From Desulforamulus hydrothermalis Lam5 = DSM 18033 (GTDB lineage: Bacteria; Bacillota; Desulfotomaculia; Desulfotomaculales; Desulfotomaculaceae), in NCBI RefSeq assembly GCF_000315365.1, contig NZ_CAOS01000003.1, forward strand, positions 62,001 to 126,000: 64,000 nucleotides of DNA. Reading direction: 5' to 3'. Positions 1 to 64,000 of this stretch are shown one piece after another. Position 1 is the stretch's first letter, and every line of letters begins with the position of its first letter. The position numbers were made by a program, and so were the translations under genes. Under the pieces are notes generated by a model. It had not been told where the DNA came from. It saw nothing but the letters and a program-made list of their open reading frames with translations, and did no database searches.

Positions 1-72
1 GCTGAAGCCAAGCATTGGAGTATAACCGCATCCGATCGGGCCAAAATAATAAAAACCTGGAAAGGGGGTTAA
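1..72 (+). CDS. C-terminal fragment of an upstream gene (partial)
   Basis: Frame 1 is open from the first base and ends at a TAA at 70-72, giving 23 residues ending KIIKTWKGG. The stop overlaps the ribosome binding site of the next small gene, as expected for neighbours in one transcript. Too little is visible to assign a function, and it could be chance. Confidence 0.3.
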   Translation, partial: AEAKHWSITASDRAKIIKTWKGG

Positions 73-75
73 ATA

Positions 76-243
76 ATGAAACGACAGAAACCAAAAGAAA
101 ATTTCGCTGCCGGTAAAAAATTTGTTCAGGAACCCACTGGGTCAGCCACAAAAATTAAGGTTGACGGCCAAGGTGATTATGATTTTTATCAGCCTGCCAA
201 TACAGGCAATTCGGGCAGCGGCGACAATCCTTTGGCAGAATAA
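76..243 (+). CDS. Small hydrophilic protein of unknown function, 55 aa
   Basis: ATG at 76 follows a strong Shine-Dalgarno (AAAGGGGG at 61-68) with normal spacing, and the frame runs to TAA at 241-243. The product starts MKRQKPKENF, has a Lys-rich first half and a Gly/Asn/Ser-rich acidic tail ending NPLAE. There is no membrane segment, signal peptide or Cys motif. I do not recognise the family. It is probably soluble and intrinsically flexible. The preceding stop overlaps its ribosome binding site, so it may be the last gene of an operon entering from the left. It is followed by copy 1 of the dispersed repeat. Confidence 0.6.
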   Translation: MKRQKPKENFAAGKKFVQEPTGSATKIKVDGQGDYDFYQPANTGNSGSGDNPLAE

Positions 244-298
244 ACAAATCCCCGGGACTGTCGGCAAAATTATTACATGACCGTGTTACTAAACCTTT

Positions 299-602
299 GC
301 CTGGTCAGGTGATGACCAGGACAGAGTGTCGACAAACATTAGCGGTGGTTTATGATCCCCTTTGGCTCCGGTCTACGCACCGACAGCACTATGATTCGCT
401 CCGGTCGCCCTTGGGGTCGCCTCAAACGGGCCATCCTGGCCCGGTTCGGCTGGCGCCCACGTCCTGTGGCGCCCCCCAATGGCTCCTTTCGCTCATCAAG
501 TGCTGTGACCGGTGCTTCGACAAGTCGCCGGCAGGGGACCATAAAACCACCTTACTTTGTTTTAACCCTTTGTCTTCAGTCTGGCCTGGTCAGGTGACCA
601 GG
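299..602 (+). repeat. Dispersed GC-rich non-coding repeat, copy 1
   Basis: The core at about 328-565 is closely similar to the reverse complement of 28440-28690. Shared blocks include TATGATCCCCTTTGGCTC, GGTCTACGCACCGACAGCA, CCCAATGGCTCCTTT and ACAAGTCGCCGGC. Reading frames are not conserved, because copy 2 lacks one C just after the first block, so the element is not a gene despite open frames across it. In this copy the core is bracketed by direct repeats of GCCTGGTCAGGTGA (299-312 and 584-597), each part of an imperfect palindrome. It fills the gap between the 55-aa gene and the convergent radical SAM gene. Confidence 0.8.
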
Positions 603-614
603 AATTTTTCTTTT

Positions 615-1211
615 TTAGTGAGTCGGCTGTCTGAGACGGAATTCCGCCCCCAATTTCTTGGCCAAAGAGCGGCAGGCCTCAAGATCAACTCCCGGCCATG
701 CCACCACAGACAAAATTACCCGGGGAATCACACCCACACATTTTTTAACAAAATCCAGCATAGAATAATAGGCCTGCTCACCTTGTACGGGCTGACAAAG
801 TTTTACATAGGTAGCGGCATCCTGGGCGTTTAACGATATGGAAATAACGTCCACCAATCCGGCCAGCTCCGGCACGATATTGCGCCCGTAAATAAGGTTG
901 GCCTGCCCGTTAGTGTTTACTCTAATTATTCTTGCCCCTCTCTTTTTTAATTCAGCCGCTGCGCTCCGCACCAGTTCCAACCGGCACAGAGGTTCTCCGT
1001 AACCACAAAAAACAATCTCTTGATAATCTTGCGGATTCGGTACGGCAGCCAATACTTCCTGAACAGACGGTTCTTTGCTAAGCCATAAGTTATAACCAAC
1101 ACCTGTTTTCGTCTGCCGTATGCAAAAGATGCATTTATTATAACACCGGTTGGTAATGTTTAAATACAAGCTGTTACCTATGCAATAACTTACCACAAAT
1201 TCTTTTTCCAT
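615..1211 (-). CDS. TatD-linked type radical SAM protein
   Basis: This 198-aa protein carries the radical SAM cluster motif CYNKCIFC (Cys23, Cys27, Cys30). A GYGEP-type motif near residue 90 and an NTNG segment near residue 120 belong to SAM binding. Length and order fit the short radical SAM family usually encoded beside tatD nucleases; the reaction of that family is unknown. It should hold one 4Fe-4S cluster and act in the cytoplasm. No tatD gene lies next to it here. Its 3' end faces the dispersed repeat, and its start diverges from the TIGR04086-like membrane gene. Radical SAM membership is certain; the subfamily is from recall. Confidence 0.8.
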   Translation of the reverse strand: MEKEFVVSYCIGNSLYLNITNRCYNKCIFCIRQTKTGVGYNLWLSKEPSVQEVLAAVPNPQDYQEIVFCGYGEPLCRLELVRSAAAELKKRGARIIRVNTNGQANLIYGRNIVPELAGLVDVISISLNAQDAATYVKLCQPVQGEQAYYSMLDFVKKCVGVIPRVILSVVAWPGVDLEACRSLAKKLGAEFRLRQPTH

Positions 1212-1290
1212 TTAACCTGCCCCTTATCATGTCATAAAATAAACCCTGAAACCATAAAAATATGTTAAAAAGTGTAAGGAGGTAAAAAAT

Positions 1291-1692
1291 ATGGCACTCC
1301 TGAAACAGGAAACACCCGGCACGCCGGTGATCCATTTCTCCTCCGTCTGGCGCGGCACCCTGGTAGCTCTGGTTTTTTCCCTATGCTTAAGTATTTTGGC
1401 CGGACTGGCCTATTATTTTACCGGTTTGTCCGAAAACACCATGCCCTGGGTGGCCGGCGGCATACTTTTTGTCAGTGTGGTTACGGGCAGTGGTTATGCC
1501 GCTAAAAGAGCCCGCAGCAAAGGCTTGTTTAACGGGCTGGGGGTCGGCATCTTCACCTTTATTATTATCTGGCTGCTGGTAGGTTTATTTTTGCCCGGAC
1601 AGGTGTTGCTGCCGGGGGCGTTGAGTAAGTTTGTTTTAACGCTGTTAGCCGGCTCTCTGGGTGGCATGCTTGGTATCGGCCTGGCCTCTTAG
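1291..1692 (+). CDS. TIGR04086-like small membrane protein
   Basis: The 133-aa product has a short polar N-terminus and four hydrophobic segments at about 24-43, 51-67, 84-101 and 110-130, so it is an integral membrane protein. The Gly-rich last helix pair (GSLGGMLGIGLAS) and overall size resemble the TIGR04086/YrzE family found widely in spore-forming Firmicutes, whose role is unknown. A strong AAGGAGG lies about 10 bases before the ATG. It is a single gene, divergent from the radical SAM gene and convergent with the histidine kinase, with only six bases between the two stops. No catalytic motif is visible. Confidence 0.7.
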   Translation: MALLKQETPGTPVIHFSSVWRGTLVALVFSLCLSILAGLAYYFTGLSENTMPWVAGGILFVSVVTGSGYAAKRARSKGLFNGLGVGIFTFIIIWLLVGLFLPGQVLLPGALSKFVLTLLAGSLGGMLGIGLAS

Positions 1693-1698
1693 CTTTAG

Positions 1699-2970
1699 CT
1701 AAGGGGTCTTTGCTTTCTCGTAATTGACCAGGGGGAGTTTGACGGTAAACGTACTTCCTTTGCCGGGTAGCGACTTGACAGATATTCTGCCGCCGTGGTT
1801 ATCAATGATTTGATAACTTACCGGCAAGCCCAAACCTGTGGCTTCCGGCCGGGTCGTGAAAAAGGGATAAAAAATCTGAGTCATTTTTTCCCTGGGGATA
1901 CCCGTTCCGGTATCTGTAAAGGTAATTTCCATAATATCTTCCGCAGTGAGATAACGGGCCGCTACTGTTAAGGTGCCGCCGTAAGGCATGGCGTGAATGG
2001 CGTTGCTTGCCAGGTGCCAGAATGCTTGTTGTATCTGGTCTTCATCCAATACCATCAGAGGCAACCGGTGATTGTACTGTTTCTCAATTATTATGCTGCG
2101 GCGGTTGGCTTCTGCCGCCACCGTAAGCAAAACCTTATCCAGCACAGCCGGCAAAGAGGCAAAACTAAGATTAGGCGTACGCCGACGGGCTAACTGCAAA
2201 AGTTCGTTAATTATGCGGTTAATCTGGCCAATCTCCTGCAGCATTATGGCCACATATTCCCTGGCCGGGTCCCCTTCTTGAAAGCGCCGGCTCAAAAGCT
2301 GGATTAACCCTTGTACAGTGGTAAGCGGGTTGCGAATTTCGTGCGCAGTGCCGGCCGCCAGTTCACTAATCATAGCTAACTTGCCCCGCTGGCTTAAATA
2401 GTTGCTCAACAGTGAATGTTCCGTTACCGGCAGAGCGATCAGCATGGCACCGGCAGACTGTCCGTCTTTCTTTAATATTTCTGCTGTACACAGCAAATAG
2501 TATTTCAGGTCGTCTTCACGCTGGTATATATAATGCTGTTCATGGTAGACCTGCTTGTCTTTTAATGTCTGGGCCAAAAAAAATAACGGATTGTCATTGG
2601 TAAAAGACAAGGCAAAAAGATTAATAGGCTCTTTAAGATCTGAGATGCCGCATATTTCTCCGGCTAAATCATTAATGGCCGTGATCTGCCCCCGCTTGTC
2701 CGCCACAATCAAAGGAACCGGCAGATCCTGAAACACAACCGGAGATTGTGTTTTAGTTTTATCCGCCAACTCTTTGATCCGGGCAGTAACACGTCGATAA
2801 AGCATAATGCAAGGGCCGGCCGCCAGCAGCACTTGTAAACAACAGGCAGCCGCTACTGTCAACCCAAGTGTTTTGGCCAGCCAGTGAGTAAAAACAAAAG
2901 TTGCCAGTTGCAAAACAAACATAGCAATCCAAAATTGATTGGTCAGAGTCAACACCTCTTTGCTAACCAA
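1699..2970 (-). CDS. Membrane sensor histidine kinase (PAS, HisKA, HATPase)
   Basis: The 423-aa protein has two N-terminal membrane helices (about 12-30 and 36-57), a PAS-like domain at about 75-185, and a dimerisation H-box GTAHEIRNPL with phosphoacceptor His210. The ATPase domain shows an N-box (HLASNAIHAM), a G1 box (DTGTGIP) and a G2 box (GLGLPVSYQI). Sequences around the H-box (ELAAGTAHEIRNPLTTVQG) resemble KinB/KinE-type sporulation kinases, which phosphorylate Spo0F or Spo0A. There is no response regulator next to it, so it is an orphan. A role in starting sporulation is an inference from architecture and from the spore genes nearby. Confidence 0.85.
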   Translation of the reverse strand: MVSKEVLTLTNQFWIAMFVLQLATFVFTHWLAKTLGLTVAAACCLQVLLAAGPCIMLYRRVTARIKELADKTKTQSPVVFQDLPVPLIVADKRGQITAINDLAGEICGISDLKEPINLFALSFTNDNPLFFLAQTLKDKQVYHEQHYIYQREDDLKYYLLCTAEILKKDGQSAGAMLIALPVTEHSLLSNYLSQRGKLAMISELAAGTAHEIRNPLTTVQGLIQLLSRRFQEGDPAREYVAIMLQEIGQINRIINELLQLARRRTPNLSFASLPAVLDKVLLTVAAEANRRSIIIEKQYNHRLPLMVLDEDQIQQAFWHLASNAIHAMPYGGTLTVAARYLTAEDIMEITFTDTGTGIPREKMTQIFYPFFTTRPEATGLGLPVSYQIIDNHGGRISVKSLPGKGSTFTVKLPLVNYEKAKTP

Positions 2971-3063
2971 AATGTTATATATTGTAAATTCGAGGTATTT
3001 ATTGTAAATCCTGCTCTGACCAACCGGTTACCCTATATCTTCAATAGGGGTGCTGAAAGTTTG

Positions 3064-3086
3064 AAGGCAAGCCAACGGCCTGCCTT
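3064..3086 (-). terminator. Stem-loop downstream of the spoVM-like gene
   Basis: AAGGCAAGCC (3064-3073) pairs with GGCCTGCCTT (3077-3086) with one mismatch or wobble and a three-base loop, nine bases beyond the spoVM-like stop. There is no long T run, so termination efficiency is uncertain. Confidence 0.45.
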
Positions 3087-3095
3087 ACAACCAAA

Positions 3096-3161
3096 CTATT
3101 GCCAAATTTTCAGCAAAATAGAACGAATCAGATTAGGCAGCCGTACAAAGTACACACGCAT
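3096..3161 (-). CDS. spoVM: SpoVM-like spore coat-assembly peptide, 21 aa
   Basis: A 21-residue frame starts with ATG at 3161, ten bases after AGGGGTGA, and ends at TAG. The peptide begins MRVYFVRLPN and continues as an amphipathic basic helix ending KIWQ. Bacillus subtilis SpoVM (26 aa) begins MKFYTIKLPK; the pattern of basic and hydrophobic residues and the key Pro9 match exactly in position. SpoVM inserts into the curved forespore outer membrane and anchors the coat-basement ATPase SpoIVA. A sigma-E-like promoter lies about 50 bases upstream. The peptide is about five residues shorter than the Bacillus protein. The gene is short enough that automatic annotation usually misses it. Confidence 0.7.
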   Translation of the reverse strand: MRVYFVRLPNLIRSILLKIWQ

Positions 3162-3213
3162 TACAATCACCCCTCATTATTTTTCAGTTCCTTTTCATAT
3201 TATTTCTCTGGGG

Positions 3214-3244
3214 TTTGATATGTGCATCTGTGTAACAATATGAC
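3214..3244 (-). promoter_or_regulatory. Candidate sigma-E promoter of the spoVM-like gene
   Basis: On the minus strand GTCATATT (3237-3244) is followed after 14 bases by CATATCAA (3215-3222). This fits the sporulation sigma-E consensus (about KMATATT, then CATACAMT). It lies some 50 bases before the 21-codon gene. spoVM is sigma-E dependent in Bacillus, so site and gene support each other. Confidence 0.55.
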
Positions 3245-3280
3245 GGCCGGGAGAAAAAAATGCCATTGGTTTAGGCCTAC

Positions 3281-3784
3281 TTAGAACTTTGGTACTTTGA
3301 TTTTACTGATCATTAAATATGAGAGCAACAGCATAGCCATGGGAAGAACCAATGCCGGCAGTTTGCCTAGGTAAATTATAATCAAGGCGATTATGCCGCC
3401 GGCCACAGTGATGGGCACCCCCATAAAACTGCCGGTAAAAGTTGTTACATTAAAACGGGCTAAACGCAAGGCGCCACACATAACAAAGGCCAGTGCGATG
3501 GCCAGCCCCAGATACCCCCAATCGGATAACTGCAGGGCATAAGCCAGAATGGCCGGGGCTACGCCAAAAGAAACCAGATCAGCCAGGGAATCCAATTCTT
3601 TGCCAAAATCTGAGGTGACCTGAAGTTTTCTGGCCACTTTGCCGTCCAGGTAATCCATTAAGCCGGCCAGCAAAATCATTATGCCACCCTGCATGTACGC
3701 CTGATCTAACGCCAGTACCAAAGCAAAAACACCAAACAATAAATTTCCCAGTGTAAATAAACTGGGTATGTGTTGTCCCTTCAT
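3281..3784 (-). CDS. pssA: CDP-diacylglycerol-serine O-phosphatidyltransferase
   Basis: This integral membrane enzyme joins serine to CDP-diacylglycerol to make phosphatidylserine, the precursor of phosphatidylethanolamine. The complete CDP-alcohol phosphotransferase motif is present: DGKVARK, then Gly, Asp and Asp at the set spacing (DFGKELDSLAD). Several hydrophobic helices follow. I place the start at ATG 3784 (MKGQHIPSLF, 167 aa), six bases after GGGGAGG; an in-frame ATG six codons earlier has no ribosome binding site. Related CDP-alcohol transferases such as pgsA make phosphatidylglycerol phosphate, but the short size and GKELDSLADLVSFG region favour PssA. It is a single gene between the spoVM-like gene and dinG. 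Confidence 0.85.
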   Translation of the reverse strand: MKGQHIPSLFTLGNLLFGVFALVLALDQAYMQGGIMILLAGLMDYLDGKVARKLQVTSDFGKELDSLADLVSFGVAPAILAYALQLSDWGYLGLAIALAFVMCGALRLARFNVTTFTGSFMGVPITVAGGIIALIIIYLGKLPALVLPMAMLLLSYLMISKIKVPKF

Positions 3785-3877
3785 CAGGAACCTCCCCGTC
3801 ATGATATTTGCATACAGAACCTAATGTATTACTTTATTTTAGCATCTCAAAGCCCGGAGTAAAAGGGGGATGCCAAA

Positions 3878-6670
3878 TTATTCTTTCCTGCTGCCCAGCC
3901 ACGCCTTTACTTGATGTACAATTTGCTGCCAGCTGCCCCGAAAATGTTCCCCCAGGGGAAGGGAATTAAAAAACTTTGCCCCGTATTTTTTTTCCACCAA
4001 GCGGCTATCCAAAATGACCACCACTCCTTTATCCCCTGCATCCCTGATTAACCGGCCAAAACCCTGTTTAAATTTGATAACCGCGTGGGGAATTTGGTAA
4101 TCCCGAAAACCGTTGCGCCCCTGTCGGGCTATTTTTTGCAACCGGGCTTCCAACAGCGGGTGATTTGGCGGAGCAAAGGGAAGTTTAACAATAATTACAC
4201 AGGACAGTGCTTCCCCGGGAATATCTACACCCTCCCAAAAACTGGCCGCCCCCAATAAAACTGTGCGCTGTCCGGCGGCAAATTGTTCTACCAGGCGACG
4301 GCGGCTACCGTCCAACTCATGGCCCAATAAGCAAAGGTCTGCTCTTTCGCAGGGGTCCTTTAACCGGTGATATACTTCCCGCAGAGAGCGGTGAGATGTA
4401 AAGAGTACCAGGGTACGGCCTTGGGCAGCCATTGAGATGTTGTAGACGGCCCGGGCCAGTTCGTCATGATAATGGTTGTCGCCCGTTTGAACAGGTTGAA
4501 TGTCATTGGCGGCACATAACAAGGCCTGCTTGGCATAGTTAAAGGGAGAAGCCAACTGCTTTTCGATAATTTTGTCTGCCGGCAGAACATCTAAGCCGAT
4601 GCTTTTGGCAAAGTGCTTAAAGCTGCCGTCCACTGTTATGGTAGCAGAAGTTAAGATAACCGGGCGTGTTTCCGCAAACAGTTTTGCCCGCAGCAGCGGC
4701 CCCACATCAATTGGGGCAGCCCGCAAAGCCAGCTCCGACCGCTGGCCGCTCCCTTCCACCCAGTACACGTAATCGTCTTCATGGTGGCGGCAGATCCTTT
4801 CAAGGTTATGGGCAATGCCCTCGCCAACCGCAGCCAGGGCAGCCAGTTCTCTGGCCGGGGCCGGCAGATCATCTGTAAAAACTGTCGCTTCGCTCAGTCG
4901 TTCGGCCAATTTTACCATCAACCGGCTCAGGGAAAGCAACTGTACCAGCAGGTTATCCAGCGCAGAGTCAAGGGCGGCCGGCAAGCAGGCAACCTCGTCC
5001 CTATTGTCTGCCGGGCCGAATCTTACCGCCCACCTGCCTTCATAGTTGACAGCGCTGTTTTCAATCCAGCGAGCTAACATTTCAAAAAAGCTATTGGCTG
5101 CTTCTCTGCACTGATGCCTTATTTCGGCTGACTGCCTAAGCAAATTTAACCATTCCTGCTGATGATCGGTGATAACAAAGCCGTCCAACTTGCTGAGCTG
5201 CTTGCCGGCCGCCGCAAGCCAGCGCAGAACTTCTGACCGTCCGCTGCTGCTGCCCAGGTGTTCGGTGGCACAAGACTCCAGATGATGTGCCTCGTCTATT
5301 ATGAGGGGGCCGTAAGACGGCAGCACCCGGTTGTCAGCGTTGGCATCGCTAAGCAGTAAAGAATGGTTAACCACCACAAGATCTGCCCTGTCTGCTTGAC
5401 GCCGCGCCGCCATAAAGAAACATTTTTCCTTAAAATAGGGACAGCGGTTACTTAAACAACCTTCACTCTCACTGCAGACAGCCGCCCAGTAATCCTGTTC
5501 CTGATAAGACATTACCAGCTCACTTTTATCGCCGGTGCCGGTCTCATGCAGCCAAAGCATGACTTTGGCTAAAAAGCCGGCTTCTTCCGGTTGATGCTGT
5601 TGTTCCGACATGGCTAAATGCCAGCGGCGCAGACACAAATAATTACTGCGGCCCTTCATCAGGGCTGCTGTAAACTTAAAACCCGCCAGATTGGTTAATA
5701 AAGGCAGATCTTTATGCCATAATTGCTCCTGCAGAGTTATAGTGTGGGTGCTGATCAGCACCCGCTGGCTGTTTTTCACCGCCCAGCAAATGGCCGGCAC
5801 CAAATAAGCCAGGGATTTGCCGGTGCCTGTGCCGGCTTCCACCAGGAGATATTTGCTTTCGTTTAATGCCGTTACTACCCGGGCTGCCATATCGCACTGC
5901 TGTGGGCGATATTGAAATCGCGGCAGCGCTTCTGACAGATTTCCTGCCGGTCCCAAAACAGCCATACATTCTTCAAGAGTAACAGGTACTGCGGCCTGGG
6001 GTTGCCGCTCTTTAACAGAAACTTCCACCGGCCTGGCCCCCGGCGCCTGATAAGTTAATTTACGGTCCGGAAATTGTTTTAAGATCTTAACGCTTAATTT
6101 TTCCAGCACCGGATGCCAGGGCGAGGCCGCTTGTTTCAACAGTTGGCTCAATTGCCAGACCAGCTCAGCCTCTAACCCGCTTAAACGCTCCAGCAAAGCC
6201 AGCAGCAGCCGGGCAGCCCCAAGGGCGTCATCCAGCGCCCGGTGCTGCTGCTCCAGGGGCAGCCCCAAATTATGGCATAAATCGCCCAGGCGATGGCTGG
6301 GGGCCGAGGGCAATAAATACTGAGCCAATTCCAGTGTATCAAAAAGCGGATTGGCAATGGTCTGCCCGGCAGCGGCAGACAAAAAGTTACCGTCGAACTT
6401 AATGTTATGTCCTACCAGGGGTAAACGGTCAATAAAAGATAAAACTTCGGGCAGGATTTCTTGCAGCAAGGGTGCTGTGCTGAAATCCTCATCTTGCAGG
6501 CCCGTTAAACGCTTTATTCTAACCGGCAGCGGTTGCCGGGGGCGAACCAGTGTCTGAAAGCGATCTGTTTCCTGGCCGTCAACATATTTAACCAACCCGA
6601 TCTCAATTATTTCATCCTGCCAGCAGTTTAGACCGGTGGTTTCCAGATCCATGGCCACGAAGTTTAACAT
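3878..6670 (-). CDS. dinG: DinG family helicase with N-terminal DnaQ-type exonuclease
   Basis: The 930-aa protein begins with a DEDDh 3'-5' exonuclease domain (residues 1-165: MDLETTGL, HNIKFDGNFL, HRALDDA). An XPD-like superfamily 2 helicase follows, with Walker A EAGTGTGKS (278-286), DEAH box (IIDEAHHLE, about 457-465) and C-terminal motifs ending in GRLIRD. Cys346, Cys405, Cys410 and Cys417 match the four iron-sulfur ligands of enterobacterial DinG, whereas the best-studied Gram-positive homologues lack them. It probably unwinds R-loops, flaps or G-quadruplexes in DNA repair. It stands alone, with a candidate -10 (TATAAT, 6765-6770) upstream. Confidence 0.9.
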   Translation of the reverse strand: MLNFVAMDLETTGLNCWQDEIIEIGLVKYVDGQETDRFQTLVRPRQPLPVRIKRLTGLQDEDFSTAPLLQEILPEVLSFIDRLPLVGHNIKFDGNFLSAAAGQTIANPLFDTLELAQYLLPSAPSHRLGDLCHNLGLPLEQQHRALDDALGAARLLLALLERLSGLEAELVWQLSQLLKQAASPWHPVLEKLSVKILKQFPDRKLTYQAPGARPVEVSVKERQPQAAVPVTLEECMAVLGPAGNLSEALPRFQYRPQQCDMAARVVTALNESKYLLVEAGTGTGKSLAYLVPAICWAVKNSQRVLISTHTITLQEQLWHKDLPLLTNLAGFKFTAALMKGRSNYLCLRRWHLAMSEQQHQPEEAGFLAKVMLWLHETGTGDKSELVMSYQEQDYWAAVCSESEGCLSNRCPYFKEKCFFMAARRQADRADLVVVNHSLLLSDANADNRVLPSYGPLIIDEAHHLESCATEHLGSSSGRSEVLRWLAAAGKQLSKLDGFVITDHQQEWLNLLRQSAEIRHQCREAANSFFEMLARWIENSAVNYEGRWAVRFGPADNRDEVACLPAALDSALDNLLVQLLSLSRLMVKLAERLSEATVFTDDLPAPARELAALAAVGEGIAHNLERICRHHEDDYVYWVEGSGQRSELALRAAPIDVGPLLRAKLFAETRPVILTSATITVDGSFKHFAKSIGLDVLPADKIIEKQLASPFNYAKQALLCAANDIQPVQTGDNHYHDELARAVYNISMAAQGRTLVLFTSHRSLREVYHRLKDPCERADLCLLGHELDGSRRRLVEQFAAGQRTVLLGAASFWEGVDIPGEALSCVIIVKLPFAPPNHPLLEARLQKIARQGRNGFRDYQIPHAVIKFKQGFGRLIRDAGDKGVVVILDSRLVEKKYGAKFFNSLPLGEHFRGSWQQIVHQVKAWLGSRKE

Positions 6671-6852
6671 CCCTTAACTACCGCCTTCCTCATCGGGCTT
6701 CCGGCAAATTTGCCTTACTTAGTGTTTCGCCCGTTTAATCACGCTTCCTGCTGAGAACAAAACAATTATACCGTTATCTGTATGGGGCAAACAGTTCTTG
6801 TAACTTTGTCCACTCTGTGATTATACCGAAGGTATCATCGCAGGAAAAGTTC

Positions 6853-6886
6853 TTTGGTGTAAACCGGTCTGATATTTTGGTATAAT
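6853..6886 (+). promoter_or_regulatory. Extended -10 promoter of the 120-aa gene
   Basis: TGG followed by TATAAT (6878-6886) is an extended -10 about 33 bases before the GTG start at 6920. The only -35 candidate (TTTGGT at 6853) is spaced too far to be convincing, which is tolerable for extended -10 promoters. Confidence 0.5.
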
Positions 6887-6919
6887 ATCTTAAAATTGTC
6901 AGAAGGAAGGCGGTAAACC

Positions 6920-7282
6920 GTGAGCGCAGAAAGCACTCGTCTCAGGGAATCTTTGCTCCGATTGGAAGATGCTTTGGGCCAGGATTTTATTAAAAAAGAA
7001 GTGCATAAGATAAAAGGCTGGCCGCCGGAAGGATCATGCGGCTTGCACCCGCTGGTTTTACTGTGGTATAAGACCAGGGAAGATTTGGCCTTAACGGAAC
7101 TCACCGGCTGCCTGCCGCATTCCCGCTGGGTCCAGGAAACACTGCAGCTGGCTGACTGCTTAAAAAATTATGCCAACCACCCCTTATATCAGGACATGCT
7201 TCATCAACTACGGGACCCGGTCAACTGGCAGTCGGCAGTGGATCAAATGAAAAATTGGCAGAACCGGCAGGACGGTTGTTAA
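6920..7282 (+). CDS. Conserved-looking hypothetical protein, 120 aa
   Basis: The GTG start at 6920 follows AGAAGGAAGGCGG. The product is a soluble, mostly helical protein with Trp and Leu-rich segments (HPLVLLWYK, WQSAVDQMKNWQNRQDGC) and no membrane helix or metal motif. I do not recognise a family. It has its own promoter and lies just upstream of the cyclophilin gene in the same direction, but that gene also has its own promoter, so the two need not be co-expressed. Codon use and ribosome binding site make a real gene likely. Confidence 0.65.
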   Translation: MSAESTRLRESLLRLEDALGQDFIKKEVHKIKGWPPEGSCGLHPLVLLWYKTREDLALTELTGCLPHSRWVQETLQLADCLKNYANHPLYQDMLHQLRDPVNWQSAVDQMKNWQNRQDGC

Positions 7283-7305
7283 CTTAACTGCTATAGGTTT
7301 GTGAT

Positions 7306-7334
7306 TTGCCGGAATTTGCTTTCTGTAGTAGAAT
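7306..7334 (+). promoter_or_regulatory. Sigma-A promoter of the cyclophilin gene
   Basis: TTGCCG (7306-7311), a 17-base spacer and TAGAAT (7329-7334) lie 33 bases before the TTG start at 7368. Confidence 0.6.
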
Positions 7335-7367
7335 ATATGGGAATTTATCTAAAAGGAGGGTATTCTT

Positions 7368-7802
7368 TTGAAGAAAGGCAGTATTGAGCTGGAAAAGGGC
7401 GGGAAAATATTGATTGAATTTTTTGATCAGGCCGCCCCGGGAACGGTGGCTAATTTTGAAAAATTAGCTAACCAGGGATTTTACAACGGCTTAACCTTCC
7501 ACAGGGTTATTCCCGGTTTTGTAGCCCAGGGTGGCTGCCCATACGGTACCGGAACCGGCGGCCCCGGCTATACCATTAAGTGCGAAACTAAAAACAACCC
7601 CCATAAGCATGTCAGGGGCGCCTTATCAATGGCCCATGCCGGCAAAGATACAGGCGGCAGCCAGTTCTTCATTTGCTACGACGCTTTTCCCCATTTAGAC
7701 GGCGTACATACGGTGTTTGGTCAAGTGATTGAGGGTATGTCATATGTTGACCAAATTAAACCTGGCGATAAGATGAAAGAAGTAAAGGTTTGGGAAGAAT
7801 AG
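7368..7802 (+). CDS. Peptidyl-prolyl cis-trans isomerase, cyclophilin type
   Basis: The 144-aa single-domain cyclophilin catalyses cis-trans isomerisation of proline peptide bonds. Family signatures are visible in order: [13 protein letters not shown] (about 43-55, with the catalytic Arg), GALSMAHAG (about 84-92), GSQFFICYD and the final [10 protein letters not shown]. No signal peptide is present, so it acts in the cytoplasm. Translation starts at TTG 7368, seven bases after AAAAGGAGGG; no ATG fits. Length is normal for small bacterial cyclophilins of this group. It is monocistronic, with its own promoter and a strong terminator shared with the convergent hydrolase gene. Confidence 0.93.
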
Positions 7803-7858
7803 GCAAGTTGCCGGGCCATGCCAAAGTAGTTTTACAATTTTTATAACTCCTAAACAAA

Positions 7859-7899
7859 CATCCCGTTCCGCTTTTAGTTTGTGAAACGGGATGTTTTTT
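7859..7899. terminator. Bidirectional terminator between convergent genes
   Basis: CATCCCGTT (7859-7867) pairs with AACGGGATG (7885-7893), followed by six T on the plus strand. On the minus strand the hairpin is followed by TTTGTTTAGG. It separates the cyclophilin gene from the UPF0173 gene. Its plus-strand 3' half is nearly identical to the terminator at 49231-49268. Confidence 0.85.
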
Positions 7900-7933
7900 C
7901 CGTTAGGATGGAATCGCCTTGGCCGGCTGCATT

Positions 7934-8617
7934 TTATAAAGCAAAGGATTCACCCGGCTGCAGGATGATTACCTGGGCGGCAGTCTGTTCCTCTACAGCT
8001 TTTTTAAACTCTGCCGGCTGCTGGGCGATCAAAGGCCAGGTATTATAATGCATGGGTACCACCAGCCGGGGTTGCAGCAGCTTGACGGCTTCTAAAGCAT
8101 CTGCCGGGCCCATGGTAAAGTTATCGCCTATGGGCAGCAACGCTGCATCAATATTATGCAGCCGTCCCAGCAGGGCCATGTCGCCAAACAGGCCGGTATC
8201 TCCGGCATGGTAGATGGTTTTGTCTTTGACGGTTATCAGAAACCCGCAGGGATTACCCAGATATTCCGCCGGCCCCTGCTCACTGCCCAGCGAACTGCCG
8301 TGTAAAGCCGGGGTTAGTTTTACTTTAAAATAACCAAAATCATGGCTGCCCCCGATATGCATGGCATGCACTTTGGCTCCCTGGCGGGCGCAGTGGTTGG
8401 CCAACTCATAAACCGCTACCACCGTACCGCCGGACTGCCTGGCTATTGTTACAGCATCACCCAGGTGATCCGCATGACCGTGGCTGACCATGATATAGTC
8501 AGCCTGCACCGGCAGATCAGGTGCGGCCGGATTGCCGGTCATAAATGGGTCCACAGCAATAGTCACCTCTCCTGTAGCCAGCAAGAACGCAGCATGCCCC
8601 AAGAAGGTTAAGCGCAT
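7934..8617 (-). CDS. UPF0173 family metallo-beta-lactamase-fold hydrolase
   Basis: The 227-aa protein has the metallo-hydrolase signature VSHGHADHLGD (about residues 44-54), an upstream DPF motif in the first strand region, and later GDTGLFGDM and PMHYNTWP, which supply the remaining zinc ligands. This is the compact family to which Bacillus YtkL belongs; its substrate is unknown. It should be a cytoplasmic zinc-dependent hydrolase. ATG follows GCAGGAGG by seven bases. It lies downstream of sucCD on the same strand, but about 120 bases with AT-rich sequence separate them, so it probably has its own promoter. Confidence 0.88.
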   Translation of the reverse strand: MRLTFLGHAAFLLATGEVTIAVDPFMTGNPAAPDLPVQADYIMVSHGHADHLGDAVTIARQSGGTVVAVYELANHCARQGAKVHAMHIGGSHDFGYFKVKLTPALHGSSLGSEQGPAEYLGNPCGFLITVKDKTIYHAGDTGLFGDMALLGRLHNIDAALLPIGDNFTMGPADALEAVKLLQPRLVVPMHYNTWPLIAQQPAEFKKAVEEQTAAQVIILQPGESFAL

Positions 8618-8736
8618 CAGTTTACCTCCTGCAATTTAGTTCATGTTTTTAACAGTTGTTATTTTACCAATATTTAGCTTATCCTGCCAGGATAGAAAAT
8701 AAACTTTTTTCTTTTAAGTTTTGCCAACTGCACCGG

Positions 8737-9606
8737 CTAACTACCCAGCACCTCTTTAACCAGGGGCGCCACTTCCCAGGGCAGTCCGGCAACTTTAGCC
8801 CCGGCCGCAGTCAGGGCCGCCACTTTGCTGGCAAACGTCCCCTGACCCCGCTCAATAATGGCTCCGGCGTGTCCCATACGTTTGCCCGGCGGAGCTGAGC
8901 GTCCGGCCAGGAAAGCCACTACCGGTTTGGTCATATGACGGATGTACCGGGCAGCTTCTTCTTCAGCGTTACCGCCAATTTCACCTACCAGAACCACTGC
9001 TTTTGTGGCAGGGTCATGTTCAAATTTTTCTAATACCTCGACAAAAGACAACCCCACCACCCGATCCCCGCCCAGACCTATCACGGTGGACTGGCCCAGG
9101 CCGTTAACGGTAAGGTTATAGGCAATCTCATAACTTAAGGTGCCGCTGCGAGCCACCACGCCTACCGGTCCGGGGGTATAAATACTGTTGGGCATGATAC
9201 CCATTTTGCTCTGTCCGGGCGAAATAATTCCAAAGGTGTTGGGGCCGATGACGGTAACATGCTGTTTTTCCGCATAAGCCATAATATCCAACTCATCGTG
9301 CAGTGGGACATGTTCGGTAATAATAACCAGGGTTTTAATACCTGCTGCCATAGCTTCCAAAGCAGCATCCTTGACGCCGGGAGCAGGTATAAAAATGATG
9401 GAGGAAGTTATGGGATGCTGTTCTTTTGCTTCTGCCACCGTATTATAGACAGGCACACCATGTACTTGCTGACCTCCCTTGCCCGGTGAAACGCCGGCTG
9501 CTACCCTGGCCCCGTAAGCCAGCATTTGGGCGGTATGAAAACTCCCCTGCCGGCCGGTAATCCCCTGTACCAGGATGACATTGCTTTGATCAATTATGAT
9601 AGCCAT
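8737..9606 (-). CDS. sucD: Succinate-CoA ligase (ADP/GDP-forming), alpha subunit
   Basis: The 289-aa alpha subunit forms a complex with SucC and interconverts succinyl-CoA and succinate with phosphorylation of a nucleoside diphosphate. Visible features are the CoA-binding Rossmann start (VQGITGRQGSFHT), a GVVARSGTLSYE segment and the active-site His motif MGHAGAIIERGQGT that carries the phosphate. Its ATG overlaps the sucC stop in TAATG, so the subunits are translationally coupled. Metabolically it links to korDABC about 16 kb away, which would supply succinyl-CoA from 2-oxoglutarate. Confidence 0.95.
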   Translation of the reverse strand: MAIIIDQSNVILVQGITGRQGSFHTAQMLAYGARVAAGVSPGKGGQQVHGVPVYNTVAEAKEQHPITSSIIFIPAPGVKDAALEAMAAGIKTLVIITEHVPLHDELDIMAYAEKQHVTVIGPNTFGIISPGQSKMGIMPNSIYTPGPVGVVARSGTLSYEIAYNLTVNGLGQSTVIGLGGDRVVGLSFVEVLEKFEHDPATKAVVLVGEIGGNAEEEAARYIRHMTKPVVAFLAGRSAPPGKRMGHAGAIIERGQGTFASKVAALTAAGAKVAGLPWEVAPLVKEVLGS

Positions 9607-10727
9607 TATACTGCCTCCTTGCCTGCGGCCAATTGCACAACCCTGGCCACTGCTTCCTGTGCCGTACGGTACACATTGATACCATGCTGCTTTAATATCT
9701 CCTGTCCTGCTTCTTCATTGGTACCCACCAGTCGAACCACCAGCGGAACCGGTATGCCCGCCGTATTTTTCACCTGAGCAAAGGCTCGTGCCACATCATC
9801 GCAACGGGTAATACCGCCAAAGATATTTACCAGAACAGCCTTGGGGTTGGTTGACAGCAAAATTTCTAATGCCCGAGCGGTGGCTTCGGTACCGGCACCG
9901 CCGCCGGCATCCATAAAATTGCGGGGATTACCGCCATAATGATGAATCATATCCAAAGTAGCCATGGTGATACCGGCACCGTTGGCCATGACACCGATGT
10001 CGCCCGCCAGTTCTACAAAAGAAATGCCAATCTCAGCTGCCTGCCGTTCCTTTGCTGTCCGTTCCTCCACCCTGGGCAGCCACTCCGGCAGCCTGAATAA
10101 TGCTTCATCGTCAATGGTAATTTTAGCATCTGCCGCCACCAGTGTATTGCCGCATACCACCAGAGGGTTAATTTCCACCAGTTCGGCCTCATAGGTACGG
10201 AACAGCCGGTACAGCTTAACTAACAGCTGGGCAAACGGCCCGGCTTGCTCAGGCGGCAAACCCATTTTTCCGGCCACTTCCCGGCCGAAATACGGCTGCA
10301 GCCCTGCGTGCACATCCACATGCAGCTTAACCAGGTGTTCTTCCGCCACCTCCTCAATGTCCACCCCGCCCTGGGCGGAAGCGATAACCAGCGGCCGGCG
10401 CCCGGCACCGTCTACCGTAACAGCCACATAATACTCTTGCTCAATTTGCAGTTTTTCTTCCACCAGCACAGCCTGCACAGGCAGGTCTTTTATAACGGTT
10501 GACAACAATTCGGCAGCAGCAGCTTCTGCCTCAGCCGGCGAAGCGGTCAACCTGATCCCGCCGGCTTTACCCCGCCCGCCGGTCAATACCTGGCTTTTGA
10601 CGACTGCTGCTGACCAGCCGGCCACAAATTCAGCCACGCCTGCCGGCGAAAAGAATACCCTGCCCCGGGGTACAGGAATACCTTCCCGGCGCAAAATCTC
10701 TTTGCCCATATACTCGTAAAGTTTCAA
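9606..10727 (-). CDS. sucC: Succinate-CoA ligase (ADP/GDP-forming), beta subunit
   Basis: The 373-aa beta subunit has an N-terminal ATP-grasp domain (opening with YEYMGKEILRREGIPVP; TGGRGKAGG loop near 48-56) and a C-terminal CoA-ligase domain with NPKAVLVNIFGGITRCD. It binds the nucleotide and succinate and works with SucD. The start is TTG at 10727, seven bases after AAGGGGGA; the mature family start (MKLYEY) fits exactly. It is the first gene of the sucCD pair. Length is close to that of other bacterial SucC proteins. Confidence 0.95.
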   Translation of the reverse strand: MKLYEYMGKEILRREGIPVPRGRVFFSPAGVAEFVAGWSAAVVKSQVLTGGRGKAGGIRLTASPAEAEAAAAELLSTVIKDLPVQAVLVEEKLQIEQEYYVAVTVDGAGRRPLVIASAQGGVDIEEVAEEHLVKLHVDVHAGLQPYFGREVAGKMGLPPEQAGPFAQLLVKLYRLFRTYEAELVEINPLVVCGNTLVAADAKITIDDEALFRLPEWLPRVEERTAKERQAAEIGISFVELAGDIGVMANGAGITMATLDMIHHYGGNPRNFMDAGGGAGTEATARALEILLSTNPKAVLVNIFGGITRCDDVARAFAQVKNTAGIPVPLVVRLVGTNEEAGQEILKQHGINVYRTAQEAVARVVQLAAGKEAV

Positions 10728-10756
10728 ATCAGGTCCCCCTTAAAAATTCATACTAA

Positions 10757-11317
10757 TTAAAATATTCGAGATTCGGCAGGGTTTTCCTTTTCTAACAGTT
10801 TAATAATTCGATAGAATAACTGGGCAACAAGCTCTTCGTTTTGTTTAATATACTGACAGTTTTTTGTCATATGATCGGCCAGCAGCAGGGCCTGCTTTAC
10901 GGTTTTTAAGCTGCTGACCGAACCAATACTAAGCCCGTTTTTTAGCACGATCAGGGTTTTCTTGTCTTCTTGTGCTGCTTCCCTGACCTCTTGGATTGAC
11001 TGCAGGTGAATAAAACCATAGCAGGGGTCGCCTGCACAGCGGGCGGTACGTGTTTTTACGGCAGCCAGTGTGTAGCCAGGTGCCAATGACAGCGGCGGCA
11101 GGCCGACACCGCCCTGCCGGCGGAACATCTTGCGCAGGGCGGTATAATCCAGGGCAAAGTAGCGGCAAACCGCTTTCCGCACACTCCGCACATTCCTAAG
11201 GTCGTGGCCGATGTTTCCCTGCTCATACGCAATTTCTGTTCCGTCACCGTCCGGCAAGTAGACAGGTCGAAAATAAGCCAGCCGATCATAAGCTACCTGG
11301 CAGCGAGATACAGCCAT
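10757..11317 (-). CDS. ComK-like competence regulator (tentative)
   Basis: The 186-aa product (ATG at 11317, seven bases after AAAGGAAG; a start nine codons earlier has no binding site) has a central segment resembling Bacillus ComK. An aromatic Cys-Arg motif (VCRYFALDY; ComK has SCRFFGSSY) is followed by a GLPPLSL stretch (ComK KPPIMV), then a Cys-containing CYGFIHL (ComK CGWISHVHV), and a long helical C-terminus. ComK turns on DNA-uptake genes. Similarity is by eye only and weak outside these blocks. No competence genes lie nearby. It sits upstream of sucCD, about 30 bases away, on the same strand. Confidence 0.45.
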   Translation of the reverse strand: MAVSRCQVAYDRLAYFRPVYLPDGDGTEIAYEQGNIGHDLRNVRSVRKAVCRYFALDYTALRKMFRRQGGVGLPPLSLAPGYTLAAVKTRTARCAGDPCYGFIHLQSIQEVREAAQEDKKTLIVLKNGLSIGSVSSLKTVKQALLLADHMTKNCQYIKQNEELVAQLFYRIIKLLEKENPAESRIF

Positions 11318-11421
11318 ACAACATCTTCCTTTCTGTTTTTGCACCAGTATACAGGTGTTAGGTGAATTAACGGTGAAAAGCTAAGCTGCCAGGGTGAAAA
11401 TAAGGTGGCTGCCTGGTAAAA

Positions 11422-11502
11422 AAATAAAAGCCTCCGGCGTGTTGCAGTTGCCGTCTGGCTGACGTTGGCAACTGCAACGATTTGCGGAAGGCCTTTATTT
11501 TT
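11422..11502 (-). terminator. Long-stem terminator of the ATPase/OmpR-type operon
   Basis: An inner perfect 12-bp stem (GTTGCAGTTGCC at 11441-11452 with 11467-11478) sits inside an outer stem of AAATAAAAGCC and GGCCTTTATTT type. The outer arm contains the stop codon of the 244-aa gene. On the minus strand the structure is followed by TTTTTTACC. Confidence 0.8.
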
Positions 11503-12229
11503 GTATCTGCACGTTTGTCAGGTTAAGCCGGTAGCCATAATGCCGTTTGCTTTCAATATAGTGCTGGCGTTGACCGTCATCACCCAGTTTATGCCGCAAC
11601 AGTTTAATATGGGTCTTCACATCTCCCGGCACACCGTATACAGCATCCCCTCCCTGCACGGCAGTGTACAACGCATCCCTGGCCAGGAAACGGCCTGCTG
11701 CCCCGGCCAGCCGCATAACAAGACGCTTTTGGGCGGGAGTCAGGTCAAGATATTGATCACCCAGCCAGGCTTCCTCTTTGTTAAGGTAAACGGTTAAAAA
11801 GGGAATTTCCCTTTGCTTGCTCGAAACAGCAGCGTAAGATACAGTTCTTTCATGCAACTGAACCGGCCAGCGCTGCTTTTGCAAGCGGCTGAGCAACCCT
11901 TTTCCGGCAGCCGCCAACCGGGCATCCGGATGGTTGGCAAGGTTAATGCATAAAAGCAAAAGCCGGCTGCCGGGTGCTTCGGCAGCCGGCCATTGCCACT
12001 GTTGCAGCCAATCTAAAGCCTGCACCAAGATGTCCTCGGGAAACCGGTCCAGCCTTAGCAGGACTTCCTGTAAAGAGATCAGTCCCCCGCCGGCTTGAAA
12101 CAACATCGCTGCCCGACGTCGTTGCCAAGGATCCGGGTGTAACAGGAAGGGGACAACCGTCAGCCACTCATGTTTGCCGGGCAGGTTTCCTTGTCTTAGT
12201 TGTTTGTCCGGGAATTTTTTAATACTCAT
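11495..12229 (-). CDS. OmpR/PhoB-type winged-helix protein with helical N-terminus
   Basis: The 244-aa protein has a C-terminal OmpR-type DNA-binding domain (about 160-238: LTPAQKRLVMRL, VKTHIKLLRHKLGDD, YIESKRHYGYRL). This is the typical helix-turn-helix and wing hairpin. The N-terminal 150 residues are not a receiver domain: no phospho-acceptor Asp pattern is seen. They form Leu/Ala-rich helices resembling HEAT-like repeats. It is therefore an unusual DNA-binding protein with an unknown sensor half. Its ATG overlaps the end of the SMC-like ATPase gene by 11 bases, so the two are co-translated. A regulatory role linked to that ATPase is inferred. Confidence 0.8.
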   Translation of the reverse strand: MSIKKFPDKQLRQGNLPGKHEWLTVVPFLLHPDPWQRRRAAMLFQAGGGLISLQEVLLRLDRFPEDILVQALDWLQQWQWPAAEAPGSRLLLLCINLANHPDARLAAAGKGLLSRLQKQRWPVQLHERTVSYAAVSSKQREIPFLTVYLNKEEAWLGDQYLDLTPAQKRLVMRLAGAAGRFLARDALYTAVQGGDAVYGVPGDVKTHIKLLRHKLGDDGQRQHYIESKRHYGYRLNLTNVQIQK

Positions 12230-14084
12230 AGCGCACCAGCCTGCCTTTTAACGCCTCGGGCCCGCCCTCCAACAGCAGGTTCAGGGCATCTTTAACAGGT
12301 GGATGGCTGAGATCTCCCTGTAGGGCTACCCTGCCACGGCAGCCGTCTGCCGCCAGTACCAAATTGTTTTCTGCCTCACCGTTAACCGGAATATTGGGGT
12401 TGTGGGTGGCAAAAATCATTTGCCGTCCAGCCTTAACTTTTTTAAGAGCCGGCACCACTGTGTGAAAAATATAAGCATTATCTAAGTGATCTTCCGGCTG
12501 GTCAATGAGCAGCGGGCGGTAATCTTCCAGCAGCAGCAAAGGTAAAACTGCGGTACATTTCTGGCCTTTGGACAGTGTCTCCAGGGTTTTATATGCTGCC
12601 CCGTCCTGCAGCCGGATTTCTACCAAATCTTCCAGCCAGATATCCTCTAATGCCAATAAATCTGCCGGCGTCAGTTGGGCTGCCAAAAAACCCGCCAGCC
12701 GTTGCGCCCGGTCTTTATCTATACCGCAGCACTGTTCCAAATAGCGGTCATCCCGGTGCCGCAGGATTTCAGCCAGTTCCCCGGGAGATAGGCGGCAAAC
12801 GATTTGCTCTGTTAACCGGTTATAATGCATGCCTGATTTGCTGAGCGCCGCCGCCAAAAATTCCCGGTACTTGTCAGTATTGCCGGCCTGTCTCAAATTC
12901 ACCTGGATCTCCGGCTGCAGCAGATTATTATACTCCTGACAAACCCGCAACCTCTGTTCGTATAAATTGTACTGCAGTTGTTGTAAACGATGCTTTATTT
13001 GTTGCCGTTGTTCCAGCAAAACAGCCTGGGCTTGTTCTTTTTGCGCCAGCCGGTCCACTAACCTTTCCAGTTCTAACAGCAGGCCGGTCAGCCGGTTTCG
13101 TTCTTGCACTGCTTCCCCCAATCCCTTGACAGGCAGACCGGCCTGGATGCGATCATCCTCCCGTTCCTGGGCCCGGTGCCGCTCGGCCAAGCCAGCCATA
13201 AGATTGGCCAGCTGTTGAAGTAATTTTTCCTGCAGCACAACTGCTTGGCTGACCAATTGGCGTACCGCCGTTTCTGTTTCCCGGCTGATCTCAAGGGCCC
13301 GGGCCAGAATATCCTGGTTGGGGGCAGCGGTCTCGTCCCAAACCGGTTCCGGTTGAGATGCTGCCAGCCGCCTTTTGTCCTGCTGCAACTGCTGCTTCAC
13401 CGTTCGCATCAGTTGGTCAAAAAACATTCTTTCCCGTTCTCTGTGGCGCTGCCGCTGCAATAAGTGATCTAATTGATCTCCCGCCAGGGCCTGCAGGCGC
13501 TCTTTAATATCCGGCAGTATTGCCAGCCGCTCGGACAGCGCCTGACACTCCTCAATCAGGCCGCTTAATGCCGTTCGGTTTTCTGCCAGTTCATTCAGAC
13601 AGGTCCGGATTTCGTTTTTTATAAAAGGAAATGACGGGCATTTACCGTCAATGAGTGCTAATTGAGCGGCCGGCATTTCTGCCATGCTTTCCAGCTCACT
13701 CTGGCCCACTATTACCACGCCGAAATTTAAACCGCCGGCTAAATCCAGCGCCAAAGGGTTTCCCGCCCGGTCGCTGACCCGCGGGGCACGGTCGCCCAAT
13801 GACCGCTGGACAACATACTGCTGGCCGCCGGCAGTTTCCACTGTTAATCTTACTTTGCCGTTGCCCAAAATACCTGTCAGATGCTGCTCCAACTTCCTTC
13901 GGGCCGGCAGATCCGCCGGGTAGGCATCAAGGGCAAACCGGATTAATTCAATGATGCTGGTTTTACCGGCCCCCCGCCCCCCCACCAAACAGTTTAAATG
14001 GGGTCCAAAGGTAATTACCTGGCCGTCAAAAAAACCACCCAATACTCTTAACTCCAGAATCTTATGCCAATTTTGAACAACCAT
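12219..14084 (-). CDS. SMC/RecF-like coiled-coil ATPase
   Basis: The start is set at ATG 14084 (MVVQNWHK, 621 aa), directly after GGAGGGGGGAG; an earlier in-frame ATG at 14153 lies upstream of the promoter. Walker A is GGRGAGKT (35-42). A long central region rich in Gln, Leu, Arg and Glu forms coiled coil. The C-terminus has an ABC-like signature (LSKGQKCTA), Walker B LLIDQPEDHLDN and the THNPNIPV switch. This head type resembles the ATPases of TrlF and PrrC-like systems, which sense or act on nucleic acids, but no nuclease or HNH part is visible. DNA repair, stress response or phage defence are all possible. Confidence 0.85.
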   Translation of the reverse strand: MVVQNWHKILELRVLGGFFDGQVITFGPHLNCLVGGRGAGKTSIIELIRFALDAYPADLPARRKLEQHLTGILGNGKVRLTVETAGGQQYVVQRSLGDRAPRVSDRAGNPLALDLAGGLNFGVVIVGQSELESMAEMPAAQLALIDGKCPSFPFIKNEIRTCLNELAENRTALSGLIEECQALSERLAILPDIKERLQALAGDQLDHLLQRQRHRERERMFFDQLMRTVKQQLQQDKRRLAASQPEPVWDETAAPNQDILARALEISRETETAVRQLVSQAVVLQEKLLQQLANLMAGLAERHRAQEREDDRIQAGLPVKGLGEAVQERNRLTGLLLELERLVDRLAQKEQAQAVLLEQRQQIKHRLQQLQYNLYEQRLRVCQEYNNLLQPEIQVNLRQAGNTDKYREFLAAALSKSGMHYNRLTEQIVCRLSPGELAEILRHRDDRYLEQCCGIDKDRAQRLAGFLAAQLTPADLLALEDIWLEDLVEIRLQDGAAYKTLETLSKGQKCTAVLPLLLLEDYRPLLIDQPEDHLDNAYIFHTVVPALKKVKAGRQMIFATHNPNIPVNGEAENNLVLAADGCRGRVALQGDLSHPPVKDALNLLLEGGPEALKGRLVRYEY

Positions 14085-14121
14085 TACTCCCCCCTCCATT
14101 CCAGAACATATGTTTGATGGT

Positions 14122-14150
14122 ATTATAATCCAATTTTCAGGTATTGACAA
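14122..14150 (-). promoter_or_regulatory. Near-consensus sigma-A promoter of the ATPase/OmpR-type operon
   Basis: On the minus strand TTGTCA (14145-14150), a 17-base spacer and TATAAT (14122-14127) precede the ATPase start by about 38 bases. This is one of the best housekeeping promoters in the window. Confidence 0.85.
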
Positions 14151-14379
14151 CACTTATTTGCTTGACAAACAAACAAGGTTGCTAACCACCAGGGTCAGCA
14201 ACCTTGATCCGATCAAATGACCGGCAGACCGATTTGCTGTTTTATGACAACAGACGGGCTTCTAAGTAACCGCATAAATATTTTGGGCTGAATTGGAGAT
14301 AATACTAAAGCAGGTTGAAACGCTCAACCTAATCTCCTCTCCCTTTCACGCTGTATCTGACCCAGATACAGCTTTTTTC
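14151..14379 (+). other. Structured intergenic region, possible plus-strand small RNA
   Basis: Three stem-loops lie between trxB and the ATPase promoter. They are AAGGTTGCT paired with AGCAACCTT (14173-14203), a two-part hairpin GGAGAT/ATCTCC enclosing AGGTTGA/TCAACCT (14295-14337), and GCTGTATCTG/CAGATACAGC (14350-14372). No credible reading frame is present. I could not find a convincing plus-strand promoter, so a small RNA is only a possibility. The first hairpin may also act as a minus-strand terminator for trxB, since it is followed there by GTTTGTTTG. Confidence 0.4.
14350..14378 (+). terminator. Plus-strand intrinsic terminator facing trxB
   Basis: A perfect 10-bp stem (14350-14359 with 14363-14372), a three-base loop and six T (14373-14378) form a strong terminator in the plus direction. 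The T run abuts the trxB stop codon on the other strand. No plus-strand gene precedes it. Confidence 0.75.
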
Positions 14380-15303
14380 TTAGCCCGCCAGCGATGCCAG
14401 GTATTTTTCCGCCTCCATGGCTGCCACGGCACCGTCCGCCACCGCCGTTACCACCTGGCGCAGCGGCTTTTGCCGTATATCTCCCGCTACGTAGAGACCC
14501 GGCACGCCGGTTTCCATTTTGTCGTTGGCGGCAATATAGCCCCGGGCATCAATTTCTACCATTTCTTGTACCAGTTCAGAATTCGCCCTGGTACCAACAT
14601 AAACGAATACGCCGTCCAGCGGCACTTCCTTAGTTTCGCCGGTGCGCACGTCTTTTACGCGCACTGCTTCTACTTTATCTTCGCCCACTACCTTTTCCAC
14701 CACAGAAAACCACAGAAATTCAATTTTTTCGTTAGCCATGGCCCGTTTTTGAATCAGCTTGGTCGCCCTCAATTCACCCCGCCGGTGAATAATATAGACC
14801 TTCCGGGCAAATTTGGTTAAAAAAATTGCTTCCTCCACTGCGGCATCGCCGCCGCCTACCACTGCCACTGTTTTATCCCTGAAAAAAGCACCGTCGCAGG
14901 TTGCGCAATAGGAAACACCCCGGCCGTGAAACTTACTTTCCCCGTCAACGTTTAAATACTGGGGTTTAGCACCGGTGGCTAATATTACCGCCTTGGCTTT
15001 GACTGACTGTTGAGCAGTATAAACAATAAATTCATCGCCCTGGCGTTCCAATTTTTCTACATCTGCATTCATGATCTCCAAGCCAAAAGAGCGGGCTTGC
15101 TCATCCATTTTCAAGGCCAGGTCAAGACCGCCGATACCCCCGGGAAAACCAGGATAGTTTTCAATCCATTCGGTGGACGCAGCCTGCCCACCCGGCATGC
15201 CTCGTTCAATTAACAGGGCCTCAATGTCAGCCCTGGCTGCATATAAACCGGCGGCATAACCGGCCGGCCCGCCGCCGATAATTACCAATTCCTTTGCCAG
15301 CAA
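14380..15303 (-). CDS. trxB: Thioredoxin-disulfide reductase
   Basis: This is an FAD- and NADPH-dependent enzyme that keeps thioredoxin reduced. The N-terminal FAD site (GGGPAGYAAGLYAARA), the redox motif CATC in YCATCDGAFF (about 132-141), the NADPH site GGGDAAVEEA and the C-terminal GLYVAGDIRQ are all present. I place the start at TTG 15303 (307 aa), nine bases after GGAGG. The upstream in-frame ATG would put that binding site inside the coding region and adds 13 residues not typical of the family. It is monocistronic. Confidence 0.93.
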   Translation of the reverse strand: MLAKELVIIGGGPAGYAAGLYAARADIEALLIERGMPGGQAASTEWIENYPGFPGGIGGLDLALKMDEQARSFGLEIMNADVEKLERQGDEFIVYTAQQSVKAKAVILATGAKPQYLNVDGESKFHGRGVSYCATCDGAFFRDKTVAVVGGGDAAVEEAIFLTKFARKVYIIHRRGELRATKLIQKRAMANEKIEFLWFSVVEKVVGEDKVEAVRVKDVRTGETKEVPLDGVFVYVGTRANSELVQEMVEIDARGYIAANDKMETGVPGLYVAGDIRQKPLRQVVTAVADGAVAAMEAEKYLASLAG

Positions 15304-15361
15304 AGCAAAACACCTCCGCAAAAAAACAAAATACTGCAGCAATTACACGCACTGCAGTTTC

Positions 15362-15391
15362 ATTATCTCATTATACAAAATAATGCGTCAA
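15362..15391 (-). promoter_or_regulatory. Candidate trxB promoter
   Basis: Minus-strand TTGACG (15386-15391), an 18-base spacer and GATAAT (15362-15367) lie about 60 bases before the TTG start. Confidence 0.5.
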
Positions 15392-15439
15392 GCAATACTT
15401 CATTCTTACCGCCTGCCCGGTTAAGAAAACGGGTTGATG

Positions 15440-16924
15440 TTAGTCATTTTCTTTAAATTCTTTTTCCTTTAACAAGAGAGCTTTGGTTTCCCGGGCCGCC
15501 CGCAGCACTTGCGGTTCTTCTGACGGGTTGCTTAAAATCCGTTCCATATGTTTAAGGGCGCTGGGCATTTTTAACCTGCCCAGGGCCAGGGCGGCCTGCT
15601 CTCTTACCATGGCCACCGGGTCATCCAGAGCATTAATCAGGGAAAAGTAAAAAGATGGGTCAGCCATTTGGGCCATGGCCTGGCAGGTGCAAACTCGCAC
15701 CATACTGTCCCGATCCAGGATGGTTTTGCTCAACAGGTTAACGGCATCTTTGCCGCCCAGCCGGCCGCAGGCCCAAACTATCTGTAAAAAAACTTTTTTG
15801 GCTACCCGTCGCGGCAATGCCTTAAAACACAACACCACGGCAGGATCTCCCCGACGCACCAACTCACGGATGAGATGTACCGCTATTTCAGGATTTTTGC
15901 CTGTTAAAACAGCCGTACTGCGAGAAATTTTATCCCTGGCTTTGCTGCGCATGACAGACAGCACTTCATCTGCCAGGGCCGGCACCACCAGCGGGGCAAT
16001 CAGCCGGGCAGCCTGCTCTGACAGGCTCAACACACTGTCATGGCCGGCATCCTGGACAAGTAAATTACCGGCCAGCAAACACTCCAGCAGGGCAATGATT
16101 TGTTTCTTCGGCCAGCCCGCCAGCAAACCGTAGGCTACAGTTCGCGTGTAATAGTTCTCGCCGGCCAGCCAGGCGGTTTTGCTGCCCTTTAAAATATCAG
16201 CAAAACGGTGGAGATTAACCTGTTTTTCCACCTCAAATAAGCCTTCAAACAGCTTGATTAAACAATCCGGTTCCAGGGCCAAATCCATATCCATAATCAT
16301 TTGCTCGGCTTGCAGCCGTTCCAGGTAATTTTTAAACACCTTAAACCTGTTGCGAAAATCCGCCATAAACCGGATTAAGTGAATACCTGCCCCGGCCAGC
16401 TCCCGGTGGGAAAAAAGTTGTTCCTCGGTAGGACTGCCCAGGGACAGAACAACCTCCTCCAGTTTTAAATACTGTTTGCGAAACAAATCCAGGTAAACTT
16501 CCGGATAGCCTGTCTTTTGCATGATTTCAGGCAAACGGCAGCCGATGGTAAACAGGCGCATGATAATTTCCCAGGGCTGCCAGGGATGATTCTGGGCCGC
16601 CGGGCAGGCGCCCAGCACTTCCTTGGCGCAGGCCAGGATGTCTCCTGCCAATCCCTCCGCAAAAGAGGGGGGATAAGCAAACTGGGTATTCAGCTTGGCA
16701 GCCAAAATATCACGAAAGGTGGGGTTATCCAAAAAAGGCCAGTTTTTATTTAAACAAAAGATTAAATCAGGAATCACTGTATCCCGCAGGTACGCCACCG
16801 CCAGGGCGCTTTTGGGGCCACCCCACTCCTCGGTGAAAAGTTTTTCCAGGCGGCGGGCTAAATCTTCGGCACGGTTGGCCGGCCTGGCTTGTATTTTTAT
16901 ATCCATATCCTTCACATCCTGCAT
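15440..16924 (-). CDS. HEAT-repeat protein of unknown function
   Basis: A long, entirely helical soluble protein of about 494 aa. The last 130 residues show HEAT-repeat periodicity (DSMVRVCTCQAMAQMADP, then DPVAMVREQAALALGRLKMP), suggesting a curved protein-binding scaffold. The N-terminal 350 residues are Leu-rich with no recognised enzyme motif. Three ATGs compete for the start (16951, 16924, 16906); 16924 has GGAG at reasonable spacing, but the choice is uncertain. It lies between trxB and the germination operon on the same strand, with no clear functional link to either. Confidence 0.75.
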   Translation of the reverse strand: MQDVKDMDIKIQARPANRAEDLARRLEKLFTEEWGGPKSALAVAYLRDTVIPDLIFCLNKNWPFLDNPTFRDILAAKLNTQFAYPPSFAEGLAGDILACAKEVLGACPAAQNHPWQPWEIIMRLFTIGCRLPEIMQKTGYPEVYLDLFRKQYLKLEEVVLSLGSPTEEQLFSHRELAGAGIHLIRFMADFRNRFKVFKNYLERLQAEQMIMDMDLALEPDCLIKLFEGLFEVEKQVNLHRFADILKGSKTAWLAGENYYTRTVAYGLLAGWPKKQIIALLECLLAGNLLVQDAGHDSVLSLSEQAARLIAPLVVPALADEVLSVMRSKARDKISRSTAVLTGKNPEIAVHLIRELVRRGDPAVVLCFKALPRRVAKKVFLQIVWACGRLGGKDAVNLLSKTILDRDSMVRVCTCQAMAQMADPSFYFSLINALDDPVAMVREQAALALGRLKMPSALKHMERILSNPSEEPQVLRAARETKALLLKEKEFKEND

Positions 16925-17006
16925 GGTAACTCCAGGATACATATTCCACAAAACTTAAAATATATCCTGTTGCCGCTGCAGTAAATGGCTTAAAATTCTG
17001 CCCTGC

Positions 17007-17177
17007 CTAATATGGCTGCCTGAGAAAAACAGAATAAAAAGACACTGCCAGCGTAACCAGGGTCAACAAGACGGTGCCTACCGCCCCGCGCTTGTTTTGC
17101 TGCCGCCATAGCCAGACGGCCAGAGACAACGTGTAACTGCCGATTAACAGCGGCCCCAGGGCCAATAAGTAATCCAT
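17007..17177 (-). CDS. Small two-helix membrane protein, candidate germinant-receptor D subunit
   Basis: This 56-aa frame starts with ATG at 17177, two bases after the gerC-type stop codon, with AGAAGGAG as ribosome binding site. It has two hydrophobic helices (about 3-23 and 34-53) joined by a basic turn (RQQNKRG). Many GerA-type receptor operons carry a fourth gene for a small two-helix D subunit that tunes receptor response. Position, size and topology match that class; sequence similarity could not be tested. It would sit in the spore inner membrane beside GerA, B and C. Confidence 0.6.
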   Translation of the reverse strand: MDYLLALGPLLIGSYTLSLAVWLWRQQNKRGAVGTVLLTLVTLAVSFYSVFLRQPY

Positions 17178-17179
17178 GC

Positions 17180-18445
17180 TCACTGCTCCTTCTTCTCGGC
17201 TGCCATTTTTCTGATCAGGCCGGTACGGCGTATGTTAGTCTGAAAATCCACTTCTATTTCCGCGTTGGCGTAGATTTCCTGCCAGAGCAGATTCTCCCAC
17301 GCCTCCCAGCTGTTTAAATACTTGCGGTAATAACGGTCAAAGCCAAAAATGTCACCGTAGCCTTCTTGTTTGGTTTTTTCAACCAATTGCCGGGCCAGTT
17401 GTTCCATCTGCCGGTCAAAATATTCTTCCAATACTTTCTTCTTGCCGGGTTTTTCATAATTTTCACAGCTTTCAATGGCCCAAAATTCCCCTTCCAAAAA
17501 AATCTTTTCTTTTATCAACAACCTGCCCTCCTGTTGCTTAAATTCAATATCCGGCTTTTTCCCTTGCCTTAATCTTAAGGTCACCAGCTTATCACGGTGC
17601 AAAGGATCGCGCAGGGTAAATGTCGATAAGTTAAATTGCCCTTCCAGTAACAACATTGTTCGGGTTTCATCCCCGTTTAATCGGCCCACCAGCTTATCTT
17701 TTTGGAAGACCGCTGTGCCAATAAACTCAGCATAGCCGGTGCCGCCGGATTGCGGCACTTCCTGGGCCGCATAAGGAATACGCAGCGGTTGGTCGGCGGC
17801 GGCATGAGCTTTTTGGCCTTTGGTGATACCCACCAGGGCTGCCGTGGGGTTGCTGTGCAGGGTTTTAACAGTCTTGTAAAAACCATGGATATCTCTGTCG
17901 GGAAACAGGCCGGTGATGCCCGAAATCCTGTCCATAAATTCGTATTGCTTGGCCGGCGAGGCTTCCAGTTTGGGCATATTTTTCTGCAAAAACTCCTTGG
18001 CCGTACCCTGGCAAATAAACAAAGAGCTGTTCCGGCGCACTTCCAGGTGCCGCAACAGGGAGTTGAGGTATTTGCCCAGGCCCTGGCGGGCAATTTCTTC
18101 GCTGAAAACATATGCCCTGGTATGCTGAAAACTCATTTCACGGGAACCGAAGGAATTAAACAGCAGGTAACATTCCCAGATGGACGGCCCTTCCACACTG
18201 GCTGTTAAAAAAGGTTCTTCTTGGCTGCCGCCACTCTCGCCGGCCGCAAAGGCCCTGGGATTGGCCACGGTAACCGTCATTTCCAGGGGGGCATTTTTCC
18301 CTTTGTCAAAGCCCACCGCCAGAATAATCGCAATTTCGTCCGTTTCCCGGGCACCGATGCAGCCGGTGCAGAAGACGGGTAGCAAGATCATTATTAACAT
18401 CCTTAACATCCTTACCGGATGCAAGCCAGGCTGTTTTTCTACCAT
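17180..18445 (-). CDS. Ger(x)C family spore germination lipoprotein
   Basis: The C subunit of a germinant receptor. The start is taken at ATG 18445 (MVEKQPGL, 421 aa), 21 codons inside the longest frame. A hydrophobic signal ends in FCTGC, which supplies the lipobox cysteine. Family landmarks follow: ETDEIAIILAVGFDKG, and a C-terminal domain with FQTNIRRTGLI near the end. Ger(x)C proteins are lipid-anchored on the outer face of the spore inner membrane and form a complex with A and B subunits. It follows gerB by about 80 bases and directly precedes the two-helix gene. Confidence 0.9.
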   Translation of the reverse strand: MVEKQPGLHPVRMLRMLIMILLPVFCTGCIGARETDEIAIILAVGFDKGKNAPLEMTVTVANPRAFAAGESGGSQEEPFLTASVEGPSIWECYLLFNSFGSREMSFQHTRAYVFSEEIARQGLGKYLNSLLRHLEVRRNSSLFICQGTAKEFLQKNMPKLEASPAKQYEFMDRISGITGLFPDRDIHGFYKTVKTLHSNPTAALVGITKGQKAHAAADQPLRIPYAAQEVPQSGGTGYAEFIGTAVFQKDKLVGRLNGDETRTMLLLEGQFNLSTFTLRDPLHRDKLVTLRLRQGKKPDIEFKQQEGRLLIKEKIFLEGEFWAIESCENYEKPGKKKVLEEYFDRQMEQLARQLVEKTKQEGYGDIFGFDRYYRKYLNSWEAWENLLWQEIYANAEIEVDFQTNIRRTGLIRKMAAEKKEQ

Positions 18446-18528
18446 ACAGTTCACACCCGCTTGACCATGAATTCGCTTGTTCGGAAGCCGGCCGGTGGTT
18501 TTCAGCACCTTTCAGCGACAACTGCTTT

Positions 18529-19650
18529 TTATTCTGCCGTGGGGCGATTTTTGGCTTTCTTGGACCCGGCCATAGATTGTTTAACCAGGCAGCATATTAA
18601 TAAAAGCAAAGGCAGCAGCACCGTGGGAAGCAGCCCCAGTTGGCCGAACACAATGCTGTCTACCTGCAGGGCCGTGGGCAAATCCGGCGGTATAATGCTG
18701 ACAGCCAGGCACAGCAATGTAATTATCCATAACAGGGGCCGGTAATCTTCTATCCGGCACATGCGGGCAAAGATAACCGTTGTAATATAAAGAAACAAGG
18801 CAATTTTAAAGAAACCCACCATGGCCCAGGTCAACAGAAAAACCGACTCCAGGCGCTGAAAAAAACGCCCGATGGTAATAAGCTGGCTCAAATTAAAGAA
18901 GGGCTGGATTAATTCAGTGGCCCCTTGCACTCCAAACACCAGCAGGATCAGGACGGTAGTGGTCAAAATAGTTAGCCCGGAGGCAGCCAGCGTTAAAAAC
19001 CCTAGCCGGCGGTAAGAGTGCCAGTTGCCAAAGCAGTGGATAATCACTGCTGAGGCAATCAGCTCACTGGTGGCCGTATAATTAAAAAAGGATTTTTGCA
19101 ACAGGTTCAGCGGTTTGTCCAACCGGAAGGGGTAAAGGTAAGTAAGATCCGCATAGGGCAAGATCGCAATAAACAGGATAACCAGACCCACAGCCACAAA
19201 AGGCAATGCCGCCCGGGCCGCCCGGGCAATAGCCTCCAGGCCGTAATAGGCGCTGGTAAAAGCCGCCAGGGCCAGCACACTGATTACTATACTGATGGGC
19301 GTCCTGGGCAAGGCAGCCACCAAAAAGGCTTCGGCGTATTCCCGGAACAGCAGCGCTTCCCGCAGAACAAAGTGCAGGAAAAATATGGCGTTTACCAGAG
19401 TGCCCGCATAGGTGCCCAAAAGTGCTTCGCTGACCTCCACCAGAGTCAGCTCCGGCTGGCGTTTCATCAGTTCGGAGATAACCCAAAAAGCCAGCAGCAC
19501 CAATATAATTGTTAACAAGAAAAGGAGCCAGGCCATGTTTTTGCCGTCTTCTATAACAGCGGAGGGCAAGGTTAAAAAAAGGCTGGTAAGGCTGGATATA
19601 TAAAATAAGGAAAAACCTTCCGCAAAACCTATTTTTCCTTCCCTAAGCAA
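18529..19650 (-). CDS. GerB-type spore germination permease
   Basis: The B subunit belongs to the amino-acid permease superfamily and helps form the nutrient-binding part of the receptor. I choose TTG 19650 (MLREGKIGFAEG, 373 aa), eight bases after AAAGGAG. The longest frame adds 30 basic residues that overlap the gerA end and are not typical. About ten membrane helices are visible, beginning at EGFSLFYISSLTSLFLTLPS. The GerB family is usually near 365 aa, supporting the shorter form. Confidence 0.9.
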   Translation of the reverse strand: MLREGKIGFAEGFSLFYISSLTSLFLTLPSAVIEDGKNMAWLLFLLTIILVLLAFWVISELMKRQPELTLVEVSEALLGTYAGTLVNAIFFLHFVLREALLFREYAEAFLVAALPRTPISIVISVLALAAFTSAYYGLEAIARAARAALPFVAVGLVILFIAILPYADLTYLYPFRLDKPLNLLQKSFFNYTATSELIASAVIIHCFGNWHSYRRLGFLTLAASGLTILTTTVLILLVFGVQGATELIQPFFNLSQLITIGRFFQRLESVFLLTWAMVGFFKIALFLYITTVIFARMCRIEDYRPLLWIITLLCLAVSIIPPDLPTALQVDSIVFGQLGLLPTVLLPLLLLICCLVKQSMAGSKKAKNRPTAE

Positions 19651-19745
19651 ACGGCATTCTCCTTTACCTCTCAATCTGTCATATGCGGCCCAATACTCCC
19701 GCCTGTTGCCAGGCCGCTTCCTTTTAGCAACCGGCAGCAACCAGA

Positions 19746-21524
19746 TTATTCCGTTTCGTCCGGCTTACTGTTTTTCTTTACCCACCCCCGGGCCACCCGG
19801 GGCTGCAAATTGTCTTTCTGGGTGTTTAAGTAGTCGGCTCGCTTCTCCCAGTTAAACACCGATACCCTGAAAACCACATCACCGCTGGTTTTGGTGGCCG
19901 GCGTCATGGGCGACAGGTAAGGCACGCCAAAGGATTTTAAAGATACCATCATGTGCATTTGAATAAACAAGCCAAAGACAATGCCAACAAAGCCCAGCAG
20001 GGCTCCCAGCAAGATGTAAATAAAGCGAACAATGCGCAAAGAAAATTGCAGCGAATAAGAAGGTATGGCAAAACCCGCCAGGGCTGTTACTGCCACAATA
20101 ATAACCAGAATGGGACTGACCAGGTTGGCCTGTACCGCTGCCTGCCCCAGGATTAATGCTCCCACAATGCCGATGGTGCTGCCCAGCACGCCGGGTACCC
20201 TTAACCCGGCTTCCCGGATTAATTCAAAAGAAACCTCCATGATGACAACCTCCACAAAACTGGGAAAGGGCACCCGTTCCCTGGCCCCGGCAATGGCCAG
20301 CAGCAATTCGGTGGGAATCATTTCTTTGTGGAATAGCACAATGGCCAGATATACGCCGGGGGTTAAAAAGGCCACATAAAAGGCAAAGGCCCTGATTAAC
20401 CGCAGCATGCTGCCATACAAAGGACGCAGGTAATAATCTTCCTGGCTGTGCAGCTGGTCAAACATGGTGGTGGGCACCACCAGCACGTAGGGGTTGCCGT
20501 CTAAAAAAATGGCTACTTTCCCCTGCATAATCATGTAAGCCACTCGGTCGGGTCTTTCGGTAGCCATGACCTGGGGGGCAATGTTCCAGGGCCGGTCTTC
20601 TAAATACTGTTCAAGAATGCCACTGTCCAGCACCGCATCAGCCTGAATAGATTGGATTCTGCGCTTAACTTCCGCCACCAGGCTTTGATTGGCCACTCCC
20701 CGCAGATACATAACAGCTACATCATTCTGGCTGATTTTACCCAGCTTAAACATTTCGGTGGTTAATTGGGCGGAACGAATATATTTCCTTACCAGTGCGG
20801 TATTGCTGCGCAGGATTTCCCCAAAGCCTTCCTGGGGCCCCCTGATAATGGGTTCGTTGGAAGGGGTGTCGATGCCCCGGTGATCCCACCCCTTGGTTTC
20901 TACCACCAGGGCCTTGGCACATCCTTCAATAAATATGGCGGTGGCGCCATAATTAACGCCGCCCACAATTTTCTCAAAGGAATCGTATTGATTAACCTGG
21001 TTGGTTATTAATACCCGCTTTTCCAGGTAGTCCAGCAGGTAGCCGTCTGTTTGCTGATGAAAATTGGAAAATAGCATCATGGGCTGCAGTACATACTGGT
21101 TGACAGATGCTTTATCGCTTAACCCTTCCATGAATAAGGCAAAGGCCTGCACCGGCGGTTTGAGGGCAACGGTAAAGTCCCGGATAATAAAATCCTTGTT
21201 GGCCGGCAGCCCGTAAATTTCATAAATCCTTTTCTTATTTACCTGCAGGCTGGGGCTAACCCGGTCAGGGTCTTCTTGTGCCGGGGCTTCGTGTACCTTG
21301 TGCGGTTTTCTTAAGGTGCTGCGACGCTCTCCCCGCTCGCCTTTTGGCTTGTTAAAGGAAGCTGCCTCCCGCTTCTCCGCCGGCTGTTGATCGGCAAGTT
21401 TGGCCCTTTCCTGAGGGGTTTCCTTTAACACAAAACCTTCCCGGTTGCGGTTTGGCTGATATTGCAAAATCTTAACCAGCTTGGTCCACAGGCTCATGCA
21501 CATCACCGATATTAGTTTGACCAT
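19746..21524 (-). CDS. GerA/SpoVAF family spore germination protein
   Basis: The A subunit of the receptor. It has a long, charged N-terminal domain, a conserved soluble GerA domain (RDFTVALKPPVQAFALFMEGL, VLITNQVNQYDSFEKIVGGV, EGCAKALVVETKGWDHRG), and a C-terminal block of about five membrane helices (starting near FAFYVAFLTPGVYLAIVLF). The longest frame starts at 21599, but that ATG sits at the end of the upstream terminator. A possible sigma-G -10 (CATATAT, 21566-21572 on the minus strand) favours a start near 21524 or slightly later. It is the first gene of a gerABC(D) operon, expected to be made in the forespore. The trigger nutrient cannot be read from sequence. Confidence 0.9.
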   Translation of the reverse strand: MVKLISVMCMSLWTKLVKILQYQPNRNREGFVLKETPQERAKLADQQPAEKREAASFNKPKGERGERRSTLRKPHKVHEAPAQEDPDRVSPSLQVNKKRIYEIYGLPANKDFIIRDFTVALKPPVQAFALFMEGLSDKASVNQYVLQPMMLFSNFHQQTDGYLLDYLEKRVLITNQVNQYDSFEKIVGGVNYGATAIFIEGCAKALVVETKGWDHRGIDTPSNEPIIRGPQEGFGEILRSNTALVRKYIRSAQLTTEMFKLGKISQNDVAVMYLRGVANQSLVAEVKRRIQSIQADAVLDSGILEQYLEDRPWNIAPQVMATERPDRVAYMIMQGKVAIFLDGNPYVLVVPTTMFDQLHSQEDYYLRPLYGSMLRLIRAFAFYVAFLTPGVYLAIVLFHKEMIPTELLLAIAGARERVPFPSFVEVVIMEVSFELIREAGLRVPGVLGSTIGIVGALILGQAAVQANLVSPILVIIVAVTALAGFAIPSYSLQFSLRIVRFIYILLGALLGFVGIVFGLFIQMHMMVSLKSFGVPYLSPMTPATKTSGDVVFRVSVFNWEKRADYLNTQKDNLQPRVARGWVKKNSKPDETE

Positions 21525-21600
21525 CTGCCGGCGGATTATCCTGTCTTTTGCAATCCGGCAAAATAATATATGTTTAGTTAAGACTTGCCTTATCTGCATA

Positions 21601-21630
21601 AAAAAACCGGCCTTTTTGACGCCAGGCCGG
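21601..21630 (-). terminator. Terminator of the glycyl radical enzyme operon
   Basis: CCGGCCT (21608-21614 complement) and AGGCCGG (21624-21630) form a GC-rich stem. On the minus strand it is followed by a run of seven T. It lies about 90 bases beyond the glycyl radical enzyme stop and isolates it from the germination operon. Confidence 0.85.
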
Positions 21631-21716
21631 CTTGTCTGACGGTTTTCCGTTGACTTTGGAAACCAGGGGTTATTTATTTATGCTCAAGCAGTCTTTTAAA
21701 ATAATCATACAGCCAA

Positions 21717-24107
21717 TCAGCCCAGAGAGTTATGCTCGGTACGGGCAATGATTTCGTCTTGCAATTCTTTACTCAGGTTATGGAAATAATCGCTGTAGCC
21801 CGCCACCCGTACGATTAAATCTTTGTATTCCTCAGGCCGCTGCCGGGCCTCCAGCAAGGTTTGCCGGTCGATCACGTTAAACTGGATATGGTGACCGTCC
21901 AGGTTGAAATAGGTGCGCACCAACGCTGCCATCCCCTGCAGCCCTTCTTCGCCTGCCACCGCCGCAGGATTAAACTTCTGGTTTAACAGGGTGCCGCCGG
22001 TCCGCAGGTGATCCATTTTAGCGGCTGATTTCAGCACCGCCGTGGGCCCCCGGCGGTCTGCCCCCTGTTCGGGTGATATTCCTTCCGAAAGAGGTTTGCC
22101 GGCCAGCCGGCCGTTAGGAGTAGCCCCGGTGACCGAGCCAAAATAGACATGACAGGTGGTGGGCAGCATATCAATACGATAAACACCGCCCTTTGTGTTG
22201 GGCCGGCCGTTAACTGCTTCATAAAAAGCATGAAAGGCCTCTGTCATGATCTGATCGGCGTAGTCATCATCATTTCCGTATTTGGGGGTTTTGTTTAATA
22301 CCAGATGACGCAAATCCTGGCAGCCTTCAAAATTGGCTGCCAAAGCCTGCATCAGTTCCTGCATGGTAAATCTTTGATGATCAAATACGTTATATTTAAT
22401 GGCGGCCAGGCAGTCCGTCAGGGTACCGATGCCCACCCCCTGAATATAAGAGGTATTGTACCTGGCGCCGCCGGCGTTGTAGTCTTTACCCTTTTCAATG
22501 CAGTCGCTGATCAAGACGGACAAAAAGGGACAGGGCATCTGAGTGGCATATAGCTGTTCAATGATATGATTGCCGGCTATTTTAATGTCTGCAAAATAAT
22601 TTATTTGCTTTTTAAATGCTGCAAATAATTCTTCGTAGCTTTTAAAATCAACGGCATAACCCGTCGGCAAACCCAATTGTTGGCCGCTTAGTTTATCAAA
22701 ACCGTTGTTTAAGGTCAGCTCAAGAATTTTCGGCAGGTTAAAATAACCTGTCAGAATATAGGCCTCTTTGCCAAAGGCCCCGGCTTCCACACAACCGCTG
22801 GCGCCGCCTGCCCGGGCGTCGGTGATGTCTTTGCCGGCCCTTAAAAGTTCCTGGATAATTGCATCGGTATTATACATGGCCGGCTGCCCCCAGCCCTGGC
22901 GGGCAATTTCGCAGGCCCGCTTAACAAAACGGTGTGGTGATTTGCGGCTGATTTGCACGTTGGAGCTGGGCTGCAGCAGCCTTAATTCTTCCATGACATC
23001 CAGAATTAAATAGGTTACGTCATTTACACCGTCTGAACCGTCCGCTTTGACACCACCGCTGTTGATGTTGGCAAAATCTGTATAAGTGCCGCTTTCTTGC
23101 AGGGTAATGCCTACCTTGGGGGGTGCCGGCTGGTTATTGAACTTAATCCACAGGCAGGACAACAATTCTTTTGCCTTTTCCTTTGTCAGGCTGCCGTCAG
23201 CAAGGCCTTTTTGGTAAAAAGGATATAAGTGCTGGTCTAACCTGCCGGGGCTGAAGGCATCCCAGTTATTTAATTCCGAGGTCACCCCAATATGCACAAA
23301 CCAGTACATCTGCAGGGCCTGGGCAAAGGTTTGCGGCCGGTGAGCGGGCACCACCTCACAGTTGGCGGCAATCTCCAGCAGTTCCTGCCGCCGCTGCGGG
23401 TCATCGGTACACGCCGCCAGTTTTTTAGCATACTCGGCATAACGCCGGCCATAAATCATTATAGCATCACAGCAAATTTTCATGGCTGTCAGCTGGACTT
23501 TTTTCTCATAGGCTGCCGCATCATTTAAAAAGTCCAGGCTGGCTATAGCTTGCATGATTTCTTTCTGAAAATCCAGGAAACCCTTTTCATATATTTTCCC
23601 GTCCGCCACTGTATGGCCGGGGGCCCGCTGCTCCATAAATTCGGTAAATATGCCGGCGTTATAGCAAGCATGCCACCGGGGCGACATGTGGTCAAAAATT
23701 TTCTTACGCAGGGATCGCTCCTGCCAGTAGGGTATGATTTGCGCCGCTTGGATCCGTTTGGCTTGCTCGCTGACCTTATAGGATATTTTCTCCCGCCGGT
23801 GCATAATCTCAAAATCTTCCAAGGTATGACAGCACAGCTCGGGATAGGTGGGTGCTGCCTGGGGCCCTTCCCCTTTCTCCCCCACAATCAGTTCTCCATC
23901 CAGGATACATAAGGTTTTATTGGCCATGATGTGCTTAAAGGTTAAGGCGCGCAGGATAGGGATTTCCACCGTCCCGGCATACCTTTGGTAAGCTTCGGTA
24001 ACCAGTACCGCCCGTTCCATAGAAATGCTTGGTTCAGTGGTGACACTCTGCTGCCTGAGCCGGCGAATTCGTTCATTCATGCCTCGTTCCACCATATCAG
24101 CCCCCAA
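21717..24107 (-). CDS. hypD: Glycyl radical enzyme, probable trans-4-hydroxy-L-proline dehydratase
   Basis: This 796-aa enzyme uses a stored glycyl radical to start chemistry on its substrate. The radical loop RVAGYSDYF holds Gly770, and the thiyl cysteine is Cys439 in GGASGCVEAG. Glu441 excludes pyruvate formate-lyase, which has Cys-Cys. From memory the key residues of Clostridioides difficile HypD are His160, Asp278, Cys434, Glu436 and Gly765. Here His165, Asp283, Cys439, Glu441 and Gly770 all fall at a constant offset of five. HypD turns 4-hydroxyproline into pyrroline-5-carboxylate. No pyrroline-5-carboxylate reductase gene is in the window. The activase gene overlaps its start. Other dehydratases of this family remain possible. 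Confidence 0.8.
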   Translation of the reverse strand: MGADMVERGMNERIRRLRQQSVTTEPSISMERAVLVTEAYQRYAGTVEIPILRALTFKHIMANKTLCILDGELIVGEKGEGPQAAPTYPELCCHTLEDFEIMHRREKISYKVSEQAKRIQAAQIIPYWQERSLRKKIFDHMSPRWHACYNAGIFTEFMEQRAPGHTVADGKIYEKGFLDFQKEIMQAIASLDFLNDAAAYEKKVQLTAMKICCDAIMIYGRRYAEYAKKLAACTDDPQRRQELLEIAANCEVVPAHRPQTFAQALQMYWFVHIGVTSELNNWDAFSPGRLDQHLYPFYQKGLADGSLTKEKAKELLSCLWIKFNNQPAPPKVGITLQESGTYTDFANINSGGVKADGSDGVNDVTYLILDVMEELRLLQPSSNVQISRKSPHRFVKRACEIARQGWGQPAMYNTDAIIQELLRAGKDITDARAGGASGCVEAGAFGKEAYILTGYFNLPKILELTLNNGFDKLSGQQLGLPTGYAVDFKSYEELFAAFKKQINYFADIKIAGNHIIEQLYATQMPCPFLSVLISDCIEKGKDYNAGGARYNTSYIQGVGIGTLTDCLAAIKYNVFDHQRFTMQELMQALAANFEGCQDLRHLVLNKTPKYGNDDDYADQIMTEAFHAFYEAVNGRPNTKGGVYRIDMLPTTCHVYFGSVTGATPNGRLAGKPLSEGISPEQGADRRGPTAVLKSAAKMDHLRTGGTLLNQKFNPAAVAGEEGLQGMAALVRTYFNLDGHHIQFNVIDRQTLLEARQRPEEYKDLIVRVAGYSDYFHNLSKELQDEIIARTEHNSLG

Positions 24108-24999
24108 TTTTTACATTAAGTTTATATGCCTCAAACAACTGCTTAATTTTATGTAATCTTGCATCGGATGGCCTGGCCCATAAATGGCCGGGGTACTCCC
24201 GCTGCAGCCTGGTGTATTTGTAACTGCCGGTTGCATGGTATGGCAGCAAATGCACCCGGGAAATCTTTAAATCTTTCACAAAATCAATTAGGGCCAGGAT
24301 TTGGTTATCATCTGTATTAATGCCATCCAGCAAAGGTACCCGCAAGTGAACAACCGCTCCTTTATTGACCAGCCGCACCAGGTTTTCCAGGATCAGTCGG
24401 TTGTCCTGGCCGGTGTATTGCTTATGCAGCTTTGCATCCATCATTTTCAGGTCATAAAGAAATACATCTACATATTTTAATACCCTGTCAAAACAGCTGA
24501 AAGGTAAGTGCCCGCAGGTATCCACCGCCACCGAAATACCTTTGTGGTGCAGAATTTTTACCAGTTCAGCCACAAAATCAATCTGGCAAAGGGCTTCCCC
24601 GCCGGACAGGGTAACACCGCCGCCTGACTGTTCATAAAAAGGACGGTCCATTTCTATTTCTTGCACCAGTGCATGGACAGTATAGGGGTGTCCCACCGTC
24701 TCCCGGGCATCGTTGAAACAGACAGCTGCGCAATTGCCGCAAAAATGGCAGCGGTTAACATCAGTCAAGATACCTCTGGGGGTTGTCATAATGGCCCCTT
24801 GGGGGCAGCTTTGCAGACATCTGCCGCAGCCGCTGCATTTTTCCCGGTTGTAAAAAAACTCCCTGTGGAAGGATTGGCTTTCCGGGTTATGGCACCACTG
24901 GCAATGCAGCGGGCAGCCTTTGAAAAATATAGTGGTTCTGATGCCCGGTCCGTCATGCAGGCAAAATTTTTGAATGTTAAAAATAACGGCCTCTTTCAT
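24097..24999 (-). CDS. Glycyl radical enzyme activase (radical SAM)
   Basis: This activase abstracts a hydrogen from the partner enzyme's glycine using S-adenosylmethionine and reduced ferredoxin. The radical SAM cysteines are in GCPLHCQWC. An inserted ferredoxin-like domain has two four-cysteine motifs (CSGCGRCLQSC and CHFCGNCAAVC), typical of activases for dehydratase-type glycyl radical enzymes rather than the short PflA. ATG 24999 has AAAGAGG upstream; an ATG five codons earlier (25014) lacks one. The gene overlaps the partner by 11 bases, so the pair is co-translated. Confidence 0.93.
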   Translation of the reverse strand: MKEAVIFNIQKFCLHDGPGIRTTIFFKGCPLHCQWCHNPESQSFHREFFYNREKCSGCGRCLQSCPQGAIMTTPRGILTDVNRCHFCGNCAAVCFNDARETVGHPYTVHALVQEIEMDRPFYEQSGGGVTLSGGEALCQIDFVAELVKILHHKGISVAVDTCGHLPFSCFDRVLKYVDVFLYDLKMMDAKLHKQYTGQDNRLILENLVRLVNKGAVVHLRVPLLDGINTDDNQILALIDFVKDLKISRVHLLPYHATGSYKYTRLQREYPGHLWARPSDARLHKIKQLFEAYKLNVKIGG

Positions 25000-25041
25000 A
25001 AATACCTCTTTCATCTTAGCTGTCCGGTTGTTTAGAAAGAA

Positions 25042-25073
25042 AAATCACAGTCCACCAAGGCAAACTGTGATTT
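25042..25073 (-). terminator. Terminator of korDABC
   Basis: AAATCACAGT pairs with ACTGTGATTT across a 12-base loop and is followed on the minus strand by TTTTTCTTTC. It ends the kor transcript just before the activase gene, so that gene may be read by readthrough or a close promoter I could not identify. Confidence 0.85.
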
Positions 25074-25089
25074 AAACAAGGGGCAACCC

Positions 25090-25656
25090 TCAGACTTGCC
25101 CTGCCCGGGCGCCGGCCAGCACCTGTTCAGCCAGGTTAAAACCCAGTTCCAGAGCCTGACGGTTGATGTCCTCGGTGCCTTTGGGCACTTTACGCAATAA
25201 AGCGGTGGTTACGGATGACCGGCTGACAATATTGGACAGGGCGGTCAGGGCGCCCAGGGCCACGACGTTGGCCACCAGTTCCCGTCCCACTTGCCGGCGG
25301 GCGGTTTCGGTAATGGGCAGAGCGTAAACCATGGCTCTGCTGGGAGGTATATGATTGACCAACCCGGCATCCACAATGGCCAGCGCATTTTCTTTACAGT
25401 CGCCCATATACTTAAACACTGACTCCTGGTTTAGGCCAAGAAAAACATCCGGCCGTTCCACCTTGGGGTAATCAATTTCTTCCTGGCTGATAATAACCTC
25501 TGCTTTGCTGGCGCCGCCCCTGGCCGCCGGGCCATAGGACTGGGTTTGCACCACATTCTGACCGTCCAGGATGGCAGCTTCCGCCAGAATAATGCCGGCC
25601 AGTATCAGCCCCTGGCCGCCGGACCCGCTGAGCCTGATTTCCCATGTACCGGGCAT
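25090..25656 (-). CDS. korC: 2-oxoacid:ferredoxin oxidoreductase, gamma subunit
   Basis: The 188-aa gamma subunit opens with RLSGSGGQGLILAG, the nucleotide-binding-like start common to KorC, VorC and PorC. It continues with QSYGPAARGGASKAEVIIS and YPKVERPDVFLGLNQES. It completes the thiamine-diphosphate enzyme that oxidatively decarboxylates a 2-oxoacid to its CoA ester with ferredoxin as acceptor. ATG follows GGGAGG and lies five bases after korB. The full gene order delta-alpha-beta-gamma matches 2-oxoglutarate enzymes of Peptococcaceae; a branched-chain 2-oxoacid substrate cannot be excluded. Confidence 0.9.
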   Translation of the reverse strand: MPGTWEIRLSGSGGQGLILAGIILAEAAILDGQNVVQTQSYGPAARGGASKAEVIISQEEIDYPKVERPDVFLGLNQESVFKYMGDCKENALAIVDAGLVNHIPPSRAMVYALPITETARRQVGRELVANVVALGALTALSNIVSRSSVTTALLRKVPKGTEDINRQALELGFNLAEQVLAGARAGQV

Positions 25657-25661
25657 AATCC

Positions 25662-26477
25662 CTACCTCCCCTGGAATTTTTCCAGCATTTTTTGATAAGC
25701 TGCCGTATACTCGGGGGCTTCCTGCTTGTGCAGCACGCCCACGATAAATTTATCCGCCCGTTCTGCCGGGGTTAAATTCTGATAACGCGCCGCAGTAACA
25801 CCATGATCCCGCTGCCATTTTAACATGTCGGCCGGCGAACCCATTTTGTTATACCGGCCAAAGGCAGTGGGACAGTGGGTAACAACTTCAATCAGGGAAA
25901 AACCGTTGTTTTTATGCCCTTCAATAATTAAGTCGGTAAGCAGCTTAGTATGGTAAGTGGTGGCTCTCCCCACAAAGGTAGCACCGGCCGCCGCCGCCAG
26001 TTCCGCCAGGTTGAAAGTTCGTTCCAGGTTTCCGTAAGGAGAAGTGGTGGCACGGCAGGCAGGGGGCGTCATGGGAGAATATTGCCCGCCGGTCATGCCG
26101 TAAATGCTGTTATTAAATACTATGGCGGTAAGGTTGATATTGCGCCGGGCAGCGTGAATAAAATGGTTGCCGCCAATGGCTGTACAATCACCGTCCCCGG
26201 TTAGTACAAAAACATGCAATTCCGGTTTAGCAAACTTAACGCCGGTGGCAAAAGCCAAGGCACGACCATGGGTGGTATGCAGCGTATCAAAATCCAGGTA
26301 GCCGGAGGCCCTGGCCGCACAGCCAATGCCGGAAACCATCACCGTACGGTCCTGATCCAGGCAAAGTTTATCAATGGCCTTTACCAGACAGTGCAAAACT
26401 ATTCCGTTGCCACAGCCCGGACACCACATGTGAGGTAGTTTTTCCAGGCGGAAATATTGGGCAATTTCCGGGAGCAA
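25662..26477 (-). CDS. korB: 2-oxoacid:ferredoxin oxidoreductase, beta subunit
   Basis: The beta subunit binds thiamine diphosphate and the proximal 4Fe-4S cluster. WCPGCGNG supplies two cysteines, and GDGDCTAIGGNH with FNNSIYGMTGGQ forms the cofactor site. I set the start at TTG 26477 (MLPEIAQYF, 271 aa). GGGAGGTG lies seven bases before it, and the korA stop codon is one base away. A longer frame runs 25 codons back into korA but has no binding site and an unrelated N-terminus. Length is typical for KorB. Confidence 0.92.
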   Translation of the reverse strand: MLPEIAQYFRLEKLPHMWCPGCGNGIVLHCLVKAIDKLCLDQDRTVMVSGIGCAARASGYLDFDTLHTTHGRALAFATGVKFAKPELHVFVLTGDGDCTAIGGNHFIHAARRNINLTAIVFNNSIYGMTGGQYSPMTPPACRATTSPYGNLERTFNLAELAAAAGATFVGRATTYHTKLLTDLIIEGHKNNGFSLIEVVTHCPTAFGRYNKMGSPADMLKWQRDHGVTAARYQNLTPAERADKFIVGVLHKQEAPEYTAAYQKMLEKFQGR

Positions 26478-26478
26478 G

Positions 26479-27612
26479 CTATAACACCTCCCTGATTTTG
26501 TTAAGTATGGTTTCCGGCCGGATAAGTTCGCCGTTAGCCTGCAGGCAACCAACTACCTGGCTCCGACCGGCAGCCACCCTTTGCACTTCCAGCAGCAGCT
26601 GCCCCCGGTTCATCTCTGCCACCATTAATTTCTTGCCTGCGGCAGCCAGCTCCGCCACTGCTTTTTCCGGAAAAGGCCAGAGAGTTTGCAGGCGCAGTGT
26701 GCCAATTTTATACCCATCCTGACGGGCTAACCTGACCGCCCGGGCCACCGCCCTGGCAGTGCCGCCGTAAGAGATTACCACCAGTTCCGCATCCTCTGTT
26801 CGCTCACTGTCATAAGTAATAATCTCATCCAAGTGACGGTAGATTTTGTTATGCAGGCGCCGCAACTGCCCTTCAATAATATCAGGTTTTTCGGTAGCAA
26901 AGCCGCTCTCGTCGTGAAACAAGCCGGTTACATGAAAACGATAGCCTTCGCCAAAACATGCCATGGGCGGTGCTTTATCTTCCTCTGCCCGGTAAGGGTA
27001 ATAGTCCTCCCGGCTGACCTTCGGCTTGCAGCGGTCGATTACTGTAAGCCCGCCTGGCGCAGGCAGTGTAACTTTTTCTCTCATATGGCCCACCACTTCA
27101 TCCATCAGCAGGATGACCGGCACCCGGAATTGCTCTGCCAGGTTAAAGGCTCTGACTGTTAAGGCAAAGGTTTCCTTAACGGAGGATGGGCTTAAAACAA
27201 TAATTGGATGGTCACCGTGGGTGCCCCAGCGGGCCTGCATGACATCTCCCTGGGCCGGTGCAGTGGCTACCCCGGTACTGGGCCCCAGTCGCTGCACATT
27301 TACTACCACACAGGGCACCTCCGCCATGCAGGCATAACCGATGTTTTCCTGTTTTAAGGAAAAACCCGGCCCGCTGGTGGCTGTCATGCTTTTGACGCCG
27401 GTTAAAGAAGCCCCCACCACTGCTGCCATACCGGCGATTTCATCTTCCATCTGAATAAATTTACCCCCCACCTGTGGCAGGCGTTTGGCCAGGATTTCCG
27501 CAATTTCCGTGGACGGAGTGATCGGATAACCGGCATAAAATCGCATTCCGGCATAAATGGCTCCTTCGGCGCAGGCTTCGTTGCCCTGCACCAAACGTGC
27601 GTCACTGTTCAT
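26479..27612 (-). CDS. korA: 2-oxoacid:ferredoxin oxidoreductase, alpha subunit
   Basis: The 378-aa alpha subunit carries the pyrimidine-binding and transketolase C-terminal domains. Landmarks are GNEACAEGAIYAG, YPITPSTEIAE, MEDEIAGMAAVVGAS and TSGPGFSLKQE. The MEDEIA form and the separate small ferredoxin subunit indicate the KorA type, preferring 2-oxoglutarate. ATG 27612 has GGAGGTGG upstream and overlaps the ferredoxin stop codon in ATGA. With sucCD it would complete an oxidative route from 2-oxoglutarate to succinate. Confidence 0.92.
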   Translation of the reverse strand: MNSDARLVQGNEACAEGAIYAGMRFYAGYPITPSTEIAEILAKRLPQVGGKFIQMEDEIAGMAAVVGASLTGVKSMTATSGPGFSLKQENIGYACMAEVPCVVVNVQRLGPSTGVATAPAQGDVMQARWGTHGDHPIIVLSPSSVKETFALTVRAFNLAEQFRVPVILLMDEVVGHMREKVTLPAPGGLTVIDRCKPKVSREDYYPYRAEEDKAPPMACFGEGYRFHVTGLFHDESGFATEKPDIIEGQLRRLHNKIYRHLDEIITYDSERTEDAELVVISYGGTARAVARAVRLARQDGYKIGTLRLQTLWPFPEKAVAELAAAGKKLMVAEMNRGQLLLEVQRVAAGRSQVVGCLQANGELIRPETILNKIREVL

Positions 27613-27836
27613 TGCTCTGCCACCTCCAGGGTTATGGCATAGTCGGGGCAGAAACTTTCGCAAAGCCCGCAGGCCACGCAGCTGTCAGGCCGGACAACTT
27701 CCAGCCGGTTACCCGCACTAAAGGCCAGCACCCCTTTGCTGCAAAAAGCTATACAAATACCGCACTTTTTGCACCAGGCCTGGTTAACGGTTACGGTGGC
27801 CGGTCGCAGACCGGGCGCTAAAGAGAGATCTGTCAC
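27609..27836 (-). CDS. korD: 2-oxoacid:ferredoxin oxidoreductase, delta (ferredoxin) subunit
   Basis: This small 75-aa ferredoxin has two 4Fe-4S motifs, CKKCGICIAFC and CVACGLCESFC, and passes electrons from the catalytic subunits to free ferredoxin. The start is GTG 27836 (MTDLSLAPG), after GGGGTG; the longest frame would add 22 residues before that site. It is the first gene of korDABC. A promoter with a normal 17-base spacer lies about 100 bases upstream. Confidence 0.85.
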   Translation of the reverse strand: MTDLSLAPGLRPATVTVNQAWCKKCGICIAFCSKGVLAFSAGNRLEVVRPDSCVACGLCESFCPDYAITLEVAEQ

Positions 27837-27942
27837 AACACTACACCCCAATCTGAAATACTTTATCGCCAATCCAGCCTGTAAATATATCTCAGTGAAC
27901 ATTTTAAGGGGTTAATTTTTGACTATTTAGATAATTAAGAAC

Positions 27943-27971
27943 AGATTACTGCTAAAACCTCGGCAAGTCAA
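27943..27971 (-). promoter_or_regulatory. korDABC promoter
   Basis: Minus-strand TTGACT (27966-27971), a 17-base spacer and TAATCT (27943-27948) lie about 107 bases before the korD start. Confidence 0.6.
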
Positions 27972-28060
27972 CCTCTTTGGGGCTGCACGTCATTGCGGCA
28001 ACCCTGCCCAGCCGGTAATTTGGCCAAATGGCGGTAATTTTCAGAAAAATACATATATTT
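27972..28060 (-). promoter_or_regulatory. Candidate operator region upstream of korDABC
   Basis: A perfect 12-bp palindrome ATTTGGCCAAAT (28018-28029) overlaps a direct repeat of CGGTAATTT (28013-28021 and 28032-28040, 19 bases apart). Next to the -35 lies a GC-rich inverted repeat (GGGCTGC at 27980-27986 with GCAACCC, about 27998-28004). These are upstream of the promoter, so binding sites for a regulator are more likely than an RNA leader. No regulator is assigned. Confidence 0.4.
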
Positions 28061-28145
28061 TGGCGCTTACCTGCCATGAGATATAAACAGTAAAAGAAGG
28101 AACAGCACTTTTGTTATTGGCCAGGGCATGGTTAGGCCGGCAAGA

Positions 28146-28171
28146 GTGCAACAGGCTACGGCCTGTTGCAC
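28146..28171 (-). terminator. Stem-loop after the MoaD/ThiS-like gene
   Basis: GTGCAACAGGC (28146-28156) pairs perfectly with GCCTGTTGCAC (28161-28171), loop of four bases, three bases after the 77-aa gene. The T run is poor, so it may stabilise the mRNA end rather than terminate fully. Confidence 0.55.
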
Positions 28172-28174
28172 CCG

Positions 28175-28408
28175 TTAGCCGCCGGCCAGCGGGGAAATTA
28201 ATACAATTTCTGCATTGTCAGCCGGCTTATAAGATAAATCCCTGCGTTGACCGTTAACCACCACCGTCATGACCAGTTGGTGGTTTACCTGTATCTGCTG
28301 CAGAATTTCTTTTACCGTTAAAGGTTTGCTTAAAGAAACTGTCAGCACTTCTTTGCCGGCGGGAAAATATTCAGTCAGCAAACCGGTTACTCTTACATGC
28401 ACCTGCAA
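28175..28408 (-). CDS. MoaD/ThiS family sulfur-carrier protein
   Basis: The 77-aa beta-grasp protein ends in the required Gly-Gly (ISPLAGG), which is adenylated and thiocarboxylated in sulfur transfer. Family features are the hydrophobic first strand (VHVRVTGLLTEYF) and VVNGQ near residue 53. MoaD-type carriers give sulfur to molybdopterin, the cofactor of tungsten enzymes. The gene lies directly downstream of the AOR gene on the same strand, with the dispersed repeat between them. A role in cofactor assembly for AOR is therefore likely, though ThiS-like roles remain possible. Confidence 0.85.
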   Translation of the reverse strand: MQVHVRVTGLLTEYFPAGKEVLTVSLSKPLTVKEILQQIQVNHQLVMTVVVNGQRRDLSYKPADNAEIVLISPLAGG

Positions 28409-28439
28409 TATATCACTTCCCTCAGTTTGTTAAGGGGAT

Positions 28440-28690
28440 AGTCTGACAAAGGAAAGTCATGGTGGTTTGATGATCCCCGGCCGGCGACTTGTCAAAGCAC
28501 CGGCCGCAGCACTTGCTGAGCAAAAGGAGCCATTGGGGTGGCGCTCTCAGGACGTGGGCGCCGGCCGAACCGGGCCAGGCGGGCCGGTTCCAGGCGACCC
28601 CAAAGGCGACCGGAGCGAATCACAGTGCTGTCGGTGCGTAGACCGAGCCAAAGGGGATCATAAATCACAACTAAGATTTGTCGTCAACCT
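28440..28690 (-). repeat. Dispersed GC-rich non-coding repeat, copy 2
   Basis: The minus-strand sequence here matches 328-565 over more than 200 bases with scattered substitutions and small indels. Similarity extends a little on both sides (GACGACAAATCTTAG and GACAAACATTAG type flanks). It begins about 20 bases after the AOR stop codon and separates AOR from the sulfur-carrier gene. Relative to the upstream gene it has the same orientation as copy 1 has to the 55-aa gene. No conserved frame is present. Confidence 0.8.
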
Positions 28691-28708
28691 AACCGGTCCG
28701 TGCAATAA

Positions 28709-30556
28709 TTAACTGAGCTTGCGCCCGCAGGCCTCCAACTCTTCAATCACAAAGTCTAATCCCATTTGCGCCAATTTTTGCCGGGTGGGCAGGCCGTTTT
28801 TATCCCAACCCCGCAGGCGGTAGTAGTCATCCAACAAGAAATCCAGGGTTTCCATGGATATAATGTCCCCGGCATTGGGTCCGCCGGTGACGGTTTCTTC
28901 ATAAAAGCGGGCCGGCGGGTAGTCGTATTTCCTGCCGTAATCCGCCAGTTCTCGCCAGGCAAAAGCCCGGGTAAGGTGCCATACCTTTTCTGAAATTTTC
29001 ATTAAATCGTCCTGTGTATAATCAAACCCGGTTACATAGCGCAGTACTTCCGGATAGTGGGCCAATTCAAAACCTATTTCTACCCATTGCAGACGGCAGC
29101 AGCCGATCATATCAAAGAAGGGGCGGATATGCTGCAGTTCAATAACCTTCTGGGCTTTGCCTTCCAGTACCCGGCGGCCCACCGCAATGTCATGGGTAAC
29201 CGACCAGGCCCGGTTGTGGTGAGCACCCAGGTCACAGGTCATATAGGCCAGCATGTTGGACGGGGCGCTGCGGGATTCATAACCGCTCCACTCCAGTCCC
29301 TTAACCTGAATGGCAAATTTGATGGCATCGCCGCCCAATTGCTCGGCTGCATATTTGACACCCTCAGCCAGGATGTTGCCAATGCCCTCCCGGGCAGCAA
29401 TTTTCTCCAGCAGATATTGGAAGCTGGCCAAATCACCGAATTTTAACTCCCTGCCCGCCTGTTCTTTAGTTAATATGCCTTTTTCAAAGCATTCCATAGC
29501 AAAGCCAATAACATTGCCGGCCGAAATGGTATCCAACCCCAGCTCATCACATAAGTAATTCAAATAACCCACTTGCTCAATATTTGTGAATAAACAGTTG
29601 CCGCCGATGAGAGCGGTGGTTTCATACTCCGGACCTTCAGTATAAACATTGTAAGGTTTAACATAACAGTATTTACCGCAGGGGCTGGGGCAGCCAAAAC
29701 ACCCCTTATCGGTGACCACCATTTTTTCCCGCATTACCTTACCATCCAGGTTTTCATTGCCTTCCAGATAAGATGATTGGAAATTTTTAGTAGGAAAAGC
29801 GCCAATATTATTGGCCCAGACCGGTACACCGGCAGTACCGTAATTTTGCCACTCATCCAGGTTTTCTTTGGCAAAACACCCTTTAAGCATTTCCTTGCCC
29901 TTTTCTACAGTTGCCTTAAGATCCGCCAGGGGTATTGCTTGCTGGCCGCAAATTGCAATAGCCTTTACTTTTTTACTGCCCATGACGGTACCCATGCCGG
30001 TACGCCCCGCCTGGCGGCCGAAGTCGTGAGAAATGCAGGCGTATTTAACCAACCGTTCGCCGGCCGGACCAATGGTGCAAATTTGGAATGCTTCGCCCAA
30101 TTCATCCTTTAAGGCTTTTTCGGTTTGGATAGCGCCCTTACCCCACAGGTGAGAGGCATCCCTGATTTCCACCTGGTTGTCTTTTATATAAATGTAACAG
30201 GGCCGGCTGGCGGCTCCTTCCAGTATGATCACATCGTAGCCGGCATATTTCATTTCAGCGGCAATATGGCCGCCCATGCAGCTTTCACCGTAAATGCCGG
30301 TGGCGGGAGATTTAGCGCCAAAGCTCACTTTGCCGCCGGCCGGCACCAGGGTGCCGGCTAACGGGCCGGTAGACATAACCAGCTTGTTTTCCGGCCCCAG
30401 AGGGTCTATACCGGGTTTTAACTCATCCCAAAGAATTTTGGCAATAAAACCTCGCTGGCCAATCCATTGGCGTGCCATTTCCGGTGGCAGTGGTTGAATA
30501 TGCATTTCACCGCTGGTTAAGTTAATTCTTAAAATGTTGCCGCCGTAACCGTACAT
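28709..30556 (-). CDS. Aldehyde:ferredoxin oxidoreductase family tungsten enzyme
   Basis: The 615-aa enzyme oxidises aldehydes to acids (or the reverse) with ferredoxin, using a tungsten-bis-pterin cofactor and a 4Fe-4S cluster. The N-terminal pterin-binding domain starts YGYGGNILRINLTSGE. The cluster motif is CFGCPSPC (about residue 290) with a distant Cys near 500, and the LGLDTISAG segment follows. ATG 30556 overlaps the stop of the preceding ferredoxin gene in TAATG, after GGGAGGTG; a longer frame lacks support. It is co-transcribed with an amine dehydrogenase set, so an aldehyde or acid made in amino-acid breakdown is a likely substrate. Confidence 0.92.
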   Translation of the reverse strand: MYGYGGNILRINLTSGEMHIQPLPPEMARQWIGQRGFIAKILWDELKPGIDPLGPENKLVMSTGPLAGTLVPAGGKVSFGAKSPATGIYGESCMGGHIAAEMKYAGYDVIILEGAASRPCYIYIKDNQVEIRDASHLWGKGAIQTEKALKDELGEAFQICTIGPAGERLVKYACISHDFGRQAGRTGMGTVMGSKKVKAIAICGQQAIPLADLKATVEKGKEMLKGCFAKENLDEWQNYGTAGVPVWANNIGAFPTKNFQSSYLEGNENLDGKVMREKMVVTDKGCFGCPSPCGKYCYVKPYNVYTEGPEYETTALIGGNCLFTNIEQVGYLNYLCDELGLDTISAGNVIGFAMECFEKGILTKEQAGRELKFGDLASFQYLLEKIAAREGIGNILAEGVKYAAEQLGGDAIKFAIQVKGLEWSGYESRSAPSNMLAYMTCDLGAHHNRAWSVTHDIAVGRRVLEGKAQKVIELQHIRPFFDMIGCCRLQWVEIGFELAHYPEVLRYVTGFDYTQDDLMKISEKVWHLTRAFAWRELADYGRKYDYPPARFYEETVTGGPNAGDIISMETLDFLLDDYYRLRGWDKNGLPTRQKLAQMGLDFVIEELEACGRKLS

Positions 30557-30954
30557 TACTGCACCTCCCTGGCATCCGCATCGTATATCGCTCCCCGCTG
30601 GCACAATTCAACACACTGGCCGCAAGCTACACACTTAATGGGCGCTTTTTCGGCCGGGTGCTGAACCATGGCCTCAGAGGGGCAAGACTCTACGCAGGCA
30701 CCGCAACCGGTACATTTTTCTTTATCAATACGGTAAACCCCACCGGCTTCTTGGATGGCCTCTGCCGGACAGACAGCAGCGCAAAGGCCGCACTGGTTGC
30801 AAATATTAATTTCATAGCGGCCGGGCGCAGGAAAATGCCCGATAATTTTTACGGCAGCTTTTTTGGGATTATTTTCGTTAAAGTTATGCAGGCTGCAAAT
30901 CACCTGACAGGTGCGACAGCCCGAGCAGCGGGCTTCGTTTAATGCAATTTGCAA
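30556..30954 (-). CDS. Polyferredoxin with four 4Fe-4S clusters, AOR partner
   Basis: The 132-aa protein contains four complete cysteine motifs in order: CSGCRTCQVIC, CNQCGLCAAVC, CTGCGACVESC and CVACGQCVELC. Such proteins are standard electron-transfer partners of AOR-type enzymes and are encoded directly upstream of them. It overlaps the AOR start by one base, implying tight coupling. It would pass electrons between AOR and the cytoplasmic ferredoxin pool, or to the neighbouring dehydrogenase complex. Confidence 0.93.
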   Translation of the reverse strand: MQIALNEARCSGCRTCQVICSLHNFNENNPKKAAVKIIGHFPAPGRYEINICNQCGLCAAVCPAEAIQEAGGVYRIDKEKCTGCGACVESCPSEAMVQHPAEKAPIKCVACGQCVELCQRGAIYDADAREVQ

Positions 30955-30993
30955 AGATGCTCACTCTCCTGTTGTTAATTTTTTGTTAGTTAA

Positions 30994-32142
30994 TTAAACC
31001 ACCGACGGCTCTACATAGAGCTCTCCCCGCTCAAAACGGGTAAAATCAAACATGCTGATGGGAAAACCGGTTGGTTCGCCCAGGATGTGTTCGGCCATTA
31101 GCTTGCCGGTCATGGGAGCAATCATAAAGCCATGGCCTGAGAAACCGGCTGCCAGGTGAAAACCTTGCAGGCCGGGAACACTGCCAAGAATTTGCTGGCG
31201 GTCTGGCGTTAAGTCATAAAGGCCGGCCCACTGGCGGACTACCCGCAGATTAGCCAGGGGAGGCAAGATAAAAGTTGCTTTGGCTGCCATCTCGTGCAGG
31301 AACTGCCAACTGCCCTGCTGGTTATATTCCTTAGGTTCATTGGGATCACCCAACCCCATAATAAAACTGCCGTGAGGTACCTGCTGGCAATACAACCCGT
31401 GATAAAAGCTCATCACCATGGGCCCCTGCATCATTTCCACCGGTTCGGTTACCAGAATCTGGTGGCGTTCGGGCGTAATGGGCAGGTCTACACCTACGGT
31501 AGCCGCCAACTCCCGGGAATGAGCGCCGGCGCAGAGAACAACCACAGGCGTTTCAATTATCCCGCCGCCGGTTTCTACACCGATTATTTTACCATCCCGT
31601 TCCAGCAGCCGGCTAACTTCCGTATAGGTCATGATTTCCACCCCTAAGCGTTTGGCCGCCTTGGCGTAAGCATCGGTGGTTTTAAAGGGGTTACAGTGAC
31701 CGTCCTTACCGCAAAAGGTAGCCCCCAACAATCCCTGGGTGTTTAAATGGGGTACAATTTCTTTGGCCTCCTCCGGCGTTACCCAGCGGGAAGGTATGCC
31801 CAGGCGGTGCTGTACACCCAGGTTTTTATGAAACTGCTCGACCATTTTTTCGGTATATGCCAACAACAGGTAACCGCCCTGTTTAAATTCAATACTGTCG
31901 GGATACTCCAGTTCTTCTTCCAGGTGTTCAAACATTTCTATGCTGTGCTTCGCCAACAGACAGTTGGTTTCGGTACCAAACTGCATGCGCACGCCGGCAC
32001 CGCAGCGACCGGTAGCACCGCTGGCAAGATAACCTTTTTCTATTAATACAATGTTTTTAGCACCCTTTTTAGCAAGGTTGTAAGCAATGGAGCAGCCAAT
32101 AACGCCGCCGCCCACAATAACATAGTCAGCGGTTTTATTCAT
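30994..32142 (-). CDS. FAD-dependent amino-acid/amine dehydrogenase (DAO family)
   Basis: The 382-aa protein starts with the FAD-binding motif VIVGGGVIGCSIAYNLAKKG and has the DAO-family segments GATGRCGAGVRMQFG and a C-terminal AAGFSGHGFMIAP. It resembles the beta subunit of HcnC, sarcosine, opine and D-hydroxyproline (LhpB-type) dehydrogenases, which remove two electrons from a secondary amine such as proline or sarcosine. ATG 32142 follows GGAGG and overlaps the preceding BFD-type gene by eight bases. It is the substrate-oxidising subunit of the five-gene complex here; the exact substrate is inferred only from family and context. Confidence 0.88.
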   Translation of the reverse strand: MNKTADYVIVGGGVIGCSIAYNLAKKGAKNIVLIEKGYLASGATGRCGAGVRMQFGTETNCLLAKHSIEMFEHLEEELEYPDSIEFKQGGYLLLAYTEKMVEQFHKNLGVQHRLGIPSRWVTPEEAKEIVPHLNTQGLLGATFCGKDGHCNPFKTTDAYAKAAKRLGVEIMTYTEVSRLLERDGKIIGVETGGGIIETPVVVLCAGAHSRELAATVGVDLPITPERHQILVTEPVEMMQGPMVMSFYHGLYCQQVPHGSFIMGLGDPNEPKEYNQQGSWQFLHEMAAKATFILPPLANLRVVRQWAGLYDLTPDRQQILGSVPGLQGFHLAAGFSGHGFMIAPMTGKLMAEHILGEPTGFPISMFDFTRFERGELYVEPSVV

Positions 32143-32425
32143 GTTCGGTACCTCCTGCCAGAACACCCAATTTAACAGGGGTGGTAGGCTGGCGAAAAAC
32201 CGTCAGGGGAATTTCCCGGACAGGACGCCCGGTAGCCCTGGCCAGTTCATTAACAATCAAGGGGGTGCAAGTTCTGCCCTGGCAGGGCCCCATACCTACC
32301 CGGAGCAGTCTTTTTAATTGCTCCAGGTCAGTGATGCCCTGCTCAATATAACCCCGTACCTCTTCTAAGGTAATATCCTCGCAACGGCAGATAACTGTGG
32401 TAGCAGTTTGGTTTGCGTCACACAT
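32135..32425 (-). CDS. BFD-like [2Fe-2S] protein of the dehydrogenase complex
   Basis: The 96-aa protein has the BFD-type [2Fe-2S] motif: ICRCED near residue 13 and MGPCQGRTC near residue 46. In LhpBEF/HcnABC-type enzymes this domain is usually fused to the NAD/FAD subunit; here it is a separate gene. Its start overlaps the preceding stop region (TAAATG) and its stop overlaps the next start. It should carry electrons between the two flavin subunits. Confidence 0.88.
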   Translation of the reverse strand: MCDANQTATTVICRCEDITLEEVRGYIEQGITDLEQLKRLLRVGMGPCQGRTCTPLIVNELARATGRPVREIPLTVFRQPTTPVKLGVLAGGTEHE

Positions 32426-32920
32426 TTACCCCACCCCCTTAACTTTGCAATGGCGAACTTCCATCATTAAATCTTTGGCTACTGCCAGCCAGATAATGGC
32501 GGTGCGATCCTGTGCCTGCGCATTCTGCACCCGCACAACCCGGGCTTCTCCCACAGCCTGACCGGCCCGGTTGACCGCAGTCACCACATCACCCACGGCC
32601 GGCAGGGGATGAAATTCATAGGGCAGCTTGACCAGTGCTTCCTGTTCTCCATAGGCAGCATCCACGACAAAAATAGCTAAACCGGGGCACCGGCTCATAC
32701 AGGTGCCACAACCGTTGCATTTATCAAAATCTATCTGCGGCCGCTGGTTGATATCGGTAAATTCTTTGATAGCCCCCTGTTTACAACTGTGGTAGCAGGG
32801 ATCACAGGGTATATTTTGAAAACATTCGGCAATGGCCACCGGTCCCCGTGCCAGCCTTGCCGCCGGAGGTACTACCTGAGCCAAATCATCCGGGGTGGCA
32901 ATTCCGTTTTCTGCCAGCAT
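32426..32920 (-). CDS. 4Fe-4S ferredoxin-domain protein of the dehydrogenase complex
   Basis: The 164-aa protein has eight cysteines in two groups, CFQNIPCDPCYHSCKQG (about 33-49) and CNGCGTCMSRC (about 69-79), enough for two 4Fe-4S clusters. A C-terminal beta-rich domain of unknown role follows (YEFHPLPAVGDVVTAVN). The start is set at ATG 32920, eight bases after GAGGAG; two earlier start codons overlap the binding site. Such a subunit is absent from aerobic LhpBEF or HcnABC sets and suggests direct electron delivery to ferredoxin or a membrane carrier in an anaerobe. Confidence 0.82.
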   Translation of the reverse strand: MLAENGIATPDDLAQVVPPAARLARGPVAIAECFQNIPCDPCYHSCKQGAIKEFTDINQRPQIDFDKCNGCGTCMSRCPGLAIFVVDAAYGEQEALVKLPYEFHPLPAVGDVVTAVNRAGQAVGEARVVRVQNAQAQDRTAIIWLAVAKDLMMEVRHCKVKGVG

Positions 32921-32932
32921 GCGCATCACTCC

Positions 32933-34012
32933 TCACTTTAAAAGAACTTGGGCCAAGCCCTTGCGAATCTTTTCTCCCACCGGCCCGGAACGCAACCCGG
33001 CCAGTTGGACCAGCAAATGCTGCCGGTCAGCGGCCAGACTTTCACTGGTGTAACCCAGGTCGGCAGCTGCATTTAAGCCTGCCAGGGCCCCCTCCATCAT
33101 GGCTGCTGAGGCTTCTTCAATGCCAGATACATCGCCCGCTACATAAATACCGGGTACGGATGTTTCTAACCGTTCATTGCGCAAAGGGACATGGCCGCCC
33201 AGTTCCGGGACAAACACCATCCGGCAGCCGGCCTGCCATAATAATTCTGTTAAAGGAGTTAACCCTACAGACAAGCAAATAACATCCACATCAAACATCT
33301 TTTCGGTACCCGCCACCGGCTGCCATTTTTCATCCAGCTGCACCACCGTGGCACCGGTTACTTCCCTGGTGCCGTGGGCCCGTAGAATGGTATGGCGGGT
33401 ATAGATGGGTACGCCGGCGCGTACCACCTTGGCTGCATGAACCCAATAGGCACCGATGCGGGGAGCTGCTTCAATAATTGCTGCCACTTCTACCCCGGCC
33501 TGCAACAGTTGATAGCTGACAATCACCCCAATGTTGCCGGCCCCCACCATCAGTACCCTTTGCCCGGGTTTAACACCGTACACATTTACCAGGGTTTGTA
33601 CTGCTCCTGCTCCGTACACCCCGGGTAAATCATTGTTGGGAAACAGCAAAGTCTTTTCTGCCCCGCCGGTAGCAATAATCAGCCGCTGAGGTTTAACGGT
33701 AAAAACCTTGCGCTGCTGTTCCACCAGCAAAACACCGTCCTCATAATAACCAAGGGCGGTAGCTTCGGTCATTACTTTGATGTTTGGCTGAGCGGTAACC
33801 TGCTGCGCCAGTTCCCGGGCAATATCGATACCCCGTTCGGATGCCCGCTGTTCTTTGGAACCAAAGAAACGGTGGGTTTGTTTAATTAACTGGCCGCCCA
33901 GATAGTCGTTGCGGTCTATCAAATACACCTCGGCTCCCAGTTTGGCAGCCTGCAGGGCAGCTGACAGGCCCGCCGGACCGCCACCGACTATGGCAATTTC
34001 GGTTTGTTTCAC
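32933..34012 (-). CDS. NAD(P)/FAD-type oxidoreductase subunit of the dehydrogenase complex
   Basis: The 359-aa flavoprotein has two dinucleotide folds: FAD site IAIVGGGPAGLSAALQA at the N-terminus and VGAGNIGVIVSYQL near residue 178. A C-terminal GIYVAGDVSGIEEAS completes the FAD site. It matches the alpha subunit of HcnB, opine and D-hydroxyproline (LhpE-type) dehydrogenases, minus the C-terminal BFD domain, which here is a separate gene. Its ATG overlaps the upstream ferredoxin gene in ATGA. It should accept electrons from the DAO-type subunit through iron-sulfur centres. Confidence 0.88.
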   Translation of the reverse strand: MKQTEIAIVGGGPAGLSAALQAAKLGAEVYLIDRNDYLGGQLIKQTHRFFGSKEQRASERGIDIARELAQQVTAQPNIKVMTEATALGYYEDGVLLVEQQRKVFTVKPQRLIIATGGAEKTLLFPNNDLPGVYGAGAVQTLVNVYGVKPGQRVLMVGAGNIGVIVSYQLLQAGVEVAAIIEAAPRIGAYWVHAAKVVRAGVPIYTRHTILRAHGTREVTGATVVQLDEKWQPVAGTEKMFDVDVICLSVGLTPLTELLWQAGCRMVFVPELGGHVPLRNERLETSVPGIYVAGDVSGIEEASAAMMEGALAGLNAAADLGYTSESLAADRQHLLVQLAGLRSGPVGEKIRKGLAQVLLK

Positions 34013-34314
34013 TTTAACTCACCTTTCCCCTTCTGGGTTTCCACCACCATGCCTTCCCGCAAGCGCTCCACACAAACCCTTACATTGGGTTCCCCGTTTA
34101 CCACCATTAAACAGGAGGAACAGTTTCCGATATTGCAAAACAGCCCCCTGGGGCGGTGTAAACGGCCGCTTTCCCGCATAACACGAATCCCTGCTGCATG
34201 CAAGGCGGCGGCAATGGTTTCGCCTTCATAACCCTCCAATTCTTTACCGTCAAAAATAAATTTAACTTTTTTACCGGTCCTAAATTCTAATATTGGATGT
34301 TCAGTTATCCGCAT
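34009..34314 (-). CDS. [2Fe-2S] plant-type ferredoxin subunit (HcnA/LhpF-like)
   Basis: The 101-aa protein carries the [2Fe-2S] set CNIGNCSSC plus a distant Cys in VRVCVERL. An N-terminal beta-grasp fold (FIFDGKELEGYEGETIAAAL) and the RGLFCNIGNC segment are typical of HcnA and sarcosine-oxidase alpha N-terminal domains. The start is ATG 34314, eight bases after GAGGGGGG. A longer frame begins upstream of the sigma-54 promoter and cannot be transcribed from it. This is the first gene of the operon running through AOR to the sulfur-carrier gene. Confidence 0.88.
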   Translation of the reverse strand: MRITEHPILEFRTGKKVKFIFDGKELEGYEGETIAAALHAAGIRVMRESGRLHRPRGLFCNIGNCSSCLMVVNGEPNVRVCVERLREGMVVETQKGKGELK

Positions 34315-34343
34315 CTGCCTTACCCCCCTCATAAATGAAGTAA

Positions 34344-34359
34344 AGCAAAATCCATGCCA
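34344..34359 (-). promoter_or_regulatory. Sigma-54 (-24/-12) promoter of the dehydrogenase-AOR operon
   Basis: Minus-strand TGGCATG (34353-34359), four bases, then TTGCT (34344-34348) match the sigma-54 consensus TGGCACG-N4-TTGCW with one change and the required ten bases between GG and GC. The predicted start point is about 18 bases before the first gene's ATG. A sigma-54 activator gene lies just upstream. Confidence 0.85.
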
Positions 34360-34470
34360 AAAGGACAATTTGCCATCTCTCAAAAACACAGTTGCTTGCG
34401 ATAAAGCCTCGAGTTATTGATATTAGACGTTTTTTGAATAGCATTAATTGTTATTAAATTTTTTTTGCCA

Positions 34471-34498
34471 AAAAAAAACACGTATTACACGTGTTTTA
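34471..34498 (-). terminator. Terminator of the first sigma-54 activator gene
   Basis: AAAACACG and CGTGTTTT form an 8-bp stem with a seven-base loop; on the minus strand it ends in a run of nine T. It sits between the activator gene and its presumed target promoter. Confidence 0.85.
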
Positions 34499-34514
34499 AA
34501 ACTTTAATTAAGAT

Positions 34515-34539
34515 ATTGTTGTATAGTTTTCTGTACAAT
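34515..34539. promoter_or_regulatory. Possible upstream activator site
   Basis: An interrupted inverted repeat (TTGTA at 34519-34523 and TACAA at 34534-34538, within ATTGT and ACAAT) lies about 165 bases upstream of the -24 element. Nearby GGACATAGTT occurs twice (34553 and 34583). Distance suits a sigma-54 enhancer, but the match is weak. Confidence 0.3.
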
Positions 34540-34617
34540 CTTAAGTATTATTGGACATAGTTGTTTGGACAGTTCTTAACAGGGACATAGTTAGGGGGAT
34601 AGTCTTAGCCGTTACCG

Positions 34618-36363
34618 CTACATAATTCCCAGTTGATGCATTTTGTAGTAAAGTGTGCTGCGCGGGATACCCAGCATGCGGGCTGCCTCAGAGCGATTGC
34701 CATTGACTTGTTTTAAAGTACGAATAATCAGCTCCCTTTCGGTTTGTTCAGTAACCGAAGCCAAACCAACCGTAGCGGTTGACTGGTCCTGGCGGGATCC
34801 CGTTTTTAAGGTTTCAGGGATAGCGCTCTCGGGAATGGTATCTCCTTCGGTCAAAATAACCATCCGCTCAATAACATTTTTTAATTGCCTTATATTGCCC
34901 GGCCAGGCATAAGCCAAAAATGTAGCCATCACGCCCGGTTCCAGTTTGTTGATTTGCTTTTGATACAGTTGGCTGAATTCCTGCAAGAACAGGTAAACCA
35001 ACTCCGGAATGTCCTCCCGTCGCTCTCTGAGGGGAGGTATTTCCAGGGCAACCACATTCAGACGATAATAAAGATCCTCCCTAAATTGACCGTTGGCCAT
35101 CATTTCTTCTAAAGAACGGTTGGTAGCAGCTATGATCCTGACATCCACCTTTACCGGTGTGGCACCCCCTACCCGGTAAAATACCCCGTCCTGCAGCACC
35201 CTTAATAATTTTACCTGCATATCCGGGGGCAGCTCACCAATTTCGTCCATAAACAGGGTACCGCCGTCTGCCAGCTCAAACACTCCCGGTTTCCCCTTTT
35301 TATCAGCACCCGTAAAGGCGCCGCTTTCATAGCCAAACATTTCGCTTTCAAATAAGCTAGGAGGGATAGCTGCACAGTTAATGACAGAGAATTTTTTATC
35401 CGACCTCGGGCTGGCCTCGTGGATCGCTTTCGCAAACAGTTCTTTACCGGTACCGCTTTCTCCCCGCAAAAGAATGACTGCATTGGTGGAAGCTGCTTTC
35501 CTGGCAATATTAATCAGCTCAATCAAGCGTTTATGATGGCCTTTGATGGCCGCAAAAGGATTTCTGCCGGCGGAAATTTTGTGAATTTCATTTTCCAAGC
35601 GTTTTACCTGGGTACTGGCCTGCGTTAACTTTTGATTTAATTGGACAATTTCCGTTATATCCCTTTCAGCGGTCACCCCGCCGATTACCTTGGGACCCAA
35701 ACGCACGGGAGTGGCATTAATCAATACATGGGTGCCTTCCACCGGTTGGTGATGAAGTGCCCTTATTTCCTCCCATTCTTTATTCACCCGGGTTACTACC
35801 AGGTTGGAAAAAAATTGGTTAATAGGCTTTCCCACAATATCCTGAGCTTTAATGCCGTACAACTCTTCCGCCCGGCTGTTCCAGATAACCACCCTGTCAA
35901 AATTGTCTACAATGCAGACTGCTTCTTCAACCGTTTCAACCACTGCATTAATACGTGCCTCAGTTTCGCAAACCCGCAGCGCCAGGTCATGAAAAACCTG
36001 GTCATAGGATAAAACACCCAGCACTTCTCCCTGCCTGTTCCTGCAAACCAAAGCATGATAACGCAACTCCGGCAGAAAGGCCAGAATCTCTCTCTCCAGA
36101 TCCTCTTCATCCAGGGAAGAAAAATCCCTTTTCATTACCTGTCTTACCTTAACATCAGACTCCAACCGCCGGTTAATGGCATCCTTCCAAAGCAACACCC
36201 CCACCAGCTTGTCCTCTTCGACAACCAGCACCACAGGACGATTGGGGATTCCTTTTTCCCTCACTTCGCCAATGGTAGTATCTGGAGTAACAGGCAGCAG
36301 GTCTTTATACAGCATATCTTTTACGGTTAAAAATCCTTTGTGCAATATAATCACCCCAGTCAT
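34618..36363 (-). CDS. Sigma-54-dependent activator with CBS and PAS domains (PrdR-like), no. 1
   Basis: The 581-aa regulator has two N-terminal CBS domains (about 12-125), a PAS domain (about 135-250), an AAA+ sigma-54 interaction domain (Walker [15 protein letters not shown] loop, [10 protein letters not shown]) and a Fis-type helix-turn-helix ([20 protein letters not shown]). CBS-PAS-AAA-HTH is the layout I recall for PrdR, the proline-responsive activator of clostridia. The GAFTGA loop is intact, so it should work with RpoN. It ends about 230 bases before the sigma-54 promoter of the dehydrogenase-AOR operon, its most likely target. The ligand may be an amino acid or nucleotide. Confidence 0.9.
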
Positions 36364-36557
36364 TTAAGAAGTGAGAGATAAAACAACAAAAACAGCCGGT
36401 CTGCCTGCTATAGTTTTAGCCTTGCCGTCAGTTTGGCAGCAAACTTGTCAGAGTTTATATCAACTTTACCGGTAGGTTTCTGATCCCTTCTGCTAAGGTT
36501 TCCGCACCGGCGGCACGCTGATTTCGCTACGGTCGTCATGGGCCTTGATATTATTTA

Positions 36558-37265
36558 TTATTCTCCTAAATAAGCCTTGCGCACTTCAGGATTATTGGCT
36601 AATTCCTTTGCCGAACCGGCCAGCACCAGTTCCCCTGTTTCCAGTACATAAGCCCTGTGCGCAATAGATAAAGCCATATGGGCATTTTGTTCCACCAATA
36701 AGATGGTGGTGCCGTTTTGGTTAATCTCTTGTATAATTGAAAAAATTTCCTGTACCAGCATCGGTGCCAGCCCCATGGAAGGTTCGTCCATCAGCAGTAG
36801 GGTAGGCCTGGACATTAAAGCCCGTCCCATAGCCAGCATTTGCTGCTCTCCCCCTGAGAGGGTTCCGGCCAACTGTGCTTTGCGTTCCGCCAAGCGGGGA
36901 AAACGTTGAAAAACCCTTTCTATATCTGATTTAATATTGGCCCTGTCCTTGCGGCTGTAAGCCCCCATTTCCAGGTTTTCTAAAACAGTCATTCTGGTAA
37001 AAACCCGGCGCCCCTCCGGCACCTGGCAAATACCAAGACTGACAATTTGGTGCGGCGGTAATTTGGTGATGGGTTGCCCCCGGTAAATAATACTCCCGGC
37101 TTGCGGGCGGATTAACCCGGAAACGGTGCGCAGGGTGGTGGTTTTGCCGGCGCCGTTTGCTCCGATTAAAGCAACAATTTCTCCTTCGGCTACCTGGCAG
37201 GAAATGCCCTTCAGCGCCCTGATAGCCCCATAAGAAACATGCAGGTCTTTAACTTCAAGCAGCAT
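36558..37265 (-). CDS. livF: Branched-chain amino-acid-type ABC transporter ATPase LivF, system 1
   Basis: The 235-aa ATPase has Walker A GANGAGKTT, signature LSGGEQQ, Walker B LLLMDEPSMGLAP and the switch His in VEQNAHMAL. LivF-type ATPases pair with LivG to drive HAAT-family uptake of branched-chain or other amino acids. It is the last gene of livKHMGF system 1, three bases after livG. It is closely similar to the second LivF at 43107-43811, pointing to an old duplication of the whole cassette. Confidence 0.93.
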   Translation of the reverse strand: MLLEVKDLHVSYGAIRALKGISCQVAEGEIVALIGANGAGKTTTLRTVSGLIRPQAGSIIYRGQPITKLPPHQIVSLGICQVPEGRRVFTRMTVLENLEMGAYSRKDRANIKSDIERVFQRFPRLAERKAQLAGTLSGGEQQMLAMGRALMSRPTLLLMDEPSMGLAPMLVQEIFSIIQEINQNGTTILLVEQNAHMALSIAHRAYVLETGELVLAGSAKELANNPEVRKAYLGE

Positions 37266-37268
37266 GGG

Positions 37269-38039
37269 CTAAACCACTTCCTTTCCCAAATAGGCGGCAA
37301 TTACCGCCGGGTTCCGCTGGATTTCTGCCGGGGAACCTGACGCTATTTTTCTGCCATAATCTAAAACTGCTATGCGATCAGATAAACTCATAACAAATTT
37401 CATGTCATGTTCCACTAAAAATATGGTAAGGCCCATGGCCTGGATTTTTCTAATCATACTCATAAGGGTTTGCTTTTCCTGCGGGTTCATGCCGGCAGCC
37501 GGTTCGTCCAATAACAACAGTTTCGGGCGACTGGCCAACGCCCGGGCTATTTCCAACCGGCGCTGTTCGCCGTAGGGCAGGTTCATAGCCAATTCATCTG
37601 CTTTGTGTTCAAGTTCCATCAACTTCAAAGCCTCAAGAGAATTTTCCGTAATAGCTCTCTCCTCTGCCAGCACTGCCGGAGTACGCAGCAGAGCTCCCAG
37701 AAATCCGGCCCCGGTTCTGCAGTGCATACCGATTTTCACATTGTCAAGTACGGTCATTTCACCAAACAGCCGAATATTTTGGAACGTTCTGGCAATACCC
37801 AGTTTGGTAATTACATGAGGTTTCAATCCGTTAATTTTACTGCCCATAAACCGAATTTCTCCGGCGGTAGGAGCATAAATACCGGTAATGAGGTTAAATA
37901 TGGTACTTTTGCCCGCCCCGTTGGGCCCGATTAACGCCCTTACGGTGCCTTCTTCAATTTTCATATCAACACTGTCTACCGCGGTGAGGCCGCCGAATCG
38001 GATGGATACGTTGTCCAGTTCCAAAATAGTCTTTGACAT
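37269..38039 (-). CDS. livG: ABC transporter ATPase LivG, system 1
   Basis: The 256-aa ATPase has Walker A GPNGAGKST, the LivG-specific GIARTFQNIRLF segment, signature LPYGEQRRLEIARAL, Walker B LLLDEPAAGMNPQE and VEHDMKFVM. ATG 38039 follows GGAGTG; the longest frame extends 39 codons into livM without a binding site. Inner-membrane associated on the cytoplasmic side, paired with LivF. Confidence 0.93.
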   Translation of the reverse strand: MSKTILELDNVSIRFGGLTAVDSVDMKIEEGTVRALIGPNGAGKSTIFNLITGIYAPTAGEIRFMGSKINGLKPHVITKLGIARTFQNIRLFGEMTVLDNVKIGMHCRTGAGFLGALLRTPAVLAEERAITENSLEALKLMELEHKADELAMNLPYGEQRRLEIARALASRPKLLLLDEPAAGMNPQEKQTLMSMIRKIQAMGLTIFLVEHDMKFVMSLSDRIAVLDYGRKIASGSPAEIQRNPAVIAAYLGKEVV

Positions 38040-38052
38040 TGTCTTCACTCCT

Positions 38053-38952
38053 TTAGTTAGCCCCGCCGGAGGCAGATGTGCCGGTTTGTTGTATGCTTTT
38101 ACGGGCAAACAGACGCCGTAATTGCACGCCGCCCAGCAAGCCCCTGGGCCGTACAATCATCATAAAAACCATTAACAAACCATAAACCATCATCCGGTAA
38201 TCCGAAATAAATCTTAAAAACTCCGGTGCCAAGGTTAGGACACCGGTACCCAGAATTACCCCGGGAATACTGCCCAAGCCGCCTAATACAATGAAGGTTA
38301 AAAACTCAAAGGATTTAATAAAACCAAAATCCGATGGATTTAAGTATTGAATCAGATGGGCATACAAAGCACCGCTGATGCCCGCCAAAAAAGTGCCGAT
38401 GGCAAAGGCGGCAATCTTAGTGGAAGTAAGGTTGACTCCCATGGCTTCCGCAGCTATCTCATCTTCCCTAATAGCCGCCAAAGAGCGGCCAAAGCGGGAG
38501 TTCTCCAGACGAAACATAGCCCAAACAGTAATGATAACCAGTAGCAATACCACTGTCAGTGTGGTATGGCGGGGAATGCCTGCCAGTCCCAAAGCACCGC
38601 CGGTAATGGTCATGTTTAAGAAAACAACCCGCACTATTTCACCAAATCCCAGGGTAGCAATGCCCAGGTAGTCGCCGGTTAAACGCAGGGTAGGATAGCC
38701 CAGAAGAACTCCCCACAGCCCGGCCATCAAGCCGCCTGCCAAAACAGCCAACCCGAAGGGCAAATGAAGTTTGAGACTTAATATGGCTGATGTGTACGCT
38801 CCAATGCTTAGAAAAGCTGCATGACCAAAGGAGAGTTGTCCGGTGACACCGGTAATCAAGTTAAGTCCCAACGCACCGATCAGATAAATACCCAACATTG
38901 TCAGCACTTGAATGTAATAGTCATTTAAAAACATGCTAAAAATGCTATCCAT
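38053..38952 (-). CDS. livM: ABC transporter permease LivM, system 1
   Basis: The 299-aa permease has about eight to ten membrane helices. It shows the family segments GQLSFGHAAFLSIGAY, TLGFGEIVRVVF, the coupling-helix region around REDEIAAEAMGVN, and VLGGLGSIPGVILG. It pairs with LivH to form the membrane channel. The basic C-terminus (VQLRRLFARK) is cytoplasmic. It is 13 bases upstream of livG and 10 bases downstream of livH. Confidence 0.92.
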   Translation of the reverse strand: MDSIFSMFLNDYYIQVLTMLGIYLIGALGLNLITGVTGQLSFGHAAFLSIGAYTSAILSLKLHLPFGLAVLAGGLMAGLWGVLLGYPTLRLTGDYLGIATLGFGEIVRVVFLNMTITGGALGLAGIPRHTTLTVVLLLVIITVWAMFRLENSRFGRSLAAIREDEIAAEAMGVNLTSTKIAAFAIGTFLAGISGALYAHLIQYLNPSDFGFIKSFEFLTFIVLGGLGSIPGVILGTGVLTLAPEFLRFISDYRMMVYGLLMVFMMIVRPRGLLGGVQLRRLFARKSIQQTGTSASGGAN

Positions 38953-38962
38953 GACAACCTAC

Positions 38963-39835
38963 CTACACTTTCCTCTGGATTGGTCGCCCCAGTAAGCCGG
39001 TGGGCCGGAACAGCAACACAATAATCAGTAAGGTAAAGGCAATGGCATCCTTGTACAGGTCAAATCCACCGGCTATGCCAAGGGTTTCGGCTACCCCCAG
39101 AAACAACCCGCCCAGCATGGCGCCGGGTATGCTGCCAATCCCGCCCAGGACGGCAGCGCAAAAGGCTTTGAGGCCGGCTAAAACACCCATAAAAGGAGAT
39201 ACCGAGTTAAAATAAATGCCTACCAGCACGCCACCTGCAGCGGCCAGGGCCGAACCGATAGCGAAAGTAAAGGATATCACCTGGTTTACGTTAATCCCCA
39301 TCAGGGCTGCCGTATCATAATCTTCCGAGGCAGCCCGCATGGCTTTGCCGATTTTTACATATTTAACAACAAAATGAAGGCCTGCCATCAACAGACTGGC
39401 AACAATTAAAATAATAACTTGGACTTTGCTGATTTCCACCGGCCCCAATTTATACAAGGCATCGTTAATTACAGGGGGAAAGGCAACCGGCTGGGGACCT
39501 TTAATTTTCGTCATCAGGGTTTGTAAAAAAATAGATACACCAATGGCAGAAATCAAGGGAGCTAAACGAGTGGACCGGCGCAGCGGGCGGTAAGCAATAC
39601 GCTCAATGGTAACGCCCATAATCATGCAGGCGGCCATGGCAGCCAGCAGCGAAACCACCAATCCCTGTTGGAATACGGAAACCATTAAAACCCCGACGAA
39701 GGCTCCTACCATATATATTTCTCCATGGGCAAAGTTAATTAATTGTATGATACCGTAAACCATGGTATAGCCCAGGGCAATAAGAGCGTAAGTTGCGCCC
39801 AGTGTAATACCGTTTAATATTTGCTGCGACAGCAT
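38963..39835 (-). CDS. livH: ABC transporter permease LivH, system 1
   Basis: The 290-aa permease opens LNGITLGATYALIALGYTMVYG, the hallmark LivH start, and carries INFAHGEIYMVGA and LGGIGSIPGAMLGG. About eight membrane helices are visible. It follows the binding-protein gene livK after a stable stem-loop that probably lets the binding protein be made in excess. ATG follows a GGAAGGAG site. Confidence 0.92.
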   Translation of the reverse strand: MLSQQILNGITLGATYALIALGYTMVYGIIQLINFAHGEIYMVGAFVGVLMVSVFQQGLVVSLLAAMAACMIMGVTIERIAYRPLRRSTRLAPLISAIGVSIFLQTLMTKIKGPQPVAFPPVINDALYKLGPVEISKVQVIILIVASLLMAGLHFVVKYVKIGKAMRAASEDYDTAALMGINVNQVISFTFAIGSALAAAGGVLVGIYFNSVSPFMGVLAGLKAFCAAVLGGIGSIPGAMLGGLFLGVAETLGIAGGFDLYKDAIAFTLLIIVLLFRPTGLLGRPIQRKV

Positions 39836-39870
39836 GTCCTCATCTCCTTCCTACGGGGTGTTTAAACAGT

Positions 39871-39906
39871 GGTTGCAGCCATTACAGAATACGAATGGCT
39901 GCAACC
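39871..39906 (-). other. Intercistronic stem-loop between livK and livH, system 1
   Basis: GGTTGCAGCCATT (39871-39883) pairs perfectly with AATGGCTGCAACC (39894-39906), a 13-bp stem with a 10-base loop. The minus strand has no T run, so mRNA stabilisation or partial attenuation is more likely than full termination. The second liv operon has a hairpin in the same place. Confidence 0.7.
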
Positions 39907-39933
39907 TTTTAATCTTAATTTTTTATTTCCGGT

Positions 39934-41127
39934 TTACTTAACATCCACCGTTTCTTTTACAACAAACTTACCGCCTTTAACTTCCAGCAGGTAGACAGGA
40001 CTCTTGATAGGTTCCCGGTTTTCCCGGAAGGTAATGGTACCGGATACGCCGGTCCAGTCTTTGGTCTTAGCCAGTTCAGCGCGGAATTGTTCAGGATTGT
40101 CACTGCCGGCAGCCTTAATGGCATCCGCAATCAGCATGACGGCGTCATAACCTTGAGCAGAGAACATATCGGGCAGGGCACCGTTGTTGCCTGCTTTATA
40201 AGCCTCGATAAACTTCTTGGTTTTTTCGCCTGCTTTTTCTTCGTCCGCAGCAAAACCACAGTATACCATGCTGCCTTCCACTGCGTCGCCGCCCATCTTC
40301 ATCAGCACGTCAGACAGCAGGCCGTCGCCGCCTACCATAACAGCTTTCATACCTTGTTTTCTGGCTTCCTTCATAAACAGGCCGCCCTCAGTGTAGTAAC
40401 CGGTGAAAATAATGCCATCCGGGTTTTTATCTTTTATAGCGGTAACCTGGGCAGCAAAGTTTTGATCGCCGTCCTGGATGCTCTGTTCCGCAACAATTTC
40501 CATCTTGTTGGCAGCCAATGCTTCTTTAAAGAGTTTGGTTAAGCCAACGCTGTAGTCATTATTCATGGAAGTGATAACCGCTACTTTCTTCCAACCCAGC
40601 TTTTCATTGAGGTATTTGGTAACAGCCGGGGCAGCCACGGCATCCAGCAGGGTATCGCGGAAAATGTAGTCACCGATTTCCACGACACCGGTGCCTACAG
40701 CACCGGCGGACAGCAGCACAACTTTATTTTGCTGAGCAATGGGAGCGGCTGCCTTGGTAATACCGGTGGTGGGATCGCCCACAATGGCTACAACCTTGTC
40801 ACGGGTAATCAGTTTCTGGGTTACGTTGGTACCCTCAGAAACCTTGCTGCCATGGTCTTCTTCAATAATTTCAATTTTCTTGCCAAGTAAACCGCCGGCG
40901 TCATTAATGTCCTTGGCGGCCATTTGCATTCCTTTGAGGGTTTCTACGCCGTAAGCAGCATGCCCGCCGGTTTTGGCGCCCAGGAAACCAATCTTAATGG
41001 TATCCCCGCCGGAAGCGGCTTTTTCCCCTTCTGCCGCCTTTTTCTCCTGGCTGCCGCCACAGCCCGCCAGGATCAGGGCAGTCACTGCCAACAGCACTAA
41101 CAGCTTCCATACATTACTTTTTTTCAT
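39934..41127 (-). CDS. livK: ABC transporter substrate-binding lipoprotein LivK, system 1
   Basis: This 397-aa lipoprotein has a signal peptide with lipobox ILAGC (Cys23) and a type I periplasmic-binding fold (IKIGFLGAKTGGHAAYG, AAKDINDAGGLLGKKI, VGDPTTGIT). It is tethered outside the membrane and delivers an amino acid or similar ligand to LivHM. Ligand specificity cannot be read from sequence; context with amine dehydrogenase and hydroxyproline-type genes suggests other than leucine. The first gene of liv system 1; ATG follows GAAGGAGG. No terminator separates it from the sigma-54 activator upstream, so the two may be co-transcribed. Confidence 0.93.
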   Translation of the reverse strand: MKKSNVWKLLVLLAVTALILAGCGGSQEKKAAEGEKAASGGDTIKIGFLGAKTGGHAAYGVETLKGMQMAAKDINDAGGLLGKKIEIIEEDHGSKVSEGTNVTQKLITRDKVVAIVGDPTTGITKAAAPIAQQNKVVLLSAGAVGTGVVEIGDYIFRDTLLDAVAAPAVTKYLNEKLGWKKVAVITSMNNDYSVGLTKLFKEALAANKMEIVAEQSIQDGDQNFAAQVTAIKDKNPDGIIFTGYYTEGGLFMKEARKQGMKAVMVGGDGLLSDVLMKMGGDAVEGSMVYCGFAADEEKAGEKTKKFIEAYKAGNNGALPDMFSAQGYDAVMLIADAIKAAGSDNPEQFRAELAKTKDWTGVSGTITFRENREPIKSPVYLLEVKGGKFVVKETVDVK

Positions 41128-41216
41128 CTCTCTAATCTGCCTCCTTCTTTATTATTTAATTATTACAGATTAAGCTAATTAATTAATAAATGAACTCACC
41201 TCCCGTATGCTTGATG

Positions 41217-42965
41217 TTATCCTTTAGCAGGAATACCCAGTTGACGCAGTTTATAATATAAAGTGCTTCTGGGAATACCCAGCACCCTGGCCGCCTCCGA
41301 GCGGTTGCCCCTGACTTGCTGCAAAGTTTTAAGGATCAGTTGTTTTTCAGCTTCGACGGCCACATTCATCAGTTTACCTTGGGCAACCGGACTTGTCACC
41401 AGAGATATATAAGTATTGCGGCGCAGGTTTTCCGGCAATGCCTGTTCGTCAATGACATCACCGTCGGTGAGCACGACCAGTCGTTCGACGGCATTCTTTA
41501 ACTCCCGCACATTACCGGGCCAGGTATAATCTAAAAAGGAACTCATCACCGCCGGTTCGATTTTTTTAATGGATTTGTCGTATTTGCGGCAGAATTCCTG
41601 CATAAACAGGTGCACCAGCTCAGGTATATCTTCCTTTCTTTCGCGCAACGGGGGAATTTCCAAGGAAACAACATTCAGCCGGTAATACAGATCTTCTCTG
41701 AACTGGCGGCGGTTGATCATCGCCTCCAGGTCCCGGTGGGTGGCTGCCAGCACCCTTACGTTAACCTGCACCGGTTGCGCTCCGCCCACCCGGTAAAAAA
41801 CACCTTCTTGCAGTACCCGCAGCAATTTGGCCTGCATTTCTACAGACATTTCACCTACTTCATCCAAAAACAGCGTGCCCCCGTTAGCCAGTTCAAACAT
41901 GCCGGGCTTACCTTTCCGGTCTGCTCCGGTGAACGCCCCTCCCTCGTAACCAAAAAGTTCGCTTTCAAACAGGTTATTGGGAATGGCACCGCAATTAACT
42001 ACAATAAAAGGATTCATGTGGCGGGAGCTGTTTTGGTGAATGGCACGGGCCATCAATTCCTTGCCGGTGCCGCTTTCTCCCCTTAGCAAAACGGTTGCGT
42101 CCGTTGTACTGATTTTTTTACCAAAGGCAATCAGGTTTTGCATAACCTGACTGCGTCCAATCAGCTTGCGAAAAGCACAATCCTGTCCGGAAATCTTACG
42201 GATTTCCTGTTCCAGCAATTTCACCTGGGAACTGGCTTTGGTTAATTCCTGGTTCAGCTGTACCAGTTCCGTAATATCTTTTTCCACTGCCAGGCCGCCG
42301 ATTACTTTATCCTGCCACTGCACCGGCGCTGCATTAATCAGGACATGGGTTCCTTCGCAGGGTTGATGGTAGTGGCCCTTAAGCTCTTTCTTTTCGTGCA
42401 TGCAATTGCTGATACGCAAGTTAGTGAAAAAATCTTCAATGCGGGCAGACAAAATTTTCTCTGCCTTAACCCCGTAAAGTTCTTCAGCTTTAGGGTTCCA
42501 CACCACCACCCGGTGCTGTTTGTCAATGCCGCAAATGCTTTCATTAACCTGGCATAAAAGGGTTTCGAAATAACTTAGCACCCTGACCAACTCTTTTTGC
42601 AGGGCATTGGCTGCCTGCAGGGGATCAAGCATACCTGCCGGTCGATTGTGACTGTCTTTGATGACAGGTATTGCTGTAGGATTTTTTATCCATTGTTTAA
42701 ACAGTTCATCAATGGTCAGCTGTTCGTTAATGAATAAAGCCGGTCGCCGTGCTACCGTGTGCAAAGCAGCATTTTCCGCCGCAAAGATTAAATCGCAAGC
42801 TAAAATAACCATGTGCCGGTCTTTGACACGCAATAACAAACCGCCCAAAAGGCCTGATTGCAGCAATCTCTGTCCTTCCTTTACAGAGATTGACTCATCA
42901 ACTTCCTGGACAGGCAGATTGTGCAAATCACAGGCTTTTGGGTTAAATTCATGGTACCTCCCCAT
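41217..42965 (-). CDS. Sigma-54-dependent activator with N-terminal sensor and PAS domains (PrdR-like), no. 2
   Basis: The 582-aa paralogue of the activator at 34618-36363. The N-terminal 125 residues look like diverged CBS domains. A PAS domain (about 135-250), an AAA+ domain with [14 protein letters not shown] and FLDEVGEMS, and a Fis-type helix-turn-helix ([20 protein letters not shown]) follow. The two proteins are strikingly similar from the PAS domain onward but different at the N-terminus, so they probably sense different ligands. It lies between the two liv operons, directly upstream of livK system 1. I found no -24/-12 site in the 89 bases before livK. Confidence 0.88.
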
Positions 42966-43066
42966 AGCCTCTCACATCCAGGTTACATTTTTTTCTTACG
43001 TTACCTTAAGAAAATTAATTCCACAGTACTGCAAAAATTCCTGCATCTGTTTGAATCTTTTTATGA

Positions 43067-43103
43067 ACATGTGTCAAGTTGTGTGCAAGCAATTGACACA
43101 TGT
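43067..43103. repeat. Perfect 11-bp inverted repeat between the second activator and liv system 2
   Basis: ACATGTGTCAA (43067-43077) and TTGACACATGT (43093-43103) are separated by 15 bases. It begins four bases after the livF stop (minus strand) and about 100 bases before the activator start. It has no T run. It could be an operator or activator site for the regulator gene, or an mRNA-end hairpin. Confidence 0.6.
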
Positions 43104-43106
43104 CAT

Positions 43107-43811
43107 CTAGCCGCCTAAATATGCTTTTTTGACTTCGGGTGATTCCAGCAGTTCCCTGGCATCTCCCGCCAGGACAATTCGCCCGGTTTCAACCACATAG
43201 CCCCGGTGGGCAATAGACAAGGCCATTTTGGCATTTTGTTCCACCAGCAAGATGGTAGTACCCTGCTCATTTAATTCTTTGATAATGGAAAAAATTTCTT
43301 TTACCAAAATAGGCGATAAGCCCATAGAAGGCTCATCCAATAACAGCAGGCGTGGCTTGGACATCAAAGCACGCCCCATGGCCAGCATTTGCTGCTCGCC
43401 GCCGGATAAACTGCCTGCCAGCTGGTTTTTCCTTTCGCGCAGCCGGGGAAATCTGTTGTACACATGTTCCATGGATTCAGCCACTTCGCTTTTGTTTTTA
43501 TTCAAAAAGGCACCCAGCTCAAGATTTTCGTATACGGGCATATTGGCAAAAATTCTGCGCCCTTCCGGCACTTGGGTCAACCCCATTTTAACTATTTCCG
43601 GTGTCGCCAAGCCGGTAATATCTTTGCCTTCAAAAACAACCCGGCCGCTTTTGGGTTTGAGCAAACCACATATGGTATTCAAGGTGGAGGTTTTGCCGGC
43701 GCCGTTTGCGCCAATCAGAGTAACGATCTGCCCCTGGGGAACCTCCAAAGAAATGCCTTTAAGGGCATGGATGGCACCGTAATATACATGAACGTCTTCC
43801 ACTTTCAGCAT
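43107..43811 (-). CDS. livF: ABC transporter ATPase LivF, system 2
   Basis: The 234-aa ATPase has Walker A GANGAGKTS, signature LSGGEQQ, Walker B LLLLDEPSMGLSP and VEQNAKMAL. It is the closing gene of livKHMGF system 2, its ATG abutting the livG stop. Many blocks are identical to LivF of system 1 (VPEGRR, LSGGEQQMLAMGRALMS), supporting duplication. Confidence 0.93.
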   Translation of the reverse strand: MLKVEDVHVYYGAIHALKGISLEVPQGQIVTLIGANGAGKTSTLNTICGLLKPKSGRVVFEGKDITGLATPEIVKMGLTQVPEGRRIFANMPVYENLELGAFLNKNKSEVAESMEHVYNRFPRLRERKNQLAGSLSGGEQQMLAMGRALMSKPRLLLLDEPSMGLSPILVKEIFSIIKELNEQGTTILLVEQNAKMALSIAHRGYVVETGRIVLAGDARELLESPEVKKAYLGG

Positions 43812-44579
43812 TTAGGAGGCCTCCTCTCCCAGATAAGCTTCAATTACCCGCCGGTTGTTGCGAATCTCCTCCGGTGTGCCGATGGCAATAATTTGGCCGT
43901 AATCCAGCACGTAGATTATCTCGCAAACTCCCATCACCAGCGACATATCATGCTCAATCAGCAGGATGGTTAAATCAAATTGTTGCCTGATCCAGCGGAT
44001 CAATTCCATTAATTCGTGGGTTTCCTGCGGATTCATGCCTGCGGCCGGTTCGTCCAACAACAACAGGCGGGGCTGGGTAGCCATCGCCCGAGCTATTTCC
44101 AACCGCCGCTGCTCACCATAGGGCAAGTTTTTAGCCAGTTCGTTATATTTATGTTCCAGTTTAAAAATCTTTAAAAGTTCCATGGATTTTTCATGTATTT
44201 CTTTTTCCCCGGCATAAAAACCCGGCAGCCGGCAGATTGCCCCCACCAGCCCGTATTTGGCGTGGCGGTGATAGGCAATCTTTAAATTGTCTATTACCGT
44301 CAGGTCATTAAACAGGCGTATGTTTTGAAAGGTCCGGGCTATGCCTCGATGGTTAATTTGGTATGGTTTTAAACCCACCAGGCTCTTGCCGTCCAGTTTT
44401 ATATCACCGGAGGTAGGCAAATACACACCCGTCAACATGTTGAACACAGTTGTTTTACCTGCCCCGTTAGGACCGATCAAGCCCGCCAGAGCATTTTTGG
44501 GAAGTTGCATGTTAAAATTGGAAACAGCCTTTAAACCCCCGAAAGATATGGACAGGTCATTGACTGACAGCAGTGCCAT
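43812..44579 (-). CDS. livG: ABC transporter ATPase LivG, system 2
   Basis: The 255-aa ATPase carries GPNGAGKTT, GIARTFQNIRLF, LPYGEQRRLEIARAM, LLLDEPAAGMNPQE and IEHDMSLVM. It overlaps livM by 23 bases, which implies coupled translation. Compared with the system 1 copy, the order and length are the same. Cytoplasmic side of the membrane, working with LivF. Confidence 0.93.
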   Translation of the reverse strand: MALLSVNDLSISFGGLKAVSNFNMQLPKNALAGLIGPNGAGKTTVFNMLTGVYLPTSGDIKLDGKSLVGLKPYQINHRGIARTFQNIRLFNDLTVIDNLKIAYHRHAKYGLVGAICRLPGFYAGEKEIHEKSMELLKIFKLEHKYNELAKNLPYGEQRRLEIARAMATQPRLLLLDEPAAGMNPQETHELMELIRWIRQQFDLTILLIEHDMSLVMGVCEIIYVLDYGQIIAIGTPEEIRNNRRVIEAYLGEEAS

Positions 44580-45540
44580 GTTGTTTTTCCTCCTTATCTT
44601 TCGATTTTTTACGGAATAAGCGCAGGCTGAATTCCTTGGTTCCCATCAGGCCCTGGGGCCGGAACAGCATGATGATAATCAGCAGCAGCGCATATATAAC
44701 CAAACGCAGTTCGGCAAATTTTTGCAAAGAAGCAGAGATAATGGTCAGCACAATGGCTGCTATAATCGAACCGGTTATACTGCCCTGTCCCCCCAATACC
44801 ACCATAACTAAAATATCAAAGGATTTTAGAAAGTTAAAGGTGTTTGGTTGAATGGTATAAAAATAATGGGCATGCAAACCGCCGGCCAGACCGGCAAACA
44901 GCGAACCGATGGTAAAGGCCATTACCTTATACTTGGTTGTATGAATGCCCATGGCCTCGGCGGCAATTTCGTTTTCTCGGATAGATATAGTGGCTCTGCC
45001 GTGCGTAGAATTGACAAAGTTCCAAATGACCAGCACTGTCAACACGGTTAACCAAAAAACCCAGGTCCAGTTGGCTAATTTGGGGATGCCGGAAAGGCCA
45101 TAGGCACCACCGATATAATCAATATTAACAATAAGGCCCCGAATGATTTCACCAAAACCCAGGGTGGCAATGGCCAGGTAATCACCACGCAGGCGCAGGG
45201 TAGGCAGACCTACCAGAACACCGCAAAGGGCAGCCAGCAACGCCCCCACCAGCAGGGCAATGATAAAAGGCAAGTGGGCCTTAAGGGTAATCATGGCAGC
45301 TCCGTAGGCACCCACGGCCATGAAGCCGGCGTGCCCGATGGAAAATTGTCCGTTAAAGCCGTTAATTAAGTTCAGGCTTACGGCCAATATTACGTTAATG
45401 CCGATTAAGATAAGGTTTAACTCATAGTAAGGATTAAGAATGCCGCCTTTAATCAGAAAATCGACCGCACCCCAAACAGCAATCAAAATTAATAAAATAC
45501 CTATCTGCTTGCCGATTTTACGCTCGTACATTGACATCAC
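44557..45540 (-). CDS. livM: ABC transporter permease LivM, system 2
   Basis: The 327-aa permease has about ten membrane helices with GQFSIGHAGFMAVGAY, TLGFGEIIRGLI, IRENEIAAEAMGI and VLGGQGSITGSII. The start is ambiguous: GTG 45540, ATG 45537 or ATG 45531 are all possible next to AGGTGA overlapping the livH stop; 45531 has the best spacing. The basic C-terminal tail (LFRKKSKDKEEK) is cytoplasmic. Confidence 0.92.
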   Translation of the reverse strand: MMSMYERKIGKQIGILLILIAVWGAVDFLIKGGILNPYYELNLILIGINVILAVSLNLINGFNGQFSIGHAGFMAVGAYGAAMITLKAHLPFIIALLVGALLAALCGVLVGLPTLRLRGDYLAIATLGFGEIIRGLIVNIDYIGGAYGLSGIPKLANWTWVFWLTVLTVLVIWNFVNSTHGRATISIRENEIAAEAMGIHTTKYKVMAFTIGSLFAGLAGGLHAHYFYTIQPNTFNFLKSFDILVMVVLGGQGSITGSIIAAIVLTIISASLQKFAELRLVIYALLLIIIMLFRPQGLMGTKEFSLRLFRKKSKDKEEKQHGTAVSQ

Positions 45541-46431
45541 CTACACTTTCTCCCGGACATTCTTACCAAACAAGCCGGCCGGTTTGACAATCAAAATAAT
45601 GATCAGGATGATAAAGGCCACCGGGTCACGGTAAAGGGATTTACCATAACCGCTTACCATCGCCTCCACAATTCCCAACAAGAAACCACCGGTCATTGCT
45701 CCGGGGATGATGCCAATGCCCCCCAGTACGGCCGCTACAAAGGCCTTCAAGCCGGGCATAATACCCATCAAAGGATTAATGGCGTTATAATAAATTCCCA
45801 CCAGCACGCCTGCCGCCGCCGCCAGGGCGGAGCCAATGGCAAAGGTTGCTGAAATGGTCTTATTAACATTGATACCCATTAATTGAGCTGTTTGTTTATC
45901 ATGGGAAACAGCCCGCATTGCCTTACCGATTTTTGTTTTATGCACAATGTACTGCAGCAGTACCATTAATGCAACAGTAACCACCAGAATAATGATTTGG
46001 CGGTTGGTAATAACCAAATCACCGAAAAGTTTGTATTGCACTTCGGGCAAAACCTGAGGAAAGGTCCGTACTTGGGGCGTTACCATCAACATCATACCGT
46101 ATTCCAGAAACAGTGAAACACCAATGGCGGTAATCAATGCGGCAATCCTCGGGGCGTTGCGCAATGGAGTGTAAGCCAGTTTCTCAATGACCATGCCCAG
46201 GATAGCGCAAACCACCATAGCTAACAGCAGAGCCGGTACAAAGGACCAGCCCAGAACGGCTGTGGCAAAAAAACCCAGATAGGCACCCACCATATAAATA
46301 TCGCCGTGGGCAAAGTTAATTAATTGGACAATACCGTAAACCATTGTATATCCCAGGGCTATCAGCGCGTAGATGCTGCCCAGTGAAATACCGTTAATCA
46401 GTTGTTGTAAAAAAACTTCCAAAGATGCCAC
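45541..46431 (-). CDS. livH: ABC transporter permease LivH, system 2
   Basis: The 296-aa permease has INGISLGSIYALIALGYTMVYG near the N-terminus, INFAHGDIYMVGAYLG and LGGIGIIPGAMTGG. The first codon is GTG 46431, or TTG 46422 (MEVFLQQL), which has GGGGTGG five bases upstream. It forms the channel with LivM. It follows livK after a strong stem-loop. Confidence 0.92.
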   Translation of the reverse strand: MASLEVFLQQLINGISLGSIYALIALGYTMVYGIVQLINFAHGDIYMVGAYLGFFATAVLGWSFVPALLLAMVVCAILGMVIEKLAYTPLRNAPRIAALITAIGVSLFLEYGMMLMVTPQVRTFPQVLPEVQYKLFGDLVITNRQIIILVVTVALMVLLQYIVHKTKIGKAMRAVSHDKQTAQLMGINVNKTISATFAIGSALAAAAGVLVGIYYNAINPLMGIMPGLKAFVAAVLGGIGIIPGAMTGGFLLGIVEAMVSGYGKSLYRDPVAFIILIIILIVKPAGLFGKNVREKV

Positions 46432-46453
46432 CCCAATTCGTTGTTTTGCAGAC

Positions 46454-46477
46454 AGGTGAGGGGTTACCCCCTCACCT
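46454..46477 (-). other. Intercistronic stem-loop between livK and livH, system 2
   Basis: AGGTGAGGGG (46454-46463) pairs with CCCCTCACCT (46468-46477), a 10-bp GC-rich stem with a tight loop. It is in the same position as the hairpin of liv system 1, though the sequences differ. No T run follows on the minus strand. Confidence 0.7.
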
Positions 46478-46500
46478 ATAGAATGATCAGCCCGGTGATT

Positions 46501-47688
46501 TTAAGGATTTACATATGTTTTATAAACTTGCTTGCCGTCTTTCATTTCCAGAATAGCGGCACCCTTGATCGGGTTGTGGTTTTCGTCAAAGGACAGTTTT
46601 CCGGTAACAGCCTGTACATCTTTGGTTGCTTTGAGAGCTTCTTTAATTTTTTCAGGACTTCCGTCACCGGAACGCTTAATGGCATCAACAATCAGTATGG
46701 CCGCGTCATAACCGAGAGCAGCCATAGAATCAGGCACCTGACCGAATTTAGCTTTGTATTTTTCTACAAATGCCTTAACGTTAGGATCATCCTGTTCAGA
46801 GGAGTAGTGGTTGCTGAAATAGGTGTTGTTGAGAGCTTGGGCGCCGGCAATTTCGGCCAGCTTGGGAGAATCCCATCCGTCGCCGCCCAGGAAGGGAACC
46901 GTAATACCCACTTCACGTCCCTGTTTAACGATTTTACCAACCTGCTCGTAGTAGCCGGGGCAATATACAACATCAGGATTCAAACCTTTAATCTTGGTCA
47001 GGGTAGCTTTAAAATCCTGATCTTCCGGCACGAAGGCTTCCTCACCGAGAATATTGCCGCCTTGTTTGGTGAAAGATTCTTTAAAGAATTGAGCTAAGCC
47101 TTTGGAATAGGGAGAGTTGTTATCAACATAGATGACTGCTGTCTTGGCTTTCAGATCTTTAATGGCAAAGTTGGCCATTACGGTGCCCTGGAAGGGGTCA
47201 ATAAAACATGCACGGAACACGTATTCGCGCACCTGTTTGCTATTGGGGTCCACAGTTACATCCGGGTTGGTGGCTGAGGTGGTTAAGACGGGGATTTTAT
47301 TGTCGGCCGCCACCTGGATAAAGCCAAGGGTATCACCTGAGGTGGTAGCGCCAAGAATGGCTGCCACTTTATCCTGAGTGATTAAACGGGTGGCTACGTT
47401 GGCAGCTTCGGTGGCATCGGATTTGTTATCCAACTTAACAAACTTGATCTTTTTATTCAGCACTCCGCCGGCGGCGTTTACTTCATCGAAGTATAACTCG
47501 GCTCCGTTAGCCGCAGCTGTGCCAAAGGTAGCTACGTTACCGCTTAACTCAAAGTTACCGCCAATGACGATTTCATTGGCAGACGCAGCTTTTTGCTCTT
47601 GTTGAGCGCCACCGCTGCCGCAGCCAGCTGCTAAAACTGCCAGCATCACCATTACTGCCAAGAGGGCAGCAAAACGAACCTTTTTCAT
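46501..47688 (-). CDS. livK: ABC transporter substrate-binding lipoprotein LivK, system 2
   Basis: The 395-aa lipoprotein starts at ATG 47688 (MKKVRFAALL), after GAGGGGGA; the longer frame adds 13 residues. Lipobox LAAGC marks the mature Cys. The binding fold shows IVIGGNFELSGNVATFG, FDEVNAAGGVLNKKI and GATTSGDTLG. It gathers amino acids outside the membrane for LivHM of system 2. It shares fold and gene order with LivK of system 1 but the sequence is well diverged, so the ligands probably differ. Confidence 0.93.
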   Translation of the reverse strand: MKKVRFAALLAVMVMLAVLAAGCGSGGAQQEQKAASANEIVIGGNFELSGNVATFGTAAANGAELYFDEVNAAGGVLNKKIKFVKLDNKSDATEAANVATRLITQDKVAAILGATTSGDTLGFIQVAADNKIPVLTTSATNPDVTVDPNSKQVREYVFRACFIDPFQGTVMANFAIKDLKAKTAVIYVDNNSPYSKGLAQFFKESFTKQGGNILGEEAFVPEDQDFKATLTKIKGLNPDVVYCPGYYEQVGKIVKQGREVGITVPFLGGDGWDSPKLAEIAGAQALNNTYFSNHYSSEQDDPNVKAFVEKYKAKFGQVPDSMAALGYDAAILIVDAIKRSGDGSPEKIKEALKATKDVQAVTGKLSFDENHNPIKGAAILEMKDGKQVYKTYVNP

Positions 47689-47956
47689 ACTAATTAATCC
47701 CCCTCTGATTCTTTGCTCGGTGCACACTTGCTTTACCGCGTTAGACCTGTCAGTAGTTTAATCACCTCCCGATGCGACAAAATATTAGATTTGATTAAAA
47801 ATTTCTACGAAAAAATATTCCACGACAGCGGTTGAATTCCTCCAGGCAGTATTTTAAAAAATAAGATTTTTTAAGAAAAATATTGTGTGCAGCATACTGA
47901 CATAATTTGGCCGTTCTGTTCGCTTTGTTGGGTGCTAAACAGTATAAAAAATTAAC
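47689..47956 (-). other. AT-rich leader region upstream of liv system 2
   Basis: No credible gene is present. On the minus strand an AT-rich hairpin (TTAAAAAAT with ATTTTTTAA, about 47854-47874) and a GGGAGGTGA site without a start codon about 90 bases before livK are visible. I found neither a -24/-12 element nor a well-spaced -35/-10 pair, although TAATAT occurs upstream of the GGGAGGTGA. Confidence 0.4.
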
Positions 47957-48024
47957 CGCCCAACGGTTAGGGCGGGCAAACAAAACAACCCTGCCACCGA
48001 GAAAATCGGCTGACCAGGGTTGTT
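47957..48024 (-). terminator. Tandem terminators of adk
   Basis: The first stem pairs AACAACCCTG (47984-47993) with CAGGGTTGTT (48015-48024), enclosing CCGA/TCGG, and runs into TTTTGTTTG on the minus strand. A second stem, CCGCCC with GGGCGG (47957-47976), is followed by TTAATTTTTT. Confidence 0.85.
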
Positions 48025-48054
48025 TGGCCGGAAAGTTCTGTTTTTATATTACAC

Positions 48055-48754
<700 letters not shown>

Positions 48755-48802
48755 ACAAACCGGTCAATATGAATTAGCAAGAAAAAACAAAAAATGTTTC
48801 CA

Positions 48803-48831
48803 TTGGAAAGCGCCACACTTAAGTTTATAAT
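48803..48831 (+). promoter_or_regulatory. Sigma-A promoter of the 78-aa gene
   Basis: TTGGAA (48803-48808), a 17-base spacer and TATAAT (48826-48831) precede the ATG at 48864 by 33 bases. It is divergent from adk. Confidence 0.7.
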
Positions 48832-48863
48832 AAAGAAAAATATGATGAAAGGAATGTAAAACC

Positions 48864-49100
48864 ATGACTGTCAATGTTGACAAGTTTGTTCAGGAGCACC
48901 AGGAGGAAATTATCGCCCTGGTTAACAACAGTTTAAACCGGGCCGGTGATATAGTGGCCAAAAAGGTGCAATCAGGTGAACTGGGTGCCACTCTGCAAGA
49001 TGTTTTGCCGGTCATGCTGTATGAGATATTACTCACAAATACCGTGGCAACCCTGCGGCTGGTGGCAGACATGCTGAATAACAGCACCGGACTAAACTAA
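48864..49100 (+). CDS. Small helical protein of unknown function, 78 aa
   Basis: ATG follows AAAGGAATG. The product is a soluble, all-helical, Leu/Val-rich protein (MTVNVDKFVQEHQEEIIALV) with a hydrophobic central stretch (LPVMLYEILLTNTVATLRLV) that could be an amphipathic or buried helix. No Cys or metal motif. I do not recognise the family. It is a single gene with its own good promoter, divergent from adk and convergent with the rubredoxin-like gene. Confidence 0.7.
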   Translation: MTVNVDKFVQEHQEEIIALVNNSLNRAGDIVAKKVQSGELGATLQDVLPVMLYEILLTNTVATLRLVADMLNNSTGLN

Positions 49101-49230
49101 AAGTTTTATCATTATCCTGACGGCATTAAGCAGTTAAACCCGGGGGCGTATCTGACAGCCGGTCATACTGCTGACGTAAACAGTTTTTAACCTGCCGGTG
49201 ATGGCAGTATATTTTGTAACGGTGCAAAAT

Positions 49231-49268
49231 AAAAAACATCCCGTTTCACTATAAGAGTGGACGGGATG
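49231..49268. terminator. Bidirectional terminator between convergent genes
   Basis: CATCCCGT (49237-49244) pairs with ACGGGATG (49261-49268) and has an inner stem CACT/AGTG. On the minus strand it ends in six T, on the plus strand in CTTGTTTTT. It serves the rubredoxin-like gene and the 78-aa gene. Its minus-strand 3' half repeats that of 7859-7899. Confidence 0.85.
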
Positions 49269-49333
49269 CTTGTTTTTGGTGTTATATTGCTGTAGAAGTC
49301 GGGTGGCAGAACCGGAAACGACTTTGGGAAAAG

Positions 49334-49447
49334 CTACTTGGTTTCTTCTTTGGCAAAATCTTCTTTGGTAGCCCCGCAGGCACATTTCTGGGGACGGCAG
49401 CGGCCTTCTTTGGTGGCACCGCATTTTTGACATTTCCATACAGCCAT
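49334..49447 (-). CDS. RCKP-type rubredoxin-like zinc-ribbon protein, 37 aa
   Basis: ATG 49447 lies nine bases after AAAGGAGG; the frame ends at TAG. The peptide MAVWKCQKCG is followed by a Cys pair within RCRPQKCACG, giving CxxC and the RCxPxKCxCG form of the rubrerythrin C-terminal or RCKP-type rubredoxin-like domain. It should bind one iron or zinc. Function is unknown; similar free-standing mini-proteins are common in anaerobes. It lies upstream of its terminator and downstream of rpe on the same strand. Confidence 0.75.
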   Translation of the reverse strand: MAVWKCQKCGATKEGRCRPQKCACGATKEDFAKEETK

Positions 49448-49503
49448 TTATCTCAGCCTCCTTTTACTATAGAGTTTTTTGGGATCCGGTCATAAGCCGG
49501 CCG

Positions 49504-50178
49504 CTAACAGATAGCTGCTGTGGCTTGTTCGGCTGCCCGGCGGATATCATGTACCGCTTGCGCAGGATCAGGCGCCCCGAAAACGGCCGAACCGGCCACC
49601 AATACCCGGGCGCCCGCCCGGGCTACCAGAGGAGCTGTCTCGGCATTGATGCCGCCGTCCACTTCAATTTCAGCGGTCAATCCGTTTTGCTTGATTAAGC
49701 GGGAAAGTTCATCGATTTTAGGCAGTACCTGGGGAATAAATTTTTGCCCGCCAAAGCCGGGATTAACCGTCATTAATAAAACCAGATCCAGCAAAGGTAA
49801 GATGTATTGTATAACATTTAAAGGCGTATGGGGATTTAATGCAACCCCGACTTTCGCCCCGGTTTCCTTAATTTGCGTGACACAACGGTGCAGATGGGTG
49901 CAGGCTTCGGCATGAATACAGATTAAATCGGCCCCCGCTTGTACAAAGTCGTCAATATATCGTTCGGGTTGTTCAATCATCAAGTGAACATCAAAGAACA
50001 TTTTGCTGTGCGGCCGCAGTGCTTTGACAAGCAATGGTCCCAAGGTAATGTTCGGAACAAAATGACCGTCCATCACATCAATATGAAGGTACTCGGCACC
50101 GGCTTGTTCAACCTTTTGCACAGATTGGGCAAGATGAGCAAAATCTGCTGATAAAATTGACGGTGCGATTTTAAGCAT
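49504..50178 (-). CDS. rpe: Ribulose-phosphate 3-epimerase
   Basis: The 224-aa TIM-barrel enzyme interconverts ribulose 5-phosphate and xylulose 5-phosphate. Signatures are APSILSADFAHL at the start, HIDVMDGHFVPNIT (metal ligands), MTVNPGFGGQKF and EVDGGINAETA. It follows rsgA by four bases in the long cell-cycle and translation operon, the usual place in Firmicutes. Confidence 0.95.
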   Translation of the reverse strand: MLKIAPSILSADFAHLAQSVQKVEQAGAEYLHIDVMDGHFVPNITLGPLLVKALRPHSKMFFDVHLMIEQPERYIDDFVQAGADLICIHAEACTHLHRCVTQIKETGAKVGVALNPHTPLNVIQYILPLLDLVLLMTVNPGFGGQKFIPQVLPKIDELSRLIKQNGLTAEIEVDGGINAETAPLVARAGARVLVAGSAVFGAPDPAQAVHDIRRAAEQATAAIC

Positions 50179-50182
50179 ATTA

Positions 50183-51061
50183 TTAGTATCTCCTCTCCTG
50201 CTGCAAAACTTCCTCTAAAAACATTAGGTAATGTTGGTACCGGGTCTGATTGATCAATCCCTGCGCTACGGCTGTTTTAACGGCACAATGGGGTTCGTGG
50301 CAATGCAGGCAGCCTTTAAATTTGCACTCTGCCGCACAGGCAGCAAATTCCGGAAAACAATATCCCAGCTCTTCCCTTTCCATGTCAGGCAAATCCAAAC
50401 TGGAAAAACCCGGAGTATCCGCTACAAAACCACCGTTCGTAAGTGGCAACAATTCAACGTGACGGGTGGTATGTTTACCTCTTCTCAACTTATAGCTGAT
50501 CTCGCCGGTTTTTAACTGCAAACCCGGCTGCACGGCATTTAGCAGGCTGGACTTTCCTACTCCGGAAGGGCCTGCCAGTACGGAAGTTTTGCCCGCCAGC
50601 AATTGACGCAGGTCATCAATACCTTCATTGTTTTGGGTGCTGGTAATAACCGTCGGATAACCTATTTTGCGGTACAACCTGAGCCACTCGTGATCACGTC
50701 GGCCGCTCAACAGGTCTGCTTTATTTAAGCATACCACCGGAGCCACACCGGCATGCTCGGCTAAAACCAAAAACCGGTCCAGCAGAGCCAAGTTTGGCTC
50801 CGGGTCCTGGACGGCAAAAACAATCACCGCCTGGTCTATATTGGCCACCGGGGGGCGAAAAAGTTCTGTTTTGCGAGGCAGCACTTCATCGATGCGTCCG
50901 GTGTTACCTCTCACGGGTGTTACCCTGACACGGTCTCCCACCAAAGCAGCGGCACCTTTTGCCAAACGAAATTTGCCCCGCAAGGTACACTGCCAAATTT
51001 CCGCGCCCTTTTGGACATAATAAAATCCACCGTAGGCCCTAATTAAAACCCCTTCAAACAC
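50183..51061 (-). CDS. rsgA: Ribosome small subunit-dependent GTPase A
   Basis: This 292-aa circularly permuted GTPase matures the 30S subunit. An N-terminal OB fold is followed by G4 (CLNKADLL), G1 (AGPSGVGKSSLLNAV) and G3 (ADTPGFSSL) in permuted order. The C-terminal zinc finger has C, C, H and C in CAAECKFKGCLHCHEPHC. Start is GTG 51061 after GAGAGGG. It sits between the kinase gene and rpe. Confidence 0.95.
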   Translation of the reverse strand: MFEGVLIRAYGGFYYVQKGAEIWQCTLRGKFRLAKGAAALVGDRVRVTPVRGNTGRIDEVLPRKTELFRPPVANIDQAVIVFAVQDPEPNLALLDRFLVLAEHAGVAPVVCLNKADLLSGRRDHEWLRLYRKIGYPTVITSTQNNEGIDDLRQLLAGKTSVLAGPSGVGKSSLLNAVQPGLQLKTGEISYKLRRGKHTTRHVELLPLTNGGFVADTPGFSSLDLPDMEREELGYCFPEFAACAAECKFKGCLHCHEPHCAVKTAVAQGLINQTRYQHYLMFLEEVLQQERRY

Positions 51062-51088
51062 GCAATTACCCTCTCCTTGACCAGGACA

Positions 51089-52963
51089 TCAGATTTCCTT
51101 CTCATCCACCAAATTTCCGTCTATATACACCCTTACTTTGGCCTTGCCATAAACCCGTATACTCCTTGAGATCTGATCTCCCGGCTGCTGGGTACTGATG
51201 TAAGGGTAGTATTTGCCCCTGACGTCTTCGGTTTCTATCTTAACTTCGTGGGTTTGTCCGTCGTCCGGCACAGTAATGCGTACGGTTACCTCCCGGGCGG
51301 TTGGTCCGGGGCCTTTGCTCAGAATTAGATTAACCTTAGTGCCCTCTGCCACCTCTTCTCCGGCGCCGGGCTGATGAGCAATAATTTGGCCGCTTAAATA
51401 ATCTAAACTTTCCGCCTGGCTGATTACATCGCCCAGTTCCAGCCCTGCTTTATTTAATTCCGTGCGGGCGGCTTCCTGGGTCAAACCCACCAGATTGGGT
51501 ACCTTTTGCACCGCCGGTTGCGGGCCCTTGCTGATAAACAATTTGATGCGACTGCCTCGCGGCGCTTGAGTATTGCCTGCAGGTTCCTGGGCAGCAATTT
51601 TATCAGCCGGTATATCATTGCTGAATACAGGTTGCGGTGTATCTACCTGGAATCCTTCGTTCTCCAGCAGTAACCGGGCTTCATCAAAATACCGGCCGGT
51701 GACGTCCGGTACTTTTACCAGATCCGGTCCTTTACTAACCACCAGCAGGATGGTGCGGGTTACTTTAATCTTATCATGGGCTTTCGGATCCTGGAGGATT
51801 ACTACTCCTTTCTCTGCGTTTGCGTCAAACCGCTCGTTAACAGTTATATTATTAAATCCTCTCTCTTTAAGAATCCTCTCGGCATCCTCCCGTTTAATCC
51901 CCACCACCGGCGGCACTTCCGCCTCGGCCACATTGAGGTAACTGTTCAAGGCAAACAGCAGGCCGCCTGTTAACAGCACAACCAGCAACCCCAACACCCC
52001 CCAGGCGGCAGGTTTTAATCCTTTACGTTTGTTCCGGGTATGGGTAAGTGCCGCAGATCTGGCTTTGGCTTCTTCTTTAATTAGGTTGGGGCCGGGCAAT
52101 ACCCTGGTGTGCTCGTCTTCTTGGTCATAAAGCGCCATGTTTCTGGTTTCTTCGCTGATGGAAACCAAATCCTCAGCCAAGGCCCGGGCACTTTTGTGCC
52201 GTCGCTCGGGCAATTTATCCATCGCCCGCAGCACCACCAGTTCCAGGTCTTCCGGTACGCCCGGGTTAATTTCCCGCAGGGATAAGGGCTGTTCTTGAAT
52301 ATGCTTTAAAGCTACGCCAATTGCACCGTCCCCCTGGTAAGGCACCTGGCCGGTGAGCATTTCATACAGTACCACGCCCAGGGCATAAATATCGGATTTC
52401 GGACCGGCCGGTTCCCCCCTGGCTTGCTCCGGGGAAATATAGTGCACTGAACCGACAATGGTATCGGTATGAGTCAGGGTGGAAGCGCTGGCTTGGGCAA
52501 TGCCAAAATCTGTCAGTTTGGCCCGGCCGCTTTTAGTTATTAAAATATTATGGGGTTTTACATCCCTGTGAATTATATTGTTTTCATGGGCGTGTTCCAG
52601 GGCCTCGGCAATTTGCCGTCCCAGTTGGATAACCCTGGCAGGGGACAAGGGGCCTGCCCGGCGGATTAATTCTTTCAGGCTTTCCCCGTCCACATATTCC
52701 ATCACCAGATAATGACTGCCGTTTTCCTGTCCGACATCATATATACTGACAATATTGGGGTGGGACAAACTGGCCACCGCCTGGGCTTCCCGTCGGAAGC
52801 GCCGTACAAAGTCCTGGTCGCTGGCATACTCCGGCCTGAGAACTTTAACGGTAACCAAACGGTTAAGGAAGGTATCTTTTCCTTTCCAAACCAGCGCCAT
52901 ACCCCCGCCGCCCAATTGTTCCAATATTTCATAACGGTTACCCAGAAGTTTGCCTATCATCAC
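51089..52963 (-). CDS. prkC: Membrane Ser/Thr protein kinase with PASTA repeats
   Basis: The 624-aa kinase has a cytoplasmic catalytic domain with GGGGMALVWKG, Lys40, HRDVKPHN (132-139) and DFG (152-154). One membrane helix at about 325-345 and three extracellular PASTA repeats (near 355-560) bind cell-wall muropeptides. PrkC/Stk1 kinases sense wall fragments, affect spore germination and cell division, and are reversed by the PP2C phosphatase encoded here. Start is GTG 52963 or ATG 52960. It is 10 bases from the penicillin-binding-protein gene. Confidence 0.95.
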   Translation of the reverse strand: MMIGKLLGNRYEILEQLGGGGMALVWKGKDTFLNRLVTVKVLRPEYASDQDFVRRFRREAQAVASLSHPNIVSIYDVGQENGSHYLVMEYVDGESLKELIRRAGPLSPARVIQLGRQIAEALEHAHENNIIHRDVKPHNILITKSGRAKLTDFGIAQASASTLTHTDTIVGSVHYISPEQARGEPAGPKSDIYALGVVLYEMLTGQVPYQGDGAIGVALKHIQEQPLSLREINPGVPEDLELVVLRAMDKLPERRHKSARALAEDLVSISEETRNMALYDQEDEHTRVLPGPNLIKEEAKARSAALTHTRNKRKGLKPAAWGVLGLLVVLLTGGLLFALNSYLNVAEAEVPPVVGIKREDAERILKERGFNNITVNERFDANAEKGVVILQDPKAHDKIKVTRTILLVVSKGPDLVKVPDVTGRYFDEARLLLENEGFQVDTPQPVFSNDIPADKIAAQEPAGNTQAPRGSRIKLFISKGPQPAVQKVPNLVGLTQEAARTELNKAGLELGDVISQAESLDYLSGQIIAHQPGAGEEVAEGTKVNLILSKGPGPTAREVTVRITVPDDGQTHEVKIETEDVRGKYYPYISTQQPGDQISRSIRVYGKAKVRVYIDGNLVDEKEI

Positions 52964-52973
52964 TGTCTCACTC

Positions 52974-54404
52974 CTATAAGTTCTCGCTTCTCAAATACGC
53001 TGCCATTACTTCTCTGGCGATGGGAGCCGCCACACGACTGCCGGAACCGGACTTTTCCACAATTACAGCCACTACTACTCTGGGTTGATTGGCAGGCGCA
53101 AAGCCGACAAACCAGGCATGGGGCAAACTGTGAGGCTGCCGGACGGTTTTGGTCTCGGCGGTGCCTGTTTTCCCAGCTACCTCCACCCCCGGGATAGCCG
53201 CCGGGGAAGCGGTACCCCATTTAACGGCAGCTATCATCCCTTGCTTAATTATCTCAGTCACCGTTGGATCGGCGGCAGTCTGCCAGACACTGCTTGCGGT
53301 AACCCGCAGCACTTGACCGTCCGCCCTGCGAACTTCTTTTACCAGGTAAGGCTTCATAATTACACCGTGGTTGGCAATGGCTGCTCCCGCCAGCGCCATA
53401 TGCAACGGGCTGATTAAGGTATCCCCCTGACCAAAGGAGGTTTCCGCCAGCTGGCTCCGGCTGCGTCGCTCAGGGACAGCCAGAGTACCGGGACGTACCG
53501 GTATCCCTAAATCGGGATCTTGATTAAGACCAAATCTCTTAAAAGTATCGCTGAGTCCCTGCCAACCCATTTTTACTCCTGCCGTGGCAAAGTAGGTGTT
53601 GCAAGAAACAGCCATTGCTTTAATAAAATCTACCGTGCCGTGAGCCCGGTTGTCGGCTATCCGGTTGCCGTCTACCGTCACATAGCCGGGACAATCAACG
53701 GTTGAGGACGCTTGAGCAGTTGCCCGGGCCAAGATGCCTGCCCCGGTAATGATTTTAAAGGCCGACCCGGGGGGATAGGCCCCTTGGGTCGCGCGGTTAA
53801 GCAGGGGGGCGTTTTCCTCATCAAGGTTTAAGCCCTGCCACACACCGGGCCGGTCAATGGCATTGCTGTCAAAGGCCGGTGAACTGACCATGGCCAGTAC
53901 TGCACCGGTTTGCGGATCCAGTGCCACCACCGCCCCCCGCCTGCCCTTTAAGGCCTGCCAGGCTGTTCTTTGCAAAGCAGCGTCCAGGGTCAGCACCAGA
54001 TCATGCCCCCGGGGGCGGCGGTTTAATACTTTATCCAACAGGTTATTCAAAGTGTCTGCCTCGGTAAGGCCCAATAATTCCTTACTGTAGGAAGCCTCCA
54101 AACCGGCGGCGCCATATCTCTCAGAAACATAACCCACCACGTGGGCAAAGGGAGAAATATGGTTTTCTGTTAAATAAATCCTTTTTCCCCGCTCCCCTAA
54201 CCATTTTGTTTCCGCCAGTACAACACCCTGCCGATCATAGACGGTGCCTCTGATTATACCGGCTTCTCTGGCTGCCAAACGGCGGTTTTGCGGGTGTACA
54301 GCCAGCTCCTGACCTTGCTGCAAAACCAGGTAGCTTAAATATAAAATCAGCAAAATAAAGTTACACAGCAAAAAGTAACCCAGATTTCTAATATTATGCT
54401 GCAT
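52974..54404 (-). CDS. Penicillin-binding protein 2-type transpeptidase
   Basis: The 476-aa protein has one N-terminal membrane helix (about 8-28), a short dimerisation domain and a transpeptidase domain with SAFK (Ser214, Lys217), SCN (VSCNTYFA) and KTGT motifs. It cross-links peptidoglycan and, with the FtsW/RodA-type partner encoded just before it, makes a polymerase-transpeptidase pair. Its ATG overlaps that gene by 11 bases. It is smaller than typical FtsI and lacks PASTA repeats, as in the PbpA group linked to the FhaA/FhaB-Stk operon of actinobacteria. Confidence 0.9.
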   Translation of the reverse strand: MQHNIRNLGYFLLCNFILLILYLSYLVLQQGQELAVHPQNRRLAAREAGIIRGTVYDRQGVVLAETKWLGERGKRIYLTENHISPFAHVVGYVSERYGAAGLEASYSKELLGLTEADTLNNLLDKVLNRRPRGHDLVLTLDAALQRTAWQALKGRRGAVVALDPQTGAVLAMVSSPAFDSNAIDRPGVWQGLNLDEENAPLLNRATQGAYPPGSAFKIITGAGILARATAQASSTVDCPGYVTVDGNRIADNRAHGTVDFIKAMAVSCNTYFATAGVKMGWQGLSDTFKRFGLNQDPDLGIPVRPGTLAVPERRSRSQLAETSFGQGDTLISPLHMALAGAAIANHGVIMKPYLVKEVRRADGQVLRVTASSVWQTAADPTVTEIIKQGMIAAVKWGTASPAAIPGVEVAGKTGTAETKTVRQPHSLPHAWFVGFAPANQPRVVVAVIVEKSGSGSRVAAPIAREVMAAYLRSENL

Positions 54405-55725
54405 GGTTACGGTTTACCTCGTGGGAAATATTAAGGAGCAAGCCCAGCAACACAAAGTTGGCCACCAGGGAACTGCCGCCGTAACTGATAAAGGGCAGCG
54501 TTACCCCGGTCATGGGCAGCAGCTTAATCACTCCTGCAATAATAATAAAGGTTTGCAGCCCCATGAGGGCCGTTAAGCCAACGGCTGTCAAGGCAGCAAA
54601 ATCATGGCGGGCCGCCAGGGCAATCAGCAGGCCGCGGTAAATAAAGCACATATAAAGCAGCAGTACTGCACAGCCGCCCAGCAGCCCCAATTCCTCCACA
54701 ATGGCGGAGAAAATAAAATCTGTATGTACGGCAGGAATTAATTCAGGCAATCCTTGCCCCAGGCCGCTGCCGGCAATCCCGCCCGATCCCAGTGCAAACA
54801 ATGATTGAATAATTTGATACCCTTTCCCCTCCAGAAAAGGCCAGGGATTTAACCATATTTCCACCCTTGATCTCACATGGTCAAAAATATGATAAGCTGC
54901 GGTTCCTCCCAGGAAAAATAAAGCTAATCCTATGCCCACATAAAACATGCGGGCGGTAGCAACATATACCATAGCCAGAAAGGTGCAAAAATAAATCAGT
55001 GCAGTTCCCAGATCCTTTTGGAAGACCAGTATTAGCAGGGAAATCCCCCACATCACCACCAGGGGACCATACTCGCGGACGCCCGGTATGCTGATGCCAA
55101 AAATTTGTTGCTGGCCCGCCGATAAAATTCTCCTGTTTTCTGCTAGAAAACCCGCCAAAAACAAAACCAATAATATTTTAACAAATTCTGAGGGCTGAAT
55201 TTGTAATATGCCAAGATTTAACCAGCTGCGGGCACCATACTGTTCCTGGCCGAAAAAGATAGGCAGTACCAACAGCAGTACACCGACAGCAGCATAAATA
55301 TACTTGTAATCAGCCAACCAGTCCGGTTTCCTGAACATGGTGGTCAGGATGACCAGCACCAGTAAACCAATTAATAACCAGGCAAACTGCCTCTCGGCAT
55401 ACTGGGGACGCAAACGAAACAGAAAGATTAAACCCAGGGCAGTTAAGCCGGCTGTAATAGGCAATAAATAAGGATCACAGCAAAATCCGGCCAGCCGCCA
55501 ATACACACTGATCAGCCAAAAACCAACCATAGTACCGACACTTAGCAAGATAACAAACCACCAGAAGGGTAACTGTTTACCGCCGGCCAGTGACAACTGA
55601 TAAACCTGCCGCAGCTCCGGGTCCCCTAAATAAAGGGTAACCAGCCCTACAGCCAGATAAGCGGCAATGTAATACAACAAGGTTCGTTCTTCTTTACGCA
55701 GGTTGGCTGTCAAATGGCTGTACAC
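54394..55725 (-). CDS. FtsW/RodA/SpoVE family peptidoglycan polymerase
   Basis: The 443-aa SEDS protein has about ten to twelve membrane helices. Family features are PSEFVKILLVLFLAGFL, the FQKDLGTALIYF stretch and LPFISYGGSSL near the C-terminus. It polymerises lipid II and pairs with the adjacent penicillin-binding protein. Start is GTG 55725 within GGAGGTG, or TTG 55713 eleven bases after it; both are possible. It follows the PP2C gene. Confidence 0.93.
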   Translation of the reverse strand: MYSHLTANLRKEERTLLYYIAAYLAVGLVTLYLGDPELRQVYQLSLAGGKQLPFWWFVILLSVGTMVGFWLISVYWRLAGFCCDPYLLPITAGLTALGLIFLFRLRPQYAERQFAWLLIGLLVLVILTTMFRKPDWLADYKYIYAAVGVLLLVLPIFFGQEQYGARSWLNLGILQIQPSEFVKILLVLFLAGFLAENRRILSAGQQQIFGISIPGVREYGPLVVMWGISLLILVFQKDLGTALIYFCTFLAMVYVATARMFYVGIGLALFFLGGTAAYHIFDHVRSRVEIWLNPWPFLEGKGYQIIQSLFALGSGGIAGSGLGQGLPELIPAVHTDFIFSAIVEELGLLGGCAVLLLYMCFIYRGLLIALAARHDFAALTAVGLTALMGLQTFIIIAGVIKLLPMTGVTLPFISYGGSSLVANFVLLGLLLNISHEVNRNHAA

Positions 55726-55734
55726 CTCCGAAGG

Positions 55735-56451
55735 TTACTCCATTTCGACCAGAATCATAGTAATATTATCATGCCCTCCCCGTGCCAGGGCAGTATCCAA
55801 TAAAAGCTTAACCGCAAGGTCTAAATCTTTTTGAGCCAGAATGGTTGATTTTATTTCTTCGGGCCGCATGTGGTTAACCAGGCCGTCAGTGCATAATAAT
55901 ATTTTGTCTCCGGGCTGCAGCCGACGGTTGTAAAAATCAAAGGTAACGGCCGGCGCAGTTCCCATGGCCCGTGTTAAAACATTACGCTGGGGATGACAGA
56001 GGGCCTGTTCTTCGGTAATACCGCCATGGCGGAGCATTTCCCCGACCAGGGAATGGTCGTCCGTAAGCTGGATAATGTCATCATCCCTTACCAGGTAAGC
56101 CCGTGAGTCGCCAATATGGGCAATAAACAGTTGGTATTCCTGAAAGAGGCCGGCGGTAACGGTTGTGCCCATGCCGCGGTATGCCTCAAATTCACTGGAC
56201 AGCCGAAAAATCCTTTGATTAGCTTCCTGTAAAATACGCTGGATAGAGGCTTGGATATCTTTCGTTGTCTTTAATGCTTGTCGCAAATTTTCCGCCAGGT
56301 AATTAAGGGCCGTGCTGCTGGCAATTTCTCCTGCCTTGTGCCCTCCCATGCCATCAGCCACAGCAAACAGGCCAATATCCGGGCAGGCGCACAGACTGTC
56401 TTCATTGCCGGCTCTCACCCGTCCGACATCAGTAATTTGACTCCATTTCAT
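55735..56451 (-). CDS. prpC: PP2C-family protein serine/threonine phosphatase
   Basis: The 238-aa phosphatase has metal-binding motifs AGNEDSL, FAVADGMGGHKAGE, AHIGDSRAYL, LLCTDGLVNH and GGHDNITMILVE. It dephosphorylates targets of the PASTA kinase. ATG follows AGGTGGG and overlaps the FHA gene by 23 bases. Cytoplasmic. Confidence 0.95.
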   Translation of the reverse strand: MKWSQITDVGRVRAGNEDSLCACPDIGLFAVADGMGGHKAGEIASSTALNYLAENLRQALKTTKDIQASIQRILQEANQRIFRLSSEFEAYRGMGTTVTAGLFQEYQLFIAHIGDSRAYLVRDDDIIQLTDDHSLVGEMLRHGGITEEQALCHPQRNVLTRAMGTAPAVTFDFYNRRLQPGDKILLCTDGLVNHMRPEEIKSTILAQKDLDLAVKLLLDTALARGGHDNITMILVEME

Positions 56452-56920
56452 ACGCCCACCTCACAAATCGAAAAATAACTTCACCAATTCTAATACGGTC
56501 TCCGTTGGCCAGTACAGTAGGTTTTGTCAGCGGCATTTCATTAAGATAAGTGCTGTTTAAACTGCCTAAATCTTCTAACCAATACTGACCCTGTTGATAA
56601 AAAATACGGGCATGTTCATGGGAAGCATGCGGACCGCTGAAAATAATATGATTACCCGCTCCCCGCCCCAGCCTGGTTACGTCGCCCAGGGGATAGGTGT
56701 CACCGGGCCGGATTTCTTGATCAGCGGAGGTCACCACCTGTAAAACCGCACCGTCGCCCCCGCAAACCGCCGGACAGGAAGGCACGCGTTCCACCGGCTG
56801 CCGGTTTTCCCGGGCATTCTCCCGCAGACGGTCGAACATGCTGACAGTTAAGCGAAAAATAAATAAATATAGTAAAATTAAAAAGATGGTTCTTAAGACG
56901 GTTATGGCCAGTGACAGCAC
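56429..56920 (-). CDS. Membrane-anchored FHA-domain protein
   Basis: The 163-aa protein has one N-terminal membrane helix (about 5-23) and a C-terminal FHA domain (about 72-155: VTRLGRGAGNHIIFSG, SHEHARIFYQ, LNSTYLNE). FHA domains bind phosphothreonine and so dock onto the kinase or its substrates. It resembles FhaB of the actinobacterial wall operon. It overlaps the phosphatase gene and is two bases downstream of the other FHA gene. Confidence 0.9.
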   Translation of the reverse strand: MLSLAITVLRTIFLILLYLFIFRLTVSMFDRLRENARENRQPVERVPSCPAVCGGDGAVLQVVTSADQEIRPGDTYPLGDVTRLGRGAGNHIIFSGPHASHEHARIFYQQGQYWLEDLGSLNSTYLNEMPLTKPTVLANGDRIRIGEVIFRFVRWAYEMESNY

Positions 56921-56921
56921 T

Positions 56922-57710
56922 TTAAATCTCCTTAAAAATAAGAACTGTATTACCCACCGTAATGACGTCGCCGGTAGTTAATTCTGTTTTATCTACAGGC
57001 AAACCGTTCACATAGGTTCCGTTGGTACTGTTGAGATCGGTCAGCCAAAAACGGCCGCCTGTTTTTTCTATTTGGGCATGCCTTCTGGACACGCTGCTGT
57101 CTGCCAGAACAATGTCGCAGGTATCACGGCGGCCAATGCTGGTGCGGTAATCGGTCAAGGGAAATTCTTTGCCGGCATCCTTTCCTTCCTCAACCACTAA
57201 AACCGCCGAATATTTTGGCTTGACATCAAATAAAGGAGCAGTGTCCGATAAAGGCCTGTAATCTATAGTATCCTGATTATCCGTCGGCAGAGTTGCAGGG
57301 GGGGTACCGGCATGGTCTGCCACCTGTCCTGTATCCGGCACACCAAATTTACTTTCTATCACAATATCCCCTGCTGCCACCTTTTCCCCCTCGGCAAAAG
57401 TAATACGAGGCCGTCCAACCAGGGTAAACTTTTTTTCCGACGCTTTTTGTACCAGGTAGTCTGCCAGTTCTTCCGACAACAGGGCAGCCATAGGGAAGAT
57501 CGCTTGATAATCCGCTGTATGCAGTTTTACGGTATATTCATTGGGTACGTAGACATGGGAAACACTAACCCGCCGTTTATCCCGCATCGCCCGGGCCAAC
57601 TTTTTGGCTATGTCCGTGGGCTGTACCCGGGCATCAGCACTGAACTTATCTTTAAAAAAACCTTCAATGTACTTTTCCAAACTGCTTTCCAGCCCCGCGA
57701 ACAGTCGCAC
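56922..57710 (-). CDS. DUF3662 and FHA-domain protein (FhaA-like)
   Basis: The 263-aa protein has an N-terminal DUF3662 (FhaA N) domain and a C-terminal FHA domain (TSIGRRDTCDIVLADSSVSR, LTDLNSTNGTYVNG). GTG 57710 has GGGAGG upstream and starts two bases below the rlmN stop; an ATG ten codons earlier is also possible. It probably recruits phosphorylated wall-synthesis proteins. Confidence 0.9.
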   Translation of the reverse strand: MRLFAGLESSLEKYIEGFFKDKFSADARVQPTDIAKKLARAMRDKRRVSVSHVYVPNEYTVKLHTADYQAIFPMAALLSEELADYLVQKASEKKFTLVGRPRITFAEGEKVAAGDIVIESKFGVPDTGQVADHAGTPPATLPTDNQDTIDYRPLSDTAPLFDVKPKYSAVLVVEEGKDAGKEFPLTDYRTSIGRRDTCDIVLADSSVSRRHAQIEKTGGRFWLTDLNSTNGTYVNGLPVDKTELTTGDVITVGNTVLIFKEI

Positions 57711-57711
57711 G

Positions 57712-58776
57712 TCAGTCACCTCCCGGCTTTTGCTTTTCATACCGGCGTCTTAATTGGCCGCAGGCGGCATCAATATCACCGCCCATTTCCCTTCGGACGG
57801 TAACATGCAAGCCTCCTCGGCTTAAAATAGCACGAAACCTTTCGGTTTGGGCCGGCGAAGACCGCTGAAAGCCCCGTTCCTGCACCGGGTTGGCTGGAAT
57901 TAAGTTAATATGACACAGCAACCCTTTTACCAGAGAGATCAGTTGCCTTGCATGTTCTTCCCGGTCATTGACGCCGGCCAGCAAAGCATATTCAAAAGTA
58001 ATCCGCCGTCCGGTCAGGTTTACATAATCATGGCAGGCCTCAATTAACTGCGCTAATTTATAGCGGCGGTTAATCGGTACCAGTTGATCCCGTAAAGCGT
58101 CATTGGGTGCGTGCAGTGAAACCGCCAGCGTGAGCGGCAGTTTTTTTCGAGCCAGTTCCCGCATACGGGGTACCAAACCGCAGGTAGAGAGCGTGATATG
58201 GCGGAAACCGATATTAAGGCCGTATGGGGCATTGATATTGGCTAAAAATTTTAATACATTGTCGTAATTATCTAAAGGTTCTCCGGTGCCCATGATGACT
58301 ATGTGGCTGACCCTCAGCCCGCTGTCCTGCTGAATGCCCAATACCTGATCATATATTTCGGCCGGGCTCAGGTTGCGCACCAAGCCGCCCAGGGTTGAGG
58401 CACAAAACAAACAACCCATGCGGCAACCTACTTGAGTGGAAACGCAGACAGCATTGCCGTAACTATGTTTCATTAAAACACTTTCCACCGCATGCCCGTC
58501 CGTCAGGGTAAACAGATATTTTACGGTGTCGCCGTCGGCTGATTGCCGGCGAACTGCCATTTGAGGGGAACTTAGCCAGGCCAGCTCAGCCAGCTTGCTT
58601 CTTAATTCTTTGGACAGGTTGGTCATTTCGCTAAAACCGGTTATCCCTTTAGCAAAAATCCAACGGCAGATTTGCTCCGCCCGGAAAGGCTTTTCGCCTA
58701 ATTGGCTGAGAAGTTGCTGCAGCTCGGTCAGGTTTAAATCCTTTAAATTAACTTTGGAGTTGCTATTTCTACACAT
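57712..58776 (-). CDS. rlmN: Dual-specificity 23S rRNA/tRNA adenine-C2 methyltransferase
   Basis: The 354-aa radical SAM enzyme methylates A2503 of 23S rRNA and A37 of tRNAs. The cluster motif is in GCRMGCLFCAST. The methyl-carrying Cys in AACGQLRR lies near residue 342, and the family segment GTGEPLDNYDNV is present. It is two bases downstream of rsmB and one base upstream of the FhaA-like gene. Confidence 0.95.
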   Translation of the reverse strand: MCRNSNSKVNLKDLNLTELQQLLSQLGEKPFRAEQICRWIFAKGITGFSEMTNLSKELRSKLAELAWLSSPQMAVRRQSADGDTVKYLFTLTDGHAVESVLMKHSYGNAVCVSTQVGCRMGCLFCASTLGGLVRNLSPAEIYDQVLGIQQDSGLRVSHIVIMGTGEPLDNYDNVLKFLANINAPYGLNIGFRHITLSTCGLVPRMRELARKKLPLTLAVSLHAPNDALRDQLVPINRRYKLAQLIEACHDYVNLTGRRITFEYALLAGVNDREEHARQLISLVKGLLCHINLIPANPVQERGFQRSSPAQTERFRAILSRGGLHVTVRREMGGDIDAACGQLRRRYEKQKPGGD

Positions 58777-58778
58777 TT

Positions 58779-60140
58779 TTACTCAAATCCTTTTTTTCTC
58801 AAGCGAGCCAGGAAAAACCCGTCCATGCCGTGGACATGCGGCAGTAATTGCAAATATCCCCTGGCAGCGGTTGCTTCCCGGTCTAAACCCGGCGGCAGGA
58901 ACTGTCTTAGGTCACCCAGGCTGAACTCCGGATGGTTCGCTAAAAAGTCCTCCACGACCCCCAGGTTTTCTTCATGGGAGATGGTGCAAGTGCTGTAAAC
59001 CAGCACCCCGCCGGGGCGCAAGCATTTGCTCGCAGATGTCAAAATCTCCTTCTGCAGCTTAACTATACCCGGCAGCTGGCAGGGGTCTTTGCGCCAGCGG
59101 GCGTCCGGTCGTCTCCTTAATACGCCCAGACCGGAACAAGGGGCATCCACCAACACATAATCAGCCCAGCCTTGATATTCCTGATGGATGTCCCGGGCAT
59201 CCGCCACTTTGGTTTGAATGGAGTTAATACCCAGGCGCCGGCAATTGTCATTTATTAAATCCAGTTTATGGGCGTATAAATCAAAAGCTAAAATCTGACC
59301 CGAATCACCCATTAACTGAGCCAGGTGGGTTGTCTTGCCGCCCGGTGCTGCCGCCACATCAATTACCCGGGCTCCCGAAGCCGGATTTAAGACATGCGCC
59401 ACCAACATGGAACTTTCATCCTGCACCTGAAATAAGCCTTCCCGGAATGTTGTCAGCGATCGGTAAGATAAAAAACCGCTTAAATTTAATCCTTCCGGAG
59501 CGTAGGCAGTAACAGTTGCCTTAACCCCTTCATCCTGCAGGCGCGCCTGCAGTTCCTGCCGCGAAATTTTTAAAGTATTGGTGCGCACCGTATTGGGAGC
59601 CGGACTGTTGTTGGCCTGACACAGGGCAATGGTGGCTGAAAAACCAAACTCTTTTAACCACCGTTCCACCAGCCAGGTGGGATGAGAATATTTAAGAGCT
59701 ATAAAATCTACCGGGTCTTGCTCGGGATCAGGAAAATCCAAATTATCCCGTTGTCTTACCACATTGCGCAACACCCCGTTAACAAAATTGGCTGCACCGG
59801 CATGGCCGTATTTTTTAGCCAGGTTGACAGATTCGTTACAGGCTGCAGAATCGGGTATCCTGGGCATAAACATAATTTGATAAGTCCCCATGCGCAGAAT
59901 GTTGCGAATCCAAACGGTTTGCGAAGCCAAGGGCTGCTTTAAAAAATGGGCCAGTATCCAGTCAATGGTATTTAAATGTCGCAATACCCCATAAACTAAT
60001 TCTGTGGCAAAAGCCCGGTCCAATTTGCCGGGCTGATATTGTTCAAGCACCTTATTGAGAGCAAGGTTAGCGTAAGCACCTTCTTCTTCCACTGCTTTGC
60101 CAACCAGCAGAGCCAGCTCCCGGGCGGTGATATTTTTCAA
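58779..60140 (-). CDS. rsmB: 16S rRNA cytosine-C5 methyltransferase (C967)
   Basis: The 453-aa protein joins an N-terminal NusB-like RNA-binding domain to a C-terminal methyltransferase. SAM motif I is VIDVAAAPGGKTTHLAQ; catalytic cysteines are in VDAPCSGLGVLRRRPD and VYSTCTIS. Start is TTG 60140, sharing TTGA with the DUF116 gene stop. Length is normal. Confidence 0.95.
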   Translation of the reverse strand: MKNITARELALLVGKAVEEEGAYANLALNKVLEQYQPGKLDRAFATELVYGVLRHLNTIDWILAHFLKQPLASQTVWIRNILRMGTYQIMFMPRIPDSAACNESVNLAKKYGHAGAANFVNGVLRNVVRQRDNLDFPDPEQDPVDFIALKYSHPTWLVERWLKEFGFSATIALCQANNSPAPNTVRTNTLKISRQELQARLQDEGVKATVTAYAPEGLNLSGFLSYRSLTTFREGLFQVQDESSMLVAHVLNPASGARVIDVAAAPGGKTTHLAQLMGDSGQILAFDLYAHKLDLINDNCRRLGINSIQTKVADARDIHQEYQGWADYVLVDAPCSGLGVLRRRPDARWRKDPCQLPGIVKLQKEILTSASKCLRPGGVLVYSTCTISHEENLGVVEDFLANHPEFSLGDLRQFLPPGLDREATAARGYLQLLPHVHGMDGFFLARLRKKGFE

Positions 60141-60946
60141 TTTTTCATCCCTTCCTCATACCTGTCAGTGGTGCAGCCCAAAAAGAATTCAACAGCCCGG
60201 CTGACGCCGGCAATATTAACCGAAGTATTAAAACAGGGTCCATAGGGGCGATCATTTAACACGCCCAGCACCGGTATTGGGCTGCAGTCCTGAATACCGC
60301 TGGCCAGGTCCCTTTCACAGGCAACCGCCACAATGGCCCTGGGCCGGTACTCTTTAACAAATTTACGGGCCAGGGTGCCACCGGTGGCTACCCCTACTCG
60401 GATACCGTATTTATCACGCAGCATCAGCAGATCAGCCACTTTACATTTGCCGCACCGCCGACAGTTATTGATATCGTGGGTCACCTTGTGGGGACAATGG
60501 CTCTCTTGCAGGCAGTGGGGCGCCAGCAAAAGAATTTGCTCCGGGCGCAAAGCCTGCTGATTGGTGCGTACCAGCTCATTATTAACTTCAATAAAAGAAT
60601 TTTTTATTTTATCTGTATCTATTTTAAAAAGACGCCCCAGCCCGATGGCAAAGGGAAACAGCGCTGACATGGCAACGCGCATCAAAGGCTGCAGCGGTCT
60701 GATGGTTTGCGCCAGCCAGATGGTTAGAACTATGCCGCCGATGCCGAAACCTACCGCTAAAATGGCCAGAATAACCAAACCAACCACCGCGATTAAAATT
60801 ACCTGATGCAGCAATGTCGTAGGGTGATAAAGCAGGTACCAGACGGTTCCCGCCAGCAACCCTACCACCAGCAGGCTGGCCACCAGCAACCCTAAGAACA
60901 GTCTTTTGCGAACCTGTGGCGCCTGCATTTGACCGGGAGTAATCAT
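60137..60946 (-). CDS. DUF116 family membrane protein
   Basis: The 269-aa protein has two N-terminal membrane helices (about 15-35 and 45-78) and a cytoplasmic DUF116 domain with a cysteine-rich metal site (CLQESHCPH, then CRRCGKCKV) and GVATGGTLARKFV. Function is unknown, but genes of this family are regularly placed between fmt and rsmB in Firmicutes, as here. It overlaps both neighbours by four bases. Confidence 0.9.
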   Translation of the reverse strand: MITPGQMQAPQVRKRLFLGLLVASLLVVGLLAGTVWYLLYHPTTLLHQVILIAVVGLVILAILAVGFGIGGIVLTIWLAQTIRPLQPLMRVAMSALFPFAIGLGRLFKIDTDKIKNSFIEVNNELVRTNQQALRPEQILLLAPHCLQESHCPHKVTHDINNCRRCGKCKVADLLMLRDKYGIRVGVATGGTLARKFVKEYRPRAIVAVACERDLASGIQDCSPIPVLGVLNDRPYGPCFNTSVNIAGVSRAVEFFLGCTTDRYEEGMKN

Positions 60947-61896
60947 GACCGGAACATTCCTCCCCCACCCAAAACCGTACCGGGAGCAATAGGTTTTCCC
61001 CGCAGGAAATCTTCAGCCGCCATTTTTTTACTGCCCTGCAATTGCAATTCAGAGATTAATAGGTGTCCACGACCGGTTTGTACTAGTATGCCTGAAGAAC
61101 CGGCTTCTAAAACAGTACCCGGCTGCGCGGCGACAGTTTCTGACGAAATCTCCCGCGTCCGCCAAATCTTTAATATTTTGTCTTCCCAGGTGGTATAGGT
61201 GCCCGGCCAGGGATTCATGCCCCTGACCTGGTTATGGATGTCTCTGGCCGGCCTATCCCAGTGTATCAGTTCATGTTCTTTTTGCAGCATGGGGGCATAG
61301 GTGGCTTGGCTGTGATCCTGGGGTGTCCTGGGCGCCAAACCTTGTTCCAGTAAATCAATGGTTTTTACCAACAGTTCGGCCCCAACCAGGGCCAATTGAT
61401 CATGCAGCATCCCCACTGTATCATCCGGTCCGATAATCACTTTTTGCTTTAAAATCATATCGCCGGTGTCCATGCCTTGATCCATAAACATGGTGGTAAC
61501 ACCGGTTTCCGTTTCCCCGTTAATGACAGCCCAATGGATAGGAGCAGCACCCCGGTAACGGGGCAACAAAGAAGCATGCAGGTTAATGCAGCCCCGGGGG
61601 GGCAGCGCAAGGACGGCCGGCGGCAGAATTTTGCCGTAAGCCACCACCACCAGACAGTCCGGCCGGAGTTCTTGCAAGTTTTGTACAAACTCCTGGGTTC
61701 GGATGCTGTCCGGCTGCAGTACCGGCAAATGATTGGCCAGTGCCAGCTGTTTTACCGGCGGCGGTTGCAATTGCTTACCCCTGCCCTTAGGTTTGTCCGG
61801 CTGCGTCACCACAGCCACCACCTGCTTGCCGGCAGCCAGCAAAGCCCGCAGGGAGTATGCAGCAAAATCCGGTGTACCCATAAAAACAATGCGCAT
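60943..61896 (-). CDS. fmt: Methionyl-tRNA formyltransferase
   Basis: The 317-aa enzyme formylates initiator Met-tRNA. Signatures MRIVFMGTPDFAAYSL at the start, SLLPRYRGAAPIHWA with the catalytic Asn/His region, and the C-terminal OB fold are present. It overlaps the DUF116 gene and lies 22 bases downstream of def, the classic pairing. Confidence 0.96.
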   Translation of the reverse strand: MRIVFMGTPDFAAYSLRALLAAGKQVVAVVTQPDKPKGRGKQLQPPPVKQLALANHLPVLQPDSIRTQEFVQNLQELRPDCLVVVAYGKILPPAVLALPPRGCINLHASLLPRYRGAAPIHWAVINGETETGVTTMFMDQGMDTGDMILKQKVIIGPDDTVGMLHDQLALVGAELLVKTIDLLEQGLAPRTPQDHSQATYAPMLQKEHELIHWDRPARDIHNQVRGMNPWPGTYTTWEDKILKIWRTREISSETVAAQPGTVLEAGSSGILVQTGRGHLLISELQLQGSKKMAAEDFLRGKPIAPGTVLGGGGMFRS

Positions 61897-61918
61897 AAAA
61901 CTGTCTCCTCTGGCTGAT

Positions 61919-62374
61919 TTATTCTGCTTTACGCAGGTTGCTGGCTTTGTCTACAAAAATAATGCCCTCCAGGTGATCAATTTCATGTTGCAAGGCACGG
62001 GCCATAAAGCCTTTTGCTTGGTAAACCACCTCTTTGCCTTGGCGGTTTAATCCCTTGACAATTAATTTATCCGCCCTGGCCACCTCACCAATCATACCCG
62101 GTACCGAAAGGCAACCTTCCGTATCCACCGCCTGGCCGGATGCTTCCACTATTTCCGGGTTGATTAACTCTACCAACCCCTCACCTACGTCCACCACGAT
62201 AACACGCTTAGAAACTCCTATTTGGGGTGCGGCCAAACCGACTCCTTTGGCTGCGTACATGGTGTCGGCCATGTTGTCCAGTAGTTTTAAAATATGGGGC
62301 GTTACTTCTTTAACCGGCTTCGCCTTTTCCCGCAGCACCGGATCACCGATTTCTACAATTTGATAAACAGCCAT
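61919..62374 (-). CDS. def: Peptide deformylase
   Basis: The 151-aa metal enzyme removes the N-formyl group from new proteins. Motif 1 [10 protein letters not shown], motif 2 EGCLSVPG with ligand Cys, and motif 3 HEIDHLEG with two His and the catalytic Glu are all present. ATG follows AGGAGG. It precedes fmt. Confidence 0.96.
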
Positions 62375-62452
62375 TATCTGGTCCTCCTGTTCTTAAGCAA
62401 ACCTTTTTATTATGAAGTATCTTTGGGAGCCCTTTTTAATTCCGCCGGCAGG

Positions 62453-64000
62453 CTATAAGTTAAGCGGGTCTACATCGATGCTCACGGCTACTTGCTTATA
62501 TCGGGTGCCGGCTTGTTCCAATACGGCAGCTGCCAAGCGGCGAATATCCCGGCTGGCCATGCCTTTAAGAATCAGCTGCCAGCGGTAACGGTTCTTAATG
62601 CGGGGAATGCCCGCCGGGGCAGGGCCCAGTATTTCCCAGTCCCGGACCGCCAAATTTCTGCCTGCCTCAGCTAAACGTTCCTGCCAGTATTGGGCAGCTG
62701 CCATAACATCACCTTCATTAAGGCCGGTAAACAGTATCTTGATTAAATAGCTGAAGGGCGGGTATCGCAGCGAGCGGCGCACCGCCATTTCTTTGTGGTA
62801 AAATCCCAGGTAGTCATGGTTTTGTGCCGTAATAATGCTGAAATGTCCGGGATCATAGGTTTGAATAATTACTTCGCCCGGTTTGCTGCCCCGGCCGGCC
62901 CGGCCGGCCACCTGGGTAAGTAATTGAAAAGTTCTCTCGGCAGCACGGAAATCCGGCATATGCAGGGTAATATCCGCACTGATCACACCAACTAAGGTTA
63001 CCTGGTGAATATCCAGCCCTTTGGCTATCATCTGGGTACCGATCAACACCTGGGCGTCCCCGTGTGCAAACTCATGCAGCAACTGCCGGTGGGATCCCTT
63101 ACGGGCGGTAGTATCAGCATCCATACGCAAGACCCGGCAGTCTGGGAAAAGTCGTTTCACTTCTTCTTCCACCCGCTGGGTACCCACGCCGAAACTCCGT
63201 ATGGTTTGCCCGCCGCAGCAAGGGCAAATACCGGGCGCCCGGGCAGCATGACCGCAATAATGGCATTTTAGCCAGCCGTCACTGTGCAACGTGTAAGAAA
63301 TCTCACAGCGGGGACATTTCATAACCCCGCCGCACTGCCGGCAGATCACCACTGTGGCCAGTCCCCGGCGGTTAAGAAATAAGATGCTTTTTTCTCCCTT
63401 GGCCAATCGCCCGGCCAGGGCGTTTTGTAAAGCAACGCTAAAAATGCTTGTGTTGCCTGCGGCCAGTTCCTTGCGCAGATCAATTATATGTACTTTGGGC
63501 AGTTCCCTTTGATCCACACGTTTGGTCATGGTAATTAAGCCGTAAGGACCGCCTGGCCTGGCCCTGCAATAGCTCTCCAAGGCCGGGGTAGCACTGCCCA
63601 GCACCACCACTGCTTTGTTTTGGGCAGCCCTTTGCAGCGCTACCTCACGGGCATGGTACTTAGGGCTTTCTTCCTGTTTATAAGAATGTTCATGTTCTTC
63701 GTCGATGATAATTAACCCCAAATCAGGCACCGGAGCAAAAATTGCCGAACGAGCACCTAACACTACCGCAGCCTGGCCTGCACGAATACGCGCCTTTTCG
63801 GCATATCTTTCCCCCTGGGACAGGGCACTATGTAGCAGGGCCACCTGTTGGCCAAAGCGAGCCCGAAATCTTTCAACCATCTGGGGCGTTAATGAGATTT
63901 CCGGCACCAGCACAATGACCTGCCGCCTCATGTTTAAGGTTTCGTCAATCAGCCGCAGATATACTTCTGTTTTACCGCTGCCGGTGACACCATGCAACAG
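62453..64000 (-). CDS. priA: Primosomal protein N' (PriA helicase), 5' part missing
   Basis: The frame stays open to the window edge, so the N-terminal DNA-binding part is not seen; 515 residues are visible. Walker A GVTGSGKTE starts the helicase, followed by IIDEEHE. The paired zinc motifs are CRQCGGVMKCPRC and CHYCGHAARAPGICPCC. The C-terminal motifs GTQMIAKGLDI and QVAGRAGRG are intact. PriA restarts stalled replication forks. It is the first visible gene of the priA-def-fmt operon. Confidence 0.95.
   Translation of the reverse strand: MLHGVTGSGKTEVYLRLIDETLNMRRQVIVLVPEISLTPQMVERFRARFGQQVALLHSALSQGERYAEKARIRAGQAAVVLGARSAIFAPVPDLGLIIIDEEHEHSYKQEESPKYHAREVALQRAAQNKAVVVLGSATPALESYCRARPGGPYGLITMTKRVDQRELPKVHIIDLRKELAAGNTSIFSVALQNALAGRLAKGEKSILFLNRRGLATVVICRQCGGVMKCPRCEISYTLHSDGWLKCHYCGHAARAPGICPCCGGQTIRSFGVGTQRVEEEVKRLFPDCRVLRMDADTTARKGSHRQLLHEFAHGDAQVLIGTQMIAKGLDIHQVTLVGVISADITLHMPDFRAAERTFQLLTQVAGRAGRGSKPGEVIIQTYDPGHFSIITAQNHDYLGFYHKEMAVRRSLRYPPFSYLIKILFTGLNEGDVMAAAQYWQERLAEAGRNLAVRDWEILGPAPAGIPRIKNRYRWQLILKGMASRDIRRLAAAVLEQAGTRYKQVAVSIDVDPLNL

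Follow-up and report, generated by a model that had tools for sequence, protein, structure and literature searches.

Organization of the locus

The window analysed here is a stretch of 64,000 nucleotides from Desulforamulus hydrothermalis Lam5, the genome of which comprises 2.69 Mb in 16 contigs. Two overlapping genes on its minus strand encode an ATPase of 621 amino acids and a putative regulator of 244 amino acids. The ATPase gene runs from an ATG at 14084, preceded by the Shine–Dalgarno sequence ggaggggg, to its last codon at 12222, and the regulator gene from an ATG at 12229 to its last codon at 11498. Together with the flanking elements, the features are as follows.

14122–14150, minus strand: sigma-A-type promoter of the ATPase–regulator operon (TTGTCA-17-TATAAT, 11 of 12 matches)
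14104–14115, minus strand: predicted LexA (SOS) box AAACATATGTTC, just 3' of the operon −10
12222–14084, minus strand: SMC/Rad50-like ATPase gene (NF045780 match, AF2 model, SMC/Rad50 head matches)
11498–12229, minus strand: regulator gene (Trans_reg_C match, Foldseek, HEAT link via orthologues)
11422–11505, no strand assigned: long inverted repeat with A/T tails 3' of the regulator gene, a bidirectional-looking terminator (opposite-strand self-match and sequence)
11361–11420, minus strand: candidate operator of five YACC repeats, TTTACC/GCCACC/TTCACC/TTCACC/TTCACC, with spacing 11-11-21-11
11346–11351, minus strand: TATACT, the likely −10 of the ComK-like gene, with the last repeat 9 nt before it (read from the sequence)
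10760–11317, minus strand: ComK-like gene, 186 amino acids, ATG at 11317 (hhalign against PF06338 relatives)

A reading made from the sequence alone had described an isolated unit with a strong promoter, an overlapping gene pair and a very long terminator. These elements are present: the promoter lies at 14150–14122 and the same scan gives a match in six of the seven pair-bearing genomes, the two genes have 11 nt in common (stop codon included), and the inverted repeat at 11422–11505 shows up as an 89-nt match of this region to its reverse complement. The description as isolated holds for the pair as a transcription unit of its own, and not for its setting, as the neighbourhood is conserved and the promoter carries a LexA box.

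The ATPase matches the NCBIfam model for TrlF (NF045780) at profile positions 297–943 of 944 with an E-value of 1.6e-78. The score of 265.4 bits falls below the equivalog cut-off of 350 bits because the N-terminal PHP phosphoesterase domain is missing; 10 residues precede the start of the match. The C-terminal SMC-like ATPase part of TrlF is present and, judged by its sequence, the protein corresponds to the ATPase half of TrlF and lacks the PHP nuclease. The Walker A (GGRGAGKT), signature (LSKGQ), Walker B (LLIDQPED) and H-loop (ATHN) motifs are conserved, and the head is split in two by a coiled coil. The ATPase thus has the features of SMC/Rad50-type ABC ATPases: Walker A, LSxGQ, Walker B, H-loop and a coiled coil inside the head. 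An AF2 model (pLDDT 86.6) matched the heads of SMC, Rad50 and RecF with Z up to 20.6, and Foldseek also returned MukB, JetC and RecN. The SMC-like ATPase with a TrlF-type head that the sequence-only reading had proposed is thereby confirmed, though in a form lacking PHP and scoring below the cut-off.

With TrlF and Ppl (NF042955), the window ATPase shares the split head around a coiled coil and the DQPED form of Walker B, and with TrlF it is homologous across nearly its whole length. The pair differs from both in the lack of a PHP phosphoesterase, in having ATPase and output on separate proteins, in the LexA box of its promoter and in having a DNA-binding protein as output. The head fold and coiled coil are shared with SMC, Rad50, RecN and RecF, but the sequence is nearest to TrlF and no Mre11, kleisin or RecR gene adjoins the ATPase gene. 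Two observations were made among related loci. The ATPase at the end of a ‘Pirellulales’ MAG contig (L055) is 92% identical to that of the window, and this contig is probably a mis-binned Desulforamulus contig. At L069 (2844–4085) and L073 (7888–9132), a 415-residue Schlafen/AlbA-like protein, recognized by eye, directly follows a PHP-bearing TrlF.

The C-terminal 75 residues of the regulator form an OmpR/PhoB-type winged helix (Trans_reg_C, residues 160–235, E 2.4e-12, 47.2 bits with a cut-off of 26.2). Its Foldseek matches are the DNA-binding domains of RstA, BaeR and PmrA, and the recognition-helix region is conserved. A Response_reg receiver was not detected in the regulator at E ≤ 1. The N-terminal half is helical, with low confidence in the structure model, and the corresponding helices are HEAT-like in the orthologues of the Desulforadius family. 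Profile match, missing receiver and structure model agree with the earlier description of a winged-helix protein in which a helical part replaces the receiver. OmpR/PhoB response regulators have in common with this protein the winged-helix DNA-binding domain and, as candidate sites, direct repeats with an 11 bp period beside the −10; they differ in that the window regulator has a helical domain, HEAT-like in orthologues, instead of a receiver with its phospho-acceptor.

Conservation of the pair and its relatives

We surveyed 113 genomes of the order Desulfotomaculales. A PHP-less ATPase occurs in seven of them, which belong to two families (G000, G053, G055, G056, G037, G038 and G039), and the regulator gene lies directly 3' of the ATPase gene in all seven. 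In G038, a MAG, the contig ends inside the regulator gene and the pair is split across contigs. The remaining ATPase matches in the order are mostly TrlF with PHP, or fragments. The gene order is GerABC – HEAT protein – TrxB – pair – ComK-like – SucC – SucD with some insertions; SucCD is absent from the G056 locus. In G051 and G058, the pair is precisely absent between TrxB and the ComK-like gene, and a chemoreceptor-like gene on the opposite strand occupies its place. In G054, SucC directly follows TrxB. G057 retains a remnant (L048, 8783–9322), in which a natural internal deletion has fused the ATPase start in frame to the winged helix; transposase-like genes are nearby. The number of independent losses is about two (G051 and G058 look like sisters, and G057 keeps its remnant).

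Adjacency in seven genomes together with the joint absences indicates that the two genes are passed on together and lost together from a core location. Its conservation in other genomes rules out chance, and co-inheritance of ATPase and regulator is well supported. The sequence-only reading had called for a search for co-occurrence and would have been given up if the pair were not conserved together or the ATPase were an ordinary repair protein; neither was found, the genes being adjacent wherever the PHP-less ATPase occurs in the order and jointly lost elsewhere. Upstream of trxB, a HEAT-repeat-like protein of about 490 amino acids (15440–16951, minus strand, without an NCBIfam match) is encoded throughout the conserved neighbourhood.

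PHP-less ATPases, mostly of 610–660 amino acids, are also carried by 22 of 80 loci from genome contigs, with representatives outside the order in Pseudomonadota, Actinomycetota and Chloroflexota. After the ATPase, all 22 encode a protein that combines an N-terminal helical repeat with a conserved HE box and HATPase_c; nearly all also encode a receiver protein bearing a TCAD9/APH-like domain further on, as revealed by Pfam analysis of examples. We refer to these as kinase-type loci (L057–L063, L065–L067, L070–L072, L075, L076, L079, L080, L086, L089, L091, L097 and L126). When a profile of the kinase HEAT region was run on a set made up of 1142 ORFs and the regulator proteins, the kinases came first, followed by the regulators of G037 (E 9.5e-5), G039 (0.004) and G038 (0.043); every unrelated ORF ranked lower. 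The orthologues of G037 and G039 are significant; the window regulator is too diverged to obtain a score, and the HEAT link to the kinase partners is therefore indirect, via the orthologues.

A quick maximum-likelihood tree calculated from 85 ATPases unites the regulator-type clade (99) with the kinase-type clade (100) at 98. L056 groups with the joined clades and still has PHP; its ATPase forms an operon with an AAA-OmpR winged-helix protein. The ATPases of the kinase-type operons thus form the sister clade of the window ATPase, and their partner, encoded by the next gene downstream, starts with a HEAT domain related to the N-terminal region of the regulators of G037 and G039. These operons differ in their output, a histidine kinase plus a response regulator with a kinase-like domain, in the absence of an excess of GAACN4GTTC boxes, and in the location of some copies near type I restriction-modification genes, a methylase, an integrase, a relaxase or resolvases. 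Because some copies adjoin restriction-modification genes and integrases, phage defence is plausible for this sister branch in other phyla. A description of either the ATPase–regulator pair or the kinase version was not found in the open-access literature on TrlF, Ppl-type PHP ATPases, TCAD9 and SMC-kinase combinations.

A LexA box upstream and a ComK-like gene downstream

In all seven genomes, the ATPase gene is preceded by a palindrome that departs from GAACN4GTTC, the LexA box of Bacillus subtilis, at no more than one position. Most of these palindromes have the form (A/G)AACATATGTT(C/T) and follow immediately after the −10, so that the box overlaps the promoter region. Across the window's genome, five sites match RAACATATGTTY exactly, compared with one for the reversed-pattern control. 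Apart from the ATPase operon, the sites precede recA, recG, dinB and a DNA-repair radical-SAM gene (identities by NCBIfam). In D. putei, the motif is again found at recA, recG, the radical-SAM gene and the ATPase operon (identities by similarity). A box in common with these genes argues that the pair is a member of the SOS regulon, a prediction that we consider well supported. Operators including GAGAACAAATGTTTGT have served for SPR work on the LexA of Clostridium difficile (PMC4234289). Two GAACN4GTTC-type boxes are present at the sister locus L056. As a general feature of TrlF-type ATPases, LexA boxes were rejected, their frequency at kinase-type (3/22) and PHP-type (3/31) loci being near expectation.

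Direct identification of the next gene 3' of the pair by Pfam failed, as the ComK model PF06338 alone gave no match at E ≤ 10 in the window's genome, but comparison of profiles succeeded: hhalign of the gene against ComK (PF06338) relatives yielded a probability of 99.0 and an E-value of 8.6e-18 over 135 columns. On the strength of this comparison, the gene is a divergent ComK. It belongs to the same superfamily as Bacillus ComK, from which it differs in being too divergent for the Pfam model and in the OmpR-type repeat array of its promoter. An alternative start codon (GTG, 11344) is situated 5' of the point at which the transcript likely starts. ComK-like genes also occur in Desulfotomaculales genomes without the pair. 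ComEC is encoded in all ten genomes compared, and DNA uptake is therefore possible.

The candidate operator reaches 20/20 on a best-4-of-5 score, and the arrays of the seven pair-bearing genomes 18–20/20, values obtained with 0 of 500 shuffles in each case; the scoring scheme was fixed after the arrays had been seen, and these shuffle counts are therefore descriptive. Among 223 upstream regions, the seven arrays occupy the top seven places. The spacing is 11-11-21-11 in G000 and G053, 11-11-20-11 in G055, and 11-11-11 or 11-12-11 in the other family; the arrays of G055 and, more so, G056 are degenerate. Where the pair is lost or broken, the score drops to 15.5 (G051), 15 (G058) and 16 (G057) of 20. 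As the promoters of G051 and G058 can be aligned with that of G053, the array was lost by mutation of the sites. Control architectures with a period of 10 or 12 were usually, not always, at background.

For a strict three-repeat pattern, the ComK-like promoter was the sole exact match among the matches listed for the window's genome, while a loose version with one mismatch allowed produces too many chance matches to define a regulon. Binding to direct repeats of about 11 bp is established for OmpR/PhoB proteins, and the ComK-like gene is the likely target of the regulator as judged from these sites. Autoregulation via such repeats was discarded, since the ATPase promoter has no array. A second intergenic array with an 11 bp period was noticed in G038 (L213, about 1501–1560), ahead of a cassette which we take to be DUF1659/DUF2922/YvrJ-like. 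The cassette was rejected as a second target, the array being confined to G038 and not found at related cassettes elsewhere.

A proposed damage-responsive switch and its alternatives

The sequence-only reading had considered DNA-damage sensing, phage defence and transcription control as possible roles. The LexA box in the promoter and the candidate target repeats, which decay with loss of the pair, favour the first and the last in combination. We propose, with a probability only just above one-half (about 0.52), an SOS-induced, ATPase-gated transcription switch which turns on the ComK-like regulator. LexA would repress the ATPase–regulator operon, and its inactivation upon DNA damage would allow both proteins to be made. 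The Rad50/SMC-type head with its coiled coil, to go by fold and family, would bind DNA or DNA ends and cycle ATP. Most likely, the state of the ATPase would then be passed via the helical domain to the DNA-binding domain of the regulator, in place of receiver phosphorylation. We infer this gating through the helical domain because, in relatives, the ATPase is fused to a PHP nuclease or has a HEAT-headed kinase and its response regulator as partners. The regulator would bind the 11-bp-period repeats beside the −10 of the ComK-like gene and activate it, and the ComK-like protein might switch on further genes, speculatively for DNA uptake or recombination.

If this is true, a transcription factor would be under the control of an SMC-like ATPase, and damage would be relayed to ComK. 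We found no description of such a mode of signalling, and bacteria of this group are not known to use ComK. In a wider sense, the SMC/Rad50-like ATPase may serve as a transcription-factor sensor, an ATP-driven analogue of two-component signalling that senses DNA structure and has HEAT as the common plug, connecting SOS to a ComK-type regulator here and acting on a histidine kinase plus response regulator in other phyla. This generalization is tentative and does not reach an even chance. The proposed switch would also explain the split among TrlF-type ATPases as one sensor type with three outputs (nuclease, kinase and DNA-binding protein).

The LexA box common to recA and recG, the dominance of SMC, Rad50 and RecF folds among the structure matches and the co-inheritance of both genes would suit an SOS-induced repair machine, in which the ATPase acts on broken DNA like RecN/Rad50, with the winged-helix protein as its structural partner rather than as a transcription factor. 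Winged-helix subunits do serve as structural partners of SMC heads. However, the regulator has an OmpR-type DNA-binding winged helix whose recognition-helix region is conserved, not one of the kleisin/ScpB type, and the direct-repeat array at the neighbouring gene decays with the pair. We thus regard a repair machine as unlikely. A point against the proposed switch is nevertheless that the ATPase may have its function in repair, the regulator being no more than expressed along with it.

The ComK-like repeats might also be read by another OmpR-type regulator, the targets of the pair lying elsewhere. Many such regulators are encoded in these genomes and the second array of G038 precedes an unrelated DUF1659-like cassette, but the arrays track the pair over ten genomes, including the decay at the alignable G051/G058 promoter, and regulator and target are adjacent, which makes a different reader rather improbable.

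A phage-defence or abortive-infection module with a TrlF-type sensor, in which the winged helix would regulate its own operon or some other effector, is hardly probable for this branch: TrlF/Ppl relatives are annotated as anti-phage and sister histidine-kinase systems adjoin restriction-modification genes, integrases and resolvases in some genomes, but the pair has no nuclease, in two families it sits in a fixed core neighbourhood and not in a defence island, its own promoter lacks a YACC array, and PADLOC gave no match for the regulator and matched the ATPase only as a relative. From the labels of PADLOC, Pfam and NCBIfam alone, no system could be named.

Two further observations concern other parts of the window. 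A likely conserved small RNA is located at 14305–14379 on the plus strand, convergent to trxB. It has a C-rich, anti-Shine–Dalgarno-like core (AATCTCCTCTCCCTTT) and a terminator (GCTGTATC..GATACAGC plus a T run), and gave no Rfam match at gathering. The core is found exactly in 46 of the 113 genomes of the order, as a single copy in all but one, and 19 of 20 sites examined adjoin trxB. At 34618–47727 on the minus strand, two near-duplicate clusters for branched-chain amino acid ABC transporters were seen, each with a gene for a sigma-54-type activator beside it (assigned by eye from the ORF list).
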